Source of the DNA: Dysgonomonas sp. PF1-14
GTDB taxonomy: Bacteria > Bacteroidota > Bacteroidia > Bacteroidales > Dysgonomonadaceae
Length of the DNA: 64,000 bases
Direction: 5' to 3'
NCBI RefSeq assembly: GCF_029892965.1
Contig: NZ_JARXWN010000015.1
Coordinates: 1-64,000, forward strand
Every line of letters starts with the position of its first letter. Positions within the stretch are counted from its first letter, which is position 1. A model generated the notes under the pieces. The model had not been told where the DNA came from and searched no databases. It saw only the letters and a program-made list of their open reading frames with translations. Of this stretch, positions 1-64,000 are shown piece after piece. A program made the position numbers and the translations under genes.

Positions 1-90
1 ACTATATCCCTATTCCAAGAAATTATGGCTTAGAAAACCCAAATATACAACCTTGAAAAAATACCCAACTGTCAGATCTAGTCTAAACTT

Positions 91-432
91 TTACACGTCA
101 TCACAACGTTTGTTTTTTCTCTTATACTTATCTTTGTCAGTCGGTTGAGTTTTTCCTCCAAAGTATTTATTTACGAAGATATTGACATCAGATTCTTTGT
201 AATAGTTCCGCTTACAGATAGTCTTGAAAGGAATTAAGCCTTGATTTCTATATCGTTGCAGAGTACGAGGGGTAACTTTCAGAAAAAGACATAAATCTTG
301 ATTATCAAATAACCGTTCGTCCATTACAGAACTATCAGCAACCAATAATTTGTCTATCTTGGCATCAAGATTCTTCAGCAACCTTGCCAAGCCTCTAATG
401 TTGGATTCAAATATGTCATCATCTATTCTCAT
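91..432 (-). CDS. Helix-turn-helix (excisionase-like) protein, first of a tandem pair by position
   Basis: A 113-residue protein with a MerR/excisionase-type helix-turn-helix at about residues 42-75 (LFDNQDLCLFL ... TLQRYRNQG) followed by a very basic tail (KYKRKNKR). This is the HTH_17 layout used by recombination directionality factors of Bacteroides conjugative transposons. It lies 8 bp downstream of a second gene of the same size and layout, so the two are probably co-transcribed. In CTnDOT the paired small HTH proteins Xis2c and Xis2d drive excision, and their operon is activated by RteC. An RteC-like gene lies 1.1 kb upstream here. The HTH is seen; the excision role is inferred. The neighbour beyond base 1 is unknown. 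Confidence 0.8.
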   Translation of the reverse strand: MRIDDDIFESNIRGLARLLKNLDAKIDKLLVADSSVMDERLFDNQDLCLFLKVTPRTLQRYRNQGLIPFKTICKRNYYKESDVNIFVNKYFGGKTQPTDKDKYKRKNKRCDDV

Positions 433-440
433 ATCAACAA

Positions 441-803
441 TTATTTCTTTGGTTTATTCTTTTTCCTTGTCTCAATGTATTCCTGATGATTTTTAATCAA
501 GTCTGTCAAAGCTTCATCGCCTGATCTGACTAATCGCTCTGCTAAGACTCGCTTAATTTCGCTGATGCTATAATACGTCTTACCTGATAGTATTGAGTAG
601 GATATAAGATTATTGGTGCGTAAACGTTGTAGAGTACGTTCACTTATTCGAAGGAAAGTACATACTTCGTAGCTATCGACCCACACTTCATCTAATTCTT
701 CTGAAATGTCTTGGGTATTCTTATTCCTAATATAATCAGCAATTAAATCTATCTTTTCGATTAGTTCTTTGTATGCTTTTGAATCAATTGTAATGACTTC
801 CAT
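441..803 (-). CDS. Helix-turn-helix (excisionase-like) protein, second of the pair
   Basis: A 120-residue protein with a central HTH at about residues 40-75 (VDSYEVCTFLRISERTLQRL) and a basic C-terminus (ETRKKNKPKK). The fold and spacing match the gene at 91-432, but the sequences differ throughout, so this is an old paralogous pair rather than a recent duplication. It is the promoter-proximal gene of the pair. A 13-bp odd palindrome, TCCCATATTGGGA, lies about 50 bp upstream and could be an operator. The family is common in Bacteroides integrative elements next to topoisomerase (exc) and mobilisation genes, which would lie left of this window. Confidence 0.8.
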   Translation of the reverse strand: MEVITIDSKAYKELIEKIDLIADYIRNKNTQDISEELDEVWVDSYEVCTFLRISERTLQRLRTNNLISYSILSGKTYYSISEIKRVLAERLVRSGDEALTDLIKNHQEYIETRKKNKPKK

Positions 804-849
804 ATCAATTTTGTTTGATACAAAGGTCTGATATTCTGATATGTTAAAT

Positions 850-865
850 TCCCATATTGGGATAA
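850..865. promoter_or_regulatory. Short palindrome upstream of the HTH pair
   Basis: TCCCATATTGGGA is an odd palindrome with 5-bp arms in the leader of the 441-803 gene. It is a possible binding site for an HTH or RteC protein. The role is inference from position only. Confidence 0.25.
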
Positions 866-1009
866 GTATTTTTAAATAATATCGTAATTATCTTATATTT
901 AGCGAATATGAGAGATAGCTTTAATCTGAAAAGTAAATCAATCTGTGGAGTTTTCTTTTTTAATACAATAAGGCATTTAAACTGTCTTTTTCGAGGGATT
1001 TAATTTGAA

Positions 1010-1056
1010 ATAAAGTATAAAAAAGAACTCCCAAACTTGGGTATAGCTTGGGAGTT
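1010..1056 (-). terminator. Intrinsic terminator of the DHFR-like gene
   Basis: On the minus strand a 9-bp perfect stem, AACTCCCAA/TTGGGAGTT (1048-1056 with 1026-1034), is followed by a run of T residues (1019-1024). It begins 25 bp after the stop codon of the reductase gene. Confidence 0.8.
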
Positions 1057-1080
1057 TATCATGTTTTAATTAGTGTTATC

Positions 1081-1617
1081 TTATTCTTTTATTCTCTGAT
1101 ATTCAATAGACAACACACCATTGTTATAAGATTTTCTATTAAGCAGATGCCATTTAGACTCTTTCTCAGACTTGGGAAATAGAGGAATGCCATCTCCAAG
1201 TAGTATGGGAATATATGTAATTATCATTTCATCAATCAAATCATAATTTAAGAACATTGATATTAATTCTCCACCTCCAACAAGCCAAATGTCTCTACCT
1301 TGTTCTTCTTTTAAACTCGAAATAATCTCAATTATATTATTTGTAACAAAATGAATGTTTTCTTTCGTACTGTTTATTTGATTTCTTGTTATAACATATG
1401 ATATTTTACTTTCGTATGGATAAACTACATCCATGTTTAAAATATCCCGATAAGTTCTTCCACCCATAATAACAATATCTACAGATTCAAAGAATTCATC
1501 ATATCCATAGTTCATTGTATGTGTAATGGGGTAATTAGAAAGCCAATCTAAATCTCCATCTGGACGAGCAATATACCCATCTATTGAGGAGGCAATATAT
1601 AATTTTATTTTTTTCAT
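1081..1617 (-). CDS. Dihydrofolate reductase / RibD C-terminal family protein
   Basis: A 178-residue protein from the ATG at 1617; an upstream in-frame start at 1647 adds ten residues that do not fit the family. The N-terminus MKKIKLYIASSIDGYIA with DGDLDWL nearby is typical of the RibD_C / DHFR-like fold, as are the IMGGRTY motif near residue 50 and the WLVGGGEL motif near residue 110, which contact NADPH. These proteins are small NADPH-dependent reductases of unknown substrate, related to riboflavin RibD. Proteins like this are frequent cargo in Bacteroidetes mobile elements. It stands alone with its own terminator. Nothing in the sequence shows that it reduces dihydrofolate or confers trimethoprim resistance. 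Confidence 0.88.
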   Translation of the reverse strand: MKKIKLYIASSIDGYIARPDGDLDWLSNYPITHTMNYGYDEFFESVDIVIMGGRTYRDILNMDVVYPYESKISYVITRNQINSTKENIHFVTNNIIEIISSLKEEQGRDIWLVGGGELISMFLNYDLIDEMIITYIPILLGDGIPLFPKSEKESKWHLLNRKSYNNGVLSIEYQRIKE

Positions 1618-1652
1618 ATTTTCAATGTTTTGGGATGCAATATACAAAAAGA

Positions 1653-1738
1653 AGTGTGGAGCCTGCTTTGTATCGATATAGAGGCACTGGTATACCCGAA
1701 GAACGAAACAAGCAAGTCCACACTATACTTTCGTATAG
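1653..1738. other. Structured intergenic element of unknown role
   Basis: AGTGTGGA at 1653-1660 pairs with TCCACACT at 1717-1724, enclosing partly pairing GCTTTGTATCG and CGAAACAAGC arms. A second hairpin, CTATAC-TTTC-GTATAG, follows at 1723-1738. It lies between rteC and the DHFR-like gene. It could be a small RNA, a recombination or regulator site, or a remnant; no promoter fixes the strand. Confidence 0.35.
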
Positions 1739-1882
1739 CATGAACATTGCACAGTTCGTCTTATTCTTCTAAAAAATTACCAGTTTTCTATATCAAGACG
1801 TATAGCGAATGTTATGTTATAACCTACGGAGGAACATACCTCCATACTGTTTCTTTATTCATGCAAAGATATTATAAATTCA

Positions 1883-2725
1883 TTATTTATTGTCTAATTC
1901 GTCCATACGTTCATTCAAAAACTTTATCAGTTTATCCAAGAATATCGTGCGACTTCCTTTACGTTCTCTTATTTCTAAGAAAGCATGATAAAAATCTCCC
2001 AAGTCAATATTAAAAACCTCTTCTACATATTCAGCGATCTCCTTTATATTTGTATTACCATAATCAAAACATTCAGCTCTTTCCCAAGCGTATATTTGTT
2101 CTACTAATTCTGTCTTTTTAGCTGTCCATGTCAGTTTCTTTTTAACAGAGCTGAAATTTGAAGAATTAGGGGAATTGTTTAATGCCTTTAATTTCTCATT
2201 TAAGTAAATTGCAAGCATCTCATTTGCTATAATTTTAGATACTTTAAAGTCAAAACTAGTTGAGAATTTTGGATCTCTTTCGAAATAAAAAGTATCTAAG
2301 TTCAATTGAATATCAGGTTTTCCTCTTACAAAATAATACCTATCGAGATGAGTACAACCTGTTCGGTAGTATTTATAAAAATCAAGGTTCCTATCAAAAA
2401 ATATTTTTAAATGGTCTTGTTCACTTCGTAAATATGCATTTTGTGATTCTATACTACCATTGGGTATCATCGTTTCTATGCAATAAATTTTTCGATTATA
2501 TATTAACTTACTAAATAGCTGAGGTTTAATTTCTTTGAAGAAATGTATTTCTTCCTCAATATTTTTGAATTTATATGTGCAAATAAATTCTTTGAGTTCG
2601 ATAAATGTATTTTCTAATAACGATATTATTTTAGGTGCCTTGTTAAATATATTCTCTTCTTCACATTCTATTTCTTTTAATTCTTGATTTATTTTAAAGC
2701 TCAGTTCATATGTATATTGTTTCAT
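1883..2725 (-). CDS. rteC: RteC family regulator of integrative-element excision
   Basis: A 280-residue protein matching the RteC family across its length: an N-terminal helical part with many Glu and Lys residues, a central block with YYRTGCTHLDRYYFVRG (residues about 120-136), and a C-terminal region (SVKKKLTWTAKKTELVEQIY) that reads like the winged-helix half seen in RteC of CTnDOT. In CTnDOT, RteC binds an inverted repeat upstream of the excision operon and activates it. The two excisionase-like HTH genes downstream on the same strand fit that circuit. Assignment to the family is firm. Whether this element still moves is unknown, because rteA/rteB, the integrase and exc are not in the window. 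Confidence 0.85.
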   Translation of the reverse strand: MKQYTYELSFKINQELKEIECEEENIFNKAPKIISLLENTFIELKEFICTYKFKNIEEEIHFFKEIKPQLFSKLIYNRKIYCIETMIPNGSIESQNAYLRSEQDHLKIFFDRNLDFYKYYRTGCTHLDRYYFVRGKPDIQLNLDTFYFERDPKFSTSFDFKVSKIIANEMLAIYLNEKLKALNNSPNSSNFSSVKKKLTWTAKKTELVEQIYAWERAECFDYGNTNIKEIAEYVEEVFNIDLGDFYHAFLEIRERKGSRTIFLDKLIKFLNERMDELDNK

Positions 2726-2761
2726 TATTTTTAATAGTTAGTCATGGTTTTGTATAATTAA

Positions 2762-2805
2762 GAACGAAAAACCCTTGGCTGAAATAATTATTTCAACCAA
2801 GGGTT
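2762..2805 (-). terminator. Strong intrinsic terminator at the end of the metal-efflux operon
   Basis: A long, nearly perfect hairpin occupies 2769-2805: AACCCTTGG ... CCAAGGGTT, with TGAAATAATTATTTCA inside. It is followed on the minus strand by a T run (2765-2770). It starts 8 bp after the stop of the 83-residue membrane protein and separates the efflux operon from rteC. Confidence 0.9.
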
Positions 2806-2812
2806 AATAATA

Positions 2813-3064
2813 TTATTCTCTAAAGAAATAATTTGCTATTACCCACGCATTAAATCCTGCAAAACCCATGTGAGGTATGGGGAAAAAGGAATTGACACAA
2901 TGTACATCTTTACATCTGAAGATAAGTAACCATAAGATTAGACCGATAGCAGAACCTATAGAGATGCTGATTACAGATAAGTATTTTTTGAAAAAGCTAT
3001 TTTTTTGAGCATTTATCAATTCCTTTCTTGCAGCTAAACGTTTCGTACGTCTTCGCTTGCTCAT
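2813..3064 (-). CDS. Small hypothetical membrane protein
   Basis: An 83-residue protein. It has a very basic N-terminus (KRRRTKRLAARK), one clear membrane segment at about residues 30-50 (SVISISIGSAIGLILWLLIF), then a short stretch with two Cys (RCKDVHCVN), and a second hydrophobic stretch near the end (GFAGFNAWVIANYFF). It is the last gene of the efflux operon, 30 bp after the metal ATPase. I do not recognise the family. The Cys pair and its place suggest a metal-related accessory role, but that is guesswork. Confidence 0.6.
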   Translation of the reverse strand: MSKRRRTKRLAARKELINAQKNSFFKKYLSVISISIGSAIGLILWLLIFRCKDVHCVNSFFPIPHMGFAGFNAWVIANYFFRE

Positions 3065-3094
3065 GATGGCTGCAATTATTAGCTATATAGCCTG

Positions 3095-5026
3095 TCAGAA
3101 TTTCATTCTCAAAATCCTGACTGCATTCAGTATAGCCAGTAACGATACCCCTACATCGGCAAAGACAGCTTCCCACATAGTTGCGACACCGAAACCTCCA
3201 AGTATAAGAACAATAGCCTTAACAGTAAATGCTAAGATTATATTTTGCATAACTACCTGTCTGGTAGATTTAGCAATCTTTATGGCGGTAGCAATCTTGG
3301 ATGGTTGGTCTGTCTGAATGATTACATCTGCAACTTCAATAGCAGCATCGCTTCCCATTCCTCCCATAGCAATTCCAACATCACTCAGTGCAAGAGAAGG
3401 AGCATCGTTTATACCATCACCGACAAAAGCAATTACATTATTCTTATCTGCTTTCAGTTGTTCAAGATGTTTCACTTTATCTTCAGGTAATAAGTCTCCA
3501 TAAGCATTGTCTATTCCGAGAACAGATGCAACTTTTTCTGTTATTGAGGCTTTATCTCCGCTTAGCATCACAATTTTTCCGATGCCATTTGTATGCATAT
3601 TCTTTATAGCTTCAGCGGCATCTTCCTTCACTTCATCCGCAATGGTAATATATCCGGCATATTTACCGTCAATAGCCGCAATCACAATCGTTTCAACAAT
3701 GAAATCCACCCTGATATCATAATCAATACCGAATTTTTTCATCAGTTTATTATTACCGATCAGTACTTCCTTACCATTAACCTTACCTTTCAGCCCGTGT
3801 CCGGATATTTCTTCGATATCGGTTGCATTATATTTATCTGCTTTATTCCCTGTAAAAGCAACAATAGCCTTGGCAATAGGGTGATTAGAGAATTTCTCCA
3901 TTGCAGCAACTACTCCTGTCAATTCATCTTTATCAATATTTTCGACTGCAACAACCTCCTGAACATCAAAAACGCCTTTTGTCAAAGTACCTGTTTTATC
4001 CATTACCACAGTATTTACTTTGGTCATCAGGTCAAGGTAATTGGCTCCCTTAAATAAGACACCTGCTTTTGAAGCCGCACCGATTCCACCGAAATACCCC
4101 AATGGAATAGAGATAACCAACGCACAAGGGCAGGATATTACCAGAAATACTAAGGCACGATATAACCAATCCTGAAATATATAATCACTGATTATAAAAT
4201 AAGGTATAACAGTAATTAAAACTGCCAGTGCAAATACTATCGGAGTATATATCTTGGCAAACCTTCTGATTAGAAGTTCGGTTTTTGCTTTTCTTGAAGT
4301 GGCATCCTGCACCATTTCCAGAATACGGGCCAGAGAACTGTCTTCGTATTTTTTGGCTACCTTAATGGTGATTACCTTATCAATATTGAGCATACCCGCA
4401 AGAACTGTCTCCCCTTCTGATATTGTTTTTGGTTTACTCTCACCTGTCAAAGCAGATGTATTAAAGCTACTTGAAGGAGAAATCATTGTACCATCTAACG
4501 GAACTTTTTCTCCAGCTTTCACCTGTATTATTTCGCCGATTTCAACATTCTCCGGTGATACTGTTTCGTGACTTCCGTTCCTTTCCACTACAGCTGTATC
4601 AGGACGTACATCAAGAAGTGCTTTTATATTTCTTTTGGCTTTATTTACCGCAGAGCTTTGAAATAATTCACCAACAGCATAAAACAGCATTACAGCCACG
4701 CCTTCGGGATATTCGCCAATAAAGAACGCTCCTAATGTCGCTACAAGCATCAGGGTAAATTCAGTAAAAAAATCCTTTTGCCGTATTGTTTCAATAGCTT
4801 CTTTTAACACAGGATAGGCTACAGGAATATAAGCCAGTATATACCATCCAATCCGTATATAAGAATTAAAAAACTGTTCGAAGAAATTATCCAAGGTAAT
4901 TCCTGCTAAAAGCATAAATAAACTTATTGCAACAGGAACATAGCTTTTCCAGCTTTGTGAATTATCATGCGATTCATCCGAATCGCATGATGTACATTTA
5001 TATTGTTTATTATTATCCATAACCAT
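3095..5026 (-). CDS. Heavy-metal translocating P-type ATPase (P1B-2, Zn/Cd/Pb type)
   Basis: About 643 residues from the ATG at 5026 (a second ATG is at 5020; the longer TTG-started frame is rejected because the promoter runs through it). In order: a short Cys/Asp-rich N-terminus (CTSCDSDES) instead of a full HMA domain, the actuator TGES loop, the metal-site SCPCALV in membrane helix 6, the DKTGT phosphorylation site, an HP motif (SNHPIAKA), GDGINDAP, and a last helix with ADVGVSLLAILNA. The CPC motif with an Asp in the last helix is the signature of P1B-2 exporters (ZntA/CadA), so Zn2+, Cd2+ or Pb2+ export from the cytoplasm is expected. It follows the RND genes and has its own promoter with a palindromic operator. 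Confidence 0.95.
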   Translation of the reverse strand: MVMDNNKQYKCTSCDSDESHDNSQSWKSYVPVAISLFMLLAGITLDNFFEQFFNSYIRIGWYILAYIPVAYPVLKEAIETIRQKDFFTEFTLMLVATLGAFFIGEYPEGVAVMLFYAVGELFQSSAVNKAKRNIKALLDVRPDTAVVERNGSHETVSPENVEIGEIIQVKAGEKVPLDGTMISPSSSFNTSALTGESKPKTISEGETVLAGMLNIDKVITIKVAKKYEDSSLARILEMVQDATSRKAKTELLIRRFAKIYTPIVFALAVLITVIPYFIISDYIFQDWLYRALVFLVISCPCALVISIPLGYFGGIGAASKAGVLFKGANYLDLMTKVNTVVMDKTGTLTKGVFDVQEVVAVENIDKDELTGVVAAMEKFSNHPIAKAIVAFTGNKADKYNATDIEEISGHGLKGKVNGKEVLIGNNKLMKKFGIDYDIRVDFIVETIVIAAIDGKYAGYITIADEVKEDAAEAIKNMHTNGIGKIVMLSGDKASITEKVASVLGIDNAYGDLLPEDKVKHLEQLKADKNNVIAFVGDGINDAPSLALSDVGIAMGGMGSDAAIEVADVIIQTDQPSKIATAIKIAKSTRQVVMQNIILAFTVKAIVLILGGFGVATMWEAVFADVGVSLLAILNAVRILRMKF

Positions 5027-5037
5027 ATTATTTATTA

Positions 5038-5072
5038 CAAAAATAAGTAGTAAAAGCTGCAACCAAGTTGCA
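5038..5072 (-). promoter_or_regulatory. Promoter with palindromic (Fur-family type) operator upstream of the metal ATPase
   Basis: TGCAACCAAGTTGCA (5058-5072) is a palindrome with 6-bp arms. On the minus strand it lies exactly 12 bp upstream of a -7 box TATTTTTG (5038-5045), covering the -33 region. The same layout recurs at 11083-11117. A start near 5031 would give a leader of only a few bases before the ATG at 5026 or 5020. A repressor bound here would block RNA polymerase; that a Fur-family protein binds is inferred. Confidence 0.7.
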
Positions 5073-5088
5073 AACTTATCTTTGCAAA

Positions 5089-6288
5089 TTAATGTCCGTG
5101 TTCACCGTGATCACTCGCCATTGAGGCGATATAAAAAGCGTTGGCTATAACAATAGTTGCATCATCTTCCAATTGATTGACTGGGGTAATCTGTGTAAAT
5201 CCCAACTCACTGATTCCTGTTATAACTTCTTCCCGTTTGAAATGGTAACTTTTACCTTCCTGTCCGTTTTCTTCGTCTTCGAGTACAAATATGTATTTTT
5301 TCCCTTCACTGCTTATAACCGCATCATTAGGAACCGCTGGTGTTTTTTGTTTCCCGACATTGATTAACCCTGTAGCATACATTCCCGGTATCAACTCAAT
5401 ATTTCCCTGATTCTTAATACGGATATGTACTAATATGGCTTTTGTATCACCCTCGAAAGACTTATTTATCTCGTAAATTTCACCTTTCAGGTTCACTCCG
5501 GGTTGATTAGTTAGCAGAATATCCACTTCCTGACCAATCTTTACTGCGTTTATATCTTTCTCAAAAACTTTCATATCACAGTGTACTGCCGAATTATCAG
5601 AAATACTCATCAATGAAATTTGTGAATCTGCATAGCTTCCTGTACTAATATTTATCTTCCTCACCGTACCCGAAATAGGGGATTTAATAGGAATCTGGGT
5701 AACCATATTACCTGCCGAAACCTGTTCGGGACTAATAGATAGTTGACGCAATTGTTTTTCAAGTCCGGTGAGCTGTGCCTTTGCTATTTCATAAGCAGCT
5801 GTAGCCTGTTGAAATGTTTTTTCGACACCTGCACCCTGAGAAGATAACTCTTTCTGCCTGTTATATTCTTGTTCTGCAGTTAGTGCTTCTTTCCTTAATG
5901 TCAGGTAATTTTTCTGAAGTTCAACTATTTCTGTGTTTTCGAGATAAGCAACAGCTTGACCTGCCGAAACACGTTTCCCTTCTATTACAAGTACTTGTTT
6001 TATTATTCCGCCGACAAGGGATGTTACTTCCGCTTTTTTCTGTGGATCGAGGTCCATCTCTCCGTTTACCCGAATTACACTGTTTAATTCACGTTGTTCT
6101 ATTTTACCCATCTGAATACCTACAGCATTCATCTGTGCTTCGGATACTTCAATTTCTCCCGATTCACCTTCATGAGCCTGTTCGGTATTTACTGCTGGAT
6201 TTTCAGCGTTTTCGGGCTTTGTATTCTGTCCGCATGATACCAGTAATATCAAAGACAGGCTTATTAACGATATATATATTGCTTTCAT
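5089..6288 (-). CDS. RND efflux periplasmic adaptor, CzcB/CusB type
   Basis: A 399-residue lipoprotein: signal peptide with lipobox LVSC (Cys19), then barrel-sandwich and hairpin regions typical of membrane-fusion proteins. Seen are a lipoyl-like half (VNGEMDLDPQKKAEVTSLV), a coiled-coil hairpin (about 125-185) and the second lipoyl half (IPIKSPISGTVRKI). The C-terminus ends DHGEHGH, a short metal-binding tail seen in Czc-type adaptors. It links the inner-membrane pump (7555-10665) to the TolC channel (6293-7546) and lies 4 bp from the latter, so the three form one operon. Substrate probably Co/Zn/Cd, from the pump's signature. Confidence 0.93.
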   Translation of the reverse strand: MKAIYISLISLSLILLVSCGQNTKPENAENPAVNTEQAHEGESGEIEVSEAQMNAVGIQMGKIEQRELNSVIRVNGEMDLDPQKKAEVTSLVGGIIKQVLVIEGKRVSAGQAVAYLENTEIVELQKNYLTLRKEALTAEQEYNRQKELSSQGAGVEKTFQQATAAYEIAKAQLTGLEKQLRQLSISPEQVSAGNMVTQIPIKSPISGTVRKINISTGSYADSQISLMSISDNSAVHCDMKVFEKDINAVKIGQEVDILLTNQPGVNLKGEIYEINKSFEGDTKAILVHIRIKNQGNIELIPGMYATGLINVGKQKTPAVPNDAVISSEGKKYIFVLEDEENGQEGKSYHFKREEVITGISELGFTQITPVNQLEDDATIVIANAFYIASMASDHGEHGH

Positions 6289-6292
6289 AATC

Positions 6293-7546
6293 TTATTTGT
6301 TTCCTTGTATATAGTTTAACATAATGATAGTCTGATTGTAGTCATTTACTGCGTTTGTGCGTTGCAAATGGATTTCAACGGCTGTTTTCAGGTTCTGGAT
6401 ATACTCAACATAACCTATTTCTCCTTTTTCGTAGGAAATTTGTGATATGCGGGTAATATCATCCGCCTGAGTGATTCCCTGAGAAGTATAATAATCCAGA
6501 CTGTTTTTTGCCTTATAAAAGTCGTTGATATATGTCTGATACTGTTTCTGCATAGTCTGTACCACTTCTTCCTGCTGTACCCTTGCCATTTCAACTTCCC
6601 TTTTGGCTGCTTTGGTCTTTGCCCTTTGTTCTCCAAAGAATAACGGAACGCTGACACCCACTTCAAATCCCATAAAGTTTCCCTTATTAAATCGTTCTCT
6701 TTCCACATCATAAGGATTGAACCCTTTTATAAGGAACTGGTTTTTTAGTGCAAAGTTGAAACTCGGAAGATATCCCTGCTTAACTACGCTCAGATTCTTT
6801 TCACGAACCTCTTTCTGGCTTTGCAATACCCTTCCCATAGGTGTTTGCTCTGCACTGAAATTATTGAAAGGGTAATTCGCTGCCATTACAGGCAATTCGG
6901 CTTCAAGAGGATTTACCGATATTTCGGCATTCATCCATCTTTGTAAGATAAGCTGTATATTTTGATAATCCTTTTCAGCTTTTTGCAGTTCTATTTTATT
7001 CTCATTATACAACCTCTCAGCATTCATCTGTTCCAAACGACTTGTTTCACCCGCTTTAAATTTAGTAGAAGCCAGAAACAGGAATTTTGAATATATGCTA
7101 TCCTGTTCTTGGAGGATTTTAATATTCTCCTTTGCATACAGTAACTGATAATACGTCGCAGTAATTTCTTTTACAAGTTCATTACGAGTTACTTCCAGAT
7201 TACTGCGTTCAAGATTCGTTTCCGCTTTAAGCAATTTACTACGTGTAGTATAAACAGTTGGAAAATCGAAACTCTGGCTTAATGATATACTATTATCAGG
7301 GCTGCCTCCCGATGTCGGGTCTTGACTCAAAGAGAAGCCCGTCTTTTCAATATTGAATGCTGTACCTTGTAAATCTTTTGCCCTTTCAATAGATATCCTA
7401 CCTGATTTCATGGTCAGGTTATTATCCATTGCCAGACGGATACATTCATCCAGCGTATTTACACTTTCCTGTGCTGAAACACCTGATGGTACAGCAAGCA
7501 GTATCACAAGAAATGTAAGTATTGATATTCTTATTTTTGTTTTCAT
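6293..7546 (-). CDS. TolC-family outer-membrane efflux channel (CzcC/CusC type)
   Basis: A 417-residue protein with a Sec signal (FLVILLAVPSGVSAQ). Two TolC-type repeats of long amphipathic helices follow, starting at NTLDECIRLAMDNNLTMKSG and again near LQSQKEVREKNLSVVKQGYLPS. Length and the LPSFNFALKNQF / GVSVPLFFGEQR strands are normal for the family. It forms the trimeric exit duct for the adaptor and pump encoded on either side (4 and 8 bp away). It has no regulatory signal of its own. Confidence 0.93.
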   Translation of the reverse strand: MKTKIRISILTFLVILLAVPSGVSAQESVNTLDECIRLAMDNNLTMKSGRISIERAKDLQGTAFNIEKTGFSLSQDPTSGGSPDNSISLSQSFDFPTVYTTRSKLLKAETNLERSNLEVTRNELVKEITATYYQLLYAKENIKILQEQDSIYSKFLFLASTKFKAGETSRLEQMNAERLYNENKIELQKAEKDYQNIQLILQRWMNAEISVNPLEAELPVMAANYPFNNFSAEQTPMGRVLQSQKEVREKNLSVVKQGYLPSFNFALKNQFLIKGFNPYDVERERFNKGNFMGFEVGVSVPLFFGEQRAKTKAAKREVEMARVQQEEVVQTMQKQYQTYINDFYKAKNSLDYYTSQGITQADDITRISQISYEKGEIGYVEYIQNLKTAVEIHLQRTNAVNDYNQTIIMLNYIQGNK

Positions 7547-7554
7547 AACTCCTT

Positions 7555-10500
7555 CTATTTTTTCGTGAATGTTTTATAAATCGAAGGCAGGACAACCAGT
7601 GTAAGTATCGTGGCAGTCAGCAATCCTCCTATAACGACAGTTGCCAGTGGTCTTTGCACTTCAGCTCCATCACTTGTAGATAGAGCCATCGGAAGAAATC
7701 CAAGAGACGCTACAAGAGCTGTCATGATTACAGGGCGAAGGCGTAACATACATCCTTTGACAATCCTTTCCTTTATATCCTTAATACCTTCCTTTTCAAA
7801 TAAGTTAAACTGCCCGATAAGTACAATACCATTCAATACGGCAACACCAAAGAGGGCTATAAAGCCGACGCCCGCCGAAATGCTGAAAGGCATTCCTCTT
7901 AGCCATAAGGCGAAAATACCACCTATTGCAGATAAAGGTATGGCTGTGAATACGAACAATGATTCCTTAACACTTCTCAATGTGGCATACAAAAGGAATA
8001 ATATCAGTAGCAATGCCAATGGTACGGCTACCATCAGCCTGTCTTTTGCTTCTTTCAGGTTCTGGAACTGTCCTCCGTAGGTATAATAATATCCGGCAGG
8101 TAATTTAAACTCCTTATCAAGTATTTTCTGAATATCATACACGGTATTCTGCACATCACGTCCTCTCACATTAAAACCAACGTAAATACGCCTTTCTGCA
8201 TCTTCACGGGTTACCTGTGCAGGTGCATCTTGGTATTTTATTTCAGCTACCTGTGAGAGAGGGATAGAACCGCCTGATTGAAGAGGTAGATATAGATTCT
8301 CCAATGAACTGATATCGTTCCTTAAATCTTTTTCCATCCGTAATACGAGGTCGAAACGACGATCTTCTTCAAATACATAACCTGCTTCATTGCCTGCGAA
8401 AGCTGTCTTTAATACCATGTTGGCATCTTTAATGGAAATACCGTATTTGGCTAACTGGTCACGGTTATAAACCACCTGTATCTGCGGTAATCCTGTTACC
8501 TTTTCGACAAAAGGATCGGTAACGCCTTCCACACTCTTAATAAGCGAAGCAACTTTATTAGCTGATGATGTAAGGACATCAAGGTCATTACCGTATATTT
8601 TAATGGCCACATCCTGTTTAATACCTGTAATCAATTCATTGGTACGCATCTGGATAGGCTGTGTCATTTCTATTTCCATACCGGGAATAACACTGACCGC
8701 CTCTTCCATCTTTTCCATCAGTTCTTCTTTTGTCCTAGCGGAAGTCCAATCTTTTTTCGGAATTAGAGCAATCATCATATCCGCCCTTTCAATAGGCATA
8801 GGGTCTGTCGGAATTTCAGCACTTCCGATACGTGATACTGCCTGTTTGACTTCAGGAAACTTCTCTTTGAGTATCTTTTCGGCTTGTGTTGTACTCTTTA
8901 CCATTTGTGACAAAGAGGTTCCCTGTGCCATACTAATCTCTGCTGCGAAGTCCCCTTCTTCAAGGTTTGGAATAAATTCACCACCCATCTTATTGAAAAC
9001 AAAAAGGCTTACAGCAAATAGAGCAATCATGCTTATTATTAATGTCTTGCTCCAGTTAAGGCTTTTGGTTATAATAGGACGATAGAATCCGCTTATCTTA
9101 TCCATCATTTTATCCGAGAAATTCCGTTTGTGTTCTGTTTTCTTGCTTAAAAACAATGCACTTGCCATCGGTACATAAGTCAGGGATAATATGAATGCTC
9201 CAAGTATCGCAAAGAATACGGTCATAGCCATTGGCTTGAACATCTTACCTTCGATACCAACTAATGTGAAAAGAGGTATATAAACAATCATAATGATTAT
9301 TTCACCGAATGCCGCACTGTTCCTTATTTTAGAAGCGGAGTCAAATACTTCCGTATCCATTTGCTTCTGTGTCAGGAGTGCTCCTTTATACTTGTCTTTC
9401 ATCACGCTTATATGGTGGCATACTGCCTCGACAATAATCACCGCCCCATCCACAATCAACCCGAAGTCAATCGCACCGAGGCTCATCAGGTTACCACTGA
9501 CTCCAAAGAGCCGCATCATACCGAATGCAAATAACATGGAAAGCGGAATAACGGAAGCTACGACCAAACCTGCTCTGTAATTTCCCAAAAACAGAACAAG
9601 GATAAATATCACAATCAATCCTCCTTCTACCAGATTCTTGGCAATGGTATTGGTAACCCTGTCAACCAGTTGTGTGCGGTCAATAAACGGCTCTATGATA
9701 ACTCCTTCGGGCAGGCTTTTCTGGACTTGCTCCATCCGTACTTTTACATTTTTAATAACATCCTGAAAGTTTTCTCCTTTTAGCATCAGGGTAATACCCG
9801 CTACAACTTCGCCTTCGCCATTACGGGTAACAGCACCGTATCTCATCGAACTGCCAAATTGCACTTTAGCAACATCCCTTACCAGTATAGGAGTACCGTT
9901 TACAGTTTTTACAGGAATTTTCTCTATATCTTCCAATGATCCTACCAGACCAATGCCACGTATGAAATACTGGTTACTATATTGCTCTATATAACTACCG
10001 CCTGTGTTCTCGTTATTATTTTCAAGGGCTGTGTACATTTCAGGAATAGTTATGCCTACGGCATTCAGTTTATCAGCATTGATGGCTATTTCATATTGTT
10101 TTACGAAGCCTCCCCAACCACTCACTTCGGCAACTCCTTCCGTGCCGGAAAGCTGTTTCCTAACAATCCAGTCCTGCATGGTACGTAAATCGGTAATACT
10201 GTATTTATCTTCGTATCCTTCTTTTGCCCGGATTGTATAGTGGTATATTTCTCCTAACCCAGTAGATATCGGAGCCAGACTGATTTTCCCCAAACCTTGG
10301 GGTATAACTTCTTCGGCTTCTTTCAACTGTTGGCTTACCTGTTGACGTGCCCAGTAGATATCGGCATTTTCTTTAAAAACTATAGTAATAACCGAAAGCC
10401 CACTACGGCTGATACTTCTTCTTTCTACAACTTTAGGAATATTGGCTAAGGCCATTTCCAAAGGAGTAGTTATAAATTGCTCTACCTCCTGTGCTCCCAA

Positions 10501-10665
10501 TGATGGAGCTTGTGTTATTACTTGTACCTGATTATTGGTTATATCAGGTGTTGAGTCGAATGGTAATTGTGACAACGAATAGCCTCCCCAGATTATAAGG
10601 GCTACAGTCATAACTCCAATCACCAATTTATTCTCTATTGAGAACTTAATCAGTTTTTGAAACAT
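7555..10665 (-). CDS. CzcA/CusA family heavy-metal RND efflux pump
   Basis: 1036 residues from the ATG at 10665 (the longer frame from 10689 adds eight residues with no homology-like character). It has the RND pattern: helix 1 near residue 12, a large periplasmic loop, helices 2-6 at about 335-480, a second loop, and helices 8-12 to the end. Helix 4 contains DFGLIVDGAVIIVEA; the D...D...E trio is the proton-relay signature of HME pumps such as CzcA. It exports divalent metal ions from the periplasm or cytoplasm with the adaptor and TolC protein downstream. The gene order pump-channel-adaptor-ATPase in one operon suggests joint Zn/Cd/Co detoxification. Exact ion cannot be read. Confidence 0.95.
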   Translation of the reverse strand: MFQKLIKFSIENKLVIGVMTVALIIWGGYSLSQLPFDSTPDITNNQVQVITQAPSLGAQEVEQFITTPLEMALANIPKVVERRSISRSGLSVITIVFKENADIYWARQQVSQQLKEAEEVIPQGLGKISLAPISTGLGEIYHYTIRAKEGYEDKYSITDLRTMQDWIVRKQLSGTEGVAEVSGWGGFVKQYEIAINADKLNAVGITIPEMYTALENNNENTGGSYIEQYSNQYFIRGIGLVGSLEDIEKIPVKTVNGTPILVRDVAKVQFGSSMRYGAVTRNGEGEVVAGITLMLKGENFQDVIKNVKVRMEQVQKSLPEGVIIEPFIDRTQLVDRVTNTIAKNLVEGGLIVIFILVLFLGNYRAGLVVASVIPLSMLFAFGMMRLFGVSGNLMSLGAIDFGLIVDGAVIIVEAVCHHISVMKDKYKGALLTQKQMDTEVFDSASKIRNSAAFGEIIIMIVYIPLFTLVGIEGKMFKPMAMTVFFAILGAFILSLTYVPMASALFLSKKTEHKRNFSDKMMDKISGFYRPIITKSLNWSKTLIISMIALFAVSLFVFNKMGGEFIPNLEEGDFAAEISMAQGTSLSQMVKSTTQAEKILKEKFPEVKQAVSRIGSAEIPTDPMPIERADMMIALIPKKDWTSARTKEELMEKMEEAVSVIPGMEIEMTQPIQMRTNELITGIKQDVAIKIYGNDLDVLTSSANKVASLIKSVEGVTDPFVEKVTGLPQIQVVYNRDQLAKYGISIKDANMVLKTAFAGNEAGYVFEEDRRFDLVLRMEKDLRNDISSLENLYLPLQSGGSIPLSQVAEIKYQDAPAQVTREDAERRIYVGFNVRGRDVQNTVYDIQKILDKEFKLPAGYYYTYGGQFQNLKEAKDRLMVAVPLALLLILFLLYATLRSVKESLFVFTAIPLSAIGGIFALWLRGMPFSISAGVGFIALFGVAVLNGIVLIGQFNLFEKEGIKDIKERIVKGCMLRLRPVIMTALVASLGFLPMALSTSDGAEVQRPLATVVIGGLLTATILTLVVLPSIYKTFTKK

Positions 10666-10744
10666 AATTTTGGAATTAAAATATAACAATTAGCTTTTAA
10701 GACATACCGATCGGGTACATCAAGACTTAATCAGATGTTATATT

Positions 10745-11062
10745 TTAAGCTTGCGGAGGTCGCCAGAGAGTAGAAAGAAATGAAGGAATCTCCTTATCAG
10801 TATATACTGCCATATGTTTGACATTTAAACTGGTATTACGGAGAATTATCTGATAGTTTGTAGTAATGTTTGGATTATGATGACTGGTACATGAACAAAA
10901 TGGTGTGCAGAACTCATTTCCTGAATCATCATGTTCTGTATCTGCCGTAGAAACCTGCTCTGTATTTTGTCCAAAAGTATTTGCTATCGGAACATCGCAG
11001 TGGCATGGTAGCACTGCAAGGATCAGAAAGTAAATACCTATTATGAATACAGATGATTTCAT
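10745..11062 (-). CDS. Small secreted protein of the efflux operon (DUF6660-like)
   Basis: A 105-residue protein from the ATG at 11062, which sits about 15 bp after the predicted start of transcription; the longer frame to 11107 would overlap the operator. It has a signal peptide (KSSVFIIGIYFLILAVLPCHC), then an acidic stretch and a cluster CTPFCSCTSHHNPN with three Cys and two His, a plausible metal ligand set. Small proteins of this kind (I believe DUF6660) often precede CusA/CzcA pumps in Bacteroidetes. It is the first gene behind the palindrome-controlled promoter. Function unknown; periplasmic metal binding or sensing is a guess. Confidence 0.72.
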   Translation of the reverse strand: MKSSVFIIGIYFLILAVLPCHCDVPIANTFGQNTEQVSTADTEHDDSGNEFCTPFCSCTSHHNPNITTNYQIILRNTSLNVKHMAVYTDKEIPSFLSTLWRPPQA

Positions 11063-11082
11063 TTTTTTCTTATTTCTATGTG

Positions 11083-11117
11083 CAAATGTATAACAAAAAA
11101 CATGCAACTAAGTTGCA
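11083..11117 (-). promoter_or_regulatory. Promoter with palindromic operator ahead of the efflux operon
   Basis: TGCAACTAAGTTGCA (11103-11117) lies 12 bp upstream of a -7 box TACATTTG (11083-11090, minus strand). It overlaps the stop codon of the Fur-family gene. With the site at 5058-5072 it shares AAGTTGCAAACTTAT on the plus strand and the identical spacing to the -7 box. Read as TTGCAA-N5-TTGCAT it resembles the arrangement I recall for the nickel regulator Nur. Confidence 0.72.
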
Positions 11118-11530
11118 AACTTATTACACTTACCACAATACCCTTTAATGACCAAGTTTACACTTTCTGCCTGCATGATCGGAGACAATTCGAAATTAGG
11201 TATGGATACATTTTCCAAACAGAAGGCCTTCTTACAATAGTTGCAATAGAAATGGGCATGCAGATCGTTTATATCACAGTTGCAGTCACTGTTGCAAACC
11301 GAATATTTTATAGAACCCGAGCCGTCATCAAAGCTATGTATCAATTGATTTTCGTGGAATAGGTGTATCGTGCGTGATATAGTTGACTTATCCACAGTTT
11401 CAAGCTTTGTCTCCAAATCAGATAAGTTAAAAGCCCTGTCGAAATCGATCATTGCTTTTAGAACCAATATGCGGGTGGATGTCGGTTTTATATTCCGACC
11501 TTCTAATAATTTTATAATATTCTCATTCAT
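11108..11530 (-). CDS. Fur-family metal-responsive repressor
   Basis: A 140-residue protein. A winged helix (residues 1-80: IKPTSTRILVLKAMIDFDRAF ... DKSTISRTIHLF) recognises DNA. The dimer domain carries HAHFYCNYCKK and a C-terminal CGKC, the two CxxC pairs that hold the structural zinc of Fur/Zur/PerR proteins. An extra Cys cluster (VCNSDCNCD) precedes the HAHF motif. It lies directly upstream of the efflux genes, and a palindrome at its 3' end plus a second one before the ATPase are probable binding sites. Whether it senses Zn, Ni or another ion is not readable. A typical Fur protein lets genes go when metal is absent; control of exporters suggests a different logic or an indirect one. Confidence 0.9.
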   Translation of the reverse strand: MNENIIKLLEGRNIKPTSTRILVLKAMIDFDRAFNLSDLETKLETVDKSTISRTIHLFHENQLIHSFDDGSGSIKYSVCNSDCNCDINDLHAHFYCNYCKKAFCLENVSIPNFELSPIMQAESVNLVIKGYCGKCNKFAT

Positions 11531-11594
11531 AATTGATAGTTATTAAATACAAATTTACTATATAACAAATTAGAATCCATTAATTTCATATTTT

Positions 11595-12401
11595 TTAAAA
11601 CTGCATCGAAAAAGCCAGCCCTCCTTGCTGTCCATTGTAAAATGGAGAAAAAGCTATATTGTTTTTATTCTTTTTATCCTGACCTCCATTAAATAACTTA
11701 TTTTCAACAGTAGGATATAACCAATAAGCAAGCTTTGTACTCAGAATGCCTAACCCTGCTCCGAAAGCTACATCACCAACCCAATGCTTATTATTATATA
11801 TCCTGAATGCTCCGGTTCCGGCAGCAATAGTATATCCTGCAATACCATACCAGATTGAAACATCTTTATATTCCTGCCATAAAAATTCGGCTCCCATGAA
11901 AGCTACAGCTGTATGTCCGGAGGGAAAAGAATTACGGTTGGACTTGTCGGGTCTTTCCACTTTTGCTGTGTATTTAATTGTATTGACGGAGGCAGCCATA
12001 AACAATGTAGACATACCCAAAATAATCGTCCTGTCTTTAAAGTTATGCTTACCTTTTATCCCTACTAAGTTCAGAGCATAAACACTGGCAGCAGGTACAT
12101 ATTGCGTAATATCATCTATTTGAAACCTTTCGGGTTTATGCGTTATCACTTCATGTCCTATAGCATAGTTTAACAATCGGTTTTTAGGGGCGAGAGTTGC
12201 TTCAATAGTTCCATACAACATTAATGTTCCGGGAACAATCAGTTGTTTGTATGAGAATTTGTCTGCACTCTTTATTTGAATACTGTCATTACTTGAAGAT
12301 AATTCATCATTCTCATCGGCATAAATGCTGTTTACACAAAGTAAGACCGAATATATTAGTGCAATAATCCTCAATGCTTTTTTTGATTTAAAAAACATCA
12401 T
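11595..12401 (-). CDS. PAP2-family phosphatase, exported
   Basis: 268 residues from the ATG at 12401 (ATG at 12398 equally possible; the 23-residue extension to 12470 precedes the signal peptide and is rejected). Signal peptide, then the three acid-phosphatase motifs: KVERPDKS, FPSGHTA and FRIYNNKHWVGD (catalytic His and Asp). Several hydrophobic helices flank these, and the protein ends in AFSMQF, an outer-membrane-like terminal Phe. The family removes phosphate from lipid pyrophosphates such as undecaprenyl-PP or modifies lipid A. It stands between the Fur gene and the His-rich genes and could be cargo; a link to metal stress is not shown. Confidence 0.9.
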   Translation of the reverse strand: MMFFKSKKALRIIALIYSVLLCVNSIYADENDELSSSNDSIQIKSADKFSYKQLIVPGTLMLYGTIEATLAPKNRLLNYAIGHEVITHKPERFQIDDITQYVPAASVYALNLVGIKGKHNFKDRTIILGMSTLFMAASVNTIKYTAKVERPDKSNRNSFPSGHTAVAFMGAEFLWQEYKDVSIWYGIAGYTIAAGTGAFRIYNNKHWVGDVAFGAGLGILSTKLAYWLYPTVENKLFNGGQDKKNKNNIAFSPFYNGQQGGLAFSMQF

Positions 12402-12504
12402 TCTTATTTTATTAATTGTGATTATTTGGATATAATATCGCCTTATGCAGTCGTATGGATACGAATACAATAATTATTAAGACTACTCGAAGTCAAAAGA
12501 TTAG

Positions 12505-12936
12505 TTATAAGAATGTAATGGGAGGTGCACGTAAACCATGAATACGGTTTGATTTTACAGAATTATAATTTAAGGTATATTTTTCGTAATCTATTTTAGA
12601 AAAAGATGCTGTTGTAACAAGATTCAATGAATCTGCTGTGATAAAAAATAAAGGGAATAAATCTTTATAATTATTATTGGAAAATGATTTAATATTTACT
12701 TCATCATTGATTTGTGTAATAGTAAACTCAAATTCAGTGATACAAGATTGGTCATGATTACTATTATCAGATGATTCATTGTGATGTGTATGCTTATCGT
12801 TTATTGTTCTATCTTCTTCACAAACTTCGATAATAAGACATGCTATTCCTGCATGGTGATGATGGGGAGCAATCGCAAGAATCAACAATATTATTGTTGA
12901 GAAAGCAAAAAATGATATGAGAAATTTTCTTTTCAA
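12505..12936 (-). CDS. His-rich small envelope protein (DUF6769-like)
   Basis: A 143-residue protein with an N-terminal membrane or signal segment (SFFAFSTIILLILAIA) followed at once by PHHHHAG, and a second His/Asp-rich stretch KHTHHNESSDNSNHDQS at about residues 48-64. The rest has alternating hydrophobic and polar residues and ends RIHGLRAPPITFL; an almost identical style of ending (RPPQA) is seen in the small efflux-operon protein at 10745. I think it belongs to DUF6769, but I am unsure. The His clusters suggest binding of Zn, Ni, Co or Cu at the periplasmic face. Confidence 0.65.
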   Translation of the reverse strand: MKRKFLISFFAFSTIILLILAIAPHHHHAGIACLIIEVCEEDRTINDKHTHHNESSDNSNHDQSCITEFEFTITQINDEVNIKSFSNNNYKDLFPLFFITADSLNLVTTASFSKIDYEKYTLNYNSVKSNRIHGLRAPPITFL

Positions 12937-13002
12937 ATCTTGTATAATAACTGGTGAAATGTATATTTATTATAAATATAATAAGAAATCAGCTTGTTTT
13001 AA

Positions 13003-13038
13003 AGATTAGATAAAGAGAGATGTCCCCTTATCTAATCT
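13003..13038 (-). terminator. Probable terminator of the His-rich lipoprotein gene
   Basis: AGATTAGATAA (13003-13013) pairs perfectly with TTATCTAATCT (13028-13038), 11 bp, loop of 14. Only a short T run follows on the minus strand. It begins 18 bp after the stop codon at 13057. Confidence 0.6.
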
Positions 13039-13056
13039 CAATTTACATTTGGAAAA

Positions 13057-13401
13057 TTAGTGGTGATTACTGTTCCCATGAGAGTGTCCATTCTTATCAT
13101 GTGTGCCATGATCCGATCCGTTGTGATGCGTACCGTCATGGTTTTGTCCCGAATGATCTGAATAAGCACATGCCTGATGAGTTCCATCGTTGTAGATATC
13201 ACAGTTTTCGTGGTTGCCAGCTACACATTGTTCTGCAACATTAGCTTTGTACGCTGCAACATCATCAAAACCTAAAGCTGCTGCTCTGACCTCAATATCC
13301 TGCTGTGAAGTTGTACCAAAATCATCATGATCATCGTTGCTACAAGCAATAAATGTTACTGCAAATAAAACCAATGCTAAGGAATAAAATAACTTTTTCA
13401 T
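13057..13401 (-). CDS. Histidine-rich metal-binding lipoprotein
   Basis: A 114-residue lipoprotein: signal with lipobox FIAC (Cys20), a short acidic linker (SNDDHDD), a compact middle (VRAAALGFDDVAAYKAN), a CVAGNHENCD segment, and a tail dense in His, Gly, Asp and Asn (HDGTHHNGSDHGTHD...). About one fifth of residues are His. Such tails chelate Zn, Ni, Co or Cu. It has its own ECF-type promoter (13457-13486), identical in design to that of the sigma operon next door, so it is probably induced with the TonB receptor. Likely a surface or periplasmic metal scavenger or buffer. The role is inference; composition and promoter are seen. Confidence 0.8.
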   Translation of the reverse strand: MKKLFYSLALVLFAVTFIACSNDDHDDFGTTSQQDIEVRAAALGFDDVAAYKANVAEQCVAGNHENCDIYNDGTHQACAYSDHSGQNHDGTHHNGSDHGTHDKNGHSHGNSNHH

Positions 13402-13456
13402 TTTCTTTTTTATTTTGAATTAATTAAACTGTTCGTTCCCGAAACGCTTTCATATA

Positions 13457-13486
13457 TGTACCGCACAAAGTAGATCTTACCCTACC
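13457..13486 (-). promoter_or_regulatory. ECF-sigma promoter of the His-rich lipoprotein gene
   Basis: On the minus strand: GGTAGGGTA, 14 bp, CGGTACA. It matches the sites before the sigma gene (17237-17266) and DUF3108 (18136-18165) in both boxes and in spacing. Start of transcription expected near 13450, giving a leader of about 50 bases. Confidence 0.75.
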
Positions 13487-13491
13487 TCAAA

Positions 13492-15930
13492 TCAAAAAAT
13501 TAATTCAAAAAAAACTGTTGGAGTGAATGGGGTGGCCTTTGTAAAGATGTTTGTAGCATTAGCTTGCCCCGAGACCTGATAATTATATTTTACGTTTTTA
13601 GTACCAAAAACATTCAATAGTGATACACCTGCTTGTAGTTTCACTTTCTTTATTTGTGTCCTGTATGTAGCTCCGATATCAAAACGGCTGTATGTTTCAT
13701 CGGAAGAATCTGTATGTTCGTGACTGGCTTCATGTTCACCTTCTTCGTTTCCTTGCCCATGTCCGTGTCCTCCTGTAGAGATGTAAGCAAATCCGGTTCC
13801 ATATACGTAACTCAAAGAAAAATAGAAAGGGTCAAATGCTCCGATACCTCCGACCTTAATTTCATGCGAAAGTTCGTTTTGTGGTCTTTTGATATTATTG
13901 ATAGAATATGAACTGTAGATAGTATGGTTATTCAGTTGTTTTTTGGCAAACAGGTCCGCCCCTAAGATAGTATTATCTATATTATAGACAGTGTTATCAA
14001 GGAAATACTGTCCGTTCTTTGTCTTTTTATGATATCCTTCGAGGCTGATTAAAAAGCCATCTTTACTATATGCAATACCAACAGTAGTATGCATTGCCTT
14101 TGTAAAAGTACTGTCTGCCATACTCCATACAGTCTGAATACCTGATTCATCATACTTGTAAGCAGTACGTGTAAGAAATTGGTTGTATAAGCCCCATGAG
14201 GCGGTTGCTGTTACCTGCTCCGATATTTTATATCTTCCAGAAATACGAGGCTGTACATATGCCTTTTTATTGATTGGCATATCTACTCTAATACCTGTAT
14301 TTAGAGACAATTTGCCCAATAATAGATTATCTGTTATGTAAAATGTAGGCTTATCCAGTTCTCCACATAAATCATTCAGGCTTACCTTGTATTGTTGCCA
14401 TTCTCCGCCAATCTGTATTTTATTACGCTTCCCAACAAAAAAATCGTGATTCAGTTTTATGGAAAATTCTTGAACGACATTATCCAGATGATTAACATCC
14501 ATAGGTGTCGGCTTACGGTTACCGACAATTGCCAGATTATCGAGCAAAGAAGTAAGTCGCGAAAAGGTTGCAAGTAGTTTAGTACTTGAGCCATTACTCC
14601 AGACACGCTTGTAAGATGTTGCCCCACCGTACTGCCTATTCTTTTCTGCAGCATTGATGTCATATTCATCTGGTTGTTTCACTGAGAATTTAAAGCGATC
14701 ATCTGCTCCGTATATACTGATATAATAAGAATCTTCGCTAAAAGCTTTTCCAGATAATTTGAAATTGGCATCCCTGAAATTATACTTTGGTTTAATGTAT
14801 ATATCTGAAAATATTTGCGAATTATTACCGTTATCACTACCATTTTTAGGTAACTCGACATTTCCACTATTATACAGATTATAAAAGGTCTGGCGATATG
14901 CGGCTGAAACATTGAGGTTCTTTGATAACGGAGCCGAAGCAAAAAGATTTGCGGTGTAATTACTTATGGTTGCTTTTACAGAAGGTGAATTAAAATCACC
15001 GTCTATACCCGTTATTTCAGAGATTGCTCCGATCCGTCCACCCTGATTGGCACTATATCCACCTTTCATGATGCGAATATCTTTTACCATATATGGATTG
15101 ACTGAACCGATATGGTCGTTGTAGTTCTTTATACCGAATAAGGTATATCCGTCGTAAGTTATTTTACTGTCACCTGCATTGCTTCCCCACACAATCAGGT
15201 CTTCCGATGGTTCACCAGATACCCTTACACCCGGCATCATACGCATCAGGTTGAAAACAGAATTATCAATACTTCCGGGAATATATTTTGCTACCTGATG
15301 GTTGATACGAATTTCACCGGGACTACCTCCCGATTGGATAAGTATTGTTGAGGGTGATGAACTGACAACGATTTCATCCATTGTATATATAACGGGAGAT
15401 AAATTGATTGTATTAAATCCGCTGGATAAAGTTGTATCTTGCTTCTCATAACCCAGATATTGAGCCAGTACAGGTAGTTTTCCTTTTCTTTCAGTTTTAA
15501 AGGTAAAATATCCTGTTTCATCTGTAGGAACCACTCCTTCAGAAGTAGTAATATAAGCATAGGGAAGATTTTCTCCGCTTTCAGCATCTTTTATCGTTCC
15601 CGAATAGGTATAATACTTCTTTGGCTGGATATTAACAGGCTGCTCTTTCTTTTCTGTAGAACGACTGATAACATACACTCCGTTTATATTTTCAAAGCGA
15701 AATGGCTTTTCTTTGAAAAGGAATTTAAGTGCTATTTCAGGACTATCAAATTTTTGGTTTACGGTAACCTTGTATTTTGCAAGGGCATTATCATCAAAAG
15801 AGATTTCAACAGGCAGGCTTCTCAATACTTCATTCAAAGGCTTGTCTTTAACCACTAAATGCAACTCTTGTGAAAAAGCTGCAATAGTATTCGTAAGAAT
15901 TATAACAAGTATGAAAAGTAATTTATTCAA
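13492..15930 (-). CDS. TonB-dependent receptor with STN signalling domain and His-rich loop
   Basis: An 812-residue outer-membrane receptor. After a signal peptide it has an STN (secretin/TonB) domain at about 22-88 (LHLVVKDKPLNEVLRSLP), a carboxypeptidase-like beta domain at 105-180, a plug (about 185-300, with LMRMMPGVRVSGE) and a beta barrel ending in VFFELIF. An extracellular loop near residue 715-740 reads HGHGQGNEEGEHEASHEH, a metal-ligand-like stretch. The STN domain transmits ligand occupancy to the FecR protein encoded immediately upstream (adjacent, no gap). Together they form a FecI/FecR/FecA-like trans-envelope circuit, probably for a metal ion or metallophore. The ligand is inferred from the His loop and neighbours. 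Confidence 0.92.
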   Translation of the reverse strand: MNKLLFILVIILTNTIAAFSQELHLVVKDKPLNEVLRSLPVEISFDDNALAKYKVTVNQKFDSPEIALKFLFKEKPFRFENINGVYVISRSTEKKEQPVNIQPKKYYTYSGTIKDAESGENLPYAYITTSEGVVPTDETGYFTFKTERKGKLPVLAQYLGYEKQDTTLSSGFNTINLSPVIYTMDEIVVSSSPSTILIQSGGSPGEIRINHQVAKYIPGSIDNSVFNLMRMMPGVRVSGEPSEDLIVWGSNAGDSKITYDGYTLFGIKNYNDHIGSVNPYMVKDIRIMKGGYSANQGGRIGAISEITGIDGDFNSPSVKATISNYTANLFASAPLSKNLNVSAAYRQTFYNLYNSGNVELPKNGSDNGNNSQIFSDIYIKPKYNFRDANFKLSGKAFSEDSYYISIYGADDRFKFSVKQPDEYDINAAEKNRQYGGATSYKRVWSNGSSTKLLATFSRLTSLLDNLAIVGNRKPTPMDVNHLDNVVQEFSIKLNHDFFVGKRNKIQIGGEWQQYKVSLNDLCGELDKPTFYITDNLLLGKLSLNTGIRVDMPINKKAYVQPRISGRYKISEQVTATASWGLYNQFLTRTAYKYDESGIQTVWSMADSTFTKAMHTTVGIAYSKDGFLISLEGYHKKTKNGQYFLDNTVYNIDNTILGADLFAKKQLNNHTIYSSYSINNIKRPQNELSHEIKVGGIGAFDPFYFSLSYVYGTGFAYISTGGHGHGQGNEEGEHEASHEHTDSSDETYSRFDIGATYRTQIKKVKLQAGVSLLNVFGTKNVKYNYQVSGQANATNIFTKATPFTPTVFFELIF

Positions 15931-16713
15931 TTATTTGATTTTAAATTCAATACCGAAGGGTTTGCCTACTATCTTAAGTACATCATTCGGATTTTGTGCT
16001 TTTGTAAAATTACCTGAGTAAAGATAGTCTAAATTTGAACTTGGCTGTACTTCAATGTCGTATTGTCTTTCGATTTCCTGAATAACTTCTTTGAGTGGTA
16101 CACTGACAAAAACAAATTTTCCTTCTTTCCAGTCAATTGTTTCTTTTACATTTTCTATATCTTTTACAATTAGCTTATTATTCCATAAAGCTTGCATATT
16201 TGGAGTAAGAATTACGGATTCCGTTTTATCCGATACATTCACTTTTCCGGTAAGACAGGTAACAGTAAATTTATCTGCACGAGAAAATACATTGAAACTT
16301 GTTCCCAGCACACTTACCATATATTGATTCGAGTGAACATTAAACGTGCTTCCTTTCTCAACTTCAAAATAAGCTTCTCCTTTTAGCTTCACATTCCGTG
16401 AAACATACCACCATAGAGGTTTATAACTGATTTCACTTTCTGCATTCAGATCGACTTTGGAACCGTCAGGTAATACAACAGCTAAATGATTACCTCTTCC
16501 CGCAACCTCATTTTTAGTATAGATAAAAGCTATATTAGGCAGTAGTATGATAATGGCAGCCACTGAAGCAGCAGCGTAAAACCAAAGTGATTTTCGTTTC
16601 GGTTCTTTCCCTTGTGTAGTGGTTTCTTCTGTTAAATCTGCAAAGGTTTCATTCCAGATTTCATCTTTGCTCTTTTTCCACTGGGGTTCTATTTTTATTT
16701 TGTCAGTATTCAT
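15931..16713 (-). CDS. FecR-type anti-sigma factor
   Basis: A 260-residue inner-membrane protein: a cytoplasmic N-terminus that would hold the sigma factor (EPQWKKSKDEIWNETF), one membrane helix at about 43-66, a FecR domain (LAVVLPDGSKVDLNAESEISY region, 80-180), and a C-terminal DUF4974 domain (VPLKEVIQEIERQYDIEV ... LKIVGKPFGIEF) like an STN partner. It receives the signal from the TonB receptor and releases or activates the sigma factor. Located 12 bp downstream of the sigma gene and directly before the receptor gene; one operon. Confidence 0.93.
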   Translation of the reverse strand: MNTDKIKIEPQWKKSKDEIWNETFADLTEETTTQGKEPKRKSLWFYAAASVAAIIILLPNIAFIYTKNEVAGRGNHLAVVLPDGSKVDLNAESEISYKPLWWYVSRNVKLKGEAYFEVEKGSTFNVHSNQYMVSVLGTSFNVFSRADKFTVTCLTGKVNVSDKTESVILTPNMQALWNNKLIVKDIENVKETIDWKEGKFVFVSVPLKEVIQEIERQYDIEVQPSSNLDYLYSGNFTKAQNPNDVLKIVGKPFGIEFKIK

Positions 16714-16725
16714 AGTGTATACTTT

Positions 16726-17214
16726 TTAGAGTAATTCTTTTTTCAGATAAGCTAAAGCTGTACTGATACGCTTCTCTACAGCTTTAATACTAATGTTTAA
16801 GTTTTCTGCAATCTCATGATACTTTAAGCCTTCATTACGATTCATCAGGAATGTTATCCGCTGATTCTCTGGCATATCAGCTAAGGCCTTTGAATAAGTA
16901 GTTTTCAGCTCTTCAAACTGCACTATTTCTTCGGGAGACGCATGATAATCCTGCCCTATAGTCATGCTCTGTTCAAAATTAAGCTGGGTTTGCCCCTTAC
17001 GGTAATCCGATATAACCATATCATTCGCCATCTTATAAAGCAGGCTTTTAATATCACTTACCTTAAACTGCTCACGTTTCTCCCAAATCTTCATGAAAAC
17101 CTCCTGTGTTATATCAGATGCGGTTTCTGTATCCCCGCACCTGTAATAGACAAAGCTTCTGATTGTATCGAAATATTTGTCGAACAGTTCTTTAAATTCT
17201 ATTTTACTTATCAC
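16726..17214 (-). CDS. ECF RNA polymerase sigma factor (sigma-70 family)
   Basis: A 162-residue ECF sigma factor: region 2 at about 10-75 (RCGDTETASDITQEVFMKIWEKR binds the -10 box) and region 4 at about 105-160 (EGLKYHEIAENLNISIKAVEKRI). It belongs to the Bacteroidetes FecI-like group paired with FecR and a TonB receptor. Its promoter (17237-17266) carries the same GTAGGGTA-N14-CGGTATA motif as two other genes nearby, so it very probably drives its own operon plus the His-rich lipoprotein and DUF3108. The motif is seen; sigma binding is inferred. Confidence 0.93.
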   Translation of the reverse strand: MISKIEFKELFDKYFDTIRSFVYYRCGDTETASDITQEVFMKIWEKREQFKVSDIKSLLYKMANDMVISDYRKGQTQLNFEQSMTIGQDYHASPEEIVQFEELKTTYSKALADMPENQRITFLMNRNEGLKYHEIAENLNISIKAVEKRISTALAYLKKELL

Positions 17215-17236
17215 TTCAATGATATCTTTTTATTCC

Positions 17237-17266
17237 TATACCGTTTGAAAAAGGAATTACCCTACC
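17237..17266 (-). promoter_or_regulatory. Autoregulatory ECF-sigma promoter
   Basis: GGTAGGGTA-N14-CGGTATA on the minus strand, with the -10 box ending 22 bp before the sigma ATG. It defines a start near 17230 and a leader of about 16 bases. Confidence 0.75.
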
Positions 17267-17301
17267 AAGGTATTCGTTTTTTATGAGTTATGTTATCTAT
17301 A

Positions 17302-18114
17302 TCAGTTGTTTTTTAGTGGATACTTATTCCCTAAAATCTTTTTTAAAAGGACATAGCTAGAACCTACTTTAAGTTTGGAATTAATTCGTACGGGAATACG
17401 GTTTTGGTCGTTTGTTATATAAATTTTCATAGCTTCCTTTTTATCTTCGAATGCTTTATCGCTTATTACCAAAGTCAGAACAATACAGTCATAATTCTTA
17501 CCATCATTTGCATCTATTTTCTCTGTGCCATTGTATTTGATTTTTATATCTACTTTTGTTTTACCGGATATGAGCAAACTATTCTTTGATTCTCCCGTCT
17601 TCATCTGCTTATAGTCTAGAGTACGTGCATAGTAAACTACGGTCATCATATCATAGATGCATTTTTCAGAAGTAATAATAGTATCATGACGAAGTTTATT
17701 ACTACGGGTCAGTTTTGTATGTACATCGACGTTACCCGAAGAATAATTATAGGTGATGTATTCTTGTGTATAGTCGCTTCCTTCATGTGCATATTTTGTA
17801 TAGGAAAGAGGTTCAAGAGTTTTGCTCATATAACAATACATCGTATCGGAAAGTGTAAAAACTTTTTTTGCCAAACCTGTGGAATTGGCAATCATAGTCA
17901 TTTTATAAGCATCTTGTCCTTTATACCTATCATCTTTTGTTCTTAGAGTAGAAGTGCCTGCTTTTTTATGTAAAAGACCGTATTTAAAATATACATCATA
18001 CGTCAGTTCTTCCCCTGATTGGAATGTATTATTTGTTATGCCACATTGTCCTTTAAGCTGTAAGCCTATTAAAAGGGCTAAAATTATTATAGAAATTTTT
18101 ATTATGATTCTCAT
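17302..18114 (-). CDS. Secreted DUF3108 protein
   Basis: A 270-residue exported protein: signal peptide (ISIIILALLIGLQLKGQ), then a DUF3108 domain starting NNTFQSGEELTYDVYFKYGLL, with GTSTLRTKD and a late RNRIPVRINSKLKVGS-like segment (QNRIPVRINSKLKVGSSY) typical of this beta-rich family. DUF3108 proteins are periplasmic and of unknown function. Its promoter (18136-18165) has the ECF motif shared with the sigma operon and His-rich lipoprotein, so it belongs to the same regulon and could act in the response to the receptor's ligand. Confidence 0.85.
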   Translation of the reverse strand: MRIIIKISIIILALLIGLQLKGQCGITNNTFQSGEELTYDVYFKYGLLHKKAGTSTLRTKDDRYKGQDAYKMTMIANSTGLAKKVFTLSDTMYCYMSKTLEPLSYTKYAHEGSDYTQEYITYNYSSGNVDVHTKLTRSNKLRHDTIITSEKCIYDMMTVVYYARTLDYKQMKTGESKNSLLISGKTKVDIKIKYNGTEKIDANDGKNYDCIVLTLVISDKAFEDKKEAMKIYITNDQNRIPVRINSKLKVGSSYVLLKKILGNKYPLKNN

Positions 18115-18135
18115 ATCTGAATCTATTATTTATAA

Positions 18136-18165
18136 TATACCGTATGAGAATCAAAATACCCTACT
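18136..18165 (-). promoter_or_regulatory. ECF-sigma promoter of the DUF3108 gene
   Basis: AGTAGGGTA, 14 bp, CGGTATA on the minus strand, ending 21 bp before the start codon; third copy of the motif in 5 kb. Confidence 0.75.
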
Positions 18166-18236
18166 AATACAATATATCTTCTTGAAAATCTTTTCTAATG
18201 ACCATTATTTTAAAGTATTTATTTTGGACTTAAAAC

Positions 18237-18477
18237 TATGAATTTACAAGAAATTTTTTCTATCTTTGAGGTTAGAAGTTAGGCGTACAGCGGTCTGCCA
18301 AAACAAGACAAAAAGGCATCATTTTAATCGTTACGAATTCGTTACGGACTAGCCTTTTGAAAAACTTAAACGATTGATTATTATATCTATTACGAGATAA
18401 AAAAAGTGTTCCCGCTCGGATCACTGGAAAGCAAAGGTTGTCAGTTTTGGCAACCTTTTGTTGTTTTAGTACAGAAT
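18237..18477 (+). ncRNA. Candidate non-coding transcript or island-end remnant
   Basis: On the plus strand a promoter-like TATG-N20-TATCTTTG (18237-18268) is followed about 165 bp later by a hairpin AAAGGTTG/CAACCTTT (18433-18458) with T-rich sequence after it. The roughly 195-base interval has no convincing ORF. It contains a direct repeat CGTTACGAATTCGTTACG (18330-18347 region). It may be a small RNA. It may also be the remains of an attachment region, because it lies where the accessory island ends. It fills most of the 378-bp gap between DUF3108 and the next gene. Confidence 0.4.
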
Positions 18478-18492
18478 AGAACAGAAACGGAT

Positions 18493-19329
18493 TTATTTTT
18501 CCTTCTTATTGAGCATTATCTCCAAATCTGATTCAGCTTTTCCTTCTAAGACTCTTATTACATCATTATGTAATTTTTCGAAGTCAATAACTTCTTTGTA
18601 AGTATACGCATAAAGGGTTCCTCTTTGTTCGCCCTGAGTCGTATTTACGTATTTTGTCAAGACATAGTCGAAGGAAGAATTGCTGGAATGAAACATTAAC
18701 ACATGTAACCGATATAATTGGTCTTTATCGCTTCCATCAGGATTGGTACTATATACATAGTAAACAACCTTTGTAAAACTTGAAGAAAATCTATCTTTTG
18801 GTAATTCTGCATACCATTCATAGCCCCAAATATTCTTGTCTTCCCATTTGAAATAGTCAAAATTAAAATGTTCATCAATTCCCTGAGGTAGCATCTTTTC
18901 TCTATATGATTTATATAATAAGTCTTTATATTCTTTTGCAACGCTATATTTTCCTAATCCGATATTTGAAACAATAATGTTCTTAATCATAAAGGGCTCT
19001 CTGTGTGCAAAATCTATATCAAAAAACTCTTTTCCATTTTGTATCAGTTCCAAAGATTCCATACCATATTGCAATGACTTTTCAAAATCCTGAGCCATTC
19101 TGCTTTCCTGTTCCAGAATAGTTGTAATCTGAACTTGATACCATATAACCTTAGCATACAGAGAATCTGATTTAGATAGTTGTTTTTCGAGTTCCTTAAA
19201 TTTGAAATATGCTTTTTCTATTTCATAATTCTGTAGTAAACTATCTGCAGTATTATATTCTTTTGCAAAATGGTCTTGGGCATTGATAAATGCAGGTATC
19301 AAGAGTAATAGAAATAGTATTTTTTTCAT
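18493..19329 (-). CDS. Exported hypothetical protein with helical repeats
   Basis: A 278-residue protein with a signal peptide (ILFLLLLIPAFINAQ) and a helical N-terminal half (YNTADSLLQNYEIEKAYFKFKELEKQL) that looks like one or two TPR-like units, followed by a mixed domain (about 160-260) with many aromatic residues (NIWGYEWYAELPKDRFS). I do not recognise the family. It is transcribed toward DUF3108 but separated by 378 bp, and lies 62 bp from the membrane protein gene upstream on the same strand, so those two may be one unit. Confidence 0.65.
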   Translation of the reverse strand: MKKILFLLLLIPAFINAQDHFAKEYNTADSLLQNYEIEKAYFKFKELEKQLSKSDSLYAKVIWYQVQITTILEQESRMAQDFEKSLQYGMESLELIQNGKEFFDIDFAHREPFMIKNIIVSNIGLGKYSVAKEYKDLLYKSYREKMLPQGIDEHFNFDYFKWEDKNIWGYEWYAELPKDRFSSSFTKVVYYVYSTNPDGSDKDQLYRLHVLMFHSSNSSFDYVLTKYVNTTQGEQRGTLYAYTYKEVIDFEKLHNDVIRVLEGKAESDLEIMLNKKEK

Positions 19330-19391
19330 AGTATCCTTTGAATATTAGATTTAAATATACTTCTTTAATTTATATAACTTAATCGAATCCT

Positions 19392-19964
19392 CTAGAATTT
19401 GGTTTGGGAATAGTTGTTGACACCGTGAAGCAAAAGCTTGTTAGTTTTGGCTAGCTCTTTTCTTCTATATTCCGAATAATTCCAATTATAAAATGCAATA
19501 TCTGTCAATAAGAAGATAAATAATACTATAAGTAATATCTCTTTTTTATAAGACTTACTAGTCTGTACATATTTTTTTTGATTAAAGAATAAGAATACTA
19601 ATAGACCGATAGGAATTAGTATTGTAATCCACCATGAATCTAAGTTATCCTGATAGCCTTTCAAGAAATCTATTATATTAATATTTATAGGATATAGGAT
19701 GATGAACAACCCTGATAACCTATAAAGAAATGCGCCTTTTGGCTTATTTACAAATATCAAAATTGCAGATATTACTAGTAAAGTCCCCAAGATAAACCCT
19801 AATACCAAAGTTGTCATAGGTAGCATTACAAACCATAATGAGTTTGTGAAATGGTATCCATAGATCAGATATATAGACCGATAAATTAAGAGTCCGCCAA
19901 TACCGAATGGTATTATGGCAATCAGAATCTCAATAATGAGGTCTTTTTTTGATTGGTCTTTCAT
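19392..19964 (-). CDS. Hypothetical multi-pass membrane protein
   Basis: A 190-residue protein with about five hydrophobic segments (near residues 10-30, 43-68, 78-95, 112-126 and 145-160), a basic middle loop (NQKKYVQTSKSYKKE) and a basic C-terminus. No family is recognised. AT-rich and next to an exported hypothetical; probably still part of the accessory region or its edge. Confidence 0.6.
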   Translation of the reverse strand: MKDQSKKDLIIEILIAIIPFGIGGLLIYRSIYLIYGYHFTNSLWFVMLPMTTLVLGFILGTLLVISAILIFVNKPKGAFLYRLSGLFIILYPININIIDFLKGYQDNLDSWWITILIPIGLLVFLFFNQKKYVQTSKSYKKEILLIVLFIFLLTDIAFYNWNYSEYRRKELAKTNKLLLHGVNNYSQTKF

Positions 19965-20129
19965 ATATTAGAGTTTTAATTAAATGTTAAATATACTCTT
20001 TTAACTGATATAATTTCCTCTAAAGCGTTATGAAATTCTAATTAAATTATCTATACGGTAAAAGCATTGAATTGTGGATTAAGAGATGATGTATAAATTG
20101 ATAGTAGAATTTAGATATTATTTTTTGTC

Positions 20130-20137
20130 TATATTTG
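20130..20137 (+). promoter_or_regulatory. -7 promoter box of the tautomerase gene
   Basis: TATATTTG matches the Bacteroidetes TAnnTTTG box, 33 bp before the ATG at 20171; the -33 box is weak. Confidence 0.5.
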
Positions 20138-20170
20138 ATAGTTATTTAAATAATTAAAATAAAGATAATT

Positions 20171-20551
20171 ATGCCAACTGTAAAAGTAGAATTGAGAGAG
20201 GGTAGGAGTATAGAGACTTTGCTTAAGTTGAGAGATGCGGTAACGGACGCTGTTGTTGAATCATTACAATTACCGGATGACGATAGAAATATCAGGATAA
20301 TTGAATATAAACCTGAATTCTTTCAAATGAAAGCCCCTTGTGAAATTCTGATAGAGATCTCATTGTTTAAAGGAAGAACAAAGGCTACAAAGAAGAAGTT
20401 ATATAAAAATATTGTAGACGGACTTGATACTATAAATATAGAGAAGGAGAAAATTATGATTTTTCTAAACGAACAACCTGCGGAAAATTGGGGCGTACGC
20501 GGAGGTCTTCCTGCTGATGAAGTCGATTTAGGGTTTAAAGTAGATGTTTGA
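20171..20551 (+). CDS. Tautomerase-family protein
   Basis: A 126-residue protein starting MPTVKVEL, so removal of Met exposes the catalytic Pro1 of the 4-oxalocrotonate tautomerase superfamily. The helix EGRSIETLLKLRDAVTDAV and the closing strand with NWGVRGGLPADE are typical of the longer (about 125-residue) members that carry two beta-alpha-beta units. Substrate unknown; such enzymes move a proton between keto and enol forms. Single gene on the plus strand, between the accessory region and the tRNA pair. Confidence 0.85.
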   Translation: MPTVKVELREGRSIETLLKLRDAVTDAVVESLQLPDDDRNIRIIEYKPEFFQMKAPCEILIEISLFKGRTKATKKKLYKNIVDGLDTINIEKEKIMIFLNEQPAENWGVRGGLPADEVDLGFKVDV

Positions 20552-20630
20552 TCGCAAGAGGTGGCTATCATTTATTGCTGGTTTACTACTTGGTTTACCT
20601 CACCACTGTAAACCTAGCTAAAACCATAAC

Positions 20631-20663
20631 AAAAAAAGACACCTACATTTCTGTAAGTGTCTC
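20631..20663 (-). terminator. Intrinsic terminator of the tRNA-Tyr/Gly transcript
   Basis: GACACCTACA/TGTAAGTGTC stem with a TTTC loop; on the minus strand it is followed by seven T residues (20631-20637). It lies 9 bp after the tRNA-Gly 3' end. Confidence 0.8.
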
Positions 20664-20671
20664 TTCATCAG

Positions 20672-20744
20672 AGCGGAAGACGGGGCTCAAACCCGCGACC
20701 CTCAGCTTGGAAGGCTAATGCTCTATCAACTGAGCTACTTCCGC
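20672..20744 (-). tRNA. tRNA-Gly (anticodon TCC)
   Basis: A 73-base cloverleaf: acceptor GCGGAAG/CTTCCGC, D-arm GCTCAGTTGATAGAGC, anticodon stem TTAGC/GCTGA with loop CTTCCAA (anticodon TCC), T-arm GCGGGTTTGAGCCCCGT. Discriminator base U, usual for glycine. CCA is not encoded. Its 3' end faces the accessory island. Confidence 0.95.
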
Positions 20745-20750
20745 AAAGTA

Positions 20751-20836
20751 TGGTGGGCAGTGAAGGATTCGAACCTCCGAAGTCGAAAGACAGCTGAGTT
20801 ACAGTCAGCCCCAGTTGGCCACTTTGGTAACTGCCC
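20751..20836 (-). tRNA. tRNA-Tyr (anticodon GTA)
   Basis: Acceptor GGGCAGT/ACTGCCC, anticodon stem GCTGA/TCAGC with loop CTGTAAC (anticodon GTA), long variable arm as in class II tRNAs, T-loop GGTTCGAATCC. ACCA follows the acceptor, so CCA appears encoded. It lies 6 bp upstream of tRNA-Gly, a pairing common in Bacteroidales. Confidence 0.95.
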
Positions 20837-20871
20837 TTGCATAATTGCGAATGCAAAAGTAACACTTTTTT

Positions 20872-21369
20872 TTATTCTGCCAAATTTCTACGATAAAAAT
20901 CGATCATTTTTATCGCTGTAATAGCGCATTCGTCACCTTTGTTACCATGTCGTCCTCCGGCACGTTCTTCTGCCTGCATCATGGTATCGGTAGTCAATAA
21001 GCCGAAGATGAAAGGAATATCGTAGCGGATATTCATATCGGCGATTCCTTGTGTCACTCCACTGCACACATAGTCGAAGTGAGGTGTATCGCCTCTTACT
21101 ACACAGCCGAGTGCTATGACGGCGTCGACCTCCTTATTCTCTACCATATGTTTTGTGCCGAAGATAAGCTCAAAGCTTCCCGGTACATAGTCGATGAGGA
21201 TATTTTCATCCTTCACTCCGTTTTTGATGAGGGTGTTGTAAGCTCCTTCGAGTAGCGCTTTGGTAATATTCTCGTTCCACTCTGATACTATGATACCTAT
21301 TTTCATGTCTGCTCCATTAGGAACAGTTGCAGGGTTGTAAGACGATAAGTTATGATAAGCTGTTGCCAT
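20872..21369 (-). CDS. ribH: 6,7-dimethyl-8-ribityllumazine synthase
   Basis: A 165-residue enzyme joining 5-amino-6-ribitylamino-uracil and dihydroxybutanone phosphate, the step before riboflavin. Seen: the [13 protein letters not shown] start of the fold, the phosphate loop [10 protein letters not shown], and the catalytic region [16 protein letters not shown] (His near residue 100). Length is normal. It ends the dtd-mazG-deoC-ribH run on the minus strand, 36 bp after deoC; the tRNA pair lies beyond. Confidence 0.97.
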
Positions 21370-21405
21370 GTTATTTAGTTATGGATTATAAGTTATAATG
21401 TATTA

Positions 21406-22272
21406 TTATGAATTGATACTGTCGAGCAGATTATTCGCCAATCGGCTTGCTCCTATGCGGAAAAACTTGTTGGTCATATATTCTTCACCTAAGGCCTCTT
21501 TTACTACTGTGTAGTATCTAACAGCATCTTCGGTGGTAGAAATGCCGCCAGAGGCTTTAAAACCTGCTTTTCGGCCCGTTTGCGCTTCGTATTCCTTTAT
21601 AGCTGTACACATGACGTATGCAGCCTCCAGTGAAGCACCCTCGTAGACCTTACCTGTGGATGTCTTCAGGAAGTCGGCTCCCGAGTATAGCGATAGGATA
21701 GAGGCTTTCATGATGTTCGATGCAGATTTTAGCGCTCCTGTTTCCAGTATCACTTTCAGGTGCGAGTCTCTACAGGCGTGCTTTATTTCATCTATCTCTT
21801 CGCATAGTTCTTCGTAGTTTTCCTCTAGGAAGTGTCCCAGATTGAGAACGATGTCTATTTCATCTGCTCCGTTTGCTACAGCGAGAGCTGTTTCGGCGAT
21901 CTTTATTTCTGTGAATGTCTGTGATGAAGGAAAACCTCCTGATACTGCGGCAATCTTAACATCAGCTGTCAGCGCTTCTTTTACTGTTTCCACGAAGTTG
22001 GGGTAAACGCATATGGCTGCTACATTTTCGAGGTCGGATGAGCCTTCAAAATCATTGACTCTCTCAGTGAATTTCCATATATCTTCGCGTGTATCTGTTG
22101 TATTCAGTGAGGTGAGGTCAATGCATGAGTATAGCTTTTTATATACTTCTTTTGTATTGTTTTCATTAAACTTCTTGGCTACTATCTCGTTTACCTTCTT
22201 TGTAATATCGGCATCATTTAACGCAGTATTATATTTCTTCAGCGTGTCGGTGTATTTATTCGTTTCTTCCAT
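21406..22272 (-). CDS. deoC: Deoxyribose-phosphate aldolase
   Basis: A 288-residue class I aldolase splitting 2-deoxyribose-5-phosphate into glyceraldehyde-3-phosphate and acetaldehyde in deoxynucleoside breakdown. Seen: VCVYPNFV-like segment (AAICVYPNFV), GADEIDIVLNLG, the Schiff-base lysine in FLKTSTGK and KASGGIST. The N-terminal 45 residues extend beyond the E. coli type and are usual in Bacteroidetes. It starts 2 bp after the MazG-like gene, suggesting coupled translation. Confidence 0.96.
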   Translation of the reverse strand: MEETNKYTDTLKKYNTALNDADITKKVNEIVAKKFNENNTKEVYKKLYSCIDLTSLNTTDTREDIWKFTERVNDFEGSSDLENVAAICVYPNFVETVKEALTADVKIAAVSGGFPSSQTFTEIKIAETALAVANGADEIDIVLNLGHFLEENYEELCEEIDEIKHACRDSHLKVILETGALKSASNIMKASILSLYSGADFLKTSTGKVYEGASLEAAYVMCTAIKEYEAQTGRKAGFKASGGISTTEDAVRYYTVVKEALGEEYMTNKFFRIGASRLANNLLDSINS

Positions 22273-22274
22273 GT

Positions 22275-22607
22275 TTATTTTAATTTATCGTTATTTATAT
22301 GTCTGTCTTTATCTCTGTTGGTTTTCTTCTCCAGATTCTTACGAAAGGCTTCTGTGAGGTCTATTCCTGTCTGATTGGCAAGGCATAGAAGCACCCATAG
22401 TACATCGGCCATTTCATCTCCCAGATTCTTTTCCAGATCGGATTTTTTAAACGACTGATCTCCGTATGTACGCGCCATAATCCGAGCAAGCTCGCCGACC
22501 TCTTCAGTAAGAATAGTCATATTGGTAAGTTCGCTGAAATAACGCACCCCGATTGTCTTTATCCAGTTATCAACCTCTTTTTGAGCTTCTTCTATAGTCA
22601 TGGTCAT
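22275..22607 (-). CDS. MazG-like nucleotide pyrophosphohydrolase
   Basis: A 110-residue all-alpha NTP pyrophosphatase with the EEVGELAR and GDEMADVLWVLLCLAN metal-binding helices. Such enzymes clear odd or excess (d)NTPs, for instance dCTP. Its ATG overlaps the dtd stop codon (ATGA, 22604-22607), which fixes the start and shows translational coupling with dtd. Confidence 0.92.
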   Translation of the reverse strand: MTMTIEEAQKEVDNWIKTIGVRYFSELTNMTILTEEVGELARIMARTYGDQSFKKSDLEKNLGDEMADVLWVLLCLANQTGIDLTEAFRKNLEKKTNRDKDRHINNDKLK

Positions 22608-23056
22608 TCTTTTGTTTTAGAATCTATCCAGATGGTTACAGGGCCGTCATTTATCAATTCTACCTGCATGTCTGCCCCAAACTCCCCTGTCTGTACCTCT
22701 TTGCCTGTCAGATTACTCAGAACAGCACAAAACCTCTCATACAGCGGAACCGATATATCAGGTTTAGCTGCTTTGATGTACGACGGACGGTTTCCTTTCT
22801 TGGTAGACGCATGTAGGGTAAACTGCGAAACTACGAGAATTTCCCCATCTACATCGACTAACGACTTATTCATAACCCCTTGTTCGTCATTGAAGATACG
22901 CAGATTGGTGACCTTGTTACAGAGCCATTCTATATCGTTGGCATTATCTTCGTTTTCTACTCCTACAAATATAAGCAAACCATTCGATATTGCTGATTTT
23001 ATATTGCCATCAATCGTAACCGATGCCCGTTTTACGCGTTGTATAAGTACTCTCAT
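22604..23056 (-). CDS. dtd: D-aminoacyl-tRNA deacylase
   Basis: A 150-residue enzyme that removes D-amino acids (and glycine from tRNA-Ala) from mischarged tRNAs. The family signature SQFTLHASTKKGNRPSY and the gatekeeper NDGPVTIWIDS motif near the C-terminus are both present, and the start MRVLIQRVKRASV is standard. First gene of the dtd-mazG-deoC-ribH run. In related genomes, as I recall, uvrC lies directly upstream; here two membrane-protein genes and repeats intervene. Confidence 0.96.
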   Translation of the reverse strand: MRVLIQRVKRASVTIDGNIKSAISNGLLIFVGVENEDNANDIEWLCNKVTNLRIFNDEQGVMNKSLVDVDGEILVVSQFTLHASTKKGNRPSYIKAAKPDISVPLYERFCAVLSNLTGKEVQTGEFGADMQVELINDGPVTIWIDSKTKE

Positions 23057-23072
23057 ATTAGTTCTAAACCTG

Positions 23073-23299
23073 TTTTTAACTAAAACCTTACAAAAATAGC
23101 AGTTTTAGCAGGACAACAAAGGTAATAACTTTTGCAGTTAACAATCAACAGTTATCGGTTAACAATATAATGAATCAACATATTCCATTTTAACTAAAAC
23201 CTGACAAAACTCACAACTTTCATCATTTTTTTACAGTCCTCTATTCCTTGTTAACTGTTAACTGTTGACTGTTGACTGTTGACTGATCACTGTTAACTG
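23073..23299. repeat. Intergenic repeats: dispersed 18-mers and a heptamer array
   Basis: The 338-bp gap (23057-23394) holds two copies of TAACTAAAACCTGACAAA-like sequence (23073-23095, 23188-23209), a short reverse-strand heptamer group (about 23135-23160), and seven 7-bp units at 23251-23299 of the form TTAACTG, TTGACTG or ATCACTG. The same words recur at 38.2-38.8, 43.4-43.5 and 49.2-50.1 kb. No gene is seen. Confidence 0.8.
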
Positions 23300-23394
23300 A
23301 ATATACACTTATAGATAAAGATTCCCATTATTCATAAAAGCCGTATATCCCTGCGAATATACGGCCTTCGATGTTAAATTATAGATTAAAAAGA

Positions 23395-23982
23395 TCAGCT
23401 TTTGTCCAGTTCGTCCAGTTCTTTATGGAGCGACCTGAGCCGGAAAGCATAATATATACGGAATATTCCATAGAATATGAACGAGATGCTAACGAGGGCA
23501 ATTATAAATGTTGTAGTAAATGCCGGAGATACGATGAATATGAATGCCATGAGGACACCCGATATAGCCAGAGCCATCAACCAGCCCCACCCTTTCACTC
23601 CGTTGCGTTGTAATTCTGCTGCTGTACCGATGCCCCATACCGACTGAAACATCACCCAGAAACCTACAAAATAGGCCATTACCAAAGCTATTACTTCCGG
23701 TGGCATAGCAATGAGTATAATACCGAATGCGAGGTCGAGAATACCGCTTGCCAGTGTCCATCCCCAATTCCGGAGAAGTTTGCGATTAGATATGGCAAAT
23801 GCTATTTCAAAGAGTCCGCTCACAAAAAATGTGACTGCAAATACCAGTACCAGAGCAACCAGAGTGCTTAATGGCGTTGCCATACACCAAATACCTAAAC
23901 CAACAGCGAGTAACCCGATAAGTAGTGATATCCACCAATACTTTACTGCTTGTTTTGTCGAATAAAACAGATCATTTTTCAT
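23395..23982 (-). CDS. HdeD/DUF308 family membrane protein
   Basis: A 195-residue integral membrane protein with six hydrophobic helices arranged as two repeats of three (WWISLLIGLLAVGLGIWCMA near the start is the DUF308 signature). HdeD of E. coli is tied to acid resistance, but the molecular role of the family is unknown. It lies in a two-gene insert with the acyltransferase between dtd and uvrC, flanked by repeats on both sides. Confidence 0.85.
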   Translation of the reverse strand: MKNDLFYSTKQAVKYWWISLLIGLLAVGLGIWCMATPLSTLVALVLVFAVTFFVSGLFEIAFAISNRKLLRNWGWTLASGILDLAFGIILIAMPPEVIALVMAYFVGFWVMFQSVWGIGTAAELQRNGVKGWGWLMALAISGVLMAFIFIVSPAFTTTFIIALVSISFIFYGIFRIYYAFRLRSLHKELDELDKS

Positions 23983-24032
23983 AATAGTGTTACTTTAATA
24001 ATAGTAAGTGTGCTTACTATATATTAAACAAT

Positions 24033-25103
24033 CTATATAATCCATTTGTTTAGCACAGGTATCTTTTTTATAAGCAGCACTACCAATAGTGAAGCAGCGT
24101 ATACAAGCAGGCTTAGCACAGGTACGGAGAGCAGGGCAGGAAACGTTCCTGTGTGAATGTTGAGAATGTTGAGAATGATATTAAAAAAGTCGTGTACCAG
24201 ATATATCCCGAATCCGCAGTTCGCAAGATTTGTTATATGTTTATTATTCTCGTAACTAAGCAATTTCGGGCTGTTGTTTACAAGGTTTTTCACCAATACA
24301 AATACAAAGAAGGCCGATAGCATGGTATTCGGGCCTGTCCGGTCAAAAAACTGTGTCATTGGGTGTCCACCTTCCATTGCTGTGGCAGTAGATAGTATAT
24401 ATGTAACTACAAGCGAGGCTATTCCCAGTGTATATACAATGTTTCTTTCAAATTTGGTAAGATCGTATTTGGCAAAGAAGTATCCGGCTATAAAATAGCC
24501 TGTATATGTAAACAATTCGGGTATAGCAAAGCTGATATGAATACCCAATCTTGCATTGATGGTAGGTATCACCGATCCGAATATGAAGTACAGAATGAGG
24601 AAGTATATGTAATGCTTTTTCTCGGCATGAGCCGTAAAGAGGCGGAGTAGGGGAGTGAGCATGTACATGGCGATCAACGGATATATAAACCAAAGGTGAT
24701 GCCAGGGTGTACCTAAGAATATTTCACTGTATATCCGATGAAAATCATTGATATCCAATTCTTTAATATCAAGAAATGCAGCAGTAAGCGGAGATAGTGT
24801 GCGATATGCTACGCTCCATACTATCAGTGCGCAAAGCATACGGGGGATAGTCCTTGTATATAATTTTTTGACAGTGATATTATAATTCGGATCGAGGAAA
24901 ATCATCCCGCTGAGCATGAAAAATACAGGTACGCACCAGCGCAATCCGGCAACAAAAATATTTATCACATGCCATTCGGAAGGCGAATCGAATGCACTGA
25001 ACCATCTGTTGGTAGTTACATGAAAGACTACTACAGCAAATATTGTTACTATCCTCAGAACATCGGCGTACAGTATTCTGCTTTTTTCTTTCTTCTCAAG
25101 CAT
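24033..25103 (-). CDS. Membrane acyltransferase (acyltransferase 3 family)
   Basis: A 356-residue protein with about ten membrane helices and the family start RILYADVLRIVTIFAVVVFHV, the conserved His in the first helix, and LSGMIFL and HLWFIYPLIAMY further on. Members transfer acetyl, succinyl or other acyl groups to surface sugars or lipids. The acceptor cannot be told here because no glycan cluster is nearby. It lies 50 bp upstream of the DUF308 gene on the same strand. Confidence 0.87.
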   Translation of the reverse strand: MLEKKEKSRILYADVLRIVTIFAVVVFHVTTNRWFSAFDSPSEWHVINIFVAGLRWCVPVFFMLSGMIFLDPNYNITVKKLYTRTIPRMLCALIVWSVAYRTLSPLTAAFLDIKELDINDFHRIYSEIFLGTPWHHLWFIYPLIAMYMLTPLLRLFTAHAEKKHYIYFLILYFIFGSVIPTINARLGIHISFAIPELFTYTGYFIAGYFFAKYDLTKFERNIVYTLGIASLVVTYILSTATAMEGGHPMTQFFDRTGPNTMLSAFFVFVLVKNLVNNSPKLLSYENNKHITNLANCGFGIYLVHDFFNIILNILNIHTGTFPALLSVPVLSLLVYAASLLVVLLIKKIPVLNKWII

Positions 25104-25128
25104 GTTTCATTTTCAATTATAGTGATAA

Positions 25129-25186
25129 GTAGGGGCGAAAAATCTTTCGCCGTTTTATTTTGCGGGTGAAAGATTTTTCGCCCTAC
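25129..25186. repeat. Palindromic repeat element
   Basis: Two 23-base arms (25129-25151 and 25164-25186) of the type GTAGGGGCGAAAAATCTTTC pair almost perfectly around a 12-base loop. The word GGCGAAAGATTTTTCGCC is familiar to me as a dispersed REP-like palindrome. It lies in the 150-bp gap between uvrC and the acyltransferase and could also act as a terminator for uvrC-side readthrough. Confidence 0.7.
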
Positions 25187-25252
25187 ATTCAAGTATATTA
25201 ATGAACACTTTTGTTTTTAAAAATTATACTAAAGGCAAAGTTAAAAAAATAT

Positions 25253-27055
25253 TTATGCGTTCTTATCTTCAAAATACTTTCTTATCAGTGCGGTCTTGTG
25301 TTTGCCTATTATTTTATGAAGCTCCTTATCTTCAGCTGCTTTTATTCTTTTTACGCTTCTAAACTCTTTGAATAACAGTCTTTTAGCTTCATCGCCAATG
25401 CCTTTTATGTTGTCAAGTTCCGACTTTATCTGATGTTTGCTTCTCTGATTTCGGTGAAAAGTGATACCAAATCGGTGTGCTTCATCTCTCAGGTGTTGCA
25501 ACACTTTTAACGACTCCGAATTTTTGTCGAGGTACAACGGAATTGAGTCTTCCGGATAATAAATTTCTTCCAGTCTTTTAGCGATACCTACTATCGCAAC
25601 TTTTCCGTAAATGCCGAGTGCCTTCAAGGATTCGCAAGCTGCACTAAGTTGTCCTTTACCACCATCTATTACAATGAGTTGGGGTAGGGGAGTTTCTTCT
25701 TCTAGCAATCTGTGATAACGGCGATATACGACTTCGCGCATAGTGGAGAAATCGTCAGGGCCTACTACAGTTTTTACATTGAAATGCCTGTAATCTCTTT
25801 TCGATGGTTTCCCCATTTTGAAAACTACACATGCCGAAACAGGATTTGTTCCCTGTATATTGGAGTTATCGAAACATTCGATGTGTGTAGGTAAGTCTTT
25901 GAGATTCAAATCTCTCTGTATCTCTTTCAGAATCCTTACGCTGCGTTGTTCAGGGTTAAGGCTTTCTGCTTTTTTCAGCTTGTCGAATTTATACTGCCTT
26001 ACATTTTGTGTCGAAAGAAGCAACAGTTTTTTCTTGTCGCCACGTTGAGGAATCACATATTCTACATCGTCGAGTGTAATGTCGGGAAGAAATGGAACTA
26101 CAATTTCTTTTGCTTTTGACCCAAACCGCTCTCTTACTTCCAGAATTCCCAGTCCGAGCAGTTCTTCTTTGGCTTCATCCAATCGCTTTCTGTATTCGAA
26201 TGTATATGCCTGAATAATAGCACCATTGTGTACATTCAGATAATTTATATATGCTGCACTCTCATCTTCGTCGTAGCTATAGACATCTATATTGTATTTT
26301 ATACTGCTGACAACAGTCGATTTGTTTTTGAAGTTTTCTACAAGCAGATATTTTTCTTTCAGTTTATTTGCTTCTTCAAATTCATGCTTTTCTGCTTCTT
26401 CCTGCATTCGGGCATAAATTTCATCGCTTACTACATTGGTGTTTCCCTTTAGTATTTCTTTTATCGATTCTATATTTTTATTGTAGTTGTCATAGGTTTG
26501 TAATCCGATGCATGGGCCAAGACATCTTTTTATATGGTATTCGAGACAAACTTTATATTTTCCTTCTGCTATTTTCTCAGGAGTCAGATTCAGAGCGCAT
26601 GTACGTATGGGGTACAATTTGTGTATAAATTCCAGAAGTGTTTTCACGCTCGGCACATTTGAATAAGGACCAAAGTAGAGGGAACCATCTTTCATTATTT
26701 TTCGTGTGAGCTCTACTCTTGGATAGAATTCATTTCTGATAACGATGGACGGATAGGTCTTGTCATCTTTGAGCATCACATTGTATCGCGGCTGAAATTC
26801 TTTGATAAGACTATTCTCCAATAAGAGTGTGTCAGACTCGGTCTCTACAATGATATATTTTATATCACGTATTTTGCTTACCAGGATTCTTGTTTTTGGA
26901 CTATCCTCGTGCTTTTTTGAAAAATACGAAGAGACTCTTTTCTTTAAATTTTTAGCTTTACCTACATATATGATTACACCTTTCTCGTCGAAGTACTGAT
27001 AGCATCCGGGCTTCTCGGGAATATTCTGTATTATGTTTCTTAGATATTCACTCAT
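25253..27055 (-). CDS. uvrC: Excinuclease ABC subunit C
   Basis: A 600-residue nuclease that makes both incisions in nucleotide excision repair. In order: GIY-YIG domain (residues about 12-95, CYQYFDEKGVIIYVGKAKNL), the UVR region that binds UvrB (about 200-240), the RNase H-like endonuclease half (ECFDNSNIQGT near 390), and the C-terminal helix-hairpin-helix pair (IKGIGDEAKRLLF). Length and motifs are complete. Downstream of apt by 43 bp; uvrB is at 47-49 kb. Confidence 0.97.
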   Translation of the reverse strand: MSEYLRNIIQNIPEKPGCYQYFDEKGVIIYVGKAKNLKKRVSSYFSKKHEDSPKTRILVSKIRDIKYIIVETESDTLLLENSLIKEFQPRYNVMLKDDKTYPSIVIRNEFYPRVELTRKIMKDGSLYFGPYSNVPSVKTLLEFIHKLYPIRTCALNLTPEKIAEGKYKVCLEYHIKRCLGPCIGLQTYDNYNKNIESIKEILKGNTNVVSDEIYARMQEEAEKHEFEEANKLKEKYLLVENFKNKSTVVSSIKYNIDVYSYDEDESAAYINYLNVHNGAIIQAYTFEYRKRLDEAKEELLGLGILEVRERFGSKAKEIVVPFLPDITLDDVEYVIPQRGDKKKLLLLSTQNVRQYKFDKLKKAESLNPEQRSVRILKEIQRDLNLKDLPTHIECFDNSNIQGTNPVSACVVFKMGKPSKRDYRHFNVKTVVGPDDFSTMREVVYRRYHRLLEEETPLPQLIVIDGGKGQLSAACESLKALGIYGKVAIVGIAKRLEEIYYPEDSIPLYLDKNSESLKVLQHLRDEAHRFGITFHRNQRSKHQIKSELDNIKGIGDEAKRLLFKEFRSVKRIKAAEDKELHKIIGKHKTALIRKYFEDKNA

Positions 27056-27098
27056 TATATTGTTGTCCTTTGTTTGTAAAGCTAAAACTTTTTATTTT

Positions 27099-27650
27099 TT
27101 AAATGTCAAACTTTATCAGTGCTTTAAGGTCTACATCTTCTGGGAATAGGCGCCTGCCATTTAACTCTTGTAGCTCTATTATAAAATTTACATATATATT
27201 GCGTACTCCCATTTTTTTTACTAGATTGTAAGCAGCGAGCATTGTGCCTCCGGTTGCAAGCAAATCGTCGTGTATTAATACAATGTCATCGGGCGATAGC
27301 GCGTCTTTGTGAATCTGGATTTTATCTATTCCGTATTCTTTTTCGTATTCTTCTTCGAATACTTCTGCCGGGAGTTTGCCGGGTTTTCTGATAGGGACGA
27401 ATCCCGCTCCTAGCTGGAGCGCCATGATTGGTCCCATTATAAAGCCTCGCGATTCTATGCCTACTACTTTTGTGATGCCTTTATTTTTGTATTCTTCAAG
27501 CAGGACTTTCGATAGCATAGATAAGGATTCTTTTGTGTCAAACAATGTCGTGACATCCTTAAATTGTATTCCTGGTATGGGGAAGTCTGGAATGTTGCGA
27601 ACGTTGTTTTTTAGGATAACTAGTTTCTCGTCGCGTGTTAGTTCTTTCAT
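27099..27650 (-). CDS. apt: Adenine phosphoribosyltransferase
   Basis: A 183-residue purine-salvage enzyme making AMP from adenine and PRPP. Seen: FPIPGIQFKDVT, GIESRGFIMG and the PRPP loop VLIHDDLLATGGT. Length normal. Transcribed from mnmG side to uvrC. The two parS-like sites lie just before its start codon. Confidence 0.96.
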   Translation of the reverse strand: MKELTRDEKLVILKNNVRNIPDFPIPGIQFKDVTTLFDTKESLSMLSKVLLEEYKNKGITKVVGIESRGFIMGPIMALQLGAGFVPIRKPGKLPAEVFEEEYEKEYGIDKIQIHKDALSPDDIVLIHDDLLATGGTMLAAYNLVKKMGVRNIYVNFIIELQELNGRRLFPEDVDLKALIKFDI

Positions 27651-27671
27651 TTTATGTTTTTTTCATTTATG

Positions 27672-27687
27672 TGTTCCACGTGGAACA
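27672..27687. promoter_or_regulatory. parS-like ParB binding site 1
   Basis: TGTTCCACGTGGAACA, a perfect 16-bp palindrome. It fits the broadly conserved parS form TGTTNCACGTGAAACA with one base changed so that the site becomes fully symmetric. Confidence 0.8.
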
Positions 27688-27714
27688 ATTGTGATTTTTA
27701 TAGTTTTAATTCTA

Positions 27715-27730
27715 TGTTCCACGTGGAACA
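27715..27730. promoter_or_regulatory. parS-like ParB binding site 2
   Basis: A second identical TGTTCCACGTGGAACA, 43 bp from the first, within the apt-mnmG gap. Paired sites next to mnmG (gidA) are typical of the chromosomal origin region. Confidence 0.8.
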
Positions 27731-27738
27731 AACTTGTT

Positions 27739-29613
27739 TTATCTACCTAAAAGTACTAATAATATTGATATGTCGTTTGGTGAAACGCCCGGAATTCTGC
27801 TTGCCTGAGCGATTGTTTCCGGATCTACTTTTGCTAGTTTTTGTCTTGCTTCTGTTGAGAGTGATGCTATGTTTTCGTAGCTGAACTTCCCTTTTATTCG
27901 AATATTTTCGAGTCTTGTTATTTTGTCTGCTATCAGTTGTTCTCTCTTTATATATCCATCATACTTGATGATGATTTCTGTTGCTTCCATTATTTCTTCT
28001 TTTCTGTTTGGGAGTTTGTCGAGCTCGGCTTCAAATGCAGGGACGTATTTTGCTATTTTCTCGATGGAAACTTGTGGGCGTGTGATTACATCTTTTAATC
28101 TCATGCCTTGTTTTAATGGACTTGTGCCCAATTCTTCAAGTCCTGCATTTATATATTCCGGCTTCAGGGAATAGCTAGCGGTGAAATCGATGATTCTGTC
28201 AATTTCGTCTTTTTTCTGATTGAGTAGATCAATTCGCTCTTGTTTAGCTAATCCGATTGCGTGTCCCTTTCCAGTTAGCCTCATGTCGGCGTCATCTTGG
28301 CGAAGAAGGATTCTGTGCTCGGCTCTCGATGTAAACATGCGGTATGGTTCATCCACGCCCTTAGTTACTAGATCGTCGATAAGTACACCGATGTATGCTT
28401 CGTCTCTTTTTAGTATAAACTCGTTTCCACCGTGTGTGGCAATGTGTGCATTTATTCCGGCAATCAGTCCTTGTCCTCCGGCTTCCTCATATCCGGTAGT
28501 TCCGTTTATTTGTCCTGCGAAAAACAGATTCTTTATTAACTTCGTTTCCAACGTATGATTTAGTTGAGTGGGATCGAAGAAGTCGTACTCGATGGCATAG
28601 CCCGGACGATATATGTGTATATTGCGGAATGCCGGAACTTTTTGCAATGCCTCTATTTGTATATGGAGTGGGAGGGAGGATGAAAATCCATTCAGGTAAT
28701 ATTCTTGTGTGTTCTCCCCTTCCGGTTCAAGGAATAATTGGTGTGATGTCTTTTCTGCAAATGTTACAATCTTTGTTTCCACACTCGGGCAATATCTCGG
28801 GCCTATGCTTTTAATTTGTCCGTTGTATAGGGGAGAATCGTCCAATCCGCTGCGGAGGACGTCATGTACTTCTTCATTGGTATAGGTGATCCAGCAGCTT
28901 AATTGTTTCAGTGTATGTGGTGCGAAATCAAGATATGAAAACTTATGGAAATCTGTGTCTCCCTTTTGCTCTTCCATTATGCTGAAGTCAATGCTTCTTC
29001 CGTCTACTCTTGCGGGAGTTCCTGTTTTCATTCGGTCAGTTGTAAATCCTGCTTCTTTAAGTTGTTCTGTCAATCCGAATGATGCAGGCTCTGAAACGCG
29101 TCCTCCTCCGAGTTGGGTTTTACCGATGTGCATTAGTCCGTTCAGGAAAGTGCCGTTTGTCAATATCACCGATTTTGCCGAGAAATTTACACCCATTGCA
29201 GTCCTTACACCTGTCACTATTTTGTTCTCTATCACAAGTGAGGTTACAGTGTCTTGCCAGACAAACAGGTTGTCGGTGCTGTCAATTATTTCGCGCCATT
29301 TCAGTATAAATTGTGCCCTGTCGCTTTGGGCTCTTGGGCTCCACATGGCAGGCCCTTTCGATTTGTTAAGCATGCGGAACTGGATAGAAGTCTTGTCTGT
29401 GACAATCCCCATCTGTCCGCCAAGTGCATCTATCTCGCGTACGATTTGCCCCTTTGCTATTCCGCCAACTGCCGGATTGCAACTCATCTGGGCTATCTTG
29501 TTCATGTCCATTGTTATCAGCAGGGTTTTCGACCCCATGTTGGCTGCCGCTGCTGCTGCTTCACAACCGGCATGACCTGCTCCGACAACGATTACGTCAT
29601 ATTTGAAATTCAT
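27739..29613 (-). CDS. mnmG: tRNA uridine 5-carboxymethylaminomethyl modification enzyme MnmG (GidA)
   Basis: A 624-residue FAD enzyme that with MnmE adds the cmnm5 group to U34 of several tRNAs. Seen: the dinucleotide-binding start DVIVVGAGHAGCEAA, QMSCNPAVGGIAKG, TGTFLNGLMHIG, the conserved RVSEPASFGL, and the C-terminal helical domain (RIPGVSPNDISILLVLLGR). Complete. A -7 box TAACTTTG lies at 29651-29658 on the minus strand. It heads mnmG-parS-apt-uvrC. Confidence 0.97.
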   Translation of the reverse strand: MNFKYDVIVVGAGHAGCEAAAAAANMGSKTLLITMDMNKIAQMSCNPAVGGIAKGQIVREIDALGGQMGIVTDKTSIQFRMLNKSKGPAMWSPRAQSDRAQFILKWREIIDSTDNLFVWQDTVTSLVIENKIVTGVRTAMGVNFSAKSVILTNGTFLNGLMHIGKTQLGGGRVSEPASFGLTEQLKEAGFTTDRMKTGTPARVDGRSIDFSIMEEQKGDTDFHKFSYLDFAPHTLKQLSCWITYTNEEVHDVLRSGLDDSPLYNGQIKSIGPRYCPSVETKIVTFAEKTSHQLFLEPEGENTQEYYLNGFSSSLPLHIQIEALQKVPAFRNIHIYRPGYAIEYDFFDPTQLNHTLETKLIKNLFFAGQINGTTGYEEAGGQGLIAGINAHIATHGGNEFILKRDEAYIGVLIDDLVTKGVDEPYRMFTSRAEHRILLRQDDADMRLTGKGHAIGLAKQERIDLLNQKKDEIDRIIDFTASYSLKPEYINAGLEELGTSPLKQGMRLKDVITRPQVSIEKIAKYVPAFEAELDKLPNRKEEIMEATEIIIKYDGYIKREQLIADKITRLENIRIKGKFSYENIASLSTEARQKLAKVDPETIAQASRIPGVSPNDISILLVLLGR

Positions 29614-29650
29614 CTTATTTTTTAGTTGGATAAAAATTTATTTCCGGATA

Positions 29651-29658
29651 CAAAGTTA
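29651..29658 (-). promoter_or_regulatory. -7 promoter box of mnmG
   Basis: TAACTTTG on the minus strand, 38 bp before the ATG. No clear -33 TTTG at the usual spacing. Confidence 0.45.
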
Positions 29659-29739
29659 ATATTTTATTGTTGTTCTTTTTTATAATATATATCCGGCGAA
29701 TAATTATAACAAGCGGAAATAGTGAATTGTTATTTCTTT

Positions 29740-30477
29740 TTAAGCATTATTGGCATTTTCTATTGCCTGTTTAACTCTGACTGCATCGGTTTGCATGATG
29801 GAATATTCCTCTTTTATATCATCAAATTCGGGAGCAATATATTTCATTGCTCCTCTGTATAAGCTGTAAAATGTTCCATGAAATTCTTTCAGCCCTGTAT
29901 TTCTGACTAAGCCTGCAATGTTATTTTCTGTAATTCCTGCACCCGGCATAATAATGATTCTGTCACCAGCTTGTTCTATTAATTTTTTTAATACGTCTGC
30001 TCCTTCTGGTGCAGTCTTTTTTCCTCCCGATGTGAGTATGCGGTCGAACCCTATATTGATAATGTCTTCGAGCGATTCGTGAAGATTAGCACTGCGATCG
30101 AAAGCACGATGAAAAGTAGCAGACATGTCATATTTCTTAGCAATATCCAATAACTCTTTATTCCTATTTTTGTCGATGGAACCGTCTATATTCAATATTC
30201 CAAAGACAACGCCATCGCATTTTGCTTGCCCGCAATGGTGTATGTCTTGTTTCATCATCTTGAACTCAAAATCGCTATATAAAAAGTCGCCACCTCGTGG
30301 TCTTATCATTGTATTTAGCTGTATATCAATTAGTTGTTTTGATTCTTCTATTTGCGATAGGGCAGGGGTAGTCCCTCCTTCGCTCATATTATCGCATAAT
30401 TCAACCCTTATGGCTCCGCCTTTTTGAGCTTCGATTGCCGATTGTACAGAATTTGCACATACTTCCAGTGTTATCAT
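29740..30477 (-). CDS. cutC: CutC family protein (copper homeostasis)
   Basis: A 245-residue TIM-barrel protein. Family marks: LEVCANSVQSAIEAQKGGA at the start, ELCDNMSEGGTTPA, MIRPRGGDFLYSD, and TFHRAFDR. CutC was linked to copper tolerance in E. coli, but its biochemical role is unsettled. It begins 5 bp after the stop of the TlpA-like gene, so both are likely one unit. Confidence 0.95.
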   Translation of the reverse strand: MITLEVCANSVQSAIEAQKGGAIRVELCDNMSEGGTTPALSQIEESKQLIDIQLNTMIRPRGGDFLYSDFEFKMMKQDIHHCGQAKCDGVVFGILNIDGSIDKNRNKELLDIAKKYDMSATFHRAFDRSANLHESLEDIINIGFDRILTSGGKKTAPEGADVLKKLIEQAGDRIIIMPGAGITENNIAGLVRNTGLKEFHGTFYSLYRGAMKYIAPEFDDIKEEYSIMQTDAVRVKQAIENANNA

Positions 30478-30482
30478 AAGGC

Positions 30483-30995
30483 TTATTTATCTAATTCGTC
30501 TTCGATCTTTTTCAATAGATCTTTAAAGGCCTCTTTCTTGTAACCGACAGACATGTAGACTATTATACCATTTCTGTCGACAAGATATGTGCGTGGAATC
30601 TGTTTTACAGCAAACTTTGAAGTGAATCCGCGTTTTGGATCCGGATATAGTGGGAAGCTAAATTTCTTTTTCTCATTATATTTAGTTAGTTCTTCGTCGG
30701 TATGTTCACGACCAACAGTTAGCATAACGAAATCAGGATTATCCTTATACTTCGGCCACAGTTCTTTCTTAACCTCAGCCAGTTCGAGCTGACAAGGTCC
30801 GCACCATGTGGCAAATATGTTGATTAACAGCACTTTATTTTTGAATTCCCCAGATTTTATGACTCCGTATTTTTCTGATGAAAGAGAAAAATCGGGCATT
30901 TTATCGCCAACTTTTACAATGTCGTCCGATGCTTCCTGTGCTGACAAGAGCAAAGTACAACTAATAATAGCAAGAAGAGTAAAAATTCGTTTCAT
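30483..30995 (-). CDS. TlpA-like thioredoxin-fold protein, exported
   Basis: A 170-residue periplasmic protein: signal peptide (LLAIISCTLLLSAQ), AhpC/TSA-type redoxin domain with VGDKMPDFSLSSE, the active site ATWCGPCQLE (residues about 62-71) and the cis-Pro loop VKQIPRTYLVD. Works as a thiol-disulfide oxidoreductase; partner unknown. Co-directional with cutC. Confidence 0.92.
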   Translation of the reverse strand: MKRIFTLLAIISCTLLLSAQEASDDIVKVGDKMPDFSLSSEKYGVIKSGEFKNKVLLINIFATWCGPCQLELAEVKKELWPKYKDNPDFVMLTVGREHTDEELTKYNEKKKFSFPLYPDPKRGFTSKFAVKQIPRTYLVDRNGIIVYMSVGYKKEAFKDLLKKIEDELDK

Positions 30996-31062
30996 TATTC
31001 GGTAATTTATTAGTTATAAGGTTGTTAATGTGTTTTATAATGCTTTTTATTTAACGTAAATA

Positions 31063-32886
31063 TCAAAAATACAATTTTTTCAATAAATCTTCCCTTTTTA
31101 GCCTTTTCAACGATTTGGCAATTTGCGGACGATAGTTTTTGTCATACCAAAAAAAGTATTGACGCTGAGCCAGTTTCTGTTCTTTTGTGCGTGCTGTATA
31201 TACTTTCTCCAATGTATAGGGGTGATAACCTGTATAATATATTTCGGTTGCCACAGTCATTGGTGATGGCGTAAAATCCTGTATCTGTTCGAGTTTGAAT
31301 CCCAATGGTTTTGTCTCTACTGCCAGTTCAGCCATGTCCAATTCGGTACAACCCGGATGCGATGAGATGAAATAGGGGATAAGCTGTTGTTTCAATCCGT
31401 TTTCAGTATTGATCTTATCAAATATTTTCCGGAATGTATGAAACTGCTGGAAGCTCGGCTTGCGCATATAGCTCAATACTTTGTCAGAGGTGTGCTCTGG
31501 TGCTACTTTCAATCGCCCTGATACATGGTTCAGTATCAGTTCCTTCGTGTATTCATCGGATATTTTATTCAAACGGTTATCCTCATTTCTGTGCAGGAGC
31601 ATATCATAGCGAACACCGCTACCGACAAACGACTTTTTGATCTTAGGCAGTGAATCTACAGCCTTGTATATATCTAAAAGATGGGAATGGTCGACATTCA
31701 GATTCTTACATATTTTAGGGTGGATACAAGACGGGCGCCTGCATTTGGCGCAAATGCCTTCATCTTTTCCTTTCATTTTGTACATATTAGCGGAAGGACC
31801 TCCCAAGTCGCTCAAATACCCCTTGAAATCGGGCATTTCTGTGATCTGCTTCACCTCTTTCAATATCGAATTTTTCGATCGCGAAGCGATAAACTTCCCC
31901 TGATGTGCAGAAATAGTACAGAAAGCACAGCCCCCGAAGCACCCCCTGTGCATATTTACCGAAAATTTTATCATTTCGAATGCCGGTATTGTCTTCCCCT
32001 TATATTTAGGGTGGGGCAGGCGGGTGTACGGTAGATCGAACGATGCATCTATCTCCGTTTCGCTCATTGGAGGGTAGGGCGGATTGATAACAACAGCCTT
32101 TTCATCGTATAGTTGTATGATACGCGATGCGTTCATCATGTTCGACTGCTCTTCTACTATTTTAAAGTTTTTTGCCTGTTTTAGCTTATCTGAGGCACAT
32201 TCTTCGTGTGAATGAAGGTAGATGTCCTTTTCGTCCTCATTTACCTTTATTTCGCCCCTATTCACTAAGTATGCTGTTTGGGGAATATCTGTCAATTTAT
32301 CGAAGGAATCACCTTCTTTCAGGTGGGAAATGATTGCTTTCAACGGACTTTCTCCCATACCGTAAACAAGCAGGTCTGCCCGGGAATCTATAAGAATGGA
32401 CTTATGCAGCTTATCGTCCCAGTAGTCGTAATGTGTAACCCTGCGCAAAGAAGCCTCGATGCCTCCCAGTAATACAGGTACATCGGGAAAAAGATTTTTC
32501 AGAATGTTGGTATATACTACCGATGTTCTGTCGGGGCGCATGTCTGCGCGTCCATCAGGAGTGTAAGCATCATCAGAGCGCAGGCGTTTGTTAGCGGTAT
32601 AATGATTTATCATCGAATCCATCGCTCCCGCTGTTACACCAAAAAATAAGCGTGGTTTTCCTAGTTTTTTGAAATCGCGCAGGTCGTCACGCCAGTTGGG
32701 TTGCGGTACAATAGCGACTTTCAGTCCTTCAGCTTCGAGTAAGCGTCCTATAACAGCTGCACCGAATGCAGGATGATCTATATACGCATCTCCCGAGAAC
32801 AGGATAACGTCAAGTTCATCCCATCCTCTTATTTCCATTTCTTTTTTTGTGGTCGGCAACCAGTCTGTCAGTCGGTATTCTTTCAT
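31063..32886 (-). CDS. YgiQ family radical SAM protein
   Basis: 607 residues from the ATG at 32886; the in-frame TTG at 32898 is rejected. N-terminal domain starts LTDWLPTTKKEME and has FSGDAYIDHPAFG and PNWRD, the UPF0313/YgiQ marks. The radical SAM cluster CFGGCAFC follows at about 315-322, preceded by SVNMHRG, and a HPGCTELDMAEL segment comes later. Binds a 4Fe-4S cluster and SAM; substrate unknown. Divergent from the AraC regulator at 33010. Confidence 0.93.
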   Translation of the reverse strand: MKEYRLTDWLPTTKKEMEIRGWDELDVILFSGDAYIDHPAFGAAVIGRLLEAEGLKVAIVPQPNWRDDLRDFKKLGKPRLFFGVTAGAMDSMINHYTANKRLRSDDAYTPDGRADMRPDRTSVVYTNILKNLFPDVPVLLGGIEASLRRVTHYDYWDDKLHKSILIDSRADLLVYGMGESPLKAIISHLKEGDSFDKLTDIPQTAYLVNRGEIKVNEDEKDIYLHSHEECASDKLKQAKNFKIVEEQSNMMNASRIIQLYDEKAVVINPPYPPMSETEIDASFDLPYTRLPHPKYKGKTIPAFEMIKFSVNMHRGCFGGCAFCTISAHQGKFIASRSKNSILKEVKQITEMPDFKGYLSDLGGPSANMYKMKGKDEGICAKCRRPSCIHPKICKNLNVDHSHLLDIYKAVDSLPKIKKSFVGSGVRYDMLLHRNEDNRLNKISDEYTKELILNHVSGRLKVAPEHTSDKVLSYMRKPSFQQFHTFRKIFDKINTENGLKQQLIPYFISSHPGCTELDMAELAVETKPLGFKLEQIQDFTPSPMTVATEIYYTGYHPYTLEKVYTARTKEQKLAQRQYFFWYDKNYRPQIAKSLKRLKREDLLKKLYF

Positions 32887-32949
32887 AATCAGGCGCAAAG
32901 TTATCGCTTTTTCCAGATTAAATATCTAAATATGAGTATTCTTAACTTT

Positions 32950-32983
32950 TTTGCTTATAGATAAACATTTCATTTTATCTTTG
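32950..32983 (+). promoter_or_regulatory. Promoter of the AraC-type regulator gene
   Basis: TTTG (32950-32953), 22 bp, TATCTTTG (32976-32983): Bacteroidetes -33/-7 boxes with slightly long spacing, 26 bp before the GTG start. Confidence 0.55.
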
Positions 32984-33009
32984 TTGTTCACCATTGACGA
33001 GAACCAACA

Positions 33010-33756
33010 GTGTACACAGAACATAGTCCCCATCCTGCATTGATGTCTTATGTTGAGACTTATTGGTCGACTAACGGATTTGTAGAATACGAGAAGAAAA
33101 GCCGCATTCTGCCCGATGGCTGTGTGGATATCCTTTTCTTCCTGTACGATACGAAGCAGGGAGGACTAAAACCCTGTTGTCCGCACATTATAGGTACAAT
33201 GACTACCTTTTCGGAGATAGCCTACCTGGGTGTTGTCAAAGTCGTAGGTATTCGCTTCAGACCGGGAGGCATAACTGCTTTTACCCGTGTTCCCGTAAAT
33301 GAGTTTACGGATATGCGTATAGAACTCAATTCGGTAGAATCAGTATTCGACAATTCTTTTTGTGCAGATATATCGGGAGATATGAGTATCAACGACCTGA
33401 TATCTTATGTCGATAATTATTTGCTTGAGAGACTTCCACGTTTGTTTGTACCCGATGAACGTATCTGGTACGCCATTTCGTTGTTCCGGCACGAAAAAGG
33501 AAATATTCCCGTATCCGTTGTTGCGTCCAAAGCTTGTCTGAGCGGACGCCAGTTTGAACGGCGTTTTTTATCTGAAATAGGTATTTCACCCAAAGCATTC
33601 AGCCGTATCACTAAATTCCAGTCTACATACAACTTTCTGAAATTGAAGCCGAAGCAAAGCCTCTTTGAAACAGCTGTCGATTGTGGATATTATGATCATG
33701 CTCATCTGATAAAAGAATTTAAGCGGCTCTCCGGAGATTCACCTTCCAGATTCTGA
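33010..33756 (+). CDS. AraC-family transcriptional regulator with DUF6597-like sensor half
   Basis: A 248-residue protein starting at GTG 33010; an in-frame stop 15 bp upstream leaves no earlier choice. The N-terminal half (HPALMSYVETYWSTNG ... ILPDGCVDILFFLYD ... VVGIRFRPGG) is the DUF6597-type sensor domain, and the C-terminal half has two AraC helix-turn-helix units (VVASKACLSGRQFERRF and FETAVDCGYYDHAHLIKEFK). It lies 78 bp before two VOC genes and may control them. Confidence 0.9.
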   Translation: MYTEHSPHPALMSYVETYWSTNGFVEYEKKSRILPDGCVDILFFLYDTKQGGLKPCCPHIIGTMTTFSEIAYLGVVKVVGIRFRPGGITAFTRVPVNEFTDMRIELNSVESVFDNSFCADISGDMSINDLISYVDNYLLERLPRLFVPDERIWYAISLFRHEKGNIPVSVVASKACLSGRQFERRFLSEIGISPKAFSRITKFQSTYNFLKLKPKQSLFETAVDCGYYDHAHLIKEFKRLSGDSPSRF

Positions 33757-33834
33757 TTATGTCGCTTTTTTACACAAGATAAGCTTGTCGCATTACTTAC
33801 TTTTGATGTGTCTAACAATTTAAATATATCAAAG

Positions 33835-34233
33835 ATGATCTTAAAAGATGCTACACCCAACCTCATGGTGAAGAATGTAAAACAAACGGTCGGGTTCTAT
33901 ACTTCTATTCTGGGATTCGACCTTGTAGGTTCAGTTCCTCTGCCTGAAAGTGAAGAGCTTGTGTTTGCTATGGTACGTTCCGGTAATGTGATGTTTATGT
34001 TTCAGCAAGAAGCCAGTATAAAAGAAGAGTATCCGCAACTGGTGAAATTTCCACAGGGTGGAGGACTTACATTTTACATACATGTATCCGACATCCAGGC
34101 ACTCTATGATAAGCTGAAAGGAAAAACGACTATTGCCAAAGAGATGCACGATACATTTTATGGTTCCACCGATTTTGCAATCGAAGACTGCAACGGTTAT
34201 ATACTCACTTTCTCTCAGGATAACAAGCAATGA
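33835..34233 (+). CDS. VOC-fold (glyoxalase/bleomycin-resistance superfamily) protein
   Basis: 132 residues from the ATG at 33835 (upstream GTG rejected). Two beta-alpha-beta-beta-beta units: NLMVKNVKQTVGFYTSILGFDLVG and a second unit with GLTFYIHVSDIQALYDKL, ending DPN-like DCNGYILTFSQ. Metal-dependent or ligand-binding member; substrate unknown. The next VOC gene starts 1 bp after its stop codon. Confidence 0.9.
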   Translation: MILKDATPNLMVKNVKQTVGFYTSILGFDLVGSVPLPESEELVFAMVRSGNVMFMFQQEASIKEEYPQLVKFPQGGGLTFYIHVSDIQALYDKLKGKTTIAKEMHDTFYGSTDFAIEDCNGYILTFSQDNKQ

Positions 34234-34234
34234 T

Positions 34235-34588
34235 ATGAAGAATTATGATAACTTTTTCCTCCCTTCCGGCAATCTGGAAGAGAGCTGCGACTTCTATGAA
34301 AAGATATTGGGGTTGAATCTCAAATTCGACTTCTCCGATATGGGGATGGTTGCTTATAAGGTAGGGCAGGAGGAACCTGCTATAATCCTGAAAGATGTTT
34401 CCCGTTTCCCCGATTTTAAGCCGACTATCTGGTTCGAGGTAGATAATGTATCTGATACTTATAGAGACCTGAAAGCAAAGGGTGTAGTGTTTTTTTCCGA
34501 GCCTTTCAGAATAAAAACCGGATGGGCTGTAGAATTCTCTGACCCTTCGGGAAACCGATTAGGTATCACCGATTACAATAAAGAATAA
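34235..34588 (+). CDS. VOC-fold protein, second copy
   Basis: 117 residues from the ATG at 34235, adjacent to the upstream VOC gene, so coupled translation is likely. Marks: SGNLEESCDFYEKILGLNLKF, TIWFEVDNVSDTYRDLKAKG and VEFSDPSGNRLGI. It is not a close copy of its neighbour. Possible small-molecule binding or resistance role; unproven. Confidence 0.88.
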   Translation: MKNYDNFFLPSGNLEESCDFYEKILGLNLKFDFSDMGMVAYKVGQEEPAIILKDVSRFPDFKPTIWFEVDNVSDTYRDLKAKGVVFFSEPFRIKTGWAVEFSDPSGNRLGITDYNKE

Positions 34589-34600
34589 TATTTGCCGTTT

Positions 34601-34632
34601 TTTGAAGAAAGTTAATAAACATTGTATATTTG
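34601..34632 (+). promoter_or_regulatory. Promoter of tamL
   Basis: TTTG-N20-TATATTTG, an ideal Bacteroidetes primary-sigma promoter; start near 34639, 14 bp before the ATG. Confidence 0.8.
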
Positions 34633-34652
34633 TATGATGTTTACTGTATAAT

Positions 34653-36980
34653 ATGAGGAAACGGCCCCTAATTTTATTCGTTTTTACTATACTCTTTGCG
34701 GCGTGTGATACTACAAAGAACATTCCCGAAGGGCAATACCTGTTAGATGAGATCAGTATTAAGCACGATACAAAGAATGCTACTTCCGATCTCGAAGACT
34801 ATGTCCGCCAGCTACCTAATTCAAGCCTTCCCTTGTTGGGTAAAGTACGTTTGGGGATTTACAACATGGCGGGCGAAGATACCAGTAAATGGATGACCCG
34901 TACCATACAGAAGATAGGGCAGGCTCCGGTTATTTACAGCGGATCATTAACCAATCAATCGAAAAATCAGCTACTCAAACAACTTAACAATCAGGGCTAC
35001 CTGAATGCTGAAGTGGACACTACGCTGAAGGTAAAAGATAAGAAAATAGCTGTTACCTACCATCTCAAAGGTGGAGAGCCATATCGCATACGCGACTATG
35101 TATATGATATCAGTGATACTACGATTGCGCGTATCATGAGACGGATTCCTGCTGCTCCTTTGCTAACTAAGGGTGACTTCTTCGATGTGGATATGATGGA
35201 AGAAGAACGCTTGCGGGTAAACAGCATTATGAGGAATGTCGGTTATTACGGCTTTTCTAAAGAGTTTGTCTACTTCAAAGCCGATACCACGCTCAATTCG
35301 CACGAGGTGAATCTGTATCTGGATGTATATCCGGCAAAAGACAGTCTGCCTTATCCACGTTACAAGATAAATGATGTGACCATCGTATCAGGGATTAATC
35401 CCGAACTGAGAAGGCGTTCTGACGGGCAGATCGCTACCGGAAACCGGCGTTTTCGTAATGCAGATACTACCGAATACAAGGGAATTAAGATCATACGCGG
35501 TCGAAACAAATTCCTGCGCTCGTCTACTATCTTCAGGAACAACTTCCTGCGTAAAGGGTCTTATTACTCCGATCTTGCACTCGATTTCACCGATCAGGCA
35601 TATCGTAAGATGGGGGCTATAAAACAGGTAAATATAACGACTACACCGTCGGCAAAAGACAGCACATTGCTCGATGCTACCGTAATACTATTACCGGCTA
35701 ACGCACACTGGTTTCAGGCAGCGCTTGACGGGACTAACTCTGCGGGTGACTTGGGGGTTGCTCCGAGTGTTTCATATAGCCATCAGAACCTTTTCAACGG
35801 AGGCGAACAGTTCAGTATAAAGCTGAAAGGTGCTTATGAATTTGTTCCCGGAGATAAGAAGAAGAACATACTGAACGAGAACTACTACGAGTATGGTATT
35901 GAAACCAGCCTTACATTCCCGATGTTCCTTTTCCCCTGGCTGAAGAAAAGCTGGAGAGAGCAACCTCTGGCTGCGACCAAATTTACAGTGGGGCTGACTA
36001 ATCAGCATCGTGCGCAATATACTCGTCAGTTCTTCAATATGGGCGTGAATTATAGTTGGGCTACAAACAGGAACAGATTGCGACACGGGCTCGATCTGTT
36101 GAGCGTAAACTATATACGTATGCCGTGGGTGTCGCATGAGTTCGACAGTGTGTATCTGAAAAATCCTGATAACCCCTTATTGCGTGAGAGTTACAGAGAC
36201 CAGCTTGTCGCTCTTACCTCATATACGGTAAACTATACGAACAAAAGGCGTCTCAGCCCGCTGTCGCCAACCTATAATATTCGCGGTTCCATCGAGCTTG
36301 CAGGCCCATTGCCACGATTGGTAACCTCCCTTAGCAGAGCTAAAGAAGATGAATACGGACAGAAGAAGATTCTGGGAGTGGCATACGCCGAATATATAAA
36401 GGGAACAATGGAATATTCGCGGACACTCTACTTCTCCAAAAAGCACTCTGTCGCATATCGTGCCAGTCTGGGTCTTGCTCATCCGTTCGGAAACTCGGAT
36501 GTATTGCCTTTCGAACGGCGGTTTTTCGGTGGAGGAGCCAACAGTATCAGGGGGTGGAGCACCCGCACGCTTGGTCCCGGTTCGTACCGGTCGAAGGGAA
36601 CGGTGAATGAGAATGGCGAGATAGAATATCCGAAAGCAGACTTTGTGAACCAGACCGGAGATATGAAACTCGAACTAAGTATTGAAAACAGGATGAAGGT
36701 GACTTCCCTGATCGAATTCGCCCAGTTTATAGATGCCGGAAATATATGGACGCTCAAAAACTATGAGAGCCAGCCGGGCGGGCAGTTCAGGTTCAACAGT
36801 TTCTATAAAGAGATTGCTGCTTCGTACGGTTTAGGGCTTCGCTTCGACCTGACTTTCCTTGTCCTCCGCTTCGATGCCGGTATGAAGGCATACGATCCGG
36901 GGCGCGAGAAGAAGTTCGTGCTGTTTAAGCCTACACTCAATAAGATGGCATTTCATTTTGGTATAGGTTATCCGTTCTGA
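34653..36980 (+). CDS. tamL: Translocation and assembly module lipoprotein TamL (BamA/TamA family)
   Basis: A 775-residue outer-membrane protein with lipobox FAAC (Cys18), so lipid-anchored, unlike BamA. POTRA-like domains occupy about 25-330 (YLLDEISIKHDT, INDVTIVSGIN) and a 16-strand Omp85 barrel follows from about 340 to the end, with the conserved FGGGANSIRGWSTRTLG loop. In Bacteroidetes TamL works with TamB in moving or folding outer-membrane proteins. tamB is not adjacent here. Has its own promoter and a shared terminator downstream. Confidence 0.93.
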   Translation: MRKRPLILFVFTILFAACDTTKNIPEGQYLLDEISIKHDTKNATSDLEDYVRQLPNSSLPLLGKVRLGIYNMAGEDTSKWMTRTIQKIGQAPVIYSGSLTNQSKNQLLKQLNNQGYLNAEVDTTLKVKDKKIAVTYHLKGGEPYRIRDYVYDISDTTIARIMRRIPAAPLLTKGDFFDVDMMEEERLRVNSIMRNVGYYGFSKEFVYFKADTTLNSHEVNLYLDVYPAKDSLPYPRYKINDVTIVSGINPELRRRSDGQIATGNRRFRNADTTEYKGIKIIRGRNKFLRSSTIFRNNFLRKGSYYSDLALDFTDQAYRKMGAIKQVNITTTPSAKDSTLLDATVILLPANAHWFQAALDGTNSAGDLGVAPSVSYSHQNLFNGGEQFSIKLKGAYEFVPGDKKKNILNENYYEYGIETSLTFPMFLFPWLKKSWREQPLAATKFTVGLTNQHRAQYTRQFFNMGVNYSWATNRNRLRHGLDLLSVNYIRMPWVSHEFDSVYLKNPDNPLLRESYRDQLVALTSYTVNYTNKRRLSPLSPTYNIRGSIELAGPLPRLVTSLSRAKEDEYGQKKILGVAYAEYIKGTMEYSRTLYFSKKHSVAYRASLGLAHPFGNSDVLPFERRFFGGGANSIRGWSTRTLGPGSYRSKGTVNENGEIEYPKADFVNQTGDMKLELSIENRMKVTSLIEFAQFIDAGNIWTLKNYESQPGGQFRFNSFYKEIAASYGLGLRFDLTFLVLRFDAGMKAYDPGREKKFVLFKPTLNKMAFHFGIGYPF

Positions 36981-36993
36981 TCTAAAGCATATA

Positions 36994-37033
36994 ACAAAGC
37001 AGGTTCTCCCTAAAGAGAACCTGCTTTTCTTTT
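36994..37033. terminator. Bidirectional terminator
   Basis: AAAGCAGGTTCTC/GAGAACCTGCTTT, 13-bp perfect stem with a 6-base loop and T-rich tail on the plus strand (A-rich on the other side). It serves tamL and the convergent gene at 37049. Confidence 0.92.
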
Positions 37034-37048
37034 TCTGATTCCACTTTA

Positions 37049-38098
37049 TTAGTGCATTCCCTGAAATACAAAGGGTTTTGCTTCTACAAAATCTTTTGCG
37101 GTATTTCCTGCAAAATTGTTTCCTGCTACCAGATTAAGCATTTTCACCGGAGCTTTTTCCGAAAAGTCGATGTCCTTAAAGTCTACCCATACCACATTCG
37201 GATATAATGTCGATTCGAAGTAGTAAACCTTGTCCTTCTGATCTGAGACTGTTCTCCACCTTGTAGACGAGATATTAGGCTCGCTGGGTGTACTTATACC
37301 ATATGGAACAGATGTGTTGCGTATGACGCTGAAAACACTTGATACAGCAACGCGTGTGTCTTCCACCTTCGGTATGACGTTGATATAGTACGATGCCCTT
37401 ACAAAACGGTCTGCTGCACGATTGGTACCCGGCAGGAATGTAAGTCCGCCTATATTCTTCCAGTAATTGTTAAGGGCAAGCTGCTGATCGAAGATCGGTG
37501 AGTTTGTCATCACCTGATAAGATCTGTCATGATGGATAACCAGTTTACCGTCGATGTATTCGAAAATGGCATTGTCGCCTGTCGCATCCGAGATAGACAG
37601 GTGCAGGGTAGCCATTCGTGAGCCGTCGGGCATCATATCCGATACCACTTCGAATGTTCCTTTTTGTACTTCTGCAACGGCTTCATCTACAGTAGCAAAG
37701 CTATCGAGCATATATTGTACCCATGCTGCAATAGATAGTCCCGGCTTTTTACCGTCCCATTCGGGGTAAGCCGATTCGGCCAGCCAGAGAAGGTTTGCTA
37801 CAAGCCCTTTTTCGTTCATTCCATCGGTACTCGAAATATCGTATGCCGATGCTATGACACTACCATACTTTGAAGTCCACTTAAACGGGTTTTTGCCTAT
37901 TTCACCGTTTCGCTGCATTCCTCTCGGAAATATCCACAGGTTGCTGTGGGTATCTTCTTTCCAGTCCATAGAACGTGCTGTGAGGATGGTGTTGTTCGGT
38001 CCCTGATAGACAATCCGGGTACAGGCTTCCATGTTGTTCAACTGTGCCGCTGCAACAACGGCAAACACGATAAGGCTTAGTCTTTTAATCATTATCAT
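37049..38098 (-). CDS. Linear-amide C-N hydrolase (choloylglycine hydrolase / penicillin V acylase family), exported
   Basis: A 349-residue Ntn hydrolase with signal peptide (SLIVFAVVAAAQL) and the nucleophile Cys26 exposed after processing (EACTRIVYQG). Other marks are RSMDWKED, GMNEKGLVANLLWL and TNSPIFDQQLALNNYW. Start at ATG 38098 or at 38092. The family cleaves bile-salt amides, penicillin V or acyl-homoserine lactones. The sequence alone does not choose. Periplasmic location favours a non-bile-salt substrate. Confidence 0.9.
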   Translation of the reverse strand: MIMIKRLSLIVFAVVAAAQLNNMEACTRIVYQGPNNTILTARSMDWKEDTHSNLWIFPRGMQRNGEIGKNPFKWTSKYGSVIASAYDISSTDGMNEKGLVANLLWLAESAYPEWDGKKPGLSIAAWVQYMLDSFATVDEAVAEVQKGTFEVVSDMMPDGSRMATLHLSISDATGDNAIFEYIDGKLVIHHDRSYQVMTNSPIFDQQLALNNYWKNIGGLTFLPGTNRAADRFVRASYYINVIPKVEDTRVAVSSVFSVIRNTSVPYGISTPSEPNISSTRWRTVSDQKDKVYYFESTLYPNVVWVDFKDIDFSEKAPVKMLNLVAGNNFAGNTAKDFVEAKPFVFQGMH

Positions 38099-38160
38099 AT
38101 CCGCATTTTAGTTTGTTATTTTATTAAGAACAGTTCTGATTTATTTATGTTCAAATAAGT

Positions 38161-38846
38161 TTTAACTAAAAGCTGACAGAGCTCATAAGTTTACTAGTTT
38201 TTTAGTTTACTAGCTTGCTAGTTTAAATTTGGCTCCGCCGATTACTTTACAATTCTTTTTTCTAGTAAACTGGAACTCTATAATCTAGTGCACTACTTTT
38301 TAACTAAAACCTGACAAAGGTGACAGAAATTCCAATCTTTAAACTCTTAAACTTTAAATATACGAACCAGCAGCTAAGCTCAAACACGTTTTTGTTTTAC
38401 GCCTTTCTCACCCTACGGGTACCCCGTCCATAAAGCTAATGGCGCGTGCTGACGCTCGATTGAGTGACGATTATTCTGCCTTGTCGGCGCGTGCGACTCT
38501 GTGCATTAGCTCCGCAAGCGGGCACCTGTCCGGTGCAGGCGGCGTGGAAAGGGATGGGGCGATAGCCCGTTTGTCCCTTTCAGCCGCCAAACCGTTGACA
38601 GGTCGCAGAGGAGCGAAGCACTAGACTTTTGTTTACTTTTGGGCGATGCAAAAGTAAAAACAAGCACAGGAGTGCGCGTTAGTCATAAGCTAAATCTATT
38701 AACTCCAGACTAAGATTGAGGTTATACAAATTGAAGGTTTATTTGATATAACATCAAATACTGATTCGCATAAAATATATAATTTTTCAAAGATCACTTG
38801 TATTGTTAACTGTTGACTGATCACTGCTAACTGATATATAGATAAA
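38161..38846. repeat. Long inverted repeat, left copy
   Basis: About 686 bp nearly identical in reverse complement to 49231-50080, differing by scattered bases. It contains two TAACTAAAACCTGACAAA-type words, a GC-richer core (38390-38700) and four heptamer units at 38806-38833 where the other copy has one. It lacks the 182-bp block at 49697-49878 of the other copy. A 61-codon frame inside (38439-38624) recurs in the other copy and is judged part of the repeat. The rest of the 38099-38941 gap holds nothing else. Confidence 0.9.
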
Positions 38847-38941
38847 ACTTCCGGTTCTTTATTACATCATTGTTTACCATAAAACAAAAGAGGCTGTTCC
38901 AAAAGTACAAGGAACAGCCTCTTCATATTTATATCGGAATT

Positions 38942-40120
38942 TTATTTCAATCCCAGTTTTTTTGCAATAGCATCAGGCAATGCAGCCTTATTGATCACAA
39001 TATTTGTAGTCTTATATTTTACGAAAGTCTCAGATGCATACCACAGCCCTTTATAAGCTCCGGTTTCACCCCACGAGTTTTTTACCATGTAATATTTCGA
39101 ACCGTTCTGATCTTTAGCAATACCATATATCTGCATACCATGATCGTCTGTGGTTTCCTGATTGTCGAATGCTATCTGACGCATTTCCTGTGTAATGGTT
39201 TTCTCTTTTACAGGGCCTTGCTCGATCTTCGTTCTGATACGGCTGTTTCTCTCATTCTGAGATAAGCCCAGCCAATGTGCCTGATCGGAACCTACATTTT
39301 CAGGAGCTTCCTCGTCTGGGACTACAGCTACGCCATTGCGGATAAAGCCGATCTCGCTTACATCGGTTGCCCAGGCAACAGTATATCCATTGTTGACGGC
39401 ATAATCAAATACCTGCATAAACTCGTCTATCGGCAGATTGTAAGAAAGTGCCCAGCGCCAGTTGTCCGGTATTTCCAATGCAAATGGTGCATAAAACGGA
39501 TGATGGTTGAACGATGTAAGGGAAATATAATTACCGCTCTCCAATCCTAAAGACTGAGCAAAAGATTTCGGAGTATATGATTTTCCCTGATACTGGAAGT
39601 TTTGAGGTATCGTTCCGAAATAGGCGTCCAATATACCGTTGAATCCGGTTGCCCATACCGGCGAAATTCGCCTGTTCTTATTCTCGGTTACTCCTTTTAC
39701 ATATCCCGATAGTCCGGCTTCTACTTCTCCATGCTTATGAGTGGTTTCGCCATAATTAAGACCTGTATAAGCTTCGTTAGGCAATACGCCGTATGTGTCG
39801 AGTGTTTCCACTACATCGGCAAACGAACCACCCTGTGCAAAGTTAAGGTTTCCGCCTACTCTGACATATTTATCGGCTTTATCGGCATAATTGCGACGCA
39901 CGATGTACATTTCCGACAGGTCATATTCGCCCTTTCCGGTACGGATAAGTTCAGACTCAAGAAAGGCTATGCCGGAAAAACTCCAGCACGTTCCGCTGTT
40001 TCCCTGATTTTTGATAGATGTTATAGGATTTTCTTTTACCACTGTAAACCGGTATCCTGATGACTGGCTATACATGCCAATGCTTAACAGGACGAATGCC
40101 GTTAAAAATAATTTTTTCAT
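38942..40120 (-). CDS. Papain-like C1 family cysteine peptidase, exported
   Basis: A 392-residue protein with a signal peptide and the papain triad: active Cys45 in NQGNSGTCWSFSG, His in DDHGMQIYG and Asn in VKNSWGE. The layout resembles bleomycin hydrolase/aminopeptidase C (C1B), with long inserts between the Cys and His parts. Periplasmic or surface peptidase; substrate unknown. It lies just right of the left inverted repeat and 32 bp downstream of the HD-domain gene. Confidence 0.92.
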   Translation of the reverse strand: MKKLFLTAFVLLSIGMYSQSSGYRFTVVKENPITSIKNQGNSGTCWSFSGIAFLESELIRTGKGEYDLSEMYIVRRNYADKADKYVRVGGNLNFAQGGSFADVVETLDTYGVLPNEAYTGLNYGETTHKHGEVEAGLSGYVKGVTENKNRRISPVWATGFNGILDAYFGTIPQNFQYQGKSYTPKSFAQSLGLESGNYISLTSFNHHPFYAPFALEIPDNWRWALSYNLPIDEFMQVFDYAVNNGYTVAWATDVSEIGFIRNGVAVVPDEEAPENVGSDQAHWLGLSQNERNSRIRTKIEQGPVKEKTITQEMRQIAFDNQETTDDHGMQIYGIAKDQNGSKYYMVKNSWGETGAYKGLWYASETFVKYKTTNIVINKAALPDAIAKKLGLK

Positions 40121-40152
40121 ATCACTTACTCTTTTTATGTTGTTATGGTATT

Positions 40153-42240
40153 TTAAATGCTAACTTCTTCCTCGCCACCCTCTTTGCGTTTCAGCTCAGG
40201 GTAAGCTACACGCAGATGGCGCATACTGATCAGCTTTTCGGAAAATACTTCTTTCACATCTTCTATGTCTTTGAATGTAATGGGAGCATTCTTCATCAGC
40301 CCGTCACTCACCTGCGTATCTATCAGTCTGTTCACCAATTCGATAATCGCTTCTTTCGAGTTGTCTTTCAGGCTGCGCGATGCCGCTTCCACCGTATCGG
40401 CCATCATCAGTATAGCCGTTTCACGCGTAAACGGATTAGGGCCCGGATAGGTAAAATCAGCTTTATCGACTTCCTCATCGGGATGGCTGTTTACATACGA
40501 ATTATAGAAATATTTTGCCTTACCCGCACCATGATGTGTTTCAATGAAGTCGATGATTTGTTGGGGCAGCTTATTCTTTTTAGCAATCTTTACGCCTTCT
40601 GCCACATGGTCTATGATGATGCGCGCGCTTTCTTTCTCGGTAAGCCCGGCATGCGGATTCATTCCCTCCGACTGATTTTCGGTAAAGAATATCGGATTCA
40701 CCATCTTGCCTATATCATGATATAAAGCTCCTGTACGCACAAGGGTGGCATTCGCCCCGATGCGGTGCGCTGCCGAAACCACAAGGGTAGATACCTGCAT
40801 AGAGTGCTGGAATGTTCCCGGTGCTACTTCCGACAGTTGCTGCAACAATGGACGGTTTGTATTGGACAGCTCGATCATACTCACTTCCGACATAAATCCG
40901 AAAACCCGCTCGCAGACATAGACTAACAGGTAAGCAAACGAAACGAATACAAAATTGATACAGAAATAGATATACATCCTTCCGTTTTCCTTAATCAGTG
41001 AGATATCTCCTTCAGTACACAATATCCATCCGGTATAGGTCACTATATAAGTGAGCAGGATCAGCAGTGAGCAATATATCAGCTGCGAACGTTCCGACAG
41101 GTTGCGAAGGCTGAATATACACATATAGCCCACAAGTATCTGAATGACAATAAACTGCGCCATCTGCGCCAACGGGAGCATCAGGACACATATCATCACA
41201 GTGAGCATATGTGTAGTCATCGCCGTACGCGAATCTATAAATGTACGGATAAGGATAGTCGGTATGGCAAAAGGTACAAGATACATCAGGCTGAACATTT
41301 TAGTATCGGCCATTAGTCCCGTTATAACCGGAAATATCACTACCATGATCAACATAAATATTACATTCTTCCGATTGTTGTACTCATGTAGCCGGTAGAA
41401 CTTGAGATAAACCATCAGCGACATGATGAACAAGGTGATCATTACCAATTCACCAAATATCAGCCATCCGGGTTTTGACTTTGTACCTACCTTGTTGACG
41501 ACTTCACTGTTATAAGAATCGAGAATATTCTTGGTACGGGCATCTACTATTTCGCCCCGATCGATAATTTTTTCGCCGGATTGTATCTCTCCCTGATAGA
41601 GGGCAACCTGATCCTGCATTTGCTTTTTCAGGTCATTCGACTTCTTTTCATCAAACAAAATACTCACATCCAGTTTGAAATCAAGAGCTTTCAGTATATC
41701 TGGATCGAGGCTTTTAGGCGCATCACCCAATATCTTGTCGTAAGCCTGTCGCGGAGTATAAAAGGACGCCAGATGCCGCGTAGAAAAGATAATCTCGCTC
41801 TCGTTCCGCAACTGAAGCTGTTTTTTATTCAGGTTTTGTACCTTATCATAGTCTTCGACAGATATAATACCGCCTTTGTAGATCTCGCTGAGTTTACGGC
41901 TCACATAGCTGATATATTCGGCTGGTATGTTTTTTACTCTGGCATTCTGTTCAAACTGCGATACAACATCTTTTGCTACCGACAGCTTATTTTCGTAATA
42001 AGGCTGGTACGATCTGAGAACACTGTCTTTTTCCTGCTGTATCTGTTCGGCAGACTTGTGTATGTAGAAATTGAAAGGTGCTGTAAGCAGTCCGTATTGC
42101 CATGGCCTGTTTTCGGTATAGGTGTATTTGTATTTACCCTCGCGAGGTAAAAAATACATAATAACCAAAATAGTAGCTATAAAGAATACGGGGGTGGGAA
42201 TTTTGATACTCCCATTAAATATCTTATTTATTTGTGCCAT
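40153..42240 (-). CDS. 7TM-HD phosphohydrolase (PgpH/YqfF type)
   Basis: A 695-residue membrane protein: an N-terminal helix, an extracytoplasmic 7TMR-HDED domain (about 60-270), seven membrane helices (about 270-450), and a cytoplasmic HD domain with LYHDIGKMVNP and IIDHVAEGV. PgpH of Listeria hydrolyses cyclic di-AMP. The same role is likely here, but only the family is seen. A -7 box TAGATTTG lies at 42260-42267 (minus strand). Confidence 0.92.
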   Translation of the reverse strand: MAQINKIFNGSIKIPTPVFFIATILVIMYFLPREGKYKYTYTENRPWQYGLLTAPFNFYIHKSAEQIQQEKDSVLRSYQPYYENKLSVAKDVVSQFEQNARVKNIPAEYISYVSRKLSEIYKGGIISVEDYDKVQNLNKKQLQLRNESEIIFSTRHLASFYTPRQAYDKILGDAPKSLDPDILKALDFKLDVSILFDEKKSNDLKKQMQDQVALYQGEIQSGEKIIDRGEIVDARTKNILDSYNSEVVNKVGTKSKPGWLIFGELVMITLFIMSLMVYLKFYRLHEYNNRKNVIFMLIMVVIFPVITGLMADTKMFSLMYLVPFAIPTILIRTFIDSRTAMTTHMLTVMICVLMLPLAQMAQFIVIQILVGYMCIFSLRNLSERSQLIYCSLLILLTYIVTYTGWILCTEGDISLIKENGRMYIYFCINFVFVSFAYLLVYVCERVFGFMSEVSMIELSNTNRPLLQQLSEVAPGTFQHSMQVSTLVVSAAHRIGANATLVRTGALYHDIGKMVNPIFFTENQSEGMNPHAGLTEKESARIIIDHVAEGVKIAKKNKLPQQIIDFIETHHGAGKAKYFYNSYVNSHPDEEVDKADFTYPGPNPFTRETAILMMADTVEAASRSLKDNSKEAIIELVNRLIDTQVSDGLMKNAPITFKDIEDVKEVFSEKLISMRHLRVAYPELKRKEGGEEEVSI

Positions 42241-42594
42241 AAAGCTATGGTTTAGAATACAAATCTACAAGATTATTTTTTATTAGAAGAAAAATAGAGG
42301 TGCAAAAGGAGTAATCTGCTACTGTATAGAAATACAGGCAGCACTTCTCATCTTATATGTTTACCTCAACAGATGGCGACTGGAGTTTCATCATCTGTCC
42401 GATCCTGATATAAATGCTGCGAAGCAGGCCTGTTCGGGAAGCGTGACAAAACAGTGCCAGTCATAAAATCTTTCTCTTCCTCTGCAATCCTTGTATTCGC
42501 CCGGTGCTACTCTATGGTTTTATTTTCCTTTTTATCACTTTCCCGGAACTTTATCTATACCCCAAAAGTATAAACCAATAAAAAAGATAAAGTT
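42241..42594. other. 354-bp gap without recognisable gene
   Basis: Holds the promoter box of the HD gene (42260-42267) and short hairpins, one with CAGATGGCGAC...CATCATCTG. I tried three plus-strand frames in the middle of it and found only short open stretches with no family resemblance. Confidence 0.5.
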
Positions 42595-43167
42595 ATGAAA
42601 TACTCAGACCGTTTAGTTGAAAAGATGATCCGCCTGATAGAAGAAGATACCTACACCATCACCGAAATATGTGAAGCCCTGAAGATCAGCCGACACACTT
42701 ATTATGAATGGCGAAACACCAAACCCGACTTTCGCCGTAAGATAGACGAAGCCATAGACCGCCGCGACGATGCACTGGTAGTCATTGCCCGCAAATCGCT
42801 AAAACAAAAACTCGAAGGCTGCGTACTCACCGAAGAGCGCTGCGTGTATGAACCCGCCAGAAGCAACTCGGAAGTACAAATACTAAAAACCCGTACCGTC
42901 CGTAAGAAACAATGTCCGCCCGACCTGCGCGCCATCAAATACGTGCTCGACCGCAACGACAAACGCCGCGAAGCCGACAACAGCCCTTCACGCCGTCCGA
43001 TGATCATCAATGTACCCGACCAGCACACAGCCGATATGTTGCGTGCGATGGATGAACCCGACTACTGGGACAAGCGTCAGAAGATGATAGACGAGAAATA
43101 TGCTCCCGGCGGCATTTGGTCTGATAAAGAAAGGGTTGACGAGACCGCGTATAAGAAGGATGAATAA
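42595..43167 (+). CDS. Orphan phage-like HTH protein (terminase-small-subunit-like, phBC6A51 type)
   Basis: A 190-residue protein with an HTH at about 18-50 (EEDTYTITEICEALKISRHTYYEWRN), a basic helical middle (RKSLKQKLEGC, RTVRKKQCPP) and a tail rich in charged residues. This is the layout of phBC6A51-type HTH proteins and small terminase subunits. There is no large terminase or other phage gene nearby. Composition is GC-richer than the AT-rich gap around it. Followed within 35 bp by a repeat element with inverted ends, so it may be a relic of a mobile unit or a domesticated DNA-binding protein. Confidence 0.75.
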   Translation: MKYSDRLVEKMIRLIEEDTYTITEICEALKISRHTYYEWRNTKPDFRRKIDEAIDRRDDALVVIARKSLKQKLEGCVLTEERCVYEPARSNSEVQILKTRTVRKKQCPPDLRAIKYVLDRNDKRREADNSPSRRPMIINVPDQHTADMLRAMDEPDYWDKRQKMIDEKYAPGGIWSDKERVDETAYKKDE

Positions 43168-43201
43168 CAGCCCCTGCCGACCTCCCCAAAGGGCAGGCTT
43201 G

Positions 43202-43361
43202 TTAAGTTCTAATTTTTTTTCATCAATTGCCTCCACTTTTAAGTGGAGGAATAAGGTAGATCATTACGAAATGGCTTTAGCCAAAACAGATTTGACTAAA
43301 GTCGTTTTAGGTATTACTTCCAACCCACGCCTTAAAAGGCGTGGCAATTCATAGAACTTAA
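43202..43361. repeat. REP/MITE-like element with 10-bp terminal inverted repeats
   Basis: 160 bp bounded by TTAAGTTCTA (43202-43211) and TAGAACTTAA (43352-43361). Inside are three hairpins: CCTCCACTTTTAAGTGGAGG, GGCTTTAGCC with ACTAAAGTCG, and CCACGCCTTAAAAGGCGTGG. No transposase is inside. The third hairpin is a word I know from Bacteroidetes dispersed palindromes. Beyond it, the gap to 43835 has dispersed-repeat words at 43419-43440 and 43545-43560, CACGCAAAGACGCAAAG at 43449-43465, and two heptamer units (43524-43537). Confidence 0.75.
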
Positions 43362-43835
43362 TAATCCTGCTTCTTTGAAGAGGCTTGAAAAGAGAGTAAA
43401 AAATGGTAAAAGAGTGAGTTTTGTAAGGTTTTAGTTAAAATAAGTATCACGCAAAGACGCAAAGAAAATACTTGTAACTGCCCGCAGGGCGAAGTGAACT
43501 TGTAACTAGAAAACTGCAAATTGTTAACTGTTGACTGAAAAGGCGGATTTTAGTTAAATAAATGTCATCATGATATACTAAAAATACTTTTTCGTGGTTA
43601 AGATAGAAACTGTTGTGACTTTTTATACTTTTTGGCAACTAATTGGAAGACGGTAGTAGCGAACTCGTCGGAAAATAATGTTAGTTTAACGGATTGTCAT
43701 TGCAGTCGACTATGATAAATAATAATTTCACAACAGCGATTTAGAGAGAATACAGAAGAACTTAGAATAAACATGTCCTGTTATTCTATACTTTAATTGA
43801 AACGAGCACTAATAAAATTTTAACTGACAAAATCA

Positions 43836-46184
43836 ATGAAATTGTATTTTAGACCTTCACTAAGTAGAACTTGGGTGATGCCTCTATGGCTTTTCTGGTT
43901 TTTTTTACTCACAGGTTCGTCCTTTGCCCAGACGTACAAAGTGAGTGGAGTAGTAACTGAAGCCAAAACGAAGGAGACGCTGGTAGGCGTTCCAATTCAG
44001 ATAAAAGAGCGTTCAGCTAACGGAGTATCGTCAGACGAAACCGGAAAGTATAGTATATCACTGCCCAAAGGGGAATATACCCTGTCGGTAGACTATATGG
44101 GATTTGAAAAGAAACAGGTGAAAATATCGCTGACTAAAGATATGGTACAGGATATAGAGCTGACACAGACCACTATCGGGCTGAGCGAAGTCGTTGTTTC
44201 GGCAGAGCGTCCCGATGCGAATGTGTCTGCTCCCCAAACCGGAATACAGCGAATGGAAATACAGCAGATAAACAAGCTGCCGGTACTGCTCGGAGAGCGC
44301 GACATAATAAAGGCTATACAGCTGATGCCCGGTGTACAGGGGGCAGGAGAGGGGAGTTCCGGTTTCTTCGTGCGTGGAGGTAGTGTCGATCAGAATCTTA
44401 TTTTACTCGATAACGTATCTCTTTACAATGCCTCGCATCTTATGGGATTCTTTTCCACGTTTAACTCTGCCGTACTGCGCGATGTAACCCTTTACAAGGG
44501 CGCTATGCCAGCCCAGTATGGAGAGCGTCTGGCTTCTATTCTCGATGTACAACAGCGAAACGGCGACAATCAGAAATATCATGTAGAAGGTGGTATTGGG
44601 CTTATCTCGTCTAATGTAAGTGCCGAAGGCCCTATACAAAAAGGGAAGTCTTCTTTCATGATAGGAGCGCGACGTACCTATGCCGATGCTATTGCCCGCC
44701 TGTCGGGAGTCGAAGATGCAAAGAATGCCTACCTGTATTTTTACGACCTGAATATGAAACTGAACTTTGCCTTGTCCGATAAAGACCAGCTTACGTTGTC
44801 GGGTTATCTGGGTAAGGATAAGATGGTACTGAAAGATGCCGCCGAAATGAATTGGGGAAACAAATTCCTGACGCTGGGCTGGAATCATACATATAACAAT
44901 AAATGGCTATCGCGTACATCGCTATCCTATAACCAGTACGATTATTTTGCTCAGATGGAAATGGGAATGGATCTGAAAGGAGGATCGGATATTACCGATA
45001 TCGGATTCAAGCACGAATTTCTGTTCCAGCCTACCAAGAATAGCCAATGGCGTTTCGGATTGCACTCTACCCATCACGATCTGGCTCCGGGAGACTTTGA
45101 AATGAACTCGGAACAACAGAACTCCGTAAATCTGCATCACCGCTATTCTCTCGAAAATGGCTTGTACGCCTCTAACCAGATAAAACTGAACGACAGACTC
45201 GAAGTTATATACGGATTGCGTTTGTCAGCATTCATGGCTTTGGGGAAGGGTGAATATTATACACTGGATGCCGATAACAATGTGCTCGACTCCACATGGT
45301 ACAATGCGGGTAAGATAGTAAAGACCTACTGGAATCTGGAACCGCGACTATCTGCTGCTTACAAGCTCAACAAGGTGTCTTCGCTGAAAGCTGCCTATGC
45401 GCGTACTGTGCAAAATATGCACCTGCTTACCTATTCGGCTCAGGGAACTCCTTTCGACCGCTGGACATCGAGTTCTAACAATGTGAAGCCGCAGATTGCC
45501 GATCAGGTATCGCTTGGTTACTTCCGTAACTTTGCAGATAATATGTTCGAATTCAGTGTCGAAGCTTACTATAAGGATATGAAGAACCAGATAGACTTTA
45601 AGGACAATGCCGACTTCATGGGTTATGACGTTGTCGAGTCCGAGTTATTGTATGGTAAAGGTCGTGCTTATGGTATCGAGTTTTTCCTGAAAAAGAATAC
45701 CGGACGCTTTACCGGATGGATAGGCTATACGTTGGCAAAGTCGGAAAAGAAGATAGACGGCATTAACGAAGGCAGATGGTACAATGCATTTCAGGACAGG
45801 CGGCATGATTTCTCCATCGTGGGCATGTACGAGTTGAATCAGAAGTGGTCGTTCTCTGCTGCATGGGTTTATTATACAGGGAATGCAATCACTTACCCGA
45901 GTGGCAAATATCAGATAAACGGAAAGGATGTGATGTACTATGCCGAGCGTAACGGATACAGAATGCCTGCATACCATCGTCTCGATCTGGGGGCTACCTG
46001 CCAGCTGAAAAAGACAGCGAAATTTCAGTCCGAACTGGTTTTTGGCTTGTACAATGCTTACGGACGCGAAAATGCGTACATGATAGAGTTCCGAACCAAT
46101 ACGAAGAACCCTGAAAAGACAACTGCATACCAGTATTCTCTATTTACATTCGTTCCATCCGTTTCGTGGAATTTCAAATTCTAA
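43836..46184 (+). CDS. TonB-dependent receptor (carboxypeptidase-like domain plus plug)
   Basis: A 782-residue outer-membrane receptor: signal peptide (FWFFLLTGSSFAQ), CarboxypepD-like beta domain (about 33-115, SGVVTEAKTKETLVGVPIQIK), plug (about 120-250, with IKAIQLMPGVQGAGEGSSGFFVRGG), beta barrel ending VSWNFKF. No STN domain, so no direct sigma signalling. Paired with a DUF4249 lipoprotein 21 bp downstream, the usual partner of this receptor type. Substrate unknown. Confidence 0.93.
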   Translation: MKLYFRPSLSRTWVMPLWLFWFFLLTGSSFAQTYKVSGVVTEAKTKETLVGVPIQIKERSANGVSSDETGKYSISLPKGEYTLSVDYMGFEKKQVKISLTKDMVQDIELTQTTIGLSEVVVSAERPDANVSAPQTGIQRMEIQQINKLPVLLGERDIIKAIQLMPGVQGAGEGSSGFFVRGGSVDQNLILLDNVSLYNASHLMGFFSTFNSAVLRDVTLYKGAMPAQYGERLASILDVQQRNGDNQKYHVEGGIGLISSNVSAEGPIQKGKSSFMIGARRTYADAIARLSGVEDAKNAYLYFYDLNMKLNFALSDKDQLTLSGYLGKDKMVLKDAAEMNWGNKFLTLGWNHTYNNKWLSRTSLSYNQYDYFAQMEMGMDLKGGSDITDIGFKHEFLFQPTKNSQWRFGLHSTHHDLAPGDFEMNSEQQNSVNLHHRYSLENGLYASNQIKLNDRLEVIYGLRLSAFMALGKGEYYTLDADNNVLDSTWYNAGKIVKTYWNLEPRLSAAYKLNKVSSLKAAYARTVQNMHLLTYSAQGTPFDRWTSSSNNVKPQIADQVSLGYFRNFADNMFEFSVEAYYKDMKNQIDFKDNADFMGYDVVESELLYGKGRAYGIEFFLKKNTGRFTGWIGYTLAKSEKKIDGINEGRWYNAFQDRRHDFSIVGMYELNQKWSFSAAWVYYTGNAITYPSGKYQINGKDVMYYAERNGYRMPAYHRLDLGATCQLKKTAKFQSELVFGLYNAYGRENAYMIEFRTNTKNPEKTTAYQYSLFTFVPSVSWNFKF

Positions 46185-46205
46185 TATATTAAACAAAAGA
46201 TAGTT

Positions 46206-47009
46206 ATGAATAAGTCAATCAATATATACAAGCTGATATTTTCGGGAATTGTGGTAATGCTTCTGTTTTCTTCATGCGAGAAAGAAATAGATGTCGATCT
46301 TCGGTCGGTTCCACCTAAAGTAGTGATAGAAGGTATTGTAAAACTAGACTCGCTGGCGCGTGTAAGAGTCAGTGAAACAAAGGATTTCAGCGACAACAGC
46401 GGATACCCTGCGCTGAAAGACGCTGTGGTAAAAATATGGGACGATGCAGGCAACTCCGAAACACTTGTGCAGGATGCCACAGGGTGGTATGTAGCCGATG
46501 TGCTGAAAGGCGCTGCCGGACGTACATATAACCTGTCTGTCACTTACGATGGTACTGAATATACATCTACATCGGCTATGCCGCCGTTTGTGCCTATAGA
46601 TTCACTGACAATGTATAAGATACTGGTAATGGACTATGCTCTGCCAATGGTGCATTATACCGATCCTGTGGGTAAGGCAAATGAATACTACAGGGCTATG
46701 GTGTTTATCAATGGTAAGCAGCATCCCGATGTGCATGAGCTGGCTTTCTCTGCTGAGTTTATGGACGGAAGCCCGATGCACGAGATATTGCCTATATTCA
46801 CTAATGATGAAGACGTAGATCCTATATACCCGGATGATGAGATTGAAGTAGAGTTCCAGTGTATTGATAAAGGGGCTTATGAGTTCTTCAAGACGCTGGG
46901 CGATATAGGAAATTCACTGGCAAACCCAACTACCAATATCAAGGGTGGCGCTTTGGGCTACTTTAGTGCCTGTACATCTGACCGGATGAAGATTATAGCT
47001 AAATGGTAG
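46206..47009 (+). CDS. DUF4249 lipoprotein
   Basis: A 267-residue lipoprotein (lipobox FSSC, Cys23) with the DUF4249 start CEKEIDVDLRSVPPKVVIEG and later GWYVADVLKGAAGRTYNLSV. DUF4249 proteins form surface partners of TonB receptors lacking SusD. Function of the pair is probably uptake of an unknown nutrient or metal complex. It ends 17 bp from the convergent uvrB stop codon. Confidence 0.92.
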   Translation: MNKSINIYKLIFSGIVVMLLFSSCEKEIDVDLRSVPPKVVIEGIVKLDSLARVRVSETKDFSDNSGYPALKDAVVKIWDDAGNSETLVQDATGWYVADVLKGAAGRTYNLSVTYDGTEYTSTSAMPPFVPIDSLTMYKILVMDYALPMVHYTDPVGKANEYYRAMVFINGKQHPDVHELAFSAEFMDGSPMHEILPIFTNDEDVDPIYPDDEIEVEFQCIDKGAYEFFKTLGDIGNSLANPTTNIKGGALGYFSACTSDRMKIIAKW

Positions 47010-47026
47010 GTCCTTGAGAATGGGGT

Positions 47027-49045
47027 TTATTTTTTTAAGTTTAACTCCTCTTCGAGCCTCAATATCTGATCGCGGAACTGAGCGGCTTCCAAGAACTCCA
47101 GTTTCTTAGCCGCTGCGGTCATTTGCTTCTTCGCTTTGGCGATAGCTTTGGTCAGCTCGTCTTTGGTCATGTACTCTATCTTATCCTCTGAGGCAATAGC
47201 CATGTCGGCAAGCTCCTGATGATAAGTCTTTACAGACAGTTGTTCCTCTTTACGCATACTAAAGACGGACATTCGCGCTTTCTTTATCTGTTGAGGTATA
47301 ATGCCATGCTCCTTGTTGTATGCCATCTGTATTTCCCTGCGGCGGTTAGTCTCGTCTATAGTCTTTTGCATACTTTCGGTTATGCGGTCGGCATAGAAGA
47401 TCACCTTTCCGTTCACGTTACGGGCAGCCCTTCCCACAGTCTGGGTAAGTGACCGGTGCGAGCGCAGGAAACCTTCTTTGTCGGCATCCAGTATGGCTAC
47501 CAGTGACACTTCGGGCAGGTCTAGTCCCTCACGCAGCAGGTTTACACCTACCAGTACATCAAATTGTCCGGAGCGCAGTTCGTCCATTATCTGTACCCTG
47601 TCCAGCGTATCCACGTCGGAGTGTATATAGCTGCACTTTATACTGTTGTTCAGCAGATAACTGGTCAGCTCTTCCGCCATACGTTTGGTGAGCGTGGTAA
47701 CGAGGGTACGTTCGTTTTTTTCCACCCGCAGCTGTATCTCCTCCATCAGGTCGTCTATCTGGTTCAGGCTCGGACGCACATCGATTGGTGGATCAAGTAG
47801 GCCTGTCGGGCGTATAAGCTGCTCCACTACAATGCCTTCCGACTTCATCAGTTCATAATCGGCAGGGGTAGCGCTCACATATATGGTTTGTGGAACAAGG
47901 GATTCGAACTCCTCGAATTTCAGAGGCCTGTTGTCGAGTGCGGCAGGCAGGCGGAACCCGTATTCCACAAGGTTTTCCTTGCGGGAATGGTCGCCTCCGT
48001 ACATAGCCCGTATCTGTGGTATGGTGACATGGCTTTCGTCTATCACCATCAGAAAGTCGTCTGGGAAGAAGTCGAGCAGGCAGAAGGGGCGTGTACCCGG
48101 TCTGCGGTTGTCGAAATAGCGCGAATAGTTCTCTATACCCGAACAGTGACCTACTTCGCGTATCATCTCCAAGTCGTAAGTAACACGTTCATAGAGCCGT
48201 TTGGCTTCGAGTGGTTTTCCTATCGACTGAAAGAAGTCTACCTGCCGTCCCAAGTCTATTTCTATCTCGGAAATAGCTCTTACCATACGGTCTTTAGTCG
48301 TTACGAACAAGTTTGCCGGATATATACGGAAATCATTGTATTGGCTTATCTTAACTCCGCTCAGCGGATCGAGGCATTCGATACTTTCTATTTCGTCGCC
48401 CCAGAATACAATGCGTACAATAGGATCACCATATGCGAGGAACACATCTACCGTGTCTCCCTTCACCCTGAAGTTTCCGGCTTTTGGCTCCACTTCATTG
48501 CGGGAGTAGAGTGCGCTAACCAGTGCACGCAAGAATACATCGCGTACAAGCTTCTGCCCTACATGCAGGCTTATGGTAGAGTTCTCGAAATCTTCGGGAT
48601 TCCCCATACCATAGAGGCACGAAACAGAGGACACAACGATAACGTCGCGCCTTCCCGAAAGCAGGGATGTAGTGGTTGCCAGACGCAGCTTTTCTATTTC
48701 ATCGTTTATAGAGAGGTCTTTCTCTATGTAGGTGTTGGTAGAGGGTATATAAGCTTCAGGCTGATAGTAGTCATAATACGAGACAAAGTATTCCACCGCA
48801 TTTTCGGGGAAGAAGGTCTTGAACTCGCTGTATAGCTGTGCTGCCAGAGTCTTGTTATGGCTCAGTACCAGCGTGGGCTTGTTCACATTTTGTATTACAT
48901 TGGCTACCGTAAAGGTTTTCCCCGAGCCTGTAACTCCCAGCAAGGTTTGAGAAGGGATGTGTTCTAATACTCCTTCAGATAATGCTGCGATAGCTGTGGG
49001 TTGGTCCCCGGTAGGTTTATAGTTGGAGGTAAGTTTAAATTCCAT
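47027..49045 (-). CDS. uvrB: Excinuclease ABC subunit B
   Basis: A 672-residue DNA damage-binding helicase: Walker A GVTGSGKT (near 40), the beta-hairpin region VSYYDYYQPEAYIP, DESH box (VIDESHVT), helicase motif QTVGRAARN, and the C-terminal UVR motif (LEAAQFRDQILRLEEEL) that contacts UvrC. Complete. It hands damaged DNA from UvrA to UvrC (25.2-27.1 kb). Confidence 0.97.
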   Translation of the reverse strand: MEFKLTSNYKPTGDQPTAIAALSEGVLEHIPSQTLLGVTGSGKTFTVANVIQNVNKPTLVLSHNKTLAAQLYSEFKTFFPENAVEYFVSYYDYYQPEAYIPSTNTYIEKDLSINDEIEKLRLATTTSLLSGRRDVIVVSSVSCLYGMGNPEDFENSTISLHVGQKLVRDVFLRALVSALYSRNEVEPKAGNFRVKGDTVDVFLAYGDPIVRIVFWGDEIESIECLDPLSGVKISQYNDFRIYPANLFVTTKDRMVRAISEIEIDLGRQVDFFQSIGKPLEAKRLYERVTYDLEMIREVGHCSGIENYSRYFDNRRPGTRPFCLLDFFPDDFLMVIDESHVTIPQIRAMYGGDHSRKENLVEYGFRLPAALDNRPLKFEEFESLVPQTIYVSATPADYELMKSEGIVVEQLIRPTGLLDPPIDVRPSLNQIDDLMEEIQLRVEKNERTLVTTLTKRMAEELTSYLLNNSIKCSYIHSDVDTLDRVQIMDELRSGQFDVLVGVNLLREGLDLPEVSLVAILDADKEGFLRSHRSLTQTVGRAARNVNGKVIFYADRITESMQKTIDETNRRREIQMAYNKEHGIIPQQIKKARMSVFSMRKEEQLSVKTYHQELADMAIASEDKIEYMTKDELTKAIAKAKKQMTAAAKKLEFLEAAQFRDQILRLEEELNLKK

Positions 49046-49230
49046 TAATAAAGTTCACGCGTTATTTGATTTATATAAATGCAAGGTATTATATAACAAT
49101 GGGTTAATATCGGATGTTCAAAATGTATGTCACATACTTTATGAAAAGTCAAAGATAATAAGATTTACGCACTTTTTTTCCAATTATATGACTATTAACA
49201 GATAGTGTAAATGTATGAGAAATGAATAAG

Positions 49231-50080
49231 TTTATCTATATAGCAGTTAACAATACAAGTGTTCTTTGAAAAATTATATATTTAATGCGGATCAGTATTT
49301 GATGTTATATCAAATAAACCTTCAATTTGTATAACCTCAATCTTAGTCTGGAGTTAATAGATTTAGCTTATGACTAACGCGCACTCCTGTGCTTGTTTTT
49401 ACTTTTGCATCGCCCAAAAGTAAACAAAAGTCTAGTGCTTCGCTCCTCTGCGACCTGTCAACGGTTTGGCGGCTGAAAGGGACGAACGGGCTATCGCCCC
49501 ATCACCTTCCACGCCGCCTGCACCGGACAGGTGCCCGCTTGCGGAGCTAATGCACAGAGTCGCACGCGCCGACAAGGCAGAATAATCGTCACTCAATCGA
49601 GCGTCAGCACGCGCCATTAGCTTTATGGACGGGGTACCCGTAGGGTGAGAAAGGCGTAAAACAAAAACGTGTTTGAGCTTAGCTGCTGGTTCGTATTATG
49701 TAAAAACCATGAGCGAGTTTTTTTGTTTAGCCTTTAAGCCCTCTAACGGGTCGTTCTATGAAGCGGGGCGCTAAAGACTTTTTGATTCCTTTTGCGGCTT
49801 TGGGCAAAAGGAATGCAAGTAATCTGTGATTGCGCGCAGAAAGAAATTGAACATATAATCTCAACTACTGATTCGTATATTTAAAGTTTAAGAGTTTAAA
49901 GATTGGAATTTCTGTCACCTTTGTCAGGTTTTAGTTAAAAAGTAGTGTACTAGATTATAGAGTTCTAGTTTACTAGAAAAAAGAATTGCAAAGTAATCGG
50001 CGGAGCCAAATTTAAACTAGCAAGCTAGTAAACTAAAAAAACTAGTAAACTTATGAGCTCTGTCAGATTTTAGTTAAAAT
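49231..50080. repeat. Long inverted repeat, right copy
   Basis: About 850 bp in reverse orientation to 38161-38846, with one extra 182-bp block (49697-49878). The block is bounded by CTGGTTCGTAT (49686-49696) and CTGATTCGTAT (49868-49878); the left copy has only one such word (38360-38370). One heptamer unit here against four on the left. The 61-codon frame at 49432-49617 is nearly identical to the left one. The gap 49046-50174 otherwise holds only the plsC promoter. Confidence 0.9.
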
Positions 50081-50148
50081 GAAATATTATTATCATGTGT
50101 TTATCTTGATTAACCAACCTGCGAAAAATGATTTCCAATTAAAAAATG

Positions 50149-50156
50149 TATTTTTG
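50149..50156 (+). promoter_or_regulatory. -7 promoter box of plsC
   Basis: TATTTTTG, 19-25 bp before ATG codons at 50175 and 50181. It supports starting there rather than at 50079 inside the repeat edge. Confidence 0.6.
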
Positions 50157-50174
50157 CATATCGAACCGAATATC

Positions 50175-50912
50175 ATGATTATGAAGAAAGTCGTTCTCTT
50201 TTTATATCAGCTATTTATCTTCGCTCCGATTTTTGTTCTGGCGACTATTATTACCGCAGTCACTGTGATGATAGGCTGCCTGATAGGTAATCGTAATTTC
50301 TGGGGATATTATCCTCCCCGTCTCTGGGGTAAGCTTGCATGTCGTCTGGCACTTTGCCGTATAAAGGTAGTTCGTCATGCAAATTTGGATCCTGACAAGT
50401 CCTATGTATTTGTACCTAATCACCAGAGTGCGTACGATATATTTCTTATTTACGGGTATCTGAATCAGAATATCAAATGGGTGCAAAAGCAGGAGTTACG
50501 TAAAATCCCTTTCGTAGGGAAGGCTTCTGAGATTGCCGGCCATGTGTTTGTAGACCAGTCGAACCTGAAGTCGATGAAAGATACAATTGCAAAAGCTGAG
50601 GCACAACTGGGTGAAGGGGCATCTATGGTAATCTTTCCTGAAGGAGCGCGAACGAAGACAGGGAAAATGGGACGGTTTAAGCGCGGAGCTTTCATTATAG
50701 CTAAAGAAATGAATTTGCCGGTTGTTCCAGTAACGGTGAACGGCCCTTACGATCTGATGAAGATGAAGACCTATCTGATCAATCCGTGTACACTCGAGTT
50801 GATTGTACATGAGCCGGTTTCGACAGCAGAGGTAACAGACGAGAATATGCCGGAATTTATAAACGATTGCAGGGAGACTGTCTATTCCGGTTTGTGGGAT
50901 AAATACAAATAA
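50175..50912 (+). CDS. plsC: 1-acyl-sn-glycerol-3-phosphate acyltransferase
   Basis: 245 residues from ATG 50175 (or 243 from 50181). A membrane helix at about 8-30, then the acyltransferase blocks NHQSAYD (HX4D) and FPEGARTKTG. It adds the second acyl chain to lysophosphatidate. The frame open to 50079 adds 32 residues derived from the repeat and upstream of the promoter box. Followed directly by the LysM gene (start of its frame overlaps the stop). Confidence 0.93.
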   Translation: MIMKKVVLFLYQLFIFAPIFVLATIITAVTVMIGCLIGNRNFWGYYPPRLWGKLACRLALCRIKVVRHANLDPDKSYVFVPNHQSAYDIFLIYGYLNQNIKWVQKQELRKIPFVGKASEIAGHVFVDQSNLKSMKDTIAKAEAQLGEGASMVIFPEGARTKTGKMGRFKRGAFIIAKEMNLPVVPVTVNGPYDLMKMKTYLINPCTLELIVHEPVSTAEVTDENMPEFINDCRETVYSGLWDKYK

Positions 50913-50957
50913 TGACTAATAAAATAATTCATAGCAAGATACAATACCAATTTTTTG

Positions 50958-50965
50958 TACTTTTG
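50958..50965 (+). promoter_or_regulatory. -7 promoter box of the LysM gene
   Basis: TACTTTTG, 30 bp before the ATG at 50996; supports that start over the earlier ATG at 50912. Confidence 0.6.
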
Positions 50966-50995
50966 TGGCTTTACTTAACATCAATCAATTTACAT

Positions 50996-52756
50996 ATGAA
51001 GTTTAGAAATATATTATTCCTCTCATTTCTTTTCGCCGCAGGCTTTACTTGCGGGTCACAGGCTGTGTGGGGTAGCGAAATGAAAGATATGTCCGAAGCT
51101 GCTGTGATTGAATCTATAAATGATGGCATAATCACACATACAGTGGCAAAAGGTGAAACAGTATATTCTATTGCTGCTGCTTATAATACAACCGTTTCGG
51201 AAATATACAGGCTGAACCCGAAAGCAGAGAACGGAATAAGAACTGGGGACAAGCTACAGATACTAAAAGTAAGGGTTGCCACAGGATACAGCAATCACCA
51301 AATAGAAGCAAAAGAAACAATGTTCTCCGTAGCCCGGATGTACCATATTTCGGTTGACGATCTTAAAAGATCGAATCCCGGACTTGACGAATCTTCTTTC
51401 AGCATAGGTAAGACTATAATGATACCCCGTTTCGATGGTCAGGCAAGTAGTACAAATACGCAATCTGTTGCCCGAAAAGAACATCGTGTTCAGAAAGGTG
51501 AAACTCTATATAGCATAGGCAAAGCCAACGATACATCGGTAGAAGCCTTGTTAAGTGCAAATCCGTCACTGAGAGGGGGTGGACTGAAAGAAGGGATGTC
51601 GATAACGATACCATCGAAGCAGGATGAGGTGGTTCGCGTAATAAACAGACAAGAGCCTGTGCGAATAACCGAGACATCGTTTACTCCGGCAGAAGACATC
51701 GTGCGTGTAGGTATATTGTTTCCTTTTACCGACGATAAAGGAAGTGTACAGAAAGAAAAACTGGCAGAATACTACGAAGGCTTCCTTATTGCAGTAAGGG
51801 AACTGAAAGGCAAAGGACTGAATGCAGAGATATATACTTTCGACACAGGTGAAGAGAAGAATACGAAGAGACTCGAAAGCCTGTTGGGTACGAATGAAAT
51901 GAATAATATGAACCTGATTATAGGAGGTGTATCAAAACAGCAGATAGATATGTTGGCAAAGTTTTCTAAAAAAACAGGGATTCGTTATGCCATTCCTTTC
52001 GGGTCGACCAAAGAGATAGAGAATACACCTACTTTATTCCAGATGACAATGTCACATTCCGAGCTGTACTACGAAATAGCTGATGCTTTCAGGAAAAAGT
52101 ATAATGGATATAATATCATTTTTGTGTCGGAAAGTGGATCTGATAATGATAAGTCGGACTTTGTTAGTGAACTGAAAAAGGTATTGACAAAATCGGGTGT
52201 TCAGTTTAAGAATATATCGGGTTCGAGTAATTTGCCCGCCGATATCAAGAAAGAGTCGGATGCCTCAAAAAAGAATGTACTTGTCCCTACTTCATCGTCC
52301 GACGTCACTCTACGGAAAGTGTTGGCAAGTATAGGCTCCCTGTCTCCCGAATCGGTTACGCTGTTCGGTTATCCCGAGTGGCAGACATATACACAACGCG
52401 CAGCAGAATTGCATAAGTATGATGCCTCTATATATAGCATTTTCTTTCTCAACGACAAGCAATGGGGTGTCCAGCATTTTCAGCAAGAGTATAAGAAATG
52501 GTATAATAAAGATCTGATAAATTCGTACCCGAAATTTGGCTATCTGGGTTATGATGCAGGAATTTTCTTCCTTACAGAGATGAATAAATATGGTAGCCGT
52601 ATCGAAAATAATATTTCAGAAGTAAAATCTGCTACACTTCAGTCTGCTGTTCATTTCCAGCGGATCAATGATGGCGGGGGCTTTGTGAATAAAGGAGTCT
52701 ACTTCGTTAATTATAAAACAAATTCGAGCATCGAAAAAACTGATATTACAAAGTAA
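50996..52756 (+). CDS. LysM / periplasmic-binding-protein fusion, exported
   Basis: 586 residues from ATG 50996. Signal peptide, then three LysM modules at about 46-90 (HTVAKGETVYSIAAAYN), 98-141 (IEAKETMFSVARMYH) and 158-204 (HRVQKGETLYSIGKAN), which bind peptidoglycan. A C-terminal ABC-substrate-binding-like domain follows (VRVGILFPFTDDKG ... YYEGFLIAVRELK). The fusion recalls LpoA-type activators of penicillin-binding proteins, which also use a binding-protein fold; that is an analogy only. It sits in a run plsC-LysM-PorT-like. Confidence 0.88.
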   Translation: MKFRNILFLSFLFAAGFTCGSQAVWGSEMKDMSEAAVIESINDGIITHTVAKGETVYSIAAAYNTTVSEIYRLNPKAENGIRTGDKLQILKVRVATGYSNHQIEAKETMFSVARMYHISVDDLKRSNPGLDESSFSIGKTIMIPRFDGQASSTNTQSVARKEHRVQKGETLYSIGKANDTSVEALLSANPSLRGGGLKEGMSITIPSKQDEVVRVINRQEPVRITETSFTPAEDIVRVGILFPFTDDKGSVQKEKLAEYYEGFLIAVRELKGKGLNAEIYTFDTGEEKNTKRLESLLGTNEMNNMNLIIGGVSKQQIDMLAKFSKKTGIRYAIPFGSTKEIENTPTLFQMTMSHSELYYEIADAFRKKYNGYNIIFVSESGSDNDKSDFVSELKKVLTKSGVQFKNISGSSNLPADIKKESDASKKNVLVPTSSSDVTLRKVLASIGSLSPESVTLFGYPEWQTYTQRAAELHKYDASIYSIFFLNDKQWGVQHFQQEYKKWYNKDLINSYPKFGYLGYDAGIFFLTEMNKYGSRIENNISEVKSATLQSAVHFQRINDGGGFVNKGVYFVNYKTNSSIEKTDITK

Positions 52757-53467
52757 ATGGCAAAGAAAAGTATTCTGCTTCTGGTCTCTATCCTTTTTAC
52801 ACTTGTTGTAAGCGGTCAGGATAATAAGTTCAAGTCCGAATGGAATGTAGGAGTAGGATTCGGTCCTACATTTTCGTCTGTCGATTTTGAAGTGTCCAAA
52901 TCGCCCGAAAGGCTGCGGACGAAATCCACGCAGCAGTTTTTCGGAGGACTTGCACTCAGATACCTTTCAGAAAAAAATCTCGGGCTGATAGTTGAGCTCA
53001 ACTATAGTCAGCAAGGATGGGAGCAGGATTTCAGGGTGAAAGACAACCCTGAATATGCAGGTTTTACGCATAAGCATAAGTTGAATTATCTGGAATTACC
53101 GGTACTTACACACATTTATTTCGGACGAAAAGTCCGCTTCGTTTTCAATCTGGGACCCAAAATCGGCTTCCTGTTGAGCGACAGCGAAGAAATGAGCCAG
53201 GAATTACTTGATAGACTTTCCAGTGGCGATTTACCTGCAAGGCTTGTTACCGATCAGTATTACCGCATGGCAGAACGAAAGATAGATTACGGACTGATGG
53301 CCGGTATGGGGCTTGAGTTCAGAACGGGTATAGGCAGTTTTATGCTCGAGGGGCGCTATACCTTCGGATTGGGTGATATATATAGAAACGGTAAGGCCGA
53401 CTATTTTTCACGCTCGGCAAACAGGGTTATTTCTGCAAAATTGACATACTACGTTAAGCTATTCTGA
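52757..53467 (+). CDS. PorT-like outer-membrane beta-barrel protein
   Basis: A 236-residue barrel protein with a signal peptide (LVSILFTLVVSGQ). Alternating strands begin SEWNVGVGFGPTFSSVDFE; others read FGGLALRYLSEKNLGLIVELN and YLELPVLTHIYF, and the chain ends TYYVKLF. This is the PorT/outer membrane protein beta-barrel (OMP_b-brl_2) pattern. It starts on the base after the LysM stop codon. True PorT belongs to type IX secretion; membership here is uncertain. Confidence 0.85.
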   Translation: MAKKSILLLVSILFTLVVSGQDNKFKSEWNVGVGFGPTFSSVDFEVSKSPERLRTKSTQQFFGGLALRYLSEKNLGLIVELNYSQQGWEQDFRVKDNPEYAGFTHKHKLNYLELPVLTHIYFGRKVRFVFNLGPKIGFLLSDSEEMSQELLDRLSSGDLPARLVTDQYYRMAERKIDYGLMAGMGLEFRTGIGSFMLEGRYTFGLGDIYRNGKADYFSRSANRVISAKLTYYVKLF

Positions 53468-53468
53468 T

Positions 53469-54152
53469 ATGCCACGCATATATAAACTTTCGCGCACAGG
53501 ACTTAAATTTTTATACAAAGTACGCTATCACAGAGGACATGGTATCCATTCTCCCTTTGTCTACAATCTGGTAACGAAGGTAATAGAAGAGAAGACGCCC
53601 TATCATGCCTACGAAGATATAAAGTTTGCACTGGAAGGTACACACAGGCATTATAGACTCAACAAAATCAATCGTTTTCTATTCAGGATGGTAAACTATT
53701 TCGGTGCAAAGAATATACTCGAAATAGGTTCAGGGTACGGTGTCAATACGCTTTGTCTGACAGCATCATCGGCCAACATAAGTTGTATATCTGTAGAAAC
53801 GAACAGTTCTAAATATACGAAAGCTCAAGAATTGTACAAGCGGTGGGACAGAGACATAAACCTTCATACCGGGAAAGACCTGCCTGTACCGGAACAGAAG
53901 CAGGATTGCATATTTATCGACATGAATAATTATAATTTTTCTCATGTCGATTTAAACCAATACCTCTTAAACTTGTCTTATGAGAAAACCTTCATAATAG
54001 TGAAGGGTATAAGAACAAATAAACGCCATCAAGCGTTATGGAGAAGTATCATGGATATAGAGGGGCGCACAGCAGCTCTCGACCTGTTCAATATAGGTGT
54101 CTTATTTTTTGATACTAAGTTGTATAGGTGGAGTTACAAGATCAGTTTCTAA
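53469..54152 (+). CDS. Class I SAM-dependent methyltransferase
   Basis: A 227-residue Rossmann-fold protein with motif I ILEIGSGYGVNTL near residue 78, ISVETNSSKYTKAQ (acidic ribose ligand) and IFIDMNNYNF. The N-terminus has a short basic helix. Substrate unknown. It starts 1 bp after the barrel gene's stop codon and precedes the adenosyltransferase by 13 bp. Confidence 0.88.
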   Translation: MPRIYKLSRTGLKFLYKVRYHRGHGIHSPFVYNLVTKVIEEKTPYHAYEDIKFALEGTHRHYRLNKINRFLFRMVNYFGAKNILEIGSGYGVNTLCLTASSANISCISVETNSSKYTKAQELYKRWDRDINLHTGKDLPVPEQKQDCIFIDMNNYNFSHVDLNQYLLNLSYEKTFIIVKGIRTNKRHQALWRSIMDIEGRTAALDLFNIGVLFFDTKLYRWSYKISF

Positions 54153-54165
54153 AAAGTATAAATGA

Positions 54166-54726
54166 ATGAAGAAAAGTTTGATATATACAAAGACGGGCGA
54201 TAAAGGAACTACTTCGTTGGTAGGTGGTACCCGTGTAGCCAAAGCTCACGTAAGGCTGGAAGCATATGGTACGACAGACGAGCTGAATTCTTTTGTCGGC
54301 TTTTTGAAAGAACAGGTCAGTGATGAACACGATCTGGAAACTTTGTCTTACATTCAGCATAAGCTATTTACCGTCGGCTCCTATCTGGCTACCGAAACAG
54401 AGGCCATCCCTCCCAAAGCCGCCAGCATTATTACCGATAAGGATATAGCATTACTTGAAAATGAAATGGACAAGATGGATAGTGAACTACCTCCTTTGCG
54501 CCAATTTGTACTGCCCGGAGGAAGTGAATCGGCATCAAGGGCACATCTCTGCCGTACGGTTTGCCGCAGAGCTGAGCGTTGCATATACAGGGTGAAGGAA
54601 GAATTTCCTGTCGACGATCATGTGCTAACGTTCGTAAATCGGCTCTCAGACTACTTTTTCTTACTGGCTAGGAAAGAGAGTAATAAGAACGGGAAAGAAA
54701 TATTTTGGAATCAGACTTTGATATAA
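54166..54726 (+). CDS. Cob(I)alamin adenosyltransferase, PduO type
   Basis: A 186-residue enzyme transferring adenosyl from ATP to cob(I)alamin to make coenzyme B12. Signature: IYTKTGDKGTTSLVGGTRVAK, YGTTDELNSFVGFL, and the CRRAERCIYRV block near residue 138-148. Complete. No B12 synthesis or dependent enzyme is adjacent. Confidence 0.94.
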   Translation: MKKSLIYTKTGDKGTTSLVGGTRVAKAHVRLEAYGTTDELNSFVGFLKEQVSDEHDLETLSYIQHKLFTVGSYLATETEAIPPKAASIITDKDIALLENEMDKMDSELPPLRQFVLPGGSESASRAHLCRTVCRRAERCIYRVKEEFPVDDHVLTFVNRLSDYFFLLARKESNKNGKEIFWNQTLI

Positions 54727-54746
54727 GAAATAATGTTATATTTTTG
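54717..54746 (+). promoter_or_regulatory. Promoter of the DUF2795 gene
   Basis: TTTG (54717-54720), 18 bp, TATTTTTG (54739-54746); the -33 box lies within the end of the adenosyltransferase gene. Start near 54753. Confidence 0.7.
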
Positions 54747-54792
54747 CGGAAAATATAACCAGACTTAAGCAAATAAATTAAACTTATATACT

Positions 54793-55014
54793 ATGTATTG
54801 GACTTTAGAACTTGCATCGAAATTAGAAGATGCACCATGGCCTGCAACAAAGGAAGAGTTAATAGACTATGCTCAACGTTCGGGAGCTCCTTTAGAAGTA
54901 ATCGAGAATTTACAGGAGATAGAGGATGAAGAGGAAATCTTTGATACCATCGAAGATATATGGCCCGATTATCCGAGTAAAGAGGACTTCTTCTTTAACG
55001 AAGACGAGTATTGA
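54793..55014 (+). CDS. DUF2795 protein
   Basis: A 73-residue acidic protein (last half dense in Asp and Glu) with APWPATKEELIDYAQRSGAP, the DUF2795 mark. Small, soluble, of unknown function. Own promoter and own terminator, so it is a single-gene unit. Confidence 0.88.
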   Translation: MYWTLELASKLEDAPWPATKEELIDYAQRSGAPLEVIENLQEIEDEEEIFDTIEDIWPDYPSKEDFFFNEDEY

Positions 55015-55056
55015 CACTCAATTGTTGTAAAGGCTAACAATCAGAAAATATCTAGA

Positions 55057-55093
55057 AAGATCGGGACAATGGAAAGTTGTTCCGGTCTTTTTT
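55057..55093 (+). terminator. Intrinsic terminator after the DUF2795 gene
   Basis: AAGATCGGGACAA pairs with TTGTTCCGGTCTT (two G-U pairs), then six T residues. 42 bp after the stop codon. Confidence 0.85.
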
Positions 55094-55213
55094 GTCTATT
55101 CAAAGACTACTTTTTCTGTCAACTGAATATAGATAAAGATACAACAGCCTCTAAAATTCAGACCTTAACCCCGAATAATATTTACATGGCTTTCCTTCTT
55201 CCGATATTTTATA

Positions 55214-55221
55214 TACTTTTG
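55214..55221 (+). promoter_or_regulatory. -7 promoter box of gltX
   Basis: TACTTTTG, 27 bp before the ATG; the -33 box is weak. Confidence 0.55.
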
Positions 55222-55248
55222 CAGTTTCTCTTAATTCGTTAGAAAACT

Positions 55249-56766
55249 ATGTCACGAAAAGTAAGGGTGCGTTTTGCACCCAGTCCCACAGGGCCATTAC
55301 ATATAGGAGGTGTGCGTACAGCATTGTACAACTATCTGTTTGCCAGAAAACATAAAGGAGACTTCATCCTTCGTATCGAAGATACCGATTCGCAACGCTT
55401 CGTGCCAGGAGCAGAAGAATACATAATAGAAGCGCTTACATGGCTCGGACTTCAGTTCGATGAGGGCACGCATGTAGGAGGCAGCTACGGGCCCTATCGC
55501 CAGTCGGATCGTAAAGAGATATACAAAAAATATGTAGATCAGCTGCTCGATGCCGGAAAGGCATACATAGCATTCGATACCCCTCAGGAACTCGAAGCCA
55601 AACGCGCCGCCGTATCCAACTTTCAGTATGATGCTTCTACCCGCGACAGTATGCGCAATTCACTTACGCTGAGCAGCGAAGAAGTAACCTCGTTGATAGA
55701 CGCAGGACAGCAGTATGTTGTCCGTTTCAAGATAGATGCCGATAAGGAAGTTATAGTAAACGATATTATTCGTGGCGAAGTAAAATACAACTCTTCCGTA
55801 CTCGACGATAAAGTCCTGTACAAATCGGTAGACAGCCTTCCTACATACCACCTTGCCAACATTGTGGACGATCACCTGATGGAGATCACCCATGTTATAC
55901 GTGGCGAAGAATGGCTGCCATCAGCGCCTTTGCATGTATTACTTTACCGAGCATTCGGATGGGAAGATACTATGCCGCAATTTGCACACCTTCCGCTACT
56001 GCTAAAACCAGAAGGAAATGGTAAACTAAGCAAGCGTGACGGAGACCGTCTCGGATTTCCTGTTTTCCCATTGGAATGGAAAGACCCTATTACAGGAGAC
56101 ATTTCTTCCGGCTATCGCGAAAGTGGTTATCTGCCCGAAGCTGTCATTAACTTCCTTGCTCTGTTAGGCTGGAATCCGGGCAACGATCAGGAAATAATGT
56201 CGATGGACGAACTTATCGAACTGTTTTCATTGGAGAAATGCAGCAAGAGCGGTGCTAAATTCGACTACGAAAAAGGAAAGTGGTTCAACCACCAATATAT
56301 TCAACTACGACCAAATGCCGAGATCGCTAACATCTTCTATCCTATACTTGAAGAAAAGGGTGTCGATATGCCTCTCAGCTATGTAGAGACTGTTGTAGGA
56401 TTGGTAAAAGAGCGTGTAAGCTTTGTAAAAGAGCTTTGGGATCAGTCTTCATTCTTTTTCATCGCTCCTGTTTCTTATGACGAAAAAGTGGTGAAAAAAC
56501 GCTGGAAAGAAGAGTCGCCTGCACAAATAGCCGAGTTGATAGATGTAATCAAAGGTATTGGCGATTTCTCCTCTCACAATCAGGAAGAAGTAGTAAAAGG
56601 ATGGATAGAGAATAAAGGCTATCATCTCGGAAACATTATGAATGCTTTTCGTCTGGCCATAGTAGGAGAGTCCAAAGGGCCGCATATGTTCGATATTACT
56701 GCTGCAATAGGTAAAGATGAAACCATCGCACGTCTCGAAAGAGCAATAAAAGAGATTAAACTATAG
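55249..56766 (+). CDS. gltX: Glutamate--tRNA ligase
   Basis: A 505-residue class I synthetase charging tRNA-Glu. HIGH motif in [20 protein letters not shown] (residues 10-29), the KMSKS equivalent KLSKRDGD (near 260), and a helical anticodon domain to the end. Complete. The Kdo transferase gene starts 2 bp later, suggesting co-transcription. Confidence 0.97.
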
Positions 56767-56768
56767 TA

Positions 56769-58010
56769 ATGATATTTTTCTATAATCTGGCTATATTCTT
56801 GTACGGCTTTATCGTACGCATAATTTCTCCTTTCCACAAGAAAGCCAGAAAGATGATTGTCGGGCATAAGCAAACCTATAAGATACTCAGAGAGAAGGTT
56901 GACCCGCACGCCAGATATATCTGGTTCCATGCCGCTTCTCTCGGTGAATTCGAACAAGGGCGTCCTATAATAGAAGAAATAAAGAAGAAACATCCCGAAT
57001 ACAAAATATTGCTTACATTCTTTTCCCCGTCGGGATACGAGGTGCGTAAAGACTATGCTGAAGCGGATATTGTATGTTACCTGCCATTCGATAAGAAACG
57101 CAATGTAAAGAAGTTCCTCAAATTGGTACAGCCACAGATGGCAATCTTCATCAAATACGAATTCTGGTACAACTTTGTAAATCAGCTTCACAAGCGGGAT
57201 ATTCCTATCTATATGGTATCGGCTATATTCCGTCCGTCACAGGTCTTTTTCAAATGGTATGGCGGAGTTATGCGCAACCTGTTGAAATACTATAAGTGTA
57301 TCTGTGTACAGGATGAAAACTCGGAGTCACTGCTAAAAGCAATAAACATAACAAATGTCAAAGTCTGTGGCGATACCCGCTTCGACAGGGTACTGGACAT
57401 ACAGAAGCAGGCTAAGCAATTACCTATAGTAGAATCGCTGGTAAAGAAAGCAGAAGCCGAAGGCGAAAAGATATTTATAGCCGGAAGTTCATGGCCTAAG
57501 GATGAAGACGTTATTATCCCGTATTTCAATATTACTACCGATCTGAAACTGATAATAGCACCACACGAGATAGGCGAAGCACATCTTAAATACATAGAAA
57601 GTAATCTTCAACGCCCTTATATACGTTACTCGCAGGCTATACCCGAAATGATGGCAGATTATGACTGCCTTATCATCGATTGCATCGGGTTGCTATCTTC
57701 CATCTACAAGTACGGACAGATAGCCTATATTGGCGGCGGATTTGGTGTGGGCATACACAATGTACTCGAAGCTGCCGTATATGATATTCCTGTCGTATTC
57801 GGGCCTAACTTTAAAAAATTCCGCGAAGCTCAGCAACTTTTCGAACAGGGTGGTGGCTATTCCGTATCCGACTACCAGTCTTTCAGAGGCCTGATGGACG
57901 AGTTCCTGCAATATGACAATACACGCATCGCTGCCGGAAAACATGCAGGAGATTATGTCAGGGCAAACAGTGGGGTAGTAGATCGGGTAATGGCTGTTTT
58001 GGAGCTTTAA
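56769..58010 (+). CDS. waaA: 3-deoxy-D-manno-octulosonic acid transferase
   Basis: A 413-residue inner-membrane-attached glycosyltransferase (GT30) adding Kdo to lipid A precursor. N-terminal helix, then HAASLGEFEQGRPII, IFIKYEFWYN and the acceptor half; C-terminal half has FIAGSSWPKDEDVI, IAPHEI and IGGGFGVGIHNVLEAA. Complete. A 10-bp hairpin TCGTAAAAAG/CTTTTTACGA (58027-58070) follows in the 301-bp gap, with nothing else recognisable until the next promoter box. Confidence 0.94.
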   Translation: MIFFYNLAIFLYGFIVRIISPFHKKARKMIVGHKQTYKILREKVDPHARYIWFHAASLGEFEQGRPIIEEIKKKHPEYKILLTFFSPSGYEVRKDYAEADIVCYLPFDKKRNVKKFLKLVQPQMAIFIKYEFWYNFVNQLHKRDIPIYMVSAIFRPSQVFFKWYGGVMRNLLKYYKCICVQDENSESLLKAINITNVKVCGDTRFDRVLDIQKQAKQLPIVESLVKKAEAEGEKIFIAGSSWPKDEDVIIPYFNITTDLKLIIAPHEIGEAHLKYIESNLQRPYIRYSQAIPEMMADYDCLIIDCIGLLSSIYKYGQIAYIGGGFGVGIHNVLEAAVYDIPVVFGPNFKKFREAQQLFEQGGGYSVSDYQSFRGLMDEFLQYDNTRIAAGKHAGDYVRANSGVVDRVMAVLEL

Positions 58011-58286
58011 ATTTCCCCTTTCCCCCTCGTAAAAAGTCATATCCCATCGCTTTGACCTATCTTTTTACGAATCTAATCTCGCTGACGCAAACATATTGTT
58101 CGTGCTTTCTCAAAATACGATCTTTCTTCTTGCTGCGCAAACAAGGGTAAGGATACCGTCCACAATAATGACAGGAGTAGATTATAGAATCAATTGAAGT
58201 AAAGCTATTCGTTCTCAATTCGTCGAAAAAGATTCATAAAATCTTAAATCATGTGTAATCCTATTGTACTATTGTGTCAAAAATTG

Positions 58287-58294
58287 TATTTTTG
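58287..58294 (+). promoter_or_regulatory. -7 promoter box of the TPR gene
   Basis: TATTTTTG, 17 bp before the ATG at 58312; it shows that the longer frame from 58264 is not used. Confidence 0.6.
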
Positions 58295-58311
58295 ACACTC
58301 AAACAAATTTC

Positions 58312-59949
58312 ATGAAATCTTTCCTGCGGGTTATAACATTTCTTTTAGTACCCCTGCTGTTTGCCTGTCAACCTGTGCCAAAGATTGACGACAAGCTGGC
58401 AGAGAGCCGTAATTTAGTAAAAGAGAATCCCGACTCGGTATTGCACCTGCTTCAAAATCTGGAACCTCACTATCCCGAGATGACGGATAAGCAAAAGGCT
58501 GCATATGGTTTGTTGCTCTTTCAGGTGAAATACGCCTTAGGGATAGATGCAATGCCTGTGGAAAAGATAGATCATTCGATCAACTACTACAAAAAAAACA
58601 ACGATAAAAAATCTCTCGCTAACAGTTACTTGTACAAAGCACGTATGTACACTACCAAGCGAAAATATCCCGAAGCAATACAGGAACTACTGGAAACCCT
58701 GAAATATATTGACCCCGACAAGGACATCAATATGTTTGGTTCGGTTTATTTCAATCTGGGACTAATATCGGGCTATCAGGGCGAACTGGAACAAGCTATC
58801 GAGTATTATAAACAAGCTAAGCAGTATTACGAAAAAAGCGGAAATACAGAGAATATTACCAAAATATATGTGGCAGAAGGATGGGTATATCAGGCAATGG
58901 AACACTTCGAAGATGCTATACTCGCTGCCCGGAAGGCACTGAATAGTAACCCAGCACCTATTACACAGGGAGATCTGCTGAGTAATATCGGAAATTCGTA
59001 TATTTACATGCAAGAACCCGACTCGGCATTGTATTATCTGCACCAAAGTCTGGAATATCCATATCTGTCGACCAACCTGTCGCTCAGATTGTATAATATA
59101 GGCAATGTGTACACATCCATCGGGTCGTATGACTCGGCAAAAGTATATATAGAAAAAGCCTTGTCACACCCGATCAATATTTACATAGAAGAAGAATGTT
59201 ATCAGGCACTCTCCAAAATTGCGATAGTAAAAAACGATAAGGAGAACCTATCCGTATATATGGCCAAACAACAGGCCTGTATGGATTCGATAAGGAAGAT
59301 AGAAAAACAACCAAGTATAAAACTCTTTGACAAAATATACCGGTCAGAAGCCGAAGCATCCAAGATAAAGCAGCAGCAGATATATTTTATTGGCGGCATT
59401 ATCGGGCTGATACTGGCGAGCACTCTTATCCTTCTTTGGATGTACAGGGGTAACAGAAAGAAACAAATAAAAGCCGACACTTACAAAAGTGAACTGGATA
59501 AACAGAATGTACTACTGGAACAAAAGCACGAACAACTGGAACAAAAACAGGAGTTACTATTGCTCGAATTTGCCGATGAATTGGAGCGTACCCGCACTAA
59601 ATATGCTGAGATGCGCAAAAATGCTACATTCGAACAACGTATGCAGCTAGAAAAGGACGTTTACGACAATGTACTCCACATAAATGATGAAAAGGCATTC
59701 ACCGAAAAGGCTAGCCGCCTGCTGAACGACCTGCCTAAGAAGCTGAAAGAGAATTATCCCGATATCACCGACAAGGAGATCATGTGGTGCTGCCTGTTTA
59801 TGTTGCAACTGTCTACTACAGATATTTCTCTTATCATGGATTATAAGCAGAGCAGCCAGTACAAATTTAAGCAACGCCTGTGTAAAAAATTAGGATTCAC
59901 TAACGCGAAAGATCTAGAACAGATGCTCCGCGAAAAAGTGCTGGGCTAA
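58312..59949 (+). CDS. TPR lipoprotein with membrane helix and C-terminal HTH-like regulator domain
   Basis: 545 residues from ATG 58312. Lipobox LFAC (Cys19); TPR units between about 80 and 330 (YFNLGLISGYQGELEQAIEYYK); one membrane helix near 365-385 (GGIIGLILASTLILLWMY); a coiled coil of Gln/Glu repeats (LEQKHEQLEQKQELLL); and a C-terminal domain (TDKEIMWCCLFMLQLSTTDISLIM ... KFKQRLCKKLG region) like the HTH of Bacteroides TPR regulators. Probably senses something outside and acts on transcription inside. Target unknown. Confidence 0.82.
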   Translation: MKSFLRVITFLLVPLLFACQPVPKIDDKLAESRNLVKENPDSVLHLLQNLEPHYPEMTDKQKAAYGLLLFQVKYALGIDAMPVEKIDHSINYYKKNNDKKSLANSYLYKARMYTTKRKYPEAIQELLETLKYIDPDKDINMFGSVYFNLGLISGYQGELEQAIEYYKQAKQYYEKSGNTENITKIYVAEGWVYQAMEHFEDAILAARKALNSNPAPITQGDLLSNIGNSYIYMQEPDSALYYLHQSLEYPYLSTNLSLRLYNIGNVYTSIGSYDSAKVYIEKALSHPINIYIEEECYQALSKIAIVKNDKENLSVYMAKQQACMDSIRKIEKQPSIKLFDKIYRSEAEASKIKQQQIYFIGGIIGLILASTLILLWMYRGNRKKQIKADTYKSELDKQNVLLEQKHEQLEQKQELLLLEFADELERTRTKYAEMRKNATFEQRMQLEKDVYDNVLHINDEKAFTEKASRLLNDLPKKLKENYPDITDKEIMWCCLFMLQLSTTDISLIMDYKQSSQYKFKQRLCKKLGFTNAKDLEQMLREKVLG

Positions 59950-60107
59950 AAATTACCCTTCGTTTATCCGAACAACATATTACTCCCCGAGCCCCAATAA
60001 GAGGGATTTTTCGGCATGTCTCAATATTTCCATCTTATATCTCACAAAATACACTAAAAATAAGCGCCTTGCAATCGGGTAGTGTCTTAATCTAAAGACA
60101 CCTGAAA

Positions 60108-60262
60108 TTTGTCTCTCCTGCCTCAATAGAATAACTTTGCCCCTGCTAAAAAACTGTGATAGTTCCCATAAATATAAATAATACACTTTCTACTTTAATA
60201 CAAGCACCGGCGGATACCGGATACACAAAACTATGCTCATATAACGGTATCCGCTTTTTTTT
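60108..60262 (+). ncRNA. Candidate small RNA (promoter and terminator without ORF)
   Basis: TTTG-N20-TAACTTTG at 60108-60139 is a textbook promoter. About 65 bp after the expected start (near 60146), a perfect 10-bp stem GCGGATACCG (60210-60219) / CGGTATCCGC (60245-60254) is followed by eight T residues. Predicted RNA about 117 bases. The only ATG in it opens three codons. It lies 160 bp after the TPR gene and 450 bp before the DUF6249 gene. Both ends are seen; that an RNA is made is inferred. Confidence 0.6.
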
Positions 60263-60382
60263 GATACCTATATATATAAGTAACAGTTTAAATTTGACCG
60301 AAAATATTTCATATAACTGTTTCTGATCATTCTTTGGCTCTTATTTTCATTCTTTCTTCTCTATTTTCTACTTTCCACTCTT

Positions 60383-60400
60383 GGTTTAGCCCGCTAAACC
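60383..60400. promoter_or_regulatory. Inverted repeat in the DUF6249 leader region
   Basis: GGTTTAGC-CC-GCTAAACC, 8-bp perfect arms with 2-bp centre, 113 bp upstream of a -7 box TATATTTG (60513-60520). Possible operator. The rest of the gap 60263-60704 is AT-rich with no gene seen. Confidence 0.4.
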
Positions 60401-60512
60401 TGCGAATAAAAAGAAAAAAATATATTTGAAATAACACAAAATAAGATTGCCAATCAAATTTAAACAGTTACTTAAACATCCGCCATCTTCTTCAAGATAC
60501 ACCAAAAACAAT

Positions 60513-60520
60513 TATATTTG
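60513..60520 (+). promoter_or_regulatory. -7 promoter box of the DUF6249-sigma operon
   Basis: TATATTTG; gives a leader of about 180 bases before the ATG at 60705. No clear -33 box. Confidence 0.45.
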
Positions 60521-60704
60521 CTTCGTAATGCCTATATTCGTGTTAGATAGCGCAATATAAAAGGAAATCATAGGCTGCATAAACACTTACTAACCAATGA
60601 AATAAAAAATATTTCAAAAAAATCGGAAGAATCTGTAACCGAACAGACACTTCTATAGTCATATATTCGTAAACAGATTATTAACACTAAAAAATAAACA
60701 GATT

Positions 60705-61079
60705 ATGGAAGATATTTTAATTCCGATAATAGCGATCATATGTATATTCGCGCTTCCGGTTGTTGCAGGAGCATACGTATTGATAAAACTCATCGGGTCG
60801 AACAACAAAGAACGGATGGAACTGGCAAAACACGGGATAATACCTCCGGTAAGGCAAAAACCATCGCCCAACAAATACCGCTCGCTACGCAATGGCGTAC
60901 TCTGCATCGGCATTGCCATCGGACTCATACTGGGTATTGTGATAATAACAGGACAATTCTTCGATTTCTATATCGAATTCCTGATCATCACCTCGTCCAC
61001 TGTCCTTTGCCTAGGACTGGCATATGTGCTTTTTTACTTCATGGTGAAGAATAAAGACCTCGATAACAATATCGAATAA
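60705..61079 (+). CDS. DUF6249 membrane protein
   Basis: A 124-residue protein with three hydrophobic helices (about 4-28, 65-85 and 90-115) and a basic loop (ERMELAKHGIIPPVRQKPSPNK split over 36-58), the DUF6249 pattern. It precedes the sigma-factor gene; their codons overlap as TAATG (61077-61081), so translation is coupled. Possibly a membrane sensor or anti-sigma helper; unproven. Confidence 0.82.
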   Translation: MEDILIPIIAIICIFALPVVAGAYVLIKLIGSNNKERMELAKHGIIPPVRQKPSPNKYRSLRNGVLCIGIAIGLILGIVIITGQFFDFYIEFLIITSSTVLCLGLAYVLFYFMVKNKDLDNNIE

Positions 61080-61624
61080 TGGACGAAAAGCAACAGATAC
61101 ACAAGGTGCTGAAGGGAGACATGTCTGCCTTCGGCTACTTTGTCGATACATATCAGGATATGGCTATCACCATAGCTTATCGTATCTGTGGCAACAAGCA
61201 GGATGCAGAAGATATTGTGCAGAATGCTTTTGTAAAAGCTTTTCATAACTTGCATACATTCAGAGCCGACAGTAAGTTTTCCACATGGTTTTACCGTATT
61301 GTATATAATACAGCCATAACGGAAACCCGTACTTCGACATTCAACACCGAATTTGTAGACTATAAGGTGGCTGAGACAAATTCATATTCAGATATGGATA
61401 CGATGAGCCAGATAGAGGAGAACGAGCGCAACAGGCTCATCAATGAGGCGATGGAGCAAATGCCTAAGGACGAAAGTGTAATGCTTACTCTGTATTATCT
61501 GGAAGATAATCCGGTAAAAGAAATAGCACTGATAACGAATCTTACCGAGTCGAATGTAAAAGTAAAGCTTCACAGAGCGCGGAAGCGATTTGCTGATATT
61601 ATCGGCAATCAACTAAGAGTTTAA
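61079..61624 (+). CDS. ECF RNA polymerase sigma factor
   Basis: A 181-residue ECF sigma: region 2 at about 10-80 (CGNKQDAEDIVQNAFVKAFHNL) and region 4 at about 120-180 (MPKDESVMLTLYYLEDNPVKEI, TNLTESNVKVKLHRARKRF). It has no FecR or TonB receptor beside it, so it differs from the sigma at 16.7 kb. It belongs to the group flanked by DUF6249 and a small membrane protein. Confidence 0.92.
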   Translation: MDEKQQIHKVLKGDMSAFGYFVDTYQDMAITIAYRICGNKQDAEDIVQNAFVKAFHNLHTFRADSKFSTWFYRIVYNTAITETRTSTFNTEFVDYKVAETNSYSDMDTMSQIEENERNRLINEAMEQMPKDESVMLTLYYLEDNPVKEIALITNLTESNVKVKLHRARKRFADIIGNQLRV

Positions 61625-61646
61625 AAATATTTATATATATTTGAAT

Positions 61647-62012
61647 ATGAATAAGAACGAAACAAATATGCAGGATGATAAATTGAAAGAACTTCTTTCG
61701 GGCACCAAGATGAAAGCCGGAGAGAATCTCAAATATAGAATCATGCAGCAAATACAGACCGAACAGGCTTTGCAACAGAAGGCTCGGAAAGTAACACGTC
61801 CGGCTGTGGGAAATATGCTTTCCATCTTCGGAATTATGTATGCTCTGATCGCACTGGTTGGAGTGGGTACATATTTCGTTGTCGGTGAAAGTATGTTGAA
61901 GTCGGTAGCCTTCTTCCTGCCGATTATCCTCATTGCATCTGTTTGCGCGATGTTCTGGATGATCTCATCATACGATGATAACAGGCGAAACCGCCAAAAG
62001 GTAAAAGAATAG
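61647..62012 (+). CDS. Small membrane protein of the sigma operon (possible anti-sigma)
   Basis: 121 residues from ATG 61647 (TTG at 61641 rejected). N-terminal soluble part with KLKELLSGTKMKAGENLKYRIM and QQIQTEQAL helices, then two membrane helices (about 55-75 and 82-105). The size and order (sigma, then a membrane protein with a soluble N-terminus) fit an anti-sigma factor, but no known domain is seen. Confidence 0.7.
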   Translation: MNKNETNMQDDKLKELLSGTKMKAGENLKYRIMQQIQTEQALQQKARKVTRPAVGNMLSIFGIMYALIALVGVGTYFVVGESMLKSVAFFLPIILIASVCAMFWMISSYDDNRRNRQKVKE

Positions 62013-62069
62013 GTGTTTTTATATTAACCATATTTTTCTCAAAATATTTGGTAAAATAATATTATAGTT

Positions 62070-62104
62070 AAACAGGCAGGGAGTATTTCCCTGCCTGTTT
62101 TATT
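62070..62104 (+). terminator. Intrinsic terminator of the DUF6249-sigma operon
   Basis: AAACAGGCAGGG/CCCTGCCTGTTT, 12-bp perfect stem, 7-base loop, T-rich tail. It lies 57 bp after the last stop codon and also faces the convergent gene at 62133. Confidence 0.92.
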
Positions 62105-62132
62105 TGTAGCATCCCGATTGAAGACTTGAATC

Positions 62133-62684
62133 TTACACTGCTGCTTCCACTTTCTTCAAAAAGTTTTTGCGGTGTTCATCCGAACCGGATACAATATGTT
62201 CGCAGTTGAGCCATGTAGCATTATTAATTCCTACCGAATAGAGCATATTGGGGATAAAATAATCCTGTACGAATGGTTTGAAGTTATCACCCGGACTTTC
62301 CGAAGTAGTGATCACTGTAGATTTGCCAATGCTTAGTAGCGGAGTCCATCCATTAGTGTAATTGTAAGCAAAATCGAGTAACAATACCTTGTCGAAAAAT
62401 CCTTTCAGAATGGCTGGCATCGTACCCCACCAGATAGGATATATGAAGATCATCTCATCTGAATTCTTCATCATTTCCTGATATTTTGTAACAAGCGGAT
62501 CTACTGCTTTTCCCTTGCTGTATCCGGCAAGTTCGGCCTCCGAAAATGATGGATTAAAATTGTCTTTCGGCAAGTCTATAATCTGATATGCTTTGTTTTC
62601 CTTATCGAACTTAGCTGTGATAGTGTCTAATATAGCTTTGTTGAAGCTACCGTGCCATGGATGGCTGAATACGATTGTAACCAT
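62133..62684 (-). CDS. NAD(P)H-dependent oxidoreductase (flavodoxin-like fold)
   Basis: A 183-residue FMN quinone/azo-reductase-type protein: start VTIVFSHPWHGSFNKAI binds FMN phosphate, the IFIYPIWWGTMPAILKGFFDKVL block is the family mark, and STVITTSESPGD follows. Related to KefF and NQO-type enzymes. Substrate unknown; likely quinone or drug reduction. Single gene. Confidence 0.92.
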   Translation of the reverse strand: MVTIVFSHPWHGSFNKAILDTITAKFDKENKAYQIIDLPKDNFNPSFSEAELAGYSKGKAVDPLVTKYQEMMKNSDEMIFIYPIWWGTMPAILKGFFDKVLLLDFAYNYTNGWTPLLSIGKSTVITTSESPGDNFKPFVQDYFIPNMLYSVGINNATWLNCEHIVSGSDEHRKNFLKKVEAAV

Positions 62685-62752
62685 TTTTTATTCAAATTTT
62701 TATTAGTTATAACTGGAAGAGTAATTTACACAAGAAAAGACTTCCTGTCTGT

Positions 62753-63532
62753 TTACCCCGCTACACTTGCTTTTATACCTAGCGCCTCTACCCGCCGGCC
62801 TATTTCTTTTAATTTCTCCACAGGCACTTTTTCGAGGTTCTTTTCGGGCGTTTCCCTATCAATGGAATAGATCATCACCTCGCGCGGATTAGCCGCCTTA
62901 ACGGCTTCTAACCATGCCGATATCTCTTCTTCTGTGGTGTTATCTACGATCTTGCCTTTATGACTGCCTTTTAAGAACATGGTCTGCATGATAAAATTAC
63001 CATTGAAACGCTTGAAAAGTTCTATTTGTTTTTCGATACTATATTCCGGTGAATTGGGGCGATCTATCAATCGTACTGTATCCGGAATGGCAGAATCGAG
63101 TTTTAGTATGTTGTTATCTACTTTTGTTAAAGCATCAAATACTTTCTGCTTTCCGGCATGCATGGCGTTCGACAATACGCTGATCTTTGCATTCGGATAA
63201 TACTTGTCACGCAAGACAATAGTATCATCAATAATTTCTGCAAACTGAGGATGTACAGTCGGTTCGCCGTTACCGGCAAAGGTGATCACATCTATCGGCG
63301 TACCTTCTTTTTGCAACTGTATCAGTTTGTCTTCCAGTGCTGCCCTCACATTTTCCCTGTCGGGCAGGCGTGTTTTTGTCCTGAAATCTTCGTTGTAACC
63401 ACATTCGCAATAAATGCAGTCGAATGAACACAACTTGCCATCGTAAGGTAGCAGATTCATACCTAAAGATGAACCCAAACGACGGCTGTGTATGGGACCA
63501 AAAACTATTTCGTGAAACAATATTGTTGACAT
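62753..63532 (-). CDS. Radical SAM protein (COG0731-like)
   Basis: A 259-residue radical SAM enzyme with EIVFGPIHSRRLGSSLGMNL at the start and the cluster CSFDCIYCECGY (CxxxCxxC, near residue 34-41), then VITFAGNGEPTVHP. The layout is that of COG0731 proteins related to the wybutosine enzyme TYW1, without its flavodoxin part. Substrate unknown. It lies 68 bp upstream of the oxidoreductase on the same strand. Confidence 0.9.
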   Translation of the reverse strand: MSTILFHEIVFGPIHSRRLGSSLGMNLLPYDGKLCSFDCIYCECGYNEDFRTKTRLPDRENVRAALEDKLIQLQKEGTPIDVITFAGNGEPTVHPQFAEIIDDTIVLRDKYYPNAKISVLSNAMHAGKQKVFDALTKVDNNILKLDSAIPDTVRLIDRPNSPEYSIEKQIELFKRFNGNFIMQTMFLKGSHKGKIVDNTTEEEISAWLEAVKAANPREVMIYSIDRETPEKNLEKVPVEKLKEIGRRVEALGIKASVAG

Positions 63533-63547
63533 AATCTGTATATTTTT

Positions 63548-64000
63548 CTATTCTGTTTCGTATTCTATTCTGTTGGCTATAGAAGAAGAATAGCCTTCTC
63601 CTTTCCTGAATATTTTCAAGTCGTATTCGGCTCCACCCTCCTGATACAATGCCTTTATGGAAGCAATTATGGTATCATTCTTCAATGAAGCCGACCTTAT
63701 GCTTTCTTGAGCCGTATCATCCCCTTTCAGGTAGAAATAGAATATCCGGTGCCTTTTTGCATAATAGTCATCGGCTCTCGGAGTTCCTATCTTATAGTAT
63801 CTATCGCCATCCTTTATCAGAAGCGGATAATACTCATCGCAACCTGTAAGTCCGTCCTCATTAGATGCTCCGATCCGAAGAAAACCTATGCGAAATAGCT
63901 CCAGTTTTTTTCCTTTGGAATTTACGAATGTGAAAACACTTTGTTCATCTTTTTCGTAAACCTCAGTTCCATTTGCTATAAAATACTCATTACCATACTT
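63548..64000 (-). CDS. Partial CDS, 3' part of a hypothetical protein
   Basis: Reading right to left, an open frame of 150 codons runs from the window edge to a TAG at 63548-63550, so only the C-terminal part is here. It reads like a soluble beta-rich domain (YFIANGTEVYEKDEQSVFTF; FYFYLKGDDTAQES; GEGYSSSIANRIEYETE) with many Tyr and charged residues. No family is recognised. It ends 15 bp before the radical SAM start codon, so it could be the first gene of that unit. Confidence 0.7.
   Translation of the reverse strand, partial: KYGNEYFIANGTEVYEKDEQSVFTFVNSKGKKLELFRIGFLRIGASNEDGLTGCDEYYPLLIKDGDRYYKIGTPRADDYYAKRHRIFYFYLKGDDTAQESIRSASLKNDTIIASIKALYQEGGAEYDLKIFRKGEGYSSSIANRIEYETE

Follow-up and report, generated by a model that had tools for sequence, protein, structure and literature searches.

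In the window analysed here, a 64,000-nucleotide stretch of the genome of Dysgonomonas sp. PF1-14, three copies of the two-box motif GTAGGGTA-N14-CGGTAYA very probably serve as promoters for the ECF sigma factor whose gene lies at 16726-17214 and which would act in a FecR/TonB-dependent receptor circuit. Our best reading is a FecI/FecR/TonB-receptor-like circuit that is autoregulated in this sigma clade and whose usual further output is lipoproteins.

Three exact copies of the motif around the sigma gene

The three copies are exact, all lie on the minus strand and have a gap of 14 bases in 3/3 cases (Table 1), as the first-pass annotation had claimed. Its start coordinates for the sites are right, while its end coordinates are each one too high because each site is 29 bases long. 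The distance between the second box and the start codon is 55 nt for the His-rich lipoprotein, 22 nt for the sigma gene, which has a GTG start, and 21 nt for DUF3108, so that of the 21-56 bp given earlier the lower value stands and the upper one becomes 55 nt. The absence of a fourth copy, also noted earlier, holds for the window even if 2 mismatches are allowed; with 3 mismatches two matches appear, about what chance would give. No copy was found inside the adjoining metal-efflux cluster (3095..11107). Many copies before unrelated genes had been named as a finding that would speak against a dedicated promoter. A scan of the whole genome (4,584,363 bases) gave instead only three exact copies, none with one mismatch and eight with two, seven of which are probably coding, since each falls in a frame open for 145 codons or more. 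The scan supports a set that is tiny and local.

Table 1. Features of the locus and predicted promoters (positions in the window)
Feature	Positions	Strand	Basis
DUF3108 promoter, predicted	18136..18164	-	-35 box GTAGGGTA 18157-18164, -10 box CGGTATA 18136-18142; exact match
DUF3108 protein, 270 aa	17302..18114	-	Pfam PF11306 E 2.7e-40; signal-peptide-like N-terminus by eye
Sigma promoter, predicted	17237..17265	-	-35 box 17258-17265, -10 box 17237-17243; exact match
ECF sigma factor, 162 aa	16726..17214	-	Pfam Sigma70_r2 + Sigma70_r4_2
FecR-type sigma regulator	15931..16713	-	Pfam FecR 4.5e-17, FecR_C 6.1e-10; one hydrophobic stretch by eye
TonB-dependent receptor, 812 aa	13492..15930	-	Plug 2.8e-7, CarbopepD_reg_2 9.9e-10
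Lipoprotein promoter, predicted	13457..13485	-	-35 box 13478-13485, -10 box 13457-13463; exact match
His-rich lipoprotein, 114 aa	13057..13401	-	Sequence; Cys then SNDDHDD
DUF6769 small protein, possibly on lipoprotein transcript	12505..12936	-	Pfam 8.9e-14
PAP2 phosphatase, possibly on lipoprotein transcript	11595..12470	-	Pfam 5.2e-14
FUR-family regulator, adjoins metal-efflux cluster	11108..11530	-	Pfam 2.6e-5
Metal-efflux cluster (context only)	3095..11107	-	DUF6660, CusA/CzcA RND pump, OEP, HlyD/CusB, P-type ATPase with CPC motif

The three sites share 15 identical columns, which does not reach significance as shuffles (n=200) gave as many as 16, and for this reason a base-weighted score was used. 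It reached 60.4 bits against a shuffle mean of 43.8, with 0/400 shuffles as high, and 4/600 other triples of upstream regions in the window scored as high as the three sites. The evidence from the window is good, not overwhelming, and it is the comparison across genomes that decides. Scans of other kinds gave little: two tRNAs and no other match with Rfam between 10000 and 22000, and counts close to chance for terminator-like (5 vs 3.9) and sigma70-like (37 vs 35.4) sequences.

The FecI-FecR-FecA system carries out cell-surface signalling for ferric citrate in E. coli. The window resembles it in encoding together a small ECF sigma factor with sigma2 and sigma4 domains only, as in group IV (Pfam), an adjoining regulator with a FecR domain (Pfam) and a TonB-dependent receptor; FecR starts at most 700 nt after sigma in 73/80 named loci. 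An N-terminal signalling domain in the receptor is possible from its sequence, the N-terminus matching FecR_C at E 0.0087 and that of an orthologue matching STN at E 0.01, both below the cut-off. Near its C-terminus, the receptor has a His-rich loop, GGHGHGQGNEEGEHEASHEH.

The motif accompanies the sigma factor across genomes

The motif co-occurs with the sigma factor and is found in exact form in 9/393 genomes of the order, eight of which belong to the 30 genomes with a closely related sigma (hypergeometric 3.8e-9). In the remaining one, G121, a weaker sigma match (1e-36) adjoins the site. As a control, the reversed pattern was found in 4/393 genomes, with one match each. With up to 2 mismatches, a gap of 14 and a distance of at most 400 nt upstream, the motif precedes 17/33 sigma genes, that of the window included. 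Among non-redundant named loci, 15/25 have a site with at most one mismatch, while 8 other gaps and 100 permutations gave 0; L139, a 99.98 % copy of L138, was left out of this test and of the tree described below. Near loci without a site amount to 10/25 at up to one mismatch and 5/25 at up to two. Two genomes depart from the pairing: G001 has the motif without a sigma orthologue, in what looks like a deletion scar, and G411 has one exact copy on a contig without a detectable sigma.

The best named family for the sigma factor is TIGR02985 (Sig70_bacteroi1), a Bacteroidota ECF family that it matches over nearly its full length, but with 125.9 bits it falls just below the cut-off of 126.4, and 23/24 paralogue loci lack the first box, GTAGGGT, upstream (L088 was left out of this count, of the tree and of the residue comparison). 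The idea that every ECF of Bacteroidota uses one and the same promoter was therefore rejected, GTAGGGT being present in 1/24 paralogue loci.

By footprint comparison, the site of the sigma gene is found at the same place before sigma in relatives, and the position of the lipoprotein-promoter site is kept in Dysgonomonas sp. 521, with 2 mismatches. A motif that precedes the sigma gene and is kept with its orthologue is what an autoregulated ECF promoter looks like at the sequence level. Footprinting, together with the co-variation of promoter and sigma clade, strongly supports the earlier proposal that the motif is read by the neighbouring sigma, which would thereby drive the operon it belongs to.

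The second box follows the sigma clade

The motif also co-varies with the sigma clade. For the final counts, both boxes were searched on both strands in both clades; an earlier mapping on the tree had looked for each box on one strand. In clade A, that of the window sigma, the core GTAGGG-N16-CGGT is present on the sense strand in 21/27 loci and TGT[TC] in 0/27. In clade B, a mainly flavobacterial sister clade, GTAGGG-N16-TGT[TC] is present on the sense strand in 34/34 loci and CGGT in 0/34; no locus matched with other gaps, and no more than 2 did with permuted first boxes. The constant elements are therefore the first box and the gap, and the second box depends on the clade. On the tree, from which L076 and L077 were left out, all 16 CGGTA rows lie within one clade of 28 (100/99) and all 28 TGTY rows within one clade of 34 (100/99).

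Sigma residues were then compared between the clades (L076, L077, L080, L083 and the clade-B row L215 left out). Positions 61, 65, 68 and 69, located in the predicted -10 reading stretch, differ between the clades, although 14 positions separate them in total and only these four lie in that stretch. Positions 145, 148 and 149, in the predicted -35 helix, are common to both clades and rare in paralogues, although only these three of the 7 shared positions lie in the helix.

The clades also differ in where the site stands. In clade B it is directly before FecR, between sigma and FecR, in 32/34 loci, which leaves sigma outside the promoter, as in FecI-FecR-FecA; FecI is named as an exception to autoregulation in an excerpt of PMC8103513. 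In the window clade, by contrast, the site precedes sigma itself, hence the predicted autoregulation of this sigma, and the further outputs are lipoproteins. We lean slightly towards reading all this as one Bacteroidota-wide promoter grammar for ECF-FecR-receptor loci, in which GTAGGGTA is followed after a 14-base gap by a -10 that depends on the clade. In flavobacteria the circuit would drive FecR-receptor and a divergent lipoprotein, not sigma; the window branch would have moved the promoter to sigma, gained autoregulation and repeatedly swapped its lipoprotein output (His-rich, DUF2202-His, Met/His-rich, YHS, YGDG). Sigma region 2 would have changed in step with the -10, and region 4 and the -35 would have been kept. 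On the same reading the lipoprotein would be the receptor's ligand-capturing partner, and therefore the loop would assemble a receptor-lipoprotein machine on demand.

Lipoproteins and the DUF3108 protein as predicted outputs

A lipoprotein-like output was found at 22/38 sites; 7 of the 10 loci fetched by place had been chosen for an exact motif, and some 2-mismatch sites may have been missed because an intact core was required. Relatives, too, have a site downstream of the receptor gene, which supports the link between lipoprotein and circuit proposed in the first-pass annotation. At least 13/22 outputs belong to or resemble an unnamed family ending in YG(D/N)G.CD, for which the members scanned gave no Pfam family and a YGDG model (pLDDT 75.0) gave no PDB match at E<=0.001. 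The His-rich lipoprotein of the window has no Pfam match above the cut-off. Its CSNDDHDD resembles a Bacteroidetes surface-export signal (LES), for which polar-acidic residues after the lipid-bearing Cys are expected, and was compared with the B. fragilis consensus SDDDD in excerpts of PMC5080379.

Histidine binds metals, and in the window both the lipoprotein and the receptor loop are rich in it; DUF2202 with a His tail, YHS and Met/His-rich lipoproteins are found under the motif in other genomes. The label of metal regulon is circumstantial: from genome to genome, four metal-type lipoprotein kinds occur under the motif, but the output seen most often, the YG(D/N)G.CD family, has no metal signature. 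We consider metal a likely signal on this circumstantial evidence. For the species of the window we would, on balance, favour a divalent metal or metal complex as ligand and the lipoprotein as a surface metal binder, the metal itself being conjecture. Such a pair would resemble BtuB-BtuG and similar Bacteroides pairs, in which, as excerpts of the literature describe them, a receptor and a surface lipoprotein capture the ligand; it would differ in its regulation by an ECF sigma.

The DUF3108 protein scores 138.9 against a gathering cut-off of 26 bits for its family. Its AlphaFold model (mean pLDDT 86.8) resembles the periplasmic barrel of Brucella EipB/DUF1849, matching PDB 6NTR in Foldseek with E 1.4e-7 and TM 0.54-0.60 on the query, which we take as the same fold; identity is however 8-9 %, and the Pfam scan gives DUF3108 only, a different family. 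EipB is a periplasmic envelope-integrity protein whose role is unsettled according to an excerpt of PMC10787603. Since the axonemal protein chain 9fqr fits the model nearly as well (E 1.8e-7), the likeness does not prove function. Neither a single-sequence nor a profile search of the PDB found a sequence relative. The earlier tie of DUF3108 to the circuit keeps its exact promoter but lacks recurrence: among the clade-A loci examined, DUF3108 adjoins sigma only in the window, and as a standard sigma partner it was rejected, the Dysgonomonas sp. 521 locus having none. In G001 and G018 the closest homologues adjoin PAP2; in clade B a single locus, L172, carries a weak one, some 1.8 kb upstream of sigma. 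DUF3108 would be a lineage-specific addition that probably supports the envelope, its role being conjectural.

Proposed circuit and alternatives

We infer recognition by sigma, the signalling steps and the surface location as follows. Region 4 of sigma would read GTAGGGTA as the -35 and region 2 CGGTAYA as the -10, with the 14-base gap fixed. Without a signal, FecR would hold sigma; ligand bound by the TonB-dependent receptor would be signalled to FecR, and sigma would become active. It would then transcribe its own operon, sigma-FecR-receptor, along with the gene for the His-rich lipoprotein, which follows the receptor, and that for DUF3108, which precedes sigma. As sigma would drive both receptor and lipoprotein, both would be built together, for uptake or for buffering.

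The main competitor, less probable but to be taken seriously, keeps the link between sigma and promoter and replaces metal by another signal: a general surface-nutrient or envelope circuit would make the lipoprotein that pairs with the receptor, of whatever kind, the His-rich one being a local variant. The prevalence of the YG(D/N)G.CD family, with neither Pfam nor fold match, fits this, as do the receptors of relatives: in 13/16 no loop like that of the window contains over 4 His within 30 residues. The recurrence of His-rich, Met/His-rich, YHS and DUF2202-His lipoproteins under the same promoter argues for metal, and so does the position of the window unit beside metal-efflux genes.

The repeats could also be operators at which a repressor or an activator binds, for example the FUR-family protein, whose gene is nearby and in G001 follows a site by 112 nt. 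The boxes are unlike each other, their spacing is fixed and the second one changes with the sigma clade, which makes this very improbable, and a FUR homologue was found in 4/85 fetched loci (L095, L096, L097 and L137, L097 being the L137 locus), some loci ending before its expected place. Equally little weight goes to another ECF sigma of the genome as reader of the sites: 16 matches to sigma at E<=0.001 are found in the genome, one of them sigma, and G001 keeps its site without the orthologue, yet the motif tracks the orthologue of the window sigma across genomes and the paralogue loci, save one, lack GTAGGGT. That chance or AT-rich composition made the three sites alike is extremely improbable; the 4/600 triples scoring as high leave some room for it, but the gap and permutation controls in relatives disfavour it.

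FecI-like sigma factors are numerous in Bacteroidota. In the full-text literature, mostly that outside subscription journals, and for the string GTAGGGTA among the matches listed, we met no described promoter for the window's sigma clade. With a promoter defined by its sequence, targets can be read from genomes and unnamed lipoproteins linked to receptors. As natural experiments in circuit evolution we see the existence of two -10 dialects and what looks like a change from the FecI-like arrangement to autoregulation.

The candidate promoter motif in the window and across genomes

We looked at the candidate ECF promoter, in which a first box with the core GTAGGG(T) is separated by 14 bases from the second box CGGTAYA. 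The first-pass annotation had placed three such sites on the minus strand, and exact matches were found at all three with this gap, although its end coordinates were one too high. One site lies ahead of the DUF3108 gene, one in the DUF3108/sigma gap and one in the receptor/lipoprotein gap. Genes on this strand are ordered DUF3108, sigma, FecR, TonB-dependent receptor, His-rich lipoprotein, DUF6769 and PAP2, followed by FUR-like, DUF6660, CusA/CzcA pump, outer-membrane efflux protein, HlyD/CusB and P-type ATPase genes. A scan of the whole genome, as that annotation had proposed, gave three exact copies of the motif; no site has a single mismatch, and of the eight sites with two mismatches seven were inside long stop-free frames. 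With up to three mismatches, the motif matched 184 times vs 253 for a reversed control; since it is not commoner than the control at this level, only near-exact copies are meaningful. In the window, upstream triples scoring as high as the three sites occurred in 0 of 400 shuffles and 4 of 600 real triples. From the window sequence alone, the case for a similarity beyond chance is moderate.

Positions of the sigma locus genes and of features in related loci
Feature	Sequence	Position	Strand
Sigma	window	16726-17214	minus
FecR	window	15931-16713	minus
TonB-dependent receptor	window	13492-15930	minus
His-rich lipoprotein	window	13057-13401	minus
DUF3108	window	17302-18114	minus
Promoter kept in G001	L096	8138-8166	
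Exact motif in G411	L226	1396-1424	
ars genes, then sigma locus	L137	4255-9748	
PAP2, then DUF3108 (G001)	L217	10903-13399	
PAP2, then DUF3108 (G018)	L218	7485-9214	

Among 25 genomes of the genus, the exact motif (gap of 13-16 allowed) was detected in five and a sigma orthologue (E below 1e-50) in four, all four being among the five (hypergeometric 4e-4). An orthologue is present in the same-genus genome G007. Contig NZ_QVMO01000052.1 of Dysgonomonas sp. 521 encodes a sigma 91 % identical to that of the window; the sigma locus there follows genes for an ArsR-type regulator, LMWPc, an SBF-type transporter, ArsD and ArsA. Among 393 genomes of the order, 30 carry the sigma (E<=1e-38), and 14 exact motif copies are spread over nine genomes, eight of them within these 30 (hypergeometric 3.8e-9). 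In the ninth, G121, a weaker sigma relative (1e-36) adjoins the site. The reversed pattern occurred once each in 4 of the 393. In G411, an exact motif stands 34 nt ahead of a small gene, and no sigma homologue was detected on that contig.

Of 33 sigma genes, counting that of the window, 17 have the motif within 400 nt upstream, with a 14-base gap and up to two mismatches. A set of 25 non-redundant named loci has it exactly in 7, with at most one mismatch in 15 and at most two in 20; permuted boxes gave means of 0, 0 and 0.28, and alternative gaps of 10-13 and 15-18 gave the motif in none. The same three thresholds gave 0, 0 and 3 in 54 more distant loci, where 3 is not above the permuted maximum.

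The fifth motif-bearing genome of the genus, G001, has no sigma orthologue among its matches at E below 1e-50. Its RibD_C gene and promoter region align (74.6 %, 816 bases) to the stretch directly ahead of sigma in the related locus L138. The promoter is kept, sigma and receptor are missing there, and FUR follows 112 nt on, then efflux genes, with a PAP2 homologue some 9 kb beyond this promoter. The locus looks like a scar left by loss of sigma and the genes downstream. Around sigma, receptor and lipoprotein, 11.7 kb are 99.98 % identical between Bacteroides sp. 519 and Parabacteroides sp. PF5-9 (L138, L139), and 11.7 kb of that region recur in G008 in two pieces (L094/L095) at 99.8-99.99 %. 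Such identity across genomes makes recent horizontal transfer of the region likely.

Two second boxes in two sigma clades

In 30 of the 54 distant loci, which are mostly from flavobacteria, the 300 nt ahead of sigma contain GTAGGG[T/G] on the opposite strand (32 sites in all). Of these sites, 27 have a TGTY-type box after a gap of exactly 14 bases; every other gap from 9 to 21 gives two at most. The sites point away from sigma, towards a lipoprotein-like gene in 20/30 loci; the simple regular expression used to call these genes overlooked at least two. In a sigma tree of 102 rows, all 16 CGGTA rows fell in one clade of 28 (100/99; clade A, with the window's sigma) and all 28 TGTY rows in one clade of 34 (100/99; clade B), with 12 and 6 rows, respectively, having no site under the tree's box rule. 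As this rule sought each second box on one strand only, both boxes were then tested on both strands, from -2.5 to +4.5 kb around sigma on the sense strand. Sense GTAGGG-N16-CGGT was found in 21/27 loci of clade A and 0/34 of clade B, and GTAGGG-N16-TGT[TC] in 0/27 and 34/34. On the other strand, CGGT was found in neither clade and TGT[TC] in 1/27 and 29/34. In the mainly flavobacterial clade B (L171-L205, L215), the sense site is directly before FecR, at or near the sigma-FecR junction, in 32/34 loci; in L187 it is ahead of sigma and in L172 it follows the receptor. With other gaps none was found, and permuted first boxes gave at most 2/34. Together with the sites facing away from sigma, this points to a layout that would be FecI-like, in which FecR-receptor and a divergent lipoprotein are driven and the sigma gene is not. 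In clade A, the candidate site often precedes sigma or the gene ahead of it.

We compared 28 clade-A and 33 clade-B sigmas with 20 paralogues, using region boundaries that we assume. The clades share residues at seven positions that are uncommon in paralogues; 145, 148 and 149 are in the predicted region-4 recognition helix and the other four elsewhere. The clades are distinguished by fourteen positions, of which 61, 65, 68 and 69 are in the stretch aligned to the segment of SigW and SigE that reads the -10, and the other ten elsewhere. Clade A has Asp at position 65, where Asn is found in clade B, SigW, SigE and most paralogues. In its section on transcription initiation, PMC8103513 gives loop L3 of region 2.3 as the -10 specificity element and notes that swapping it redirects ECF sigma factors.

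Genes under the motif and the nature of the signal

To define the outputs, we surveyed 37 clade loci for sites with an intact core and up to two mismatches. Of these loci, 27 were named and 10 were fetched by their position, including seven chosen because they contained an exact motif. The 38 sites precede lipoprotein-like genes (22), sigma (12), other genes (3, including L161, plainly a lipoprotein) or a contig end (1). At least 13 of the 22 lipoprotein-like outputs belong to or resemble a family with YG(D/N)G.CD, a motif that ends unnamed lipoproteins at L128, L131, L142, L143, L144, L145, L148, L151, L153, L160 and L162. The members scanned (L128, L142, L144) gave no Pfam family, and the predicted model of the L144 protein gave no clear fold match. 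Singleton lipoprotein types occur in G374 and G237.

DUF3108 is the odd one among the outputs. Its predicted model matches EipB (6NTR; E 1.4e-7), an axonemal chain matching nearly as well. Some homologue is present in 22/25 genus genomes, and the window protein is closest to PAP2-adjacent copies in G001 (60 %) and G018 (55 %), whereas it is 50 % identical to the other DUF3108 copy in the window's genome. In G001 and G018, PAP2 lies directly ahead of this homologue; G001 has another PAP2-like gene, seen by eye, after it, and the window cluster also has a PAP2 gene.

The first-pass annotation had called these genes a metal regulon; the case for a metal is circumstantial. The window has a His-rich lipoprotein, a type also under the motif in L138 and, with two mismatches, in L137 (Dysgonomonas sp. 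521), and a His-rich receptor loop is common to these three loci. Metal-type lipoproteins stand under the motif in other genomes: DUF2202 proteins, presumably ferritin-like, with a His-rich tail in G228 (8.6e-26) and G303 (8.1e-28), and a Met/His-rich and a YHS lipoprotein (YHS 3.9e-12) in G302. An efflux cluster adjoins, with a CPC P-type ATPase that we take to be of the Zn/Cd/Pb type, and an ars cluster precedes the sister locus. However, the commonest output family, YG(D/N)G.CD, has no such features, and only four of 16 relatives' receptors showed a possible His-rich loop: those of L137, L138, L221 (30 residues with 6 His) and, less clearly, L227. We somewhat favour a metal as the signal in the window species, and regard it as less probable across the clade.

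Formal membership of FecI/FecR/FecA signalling is incomplete, since the domain search found no receptor signalling domain above cut-off. The likeness to that system is in the proposed mode of working, to which clade A would add autoregulation.
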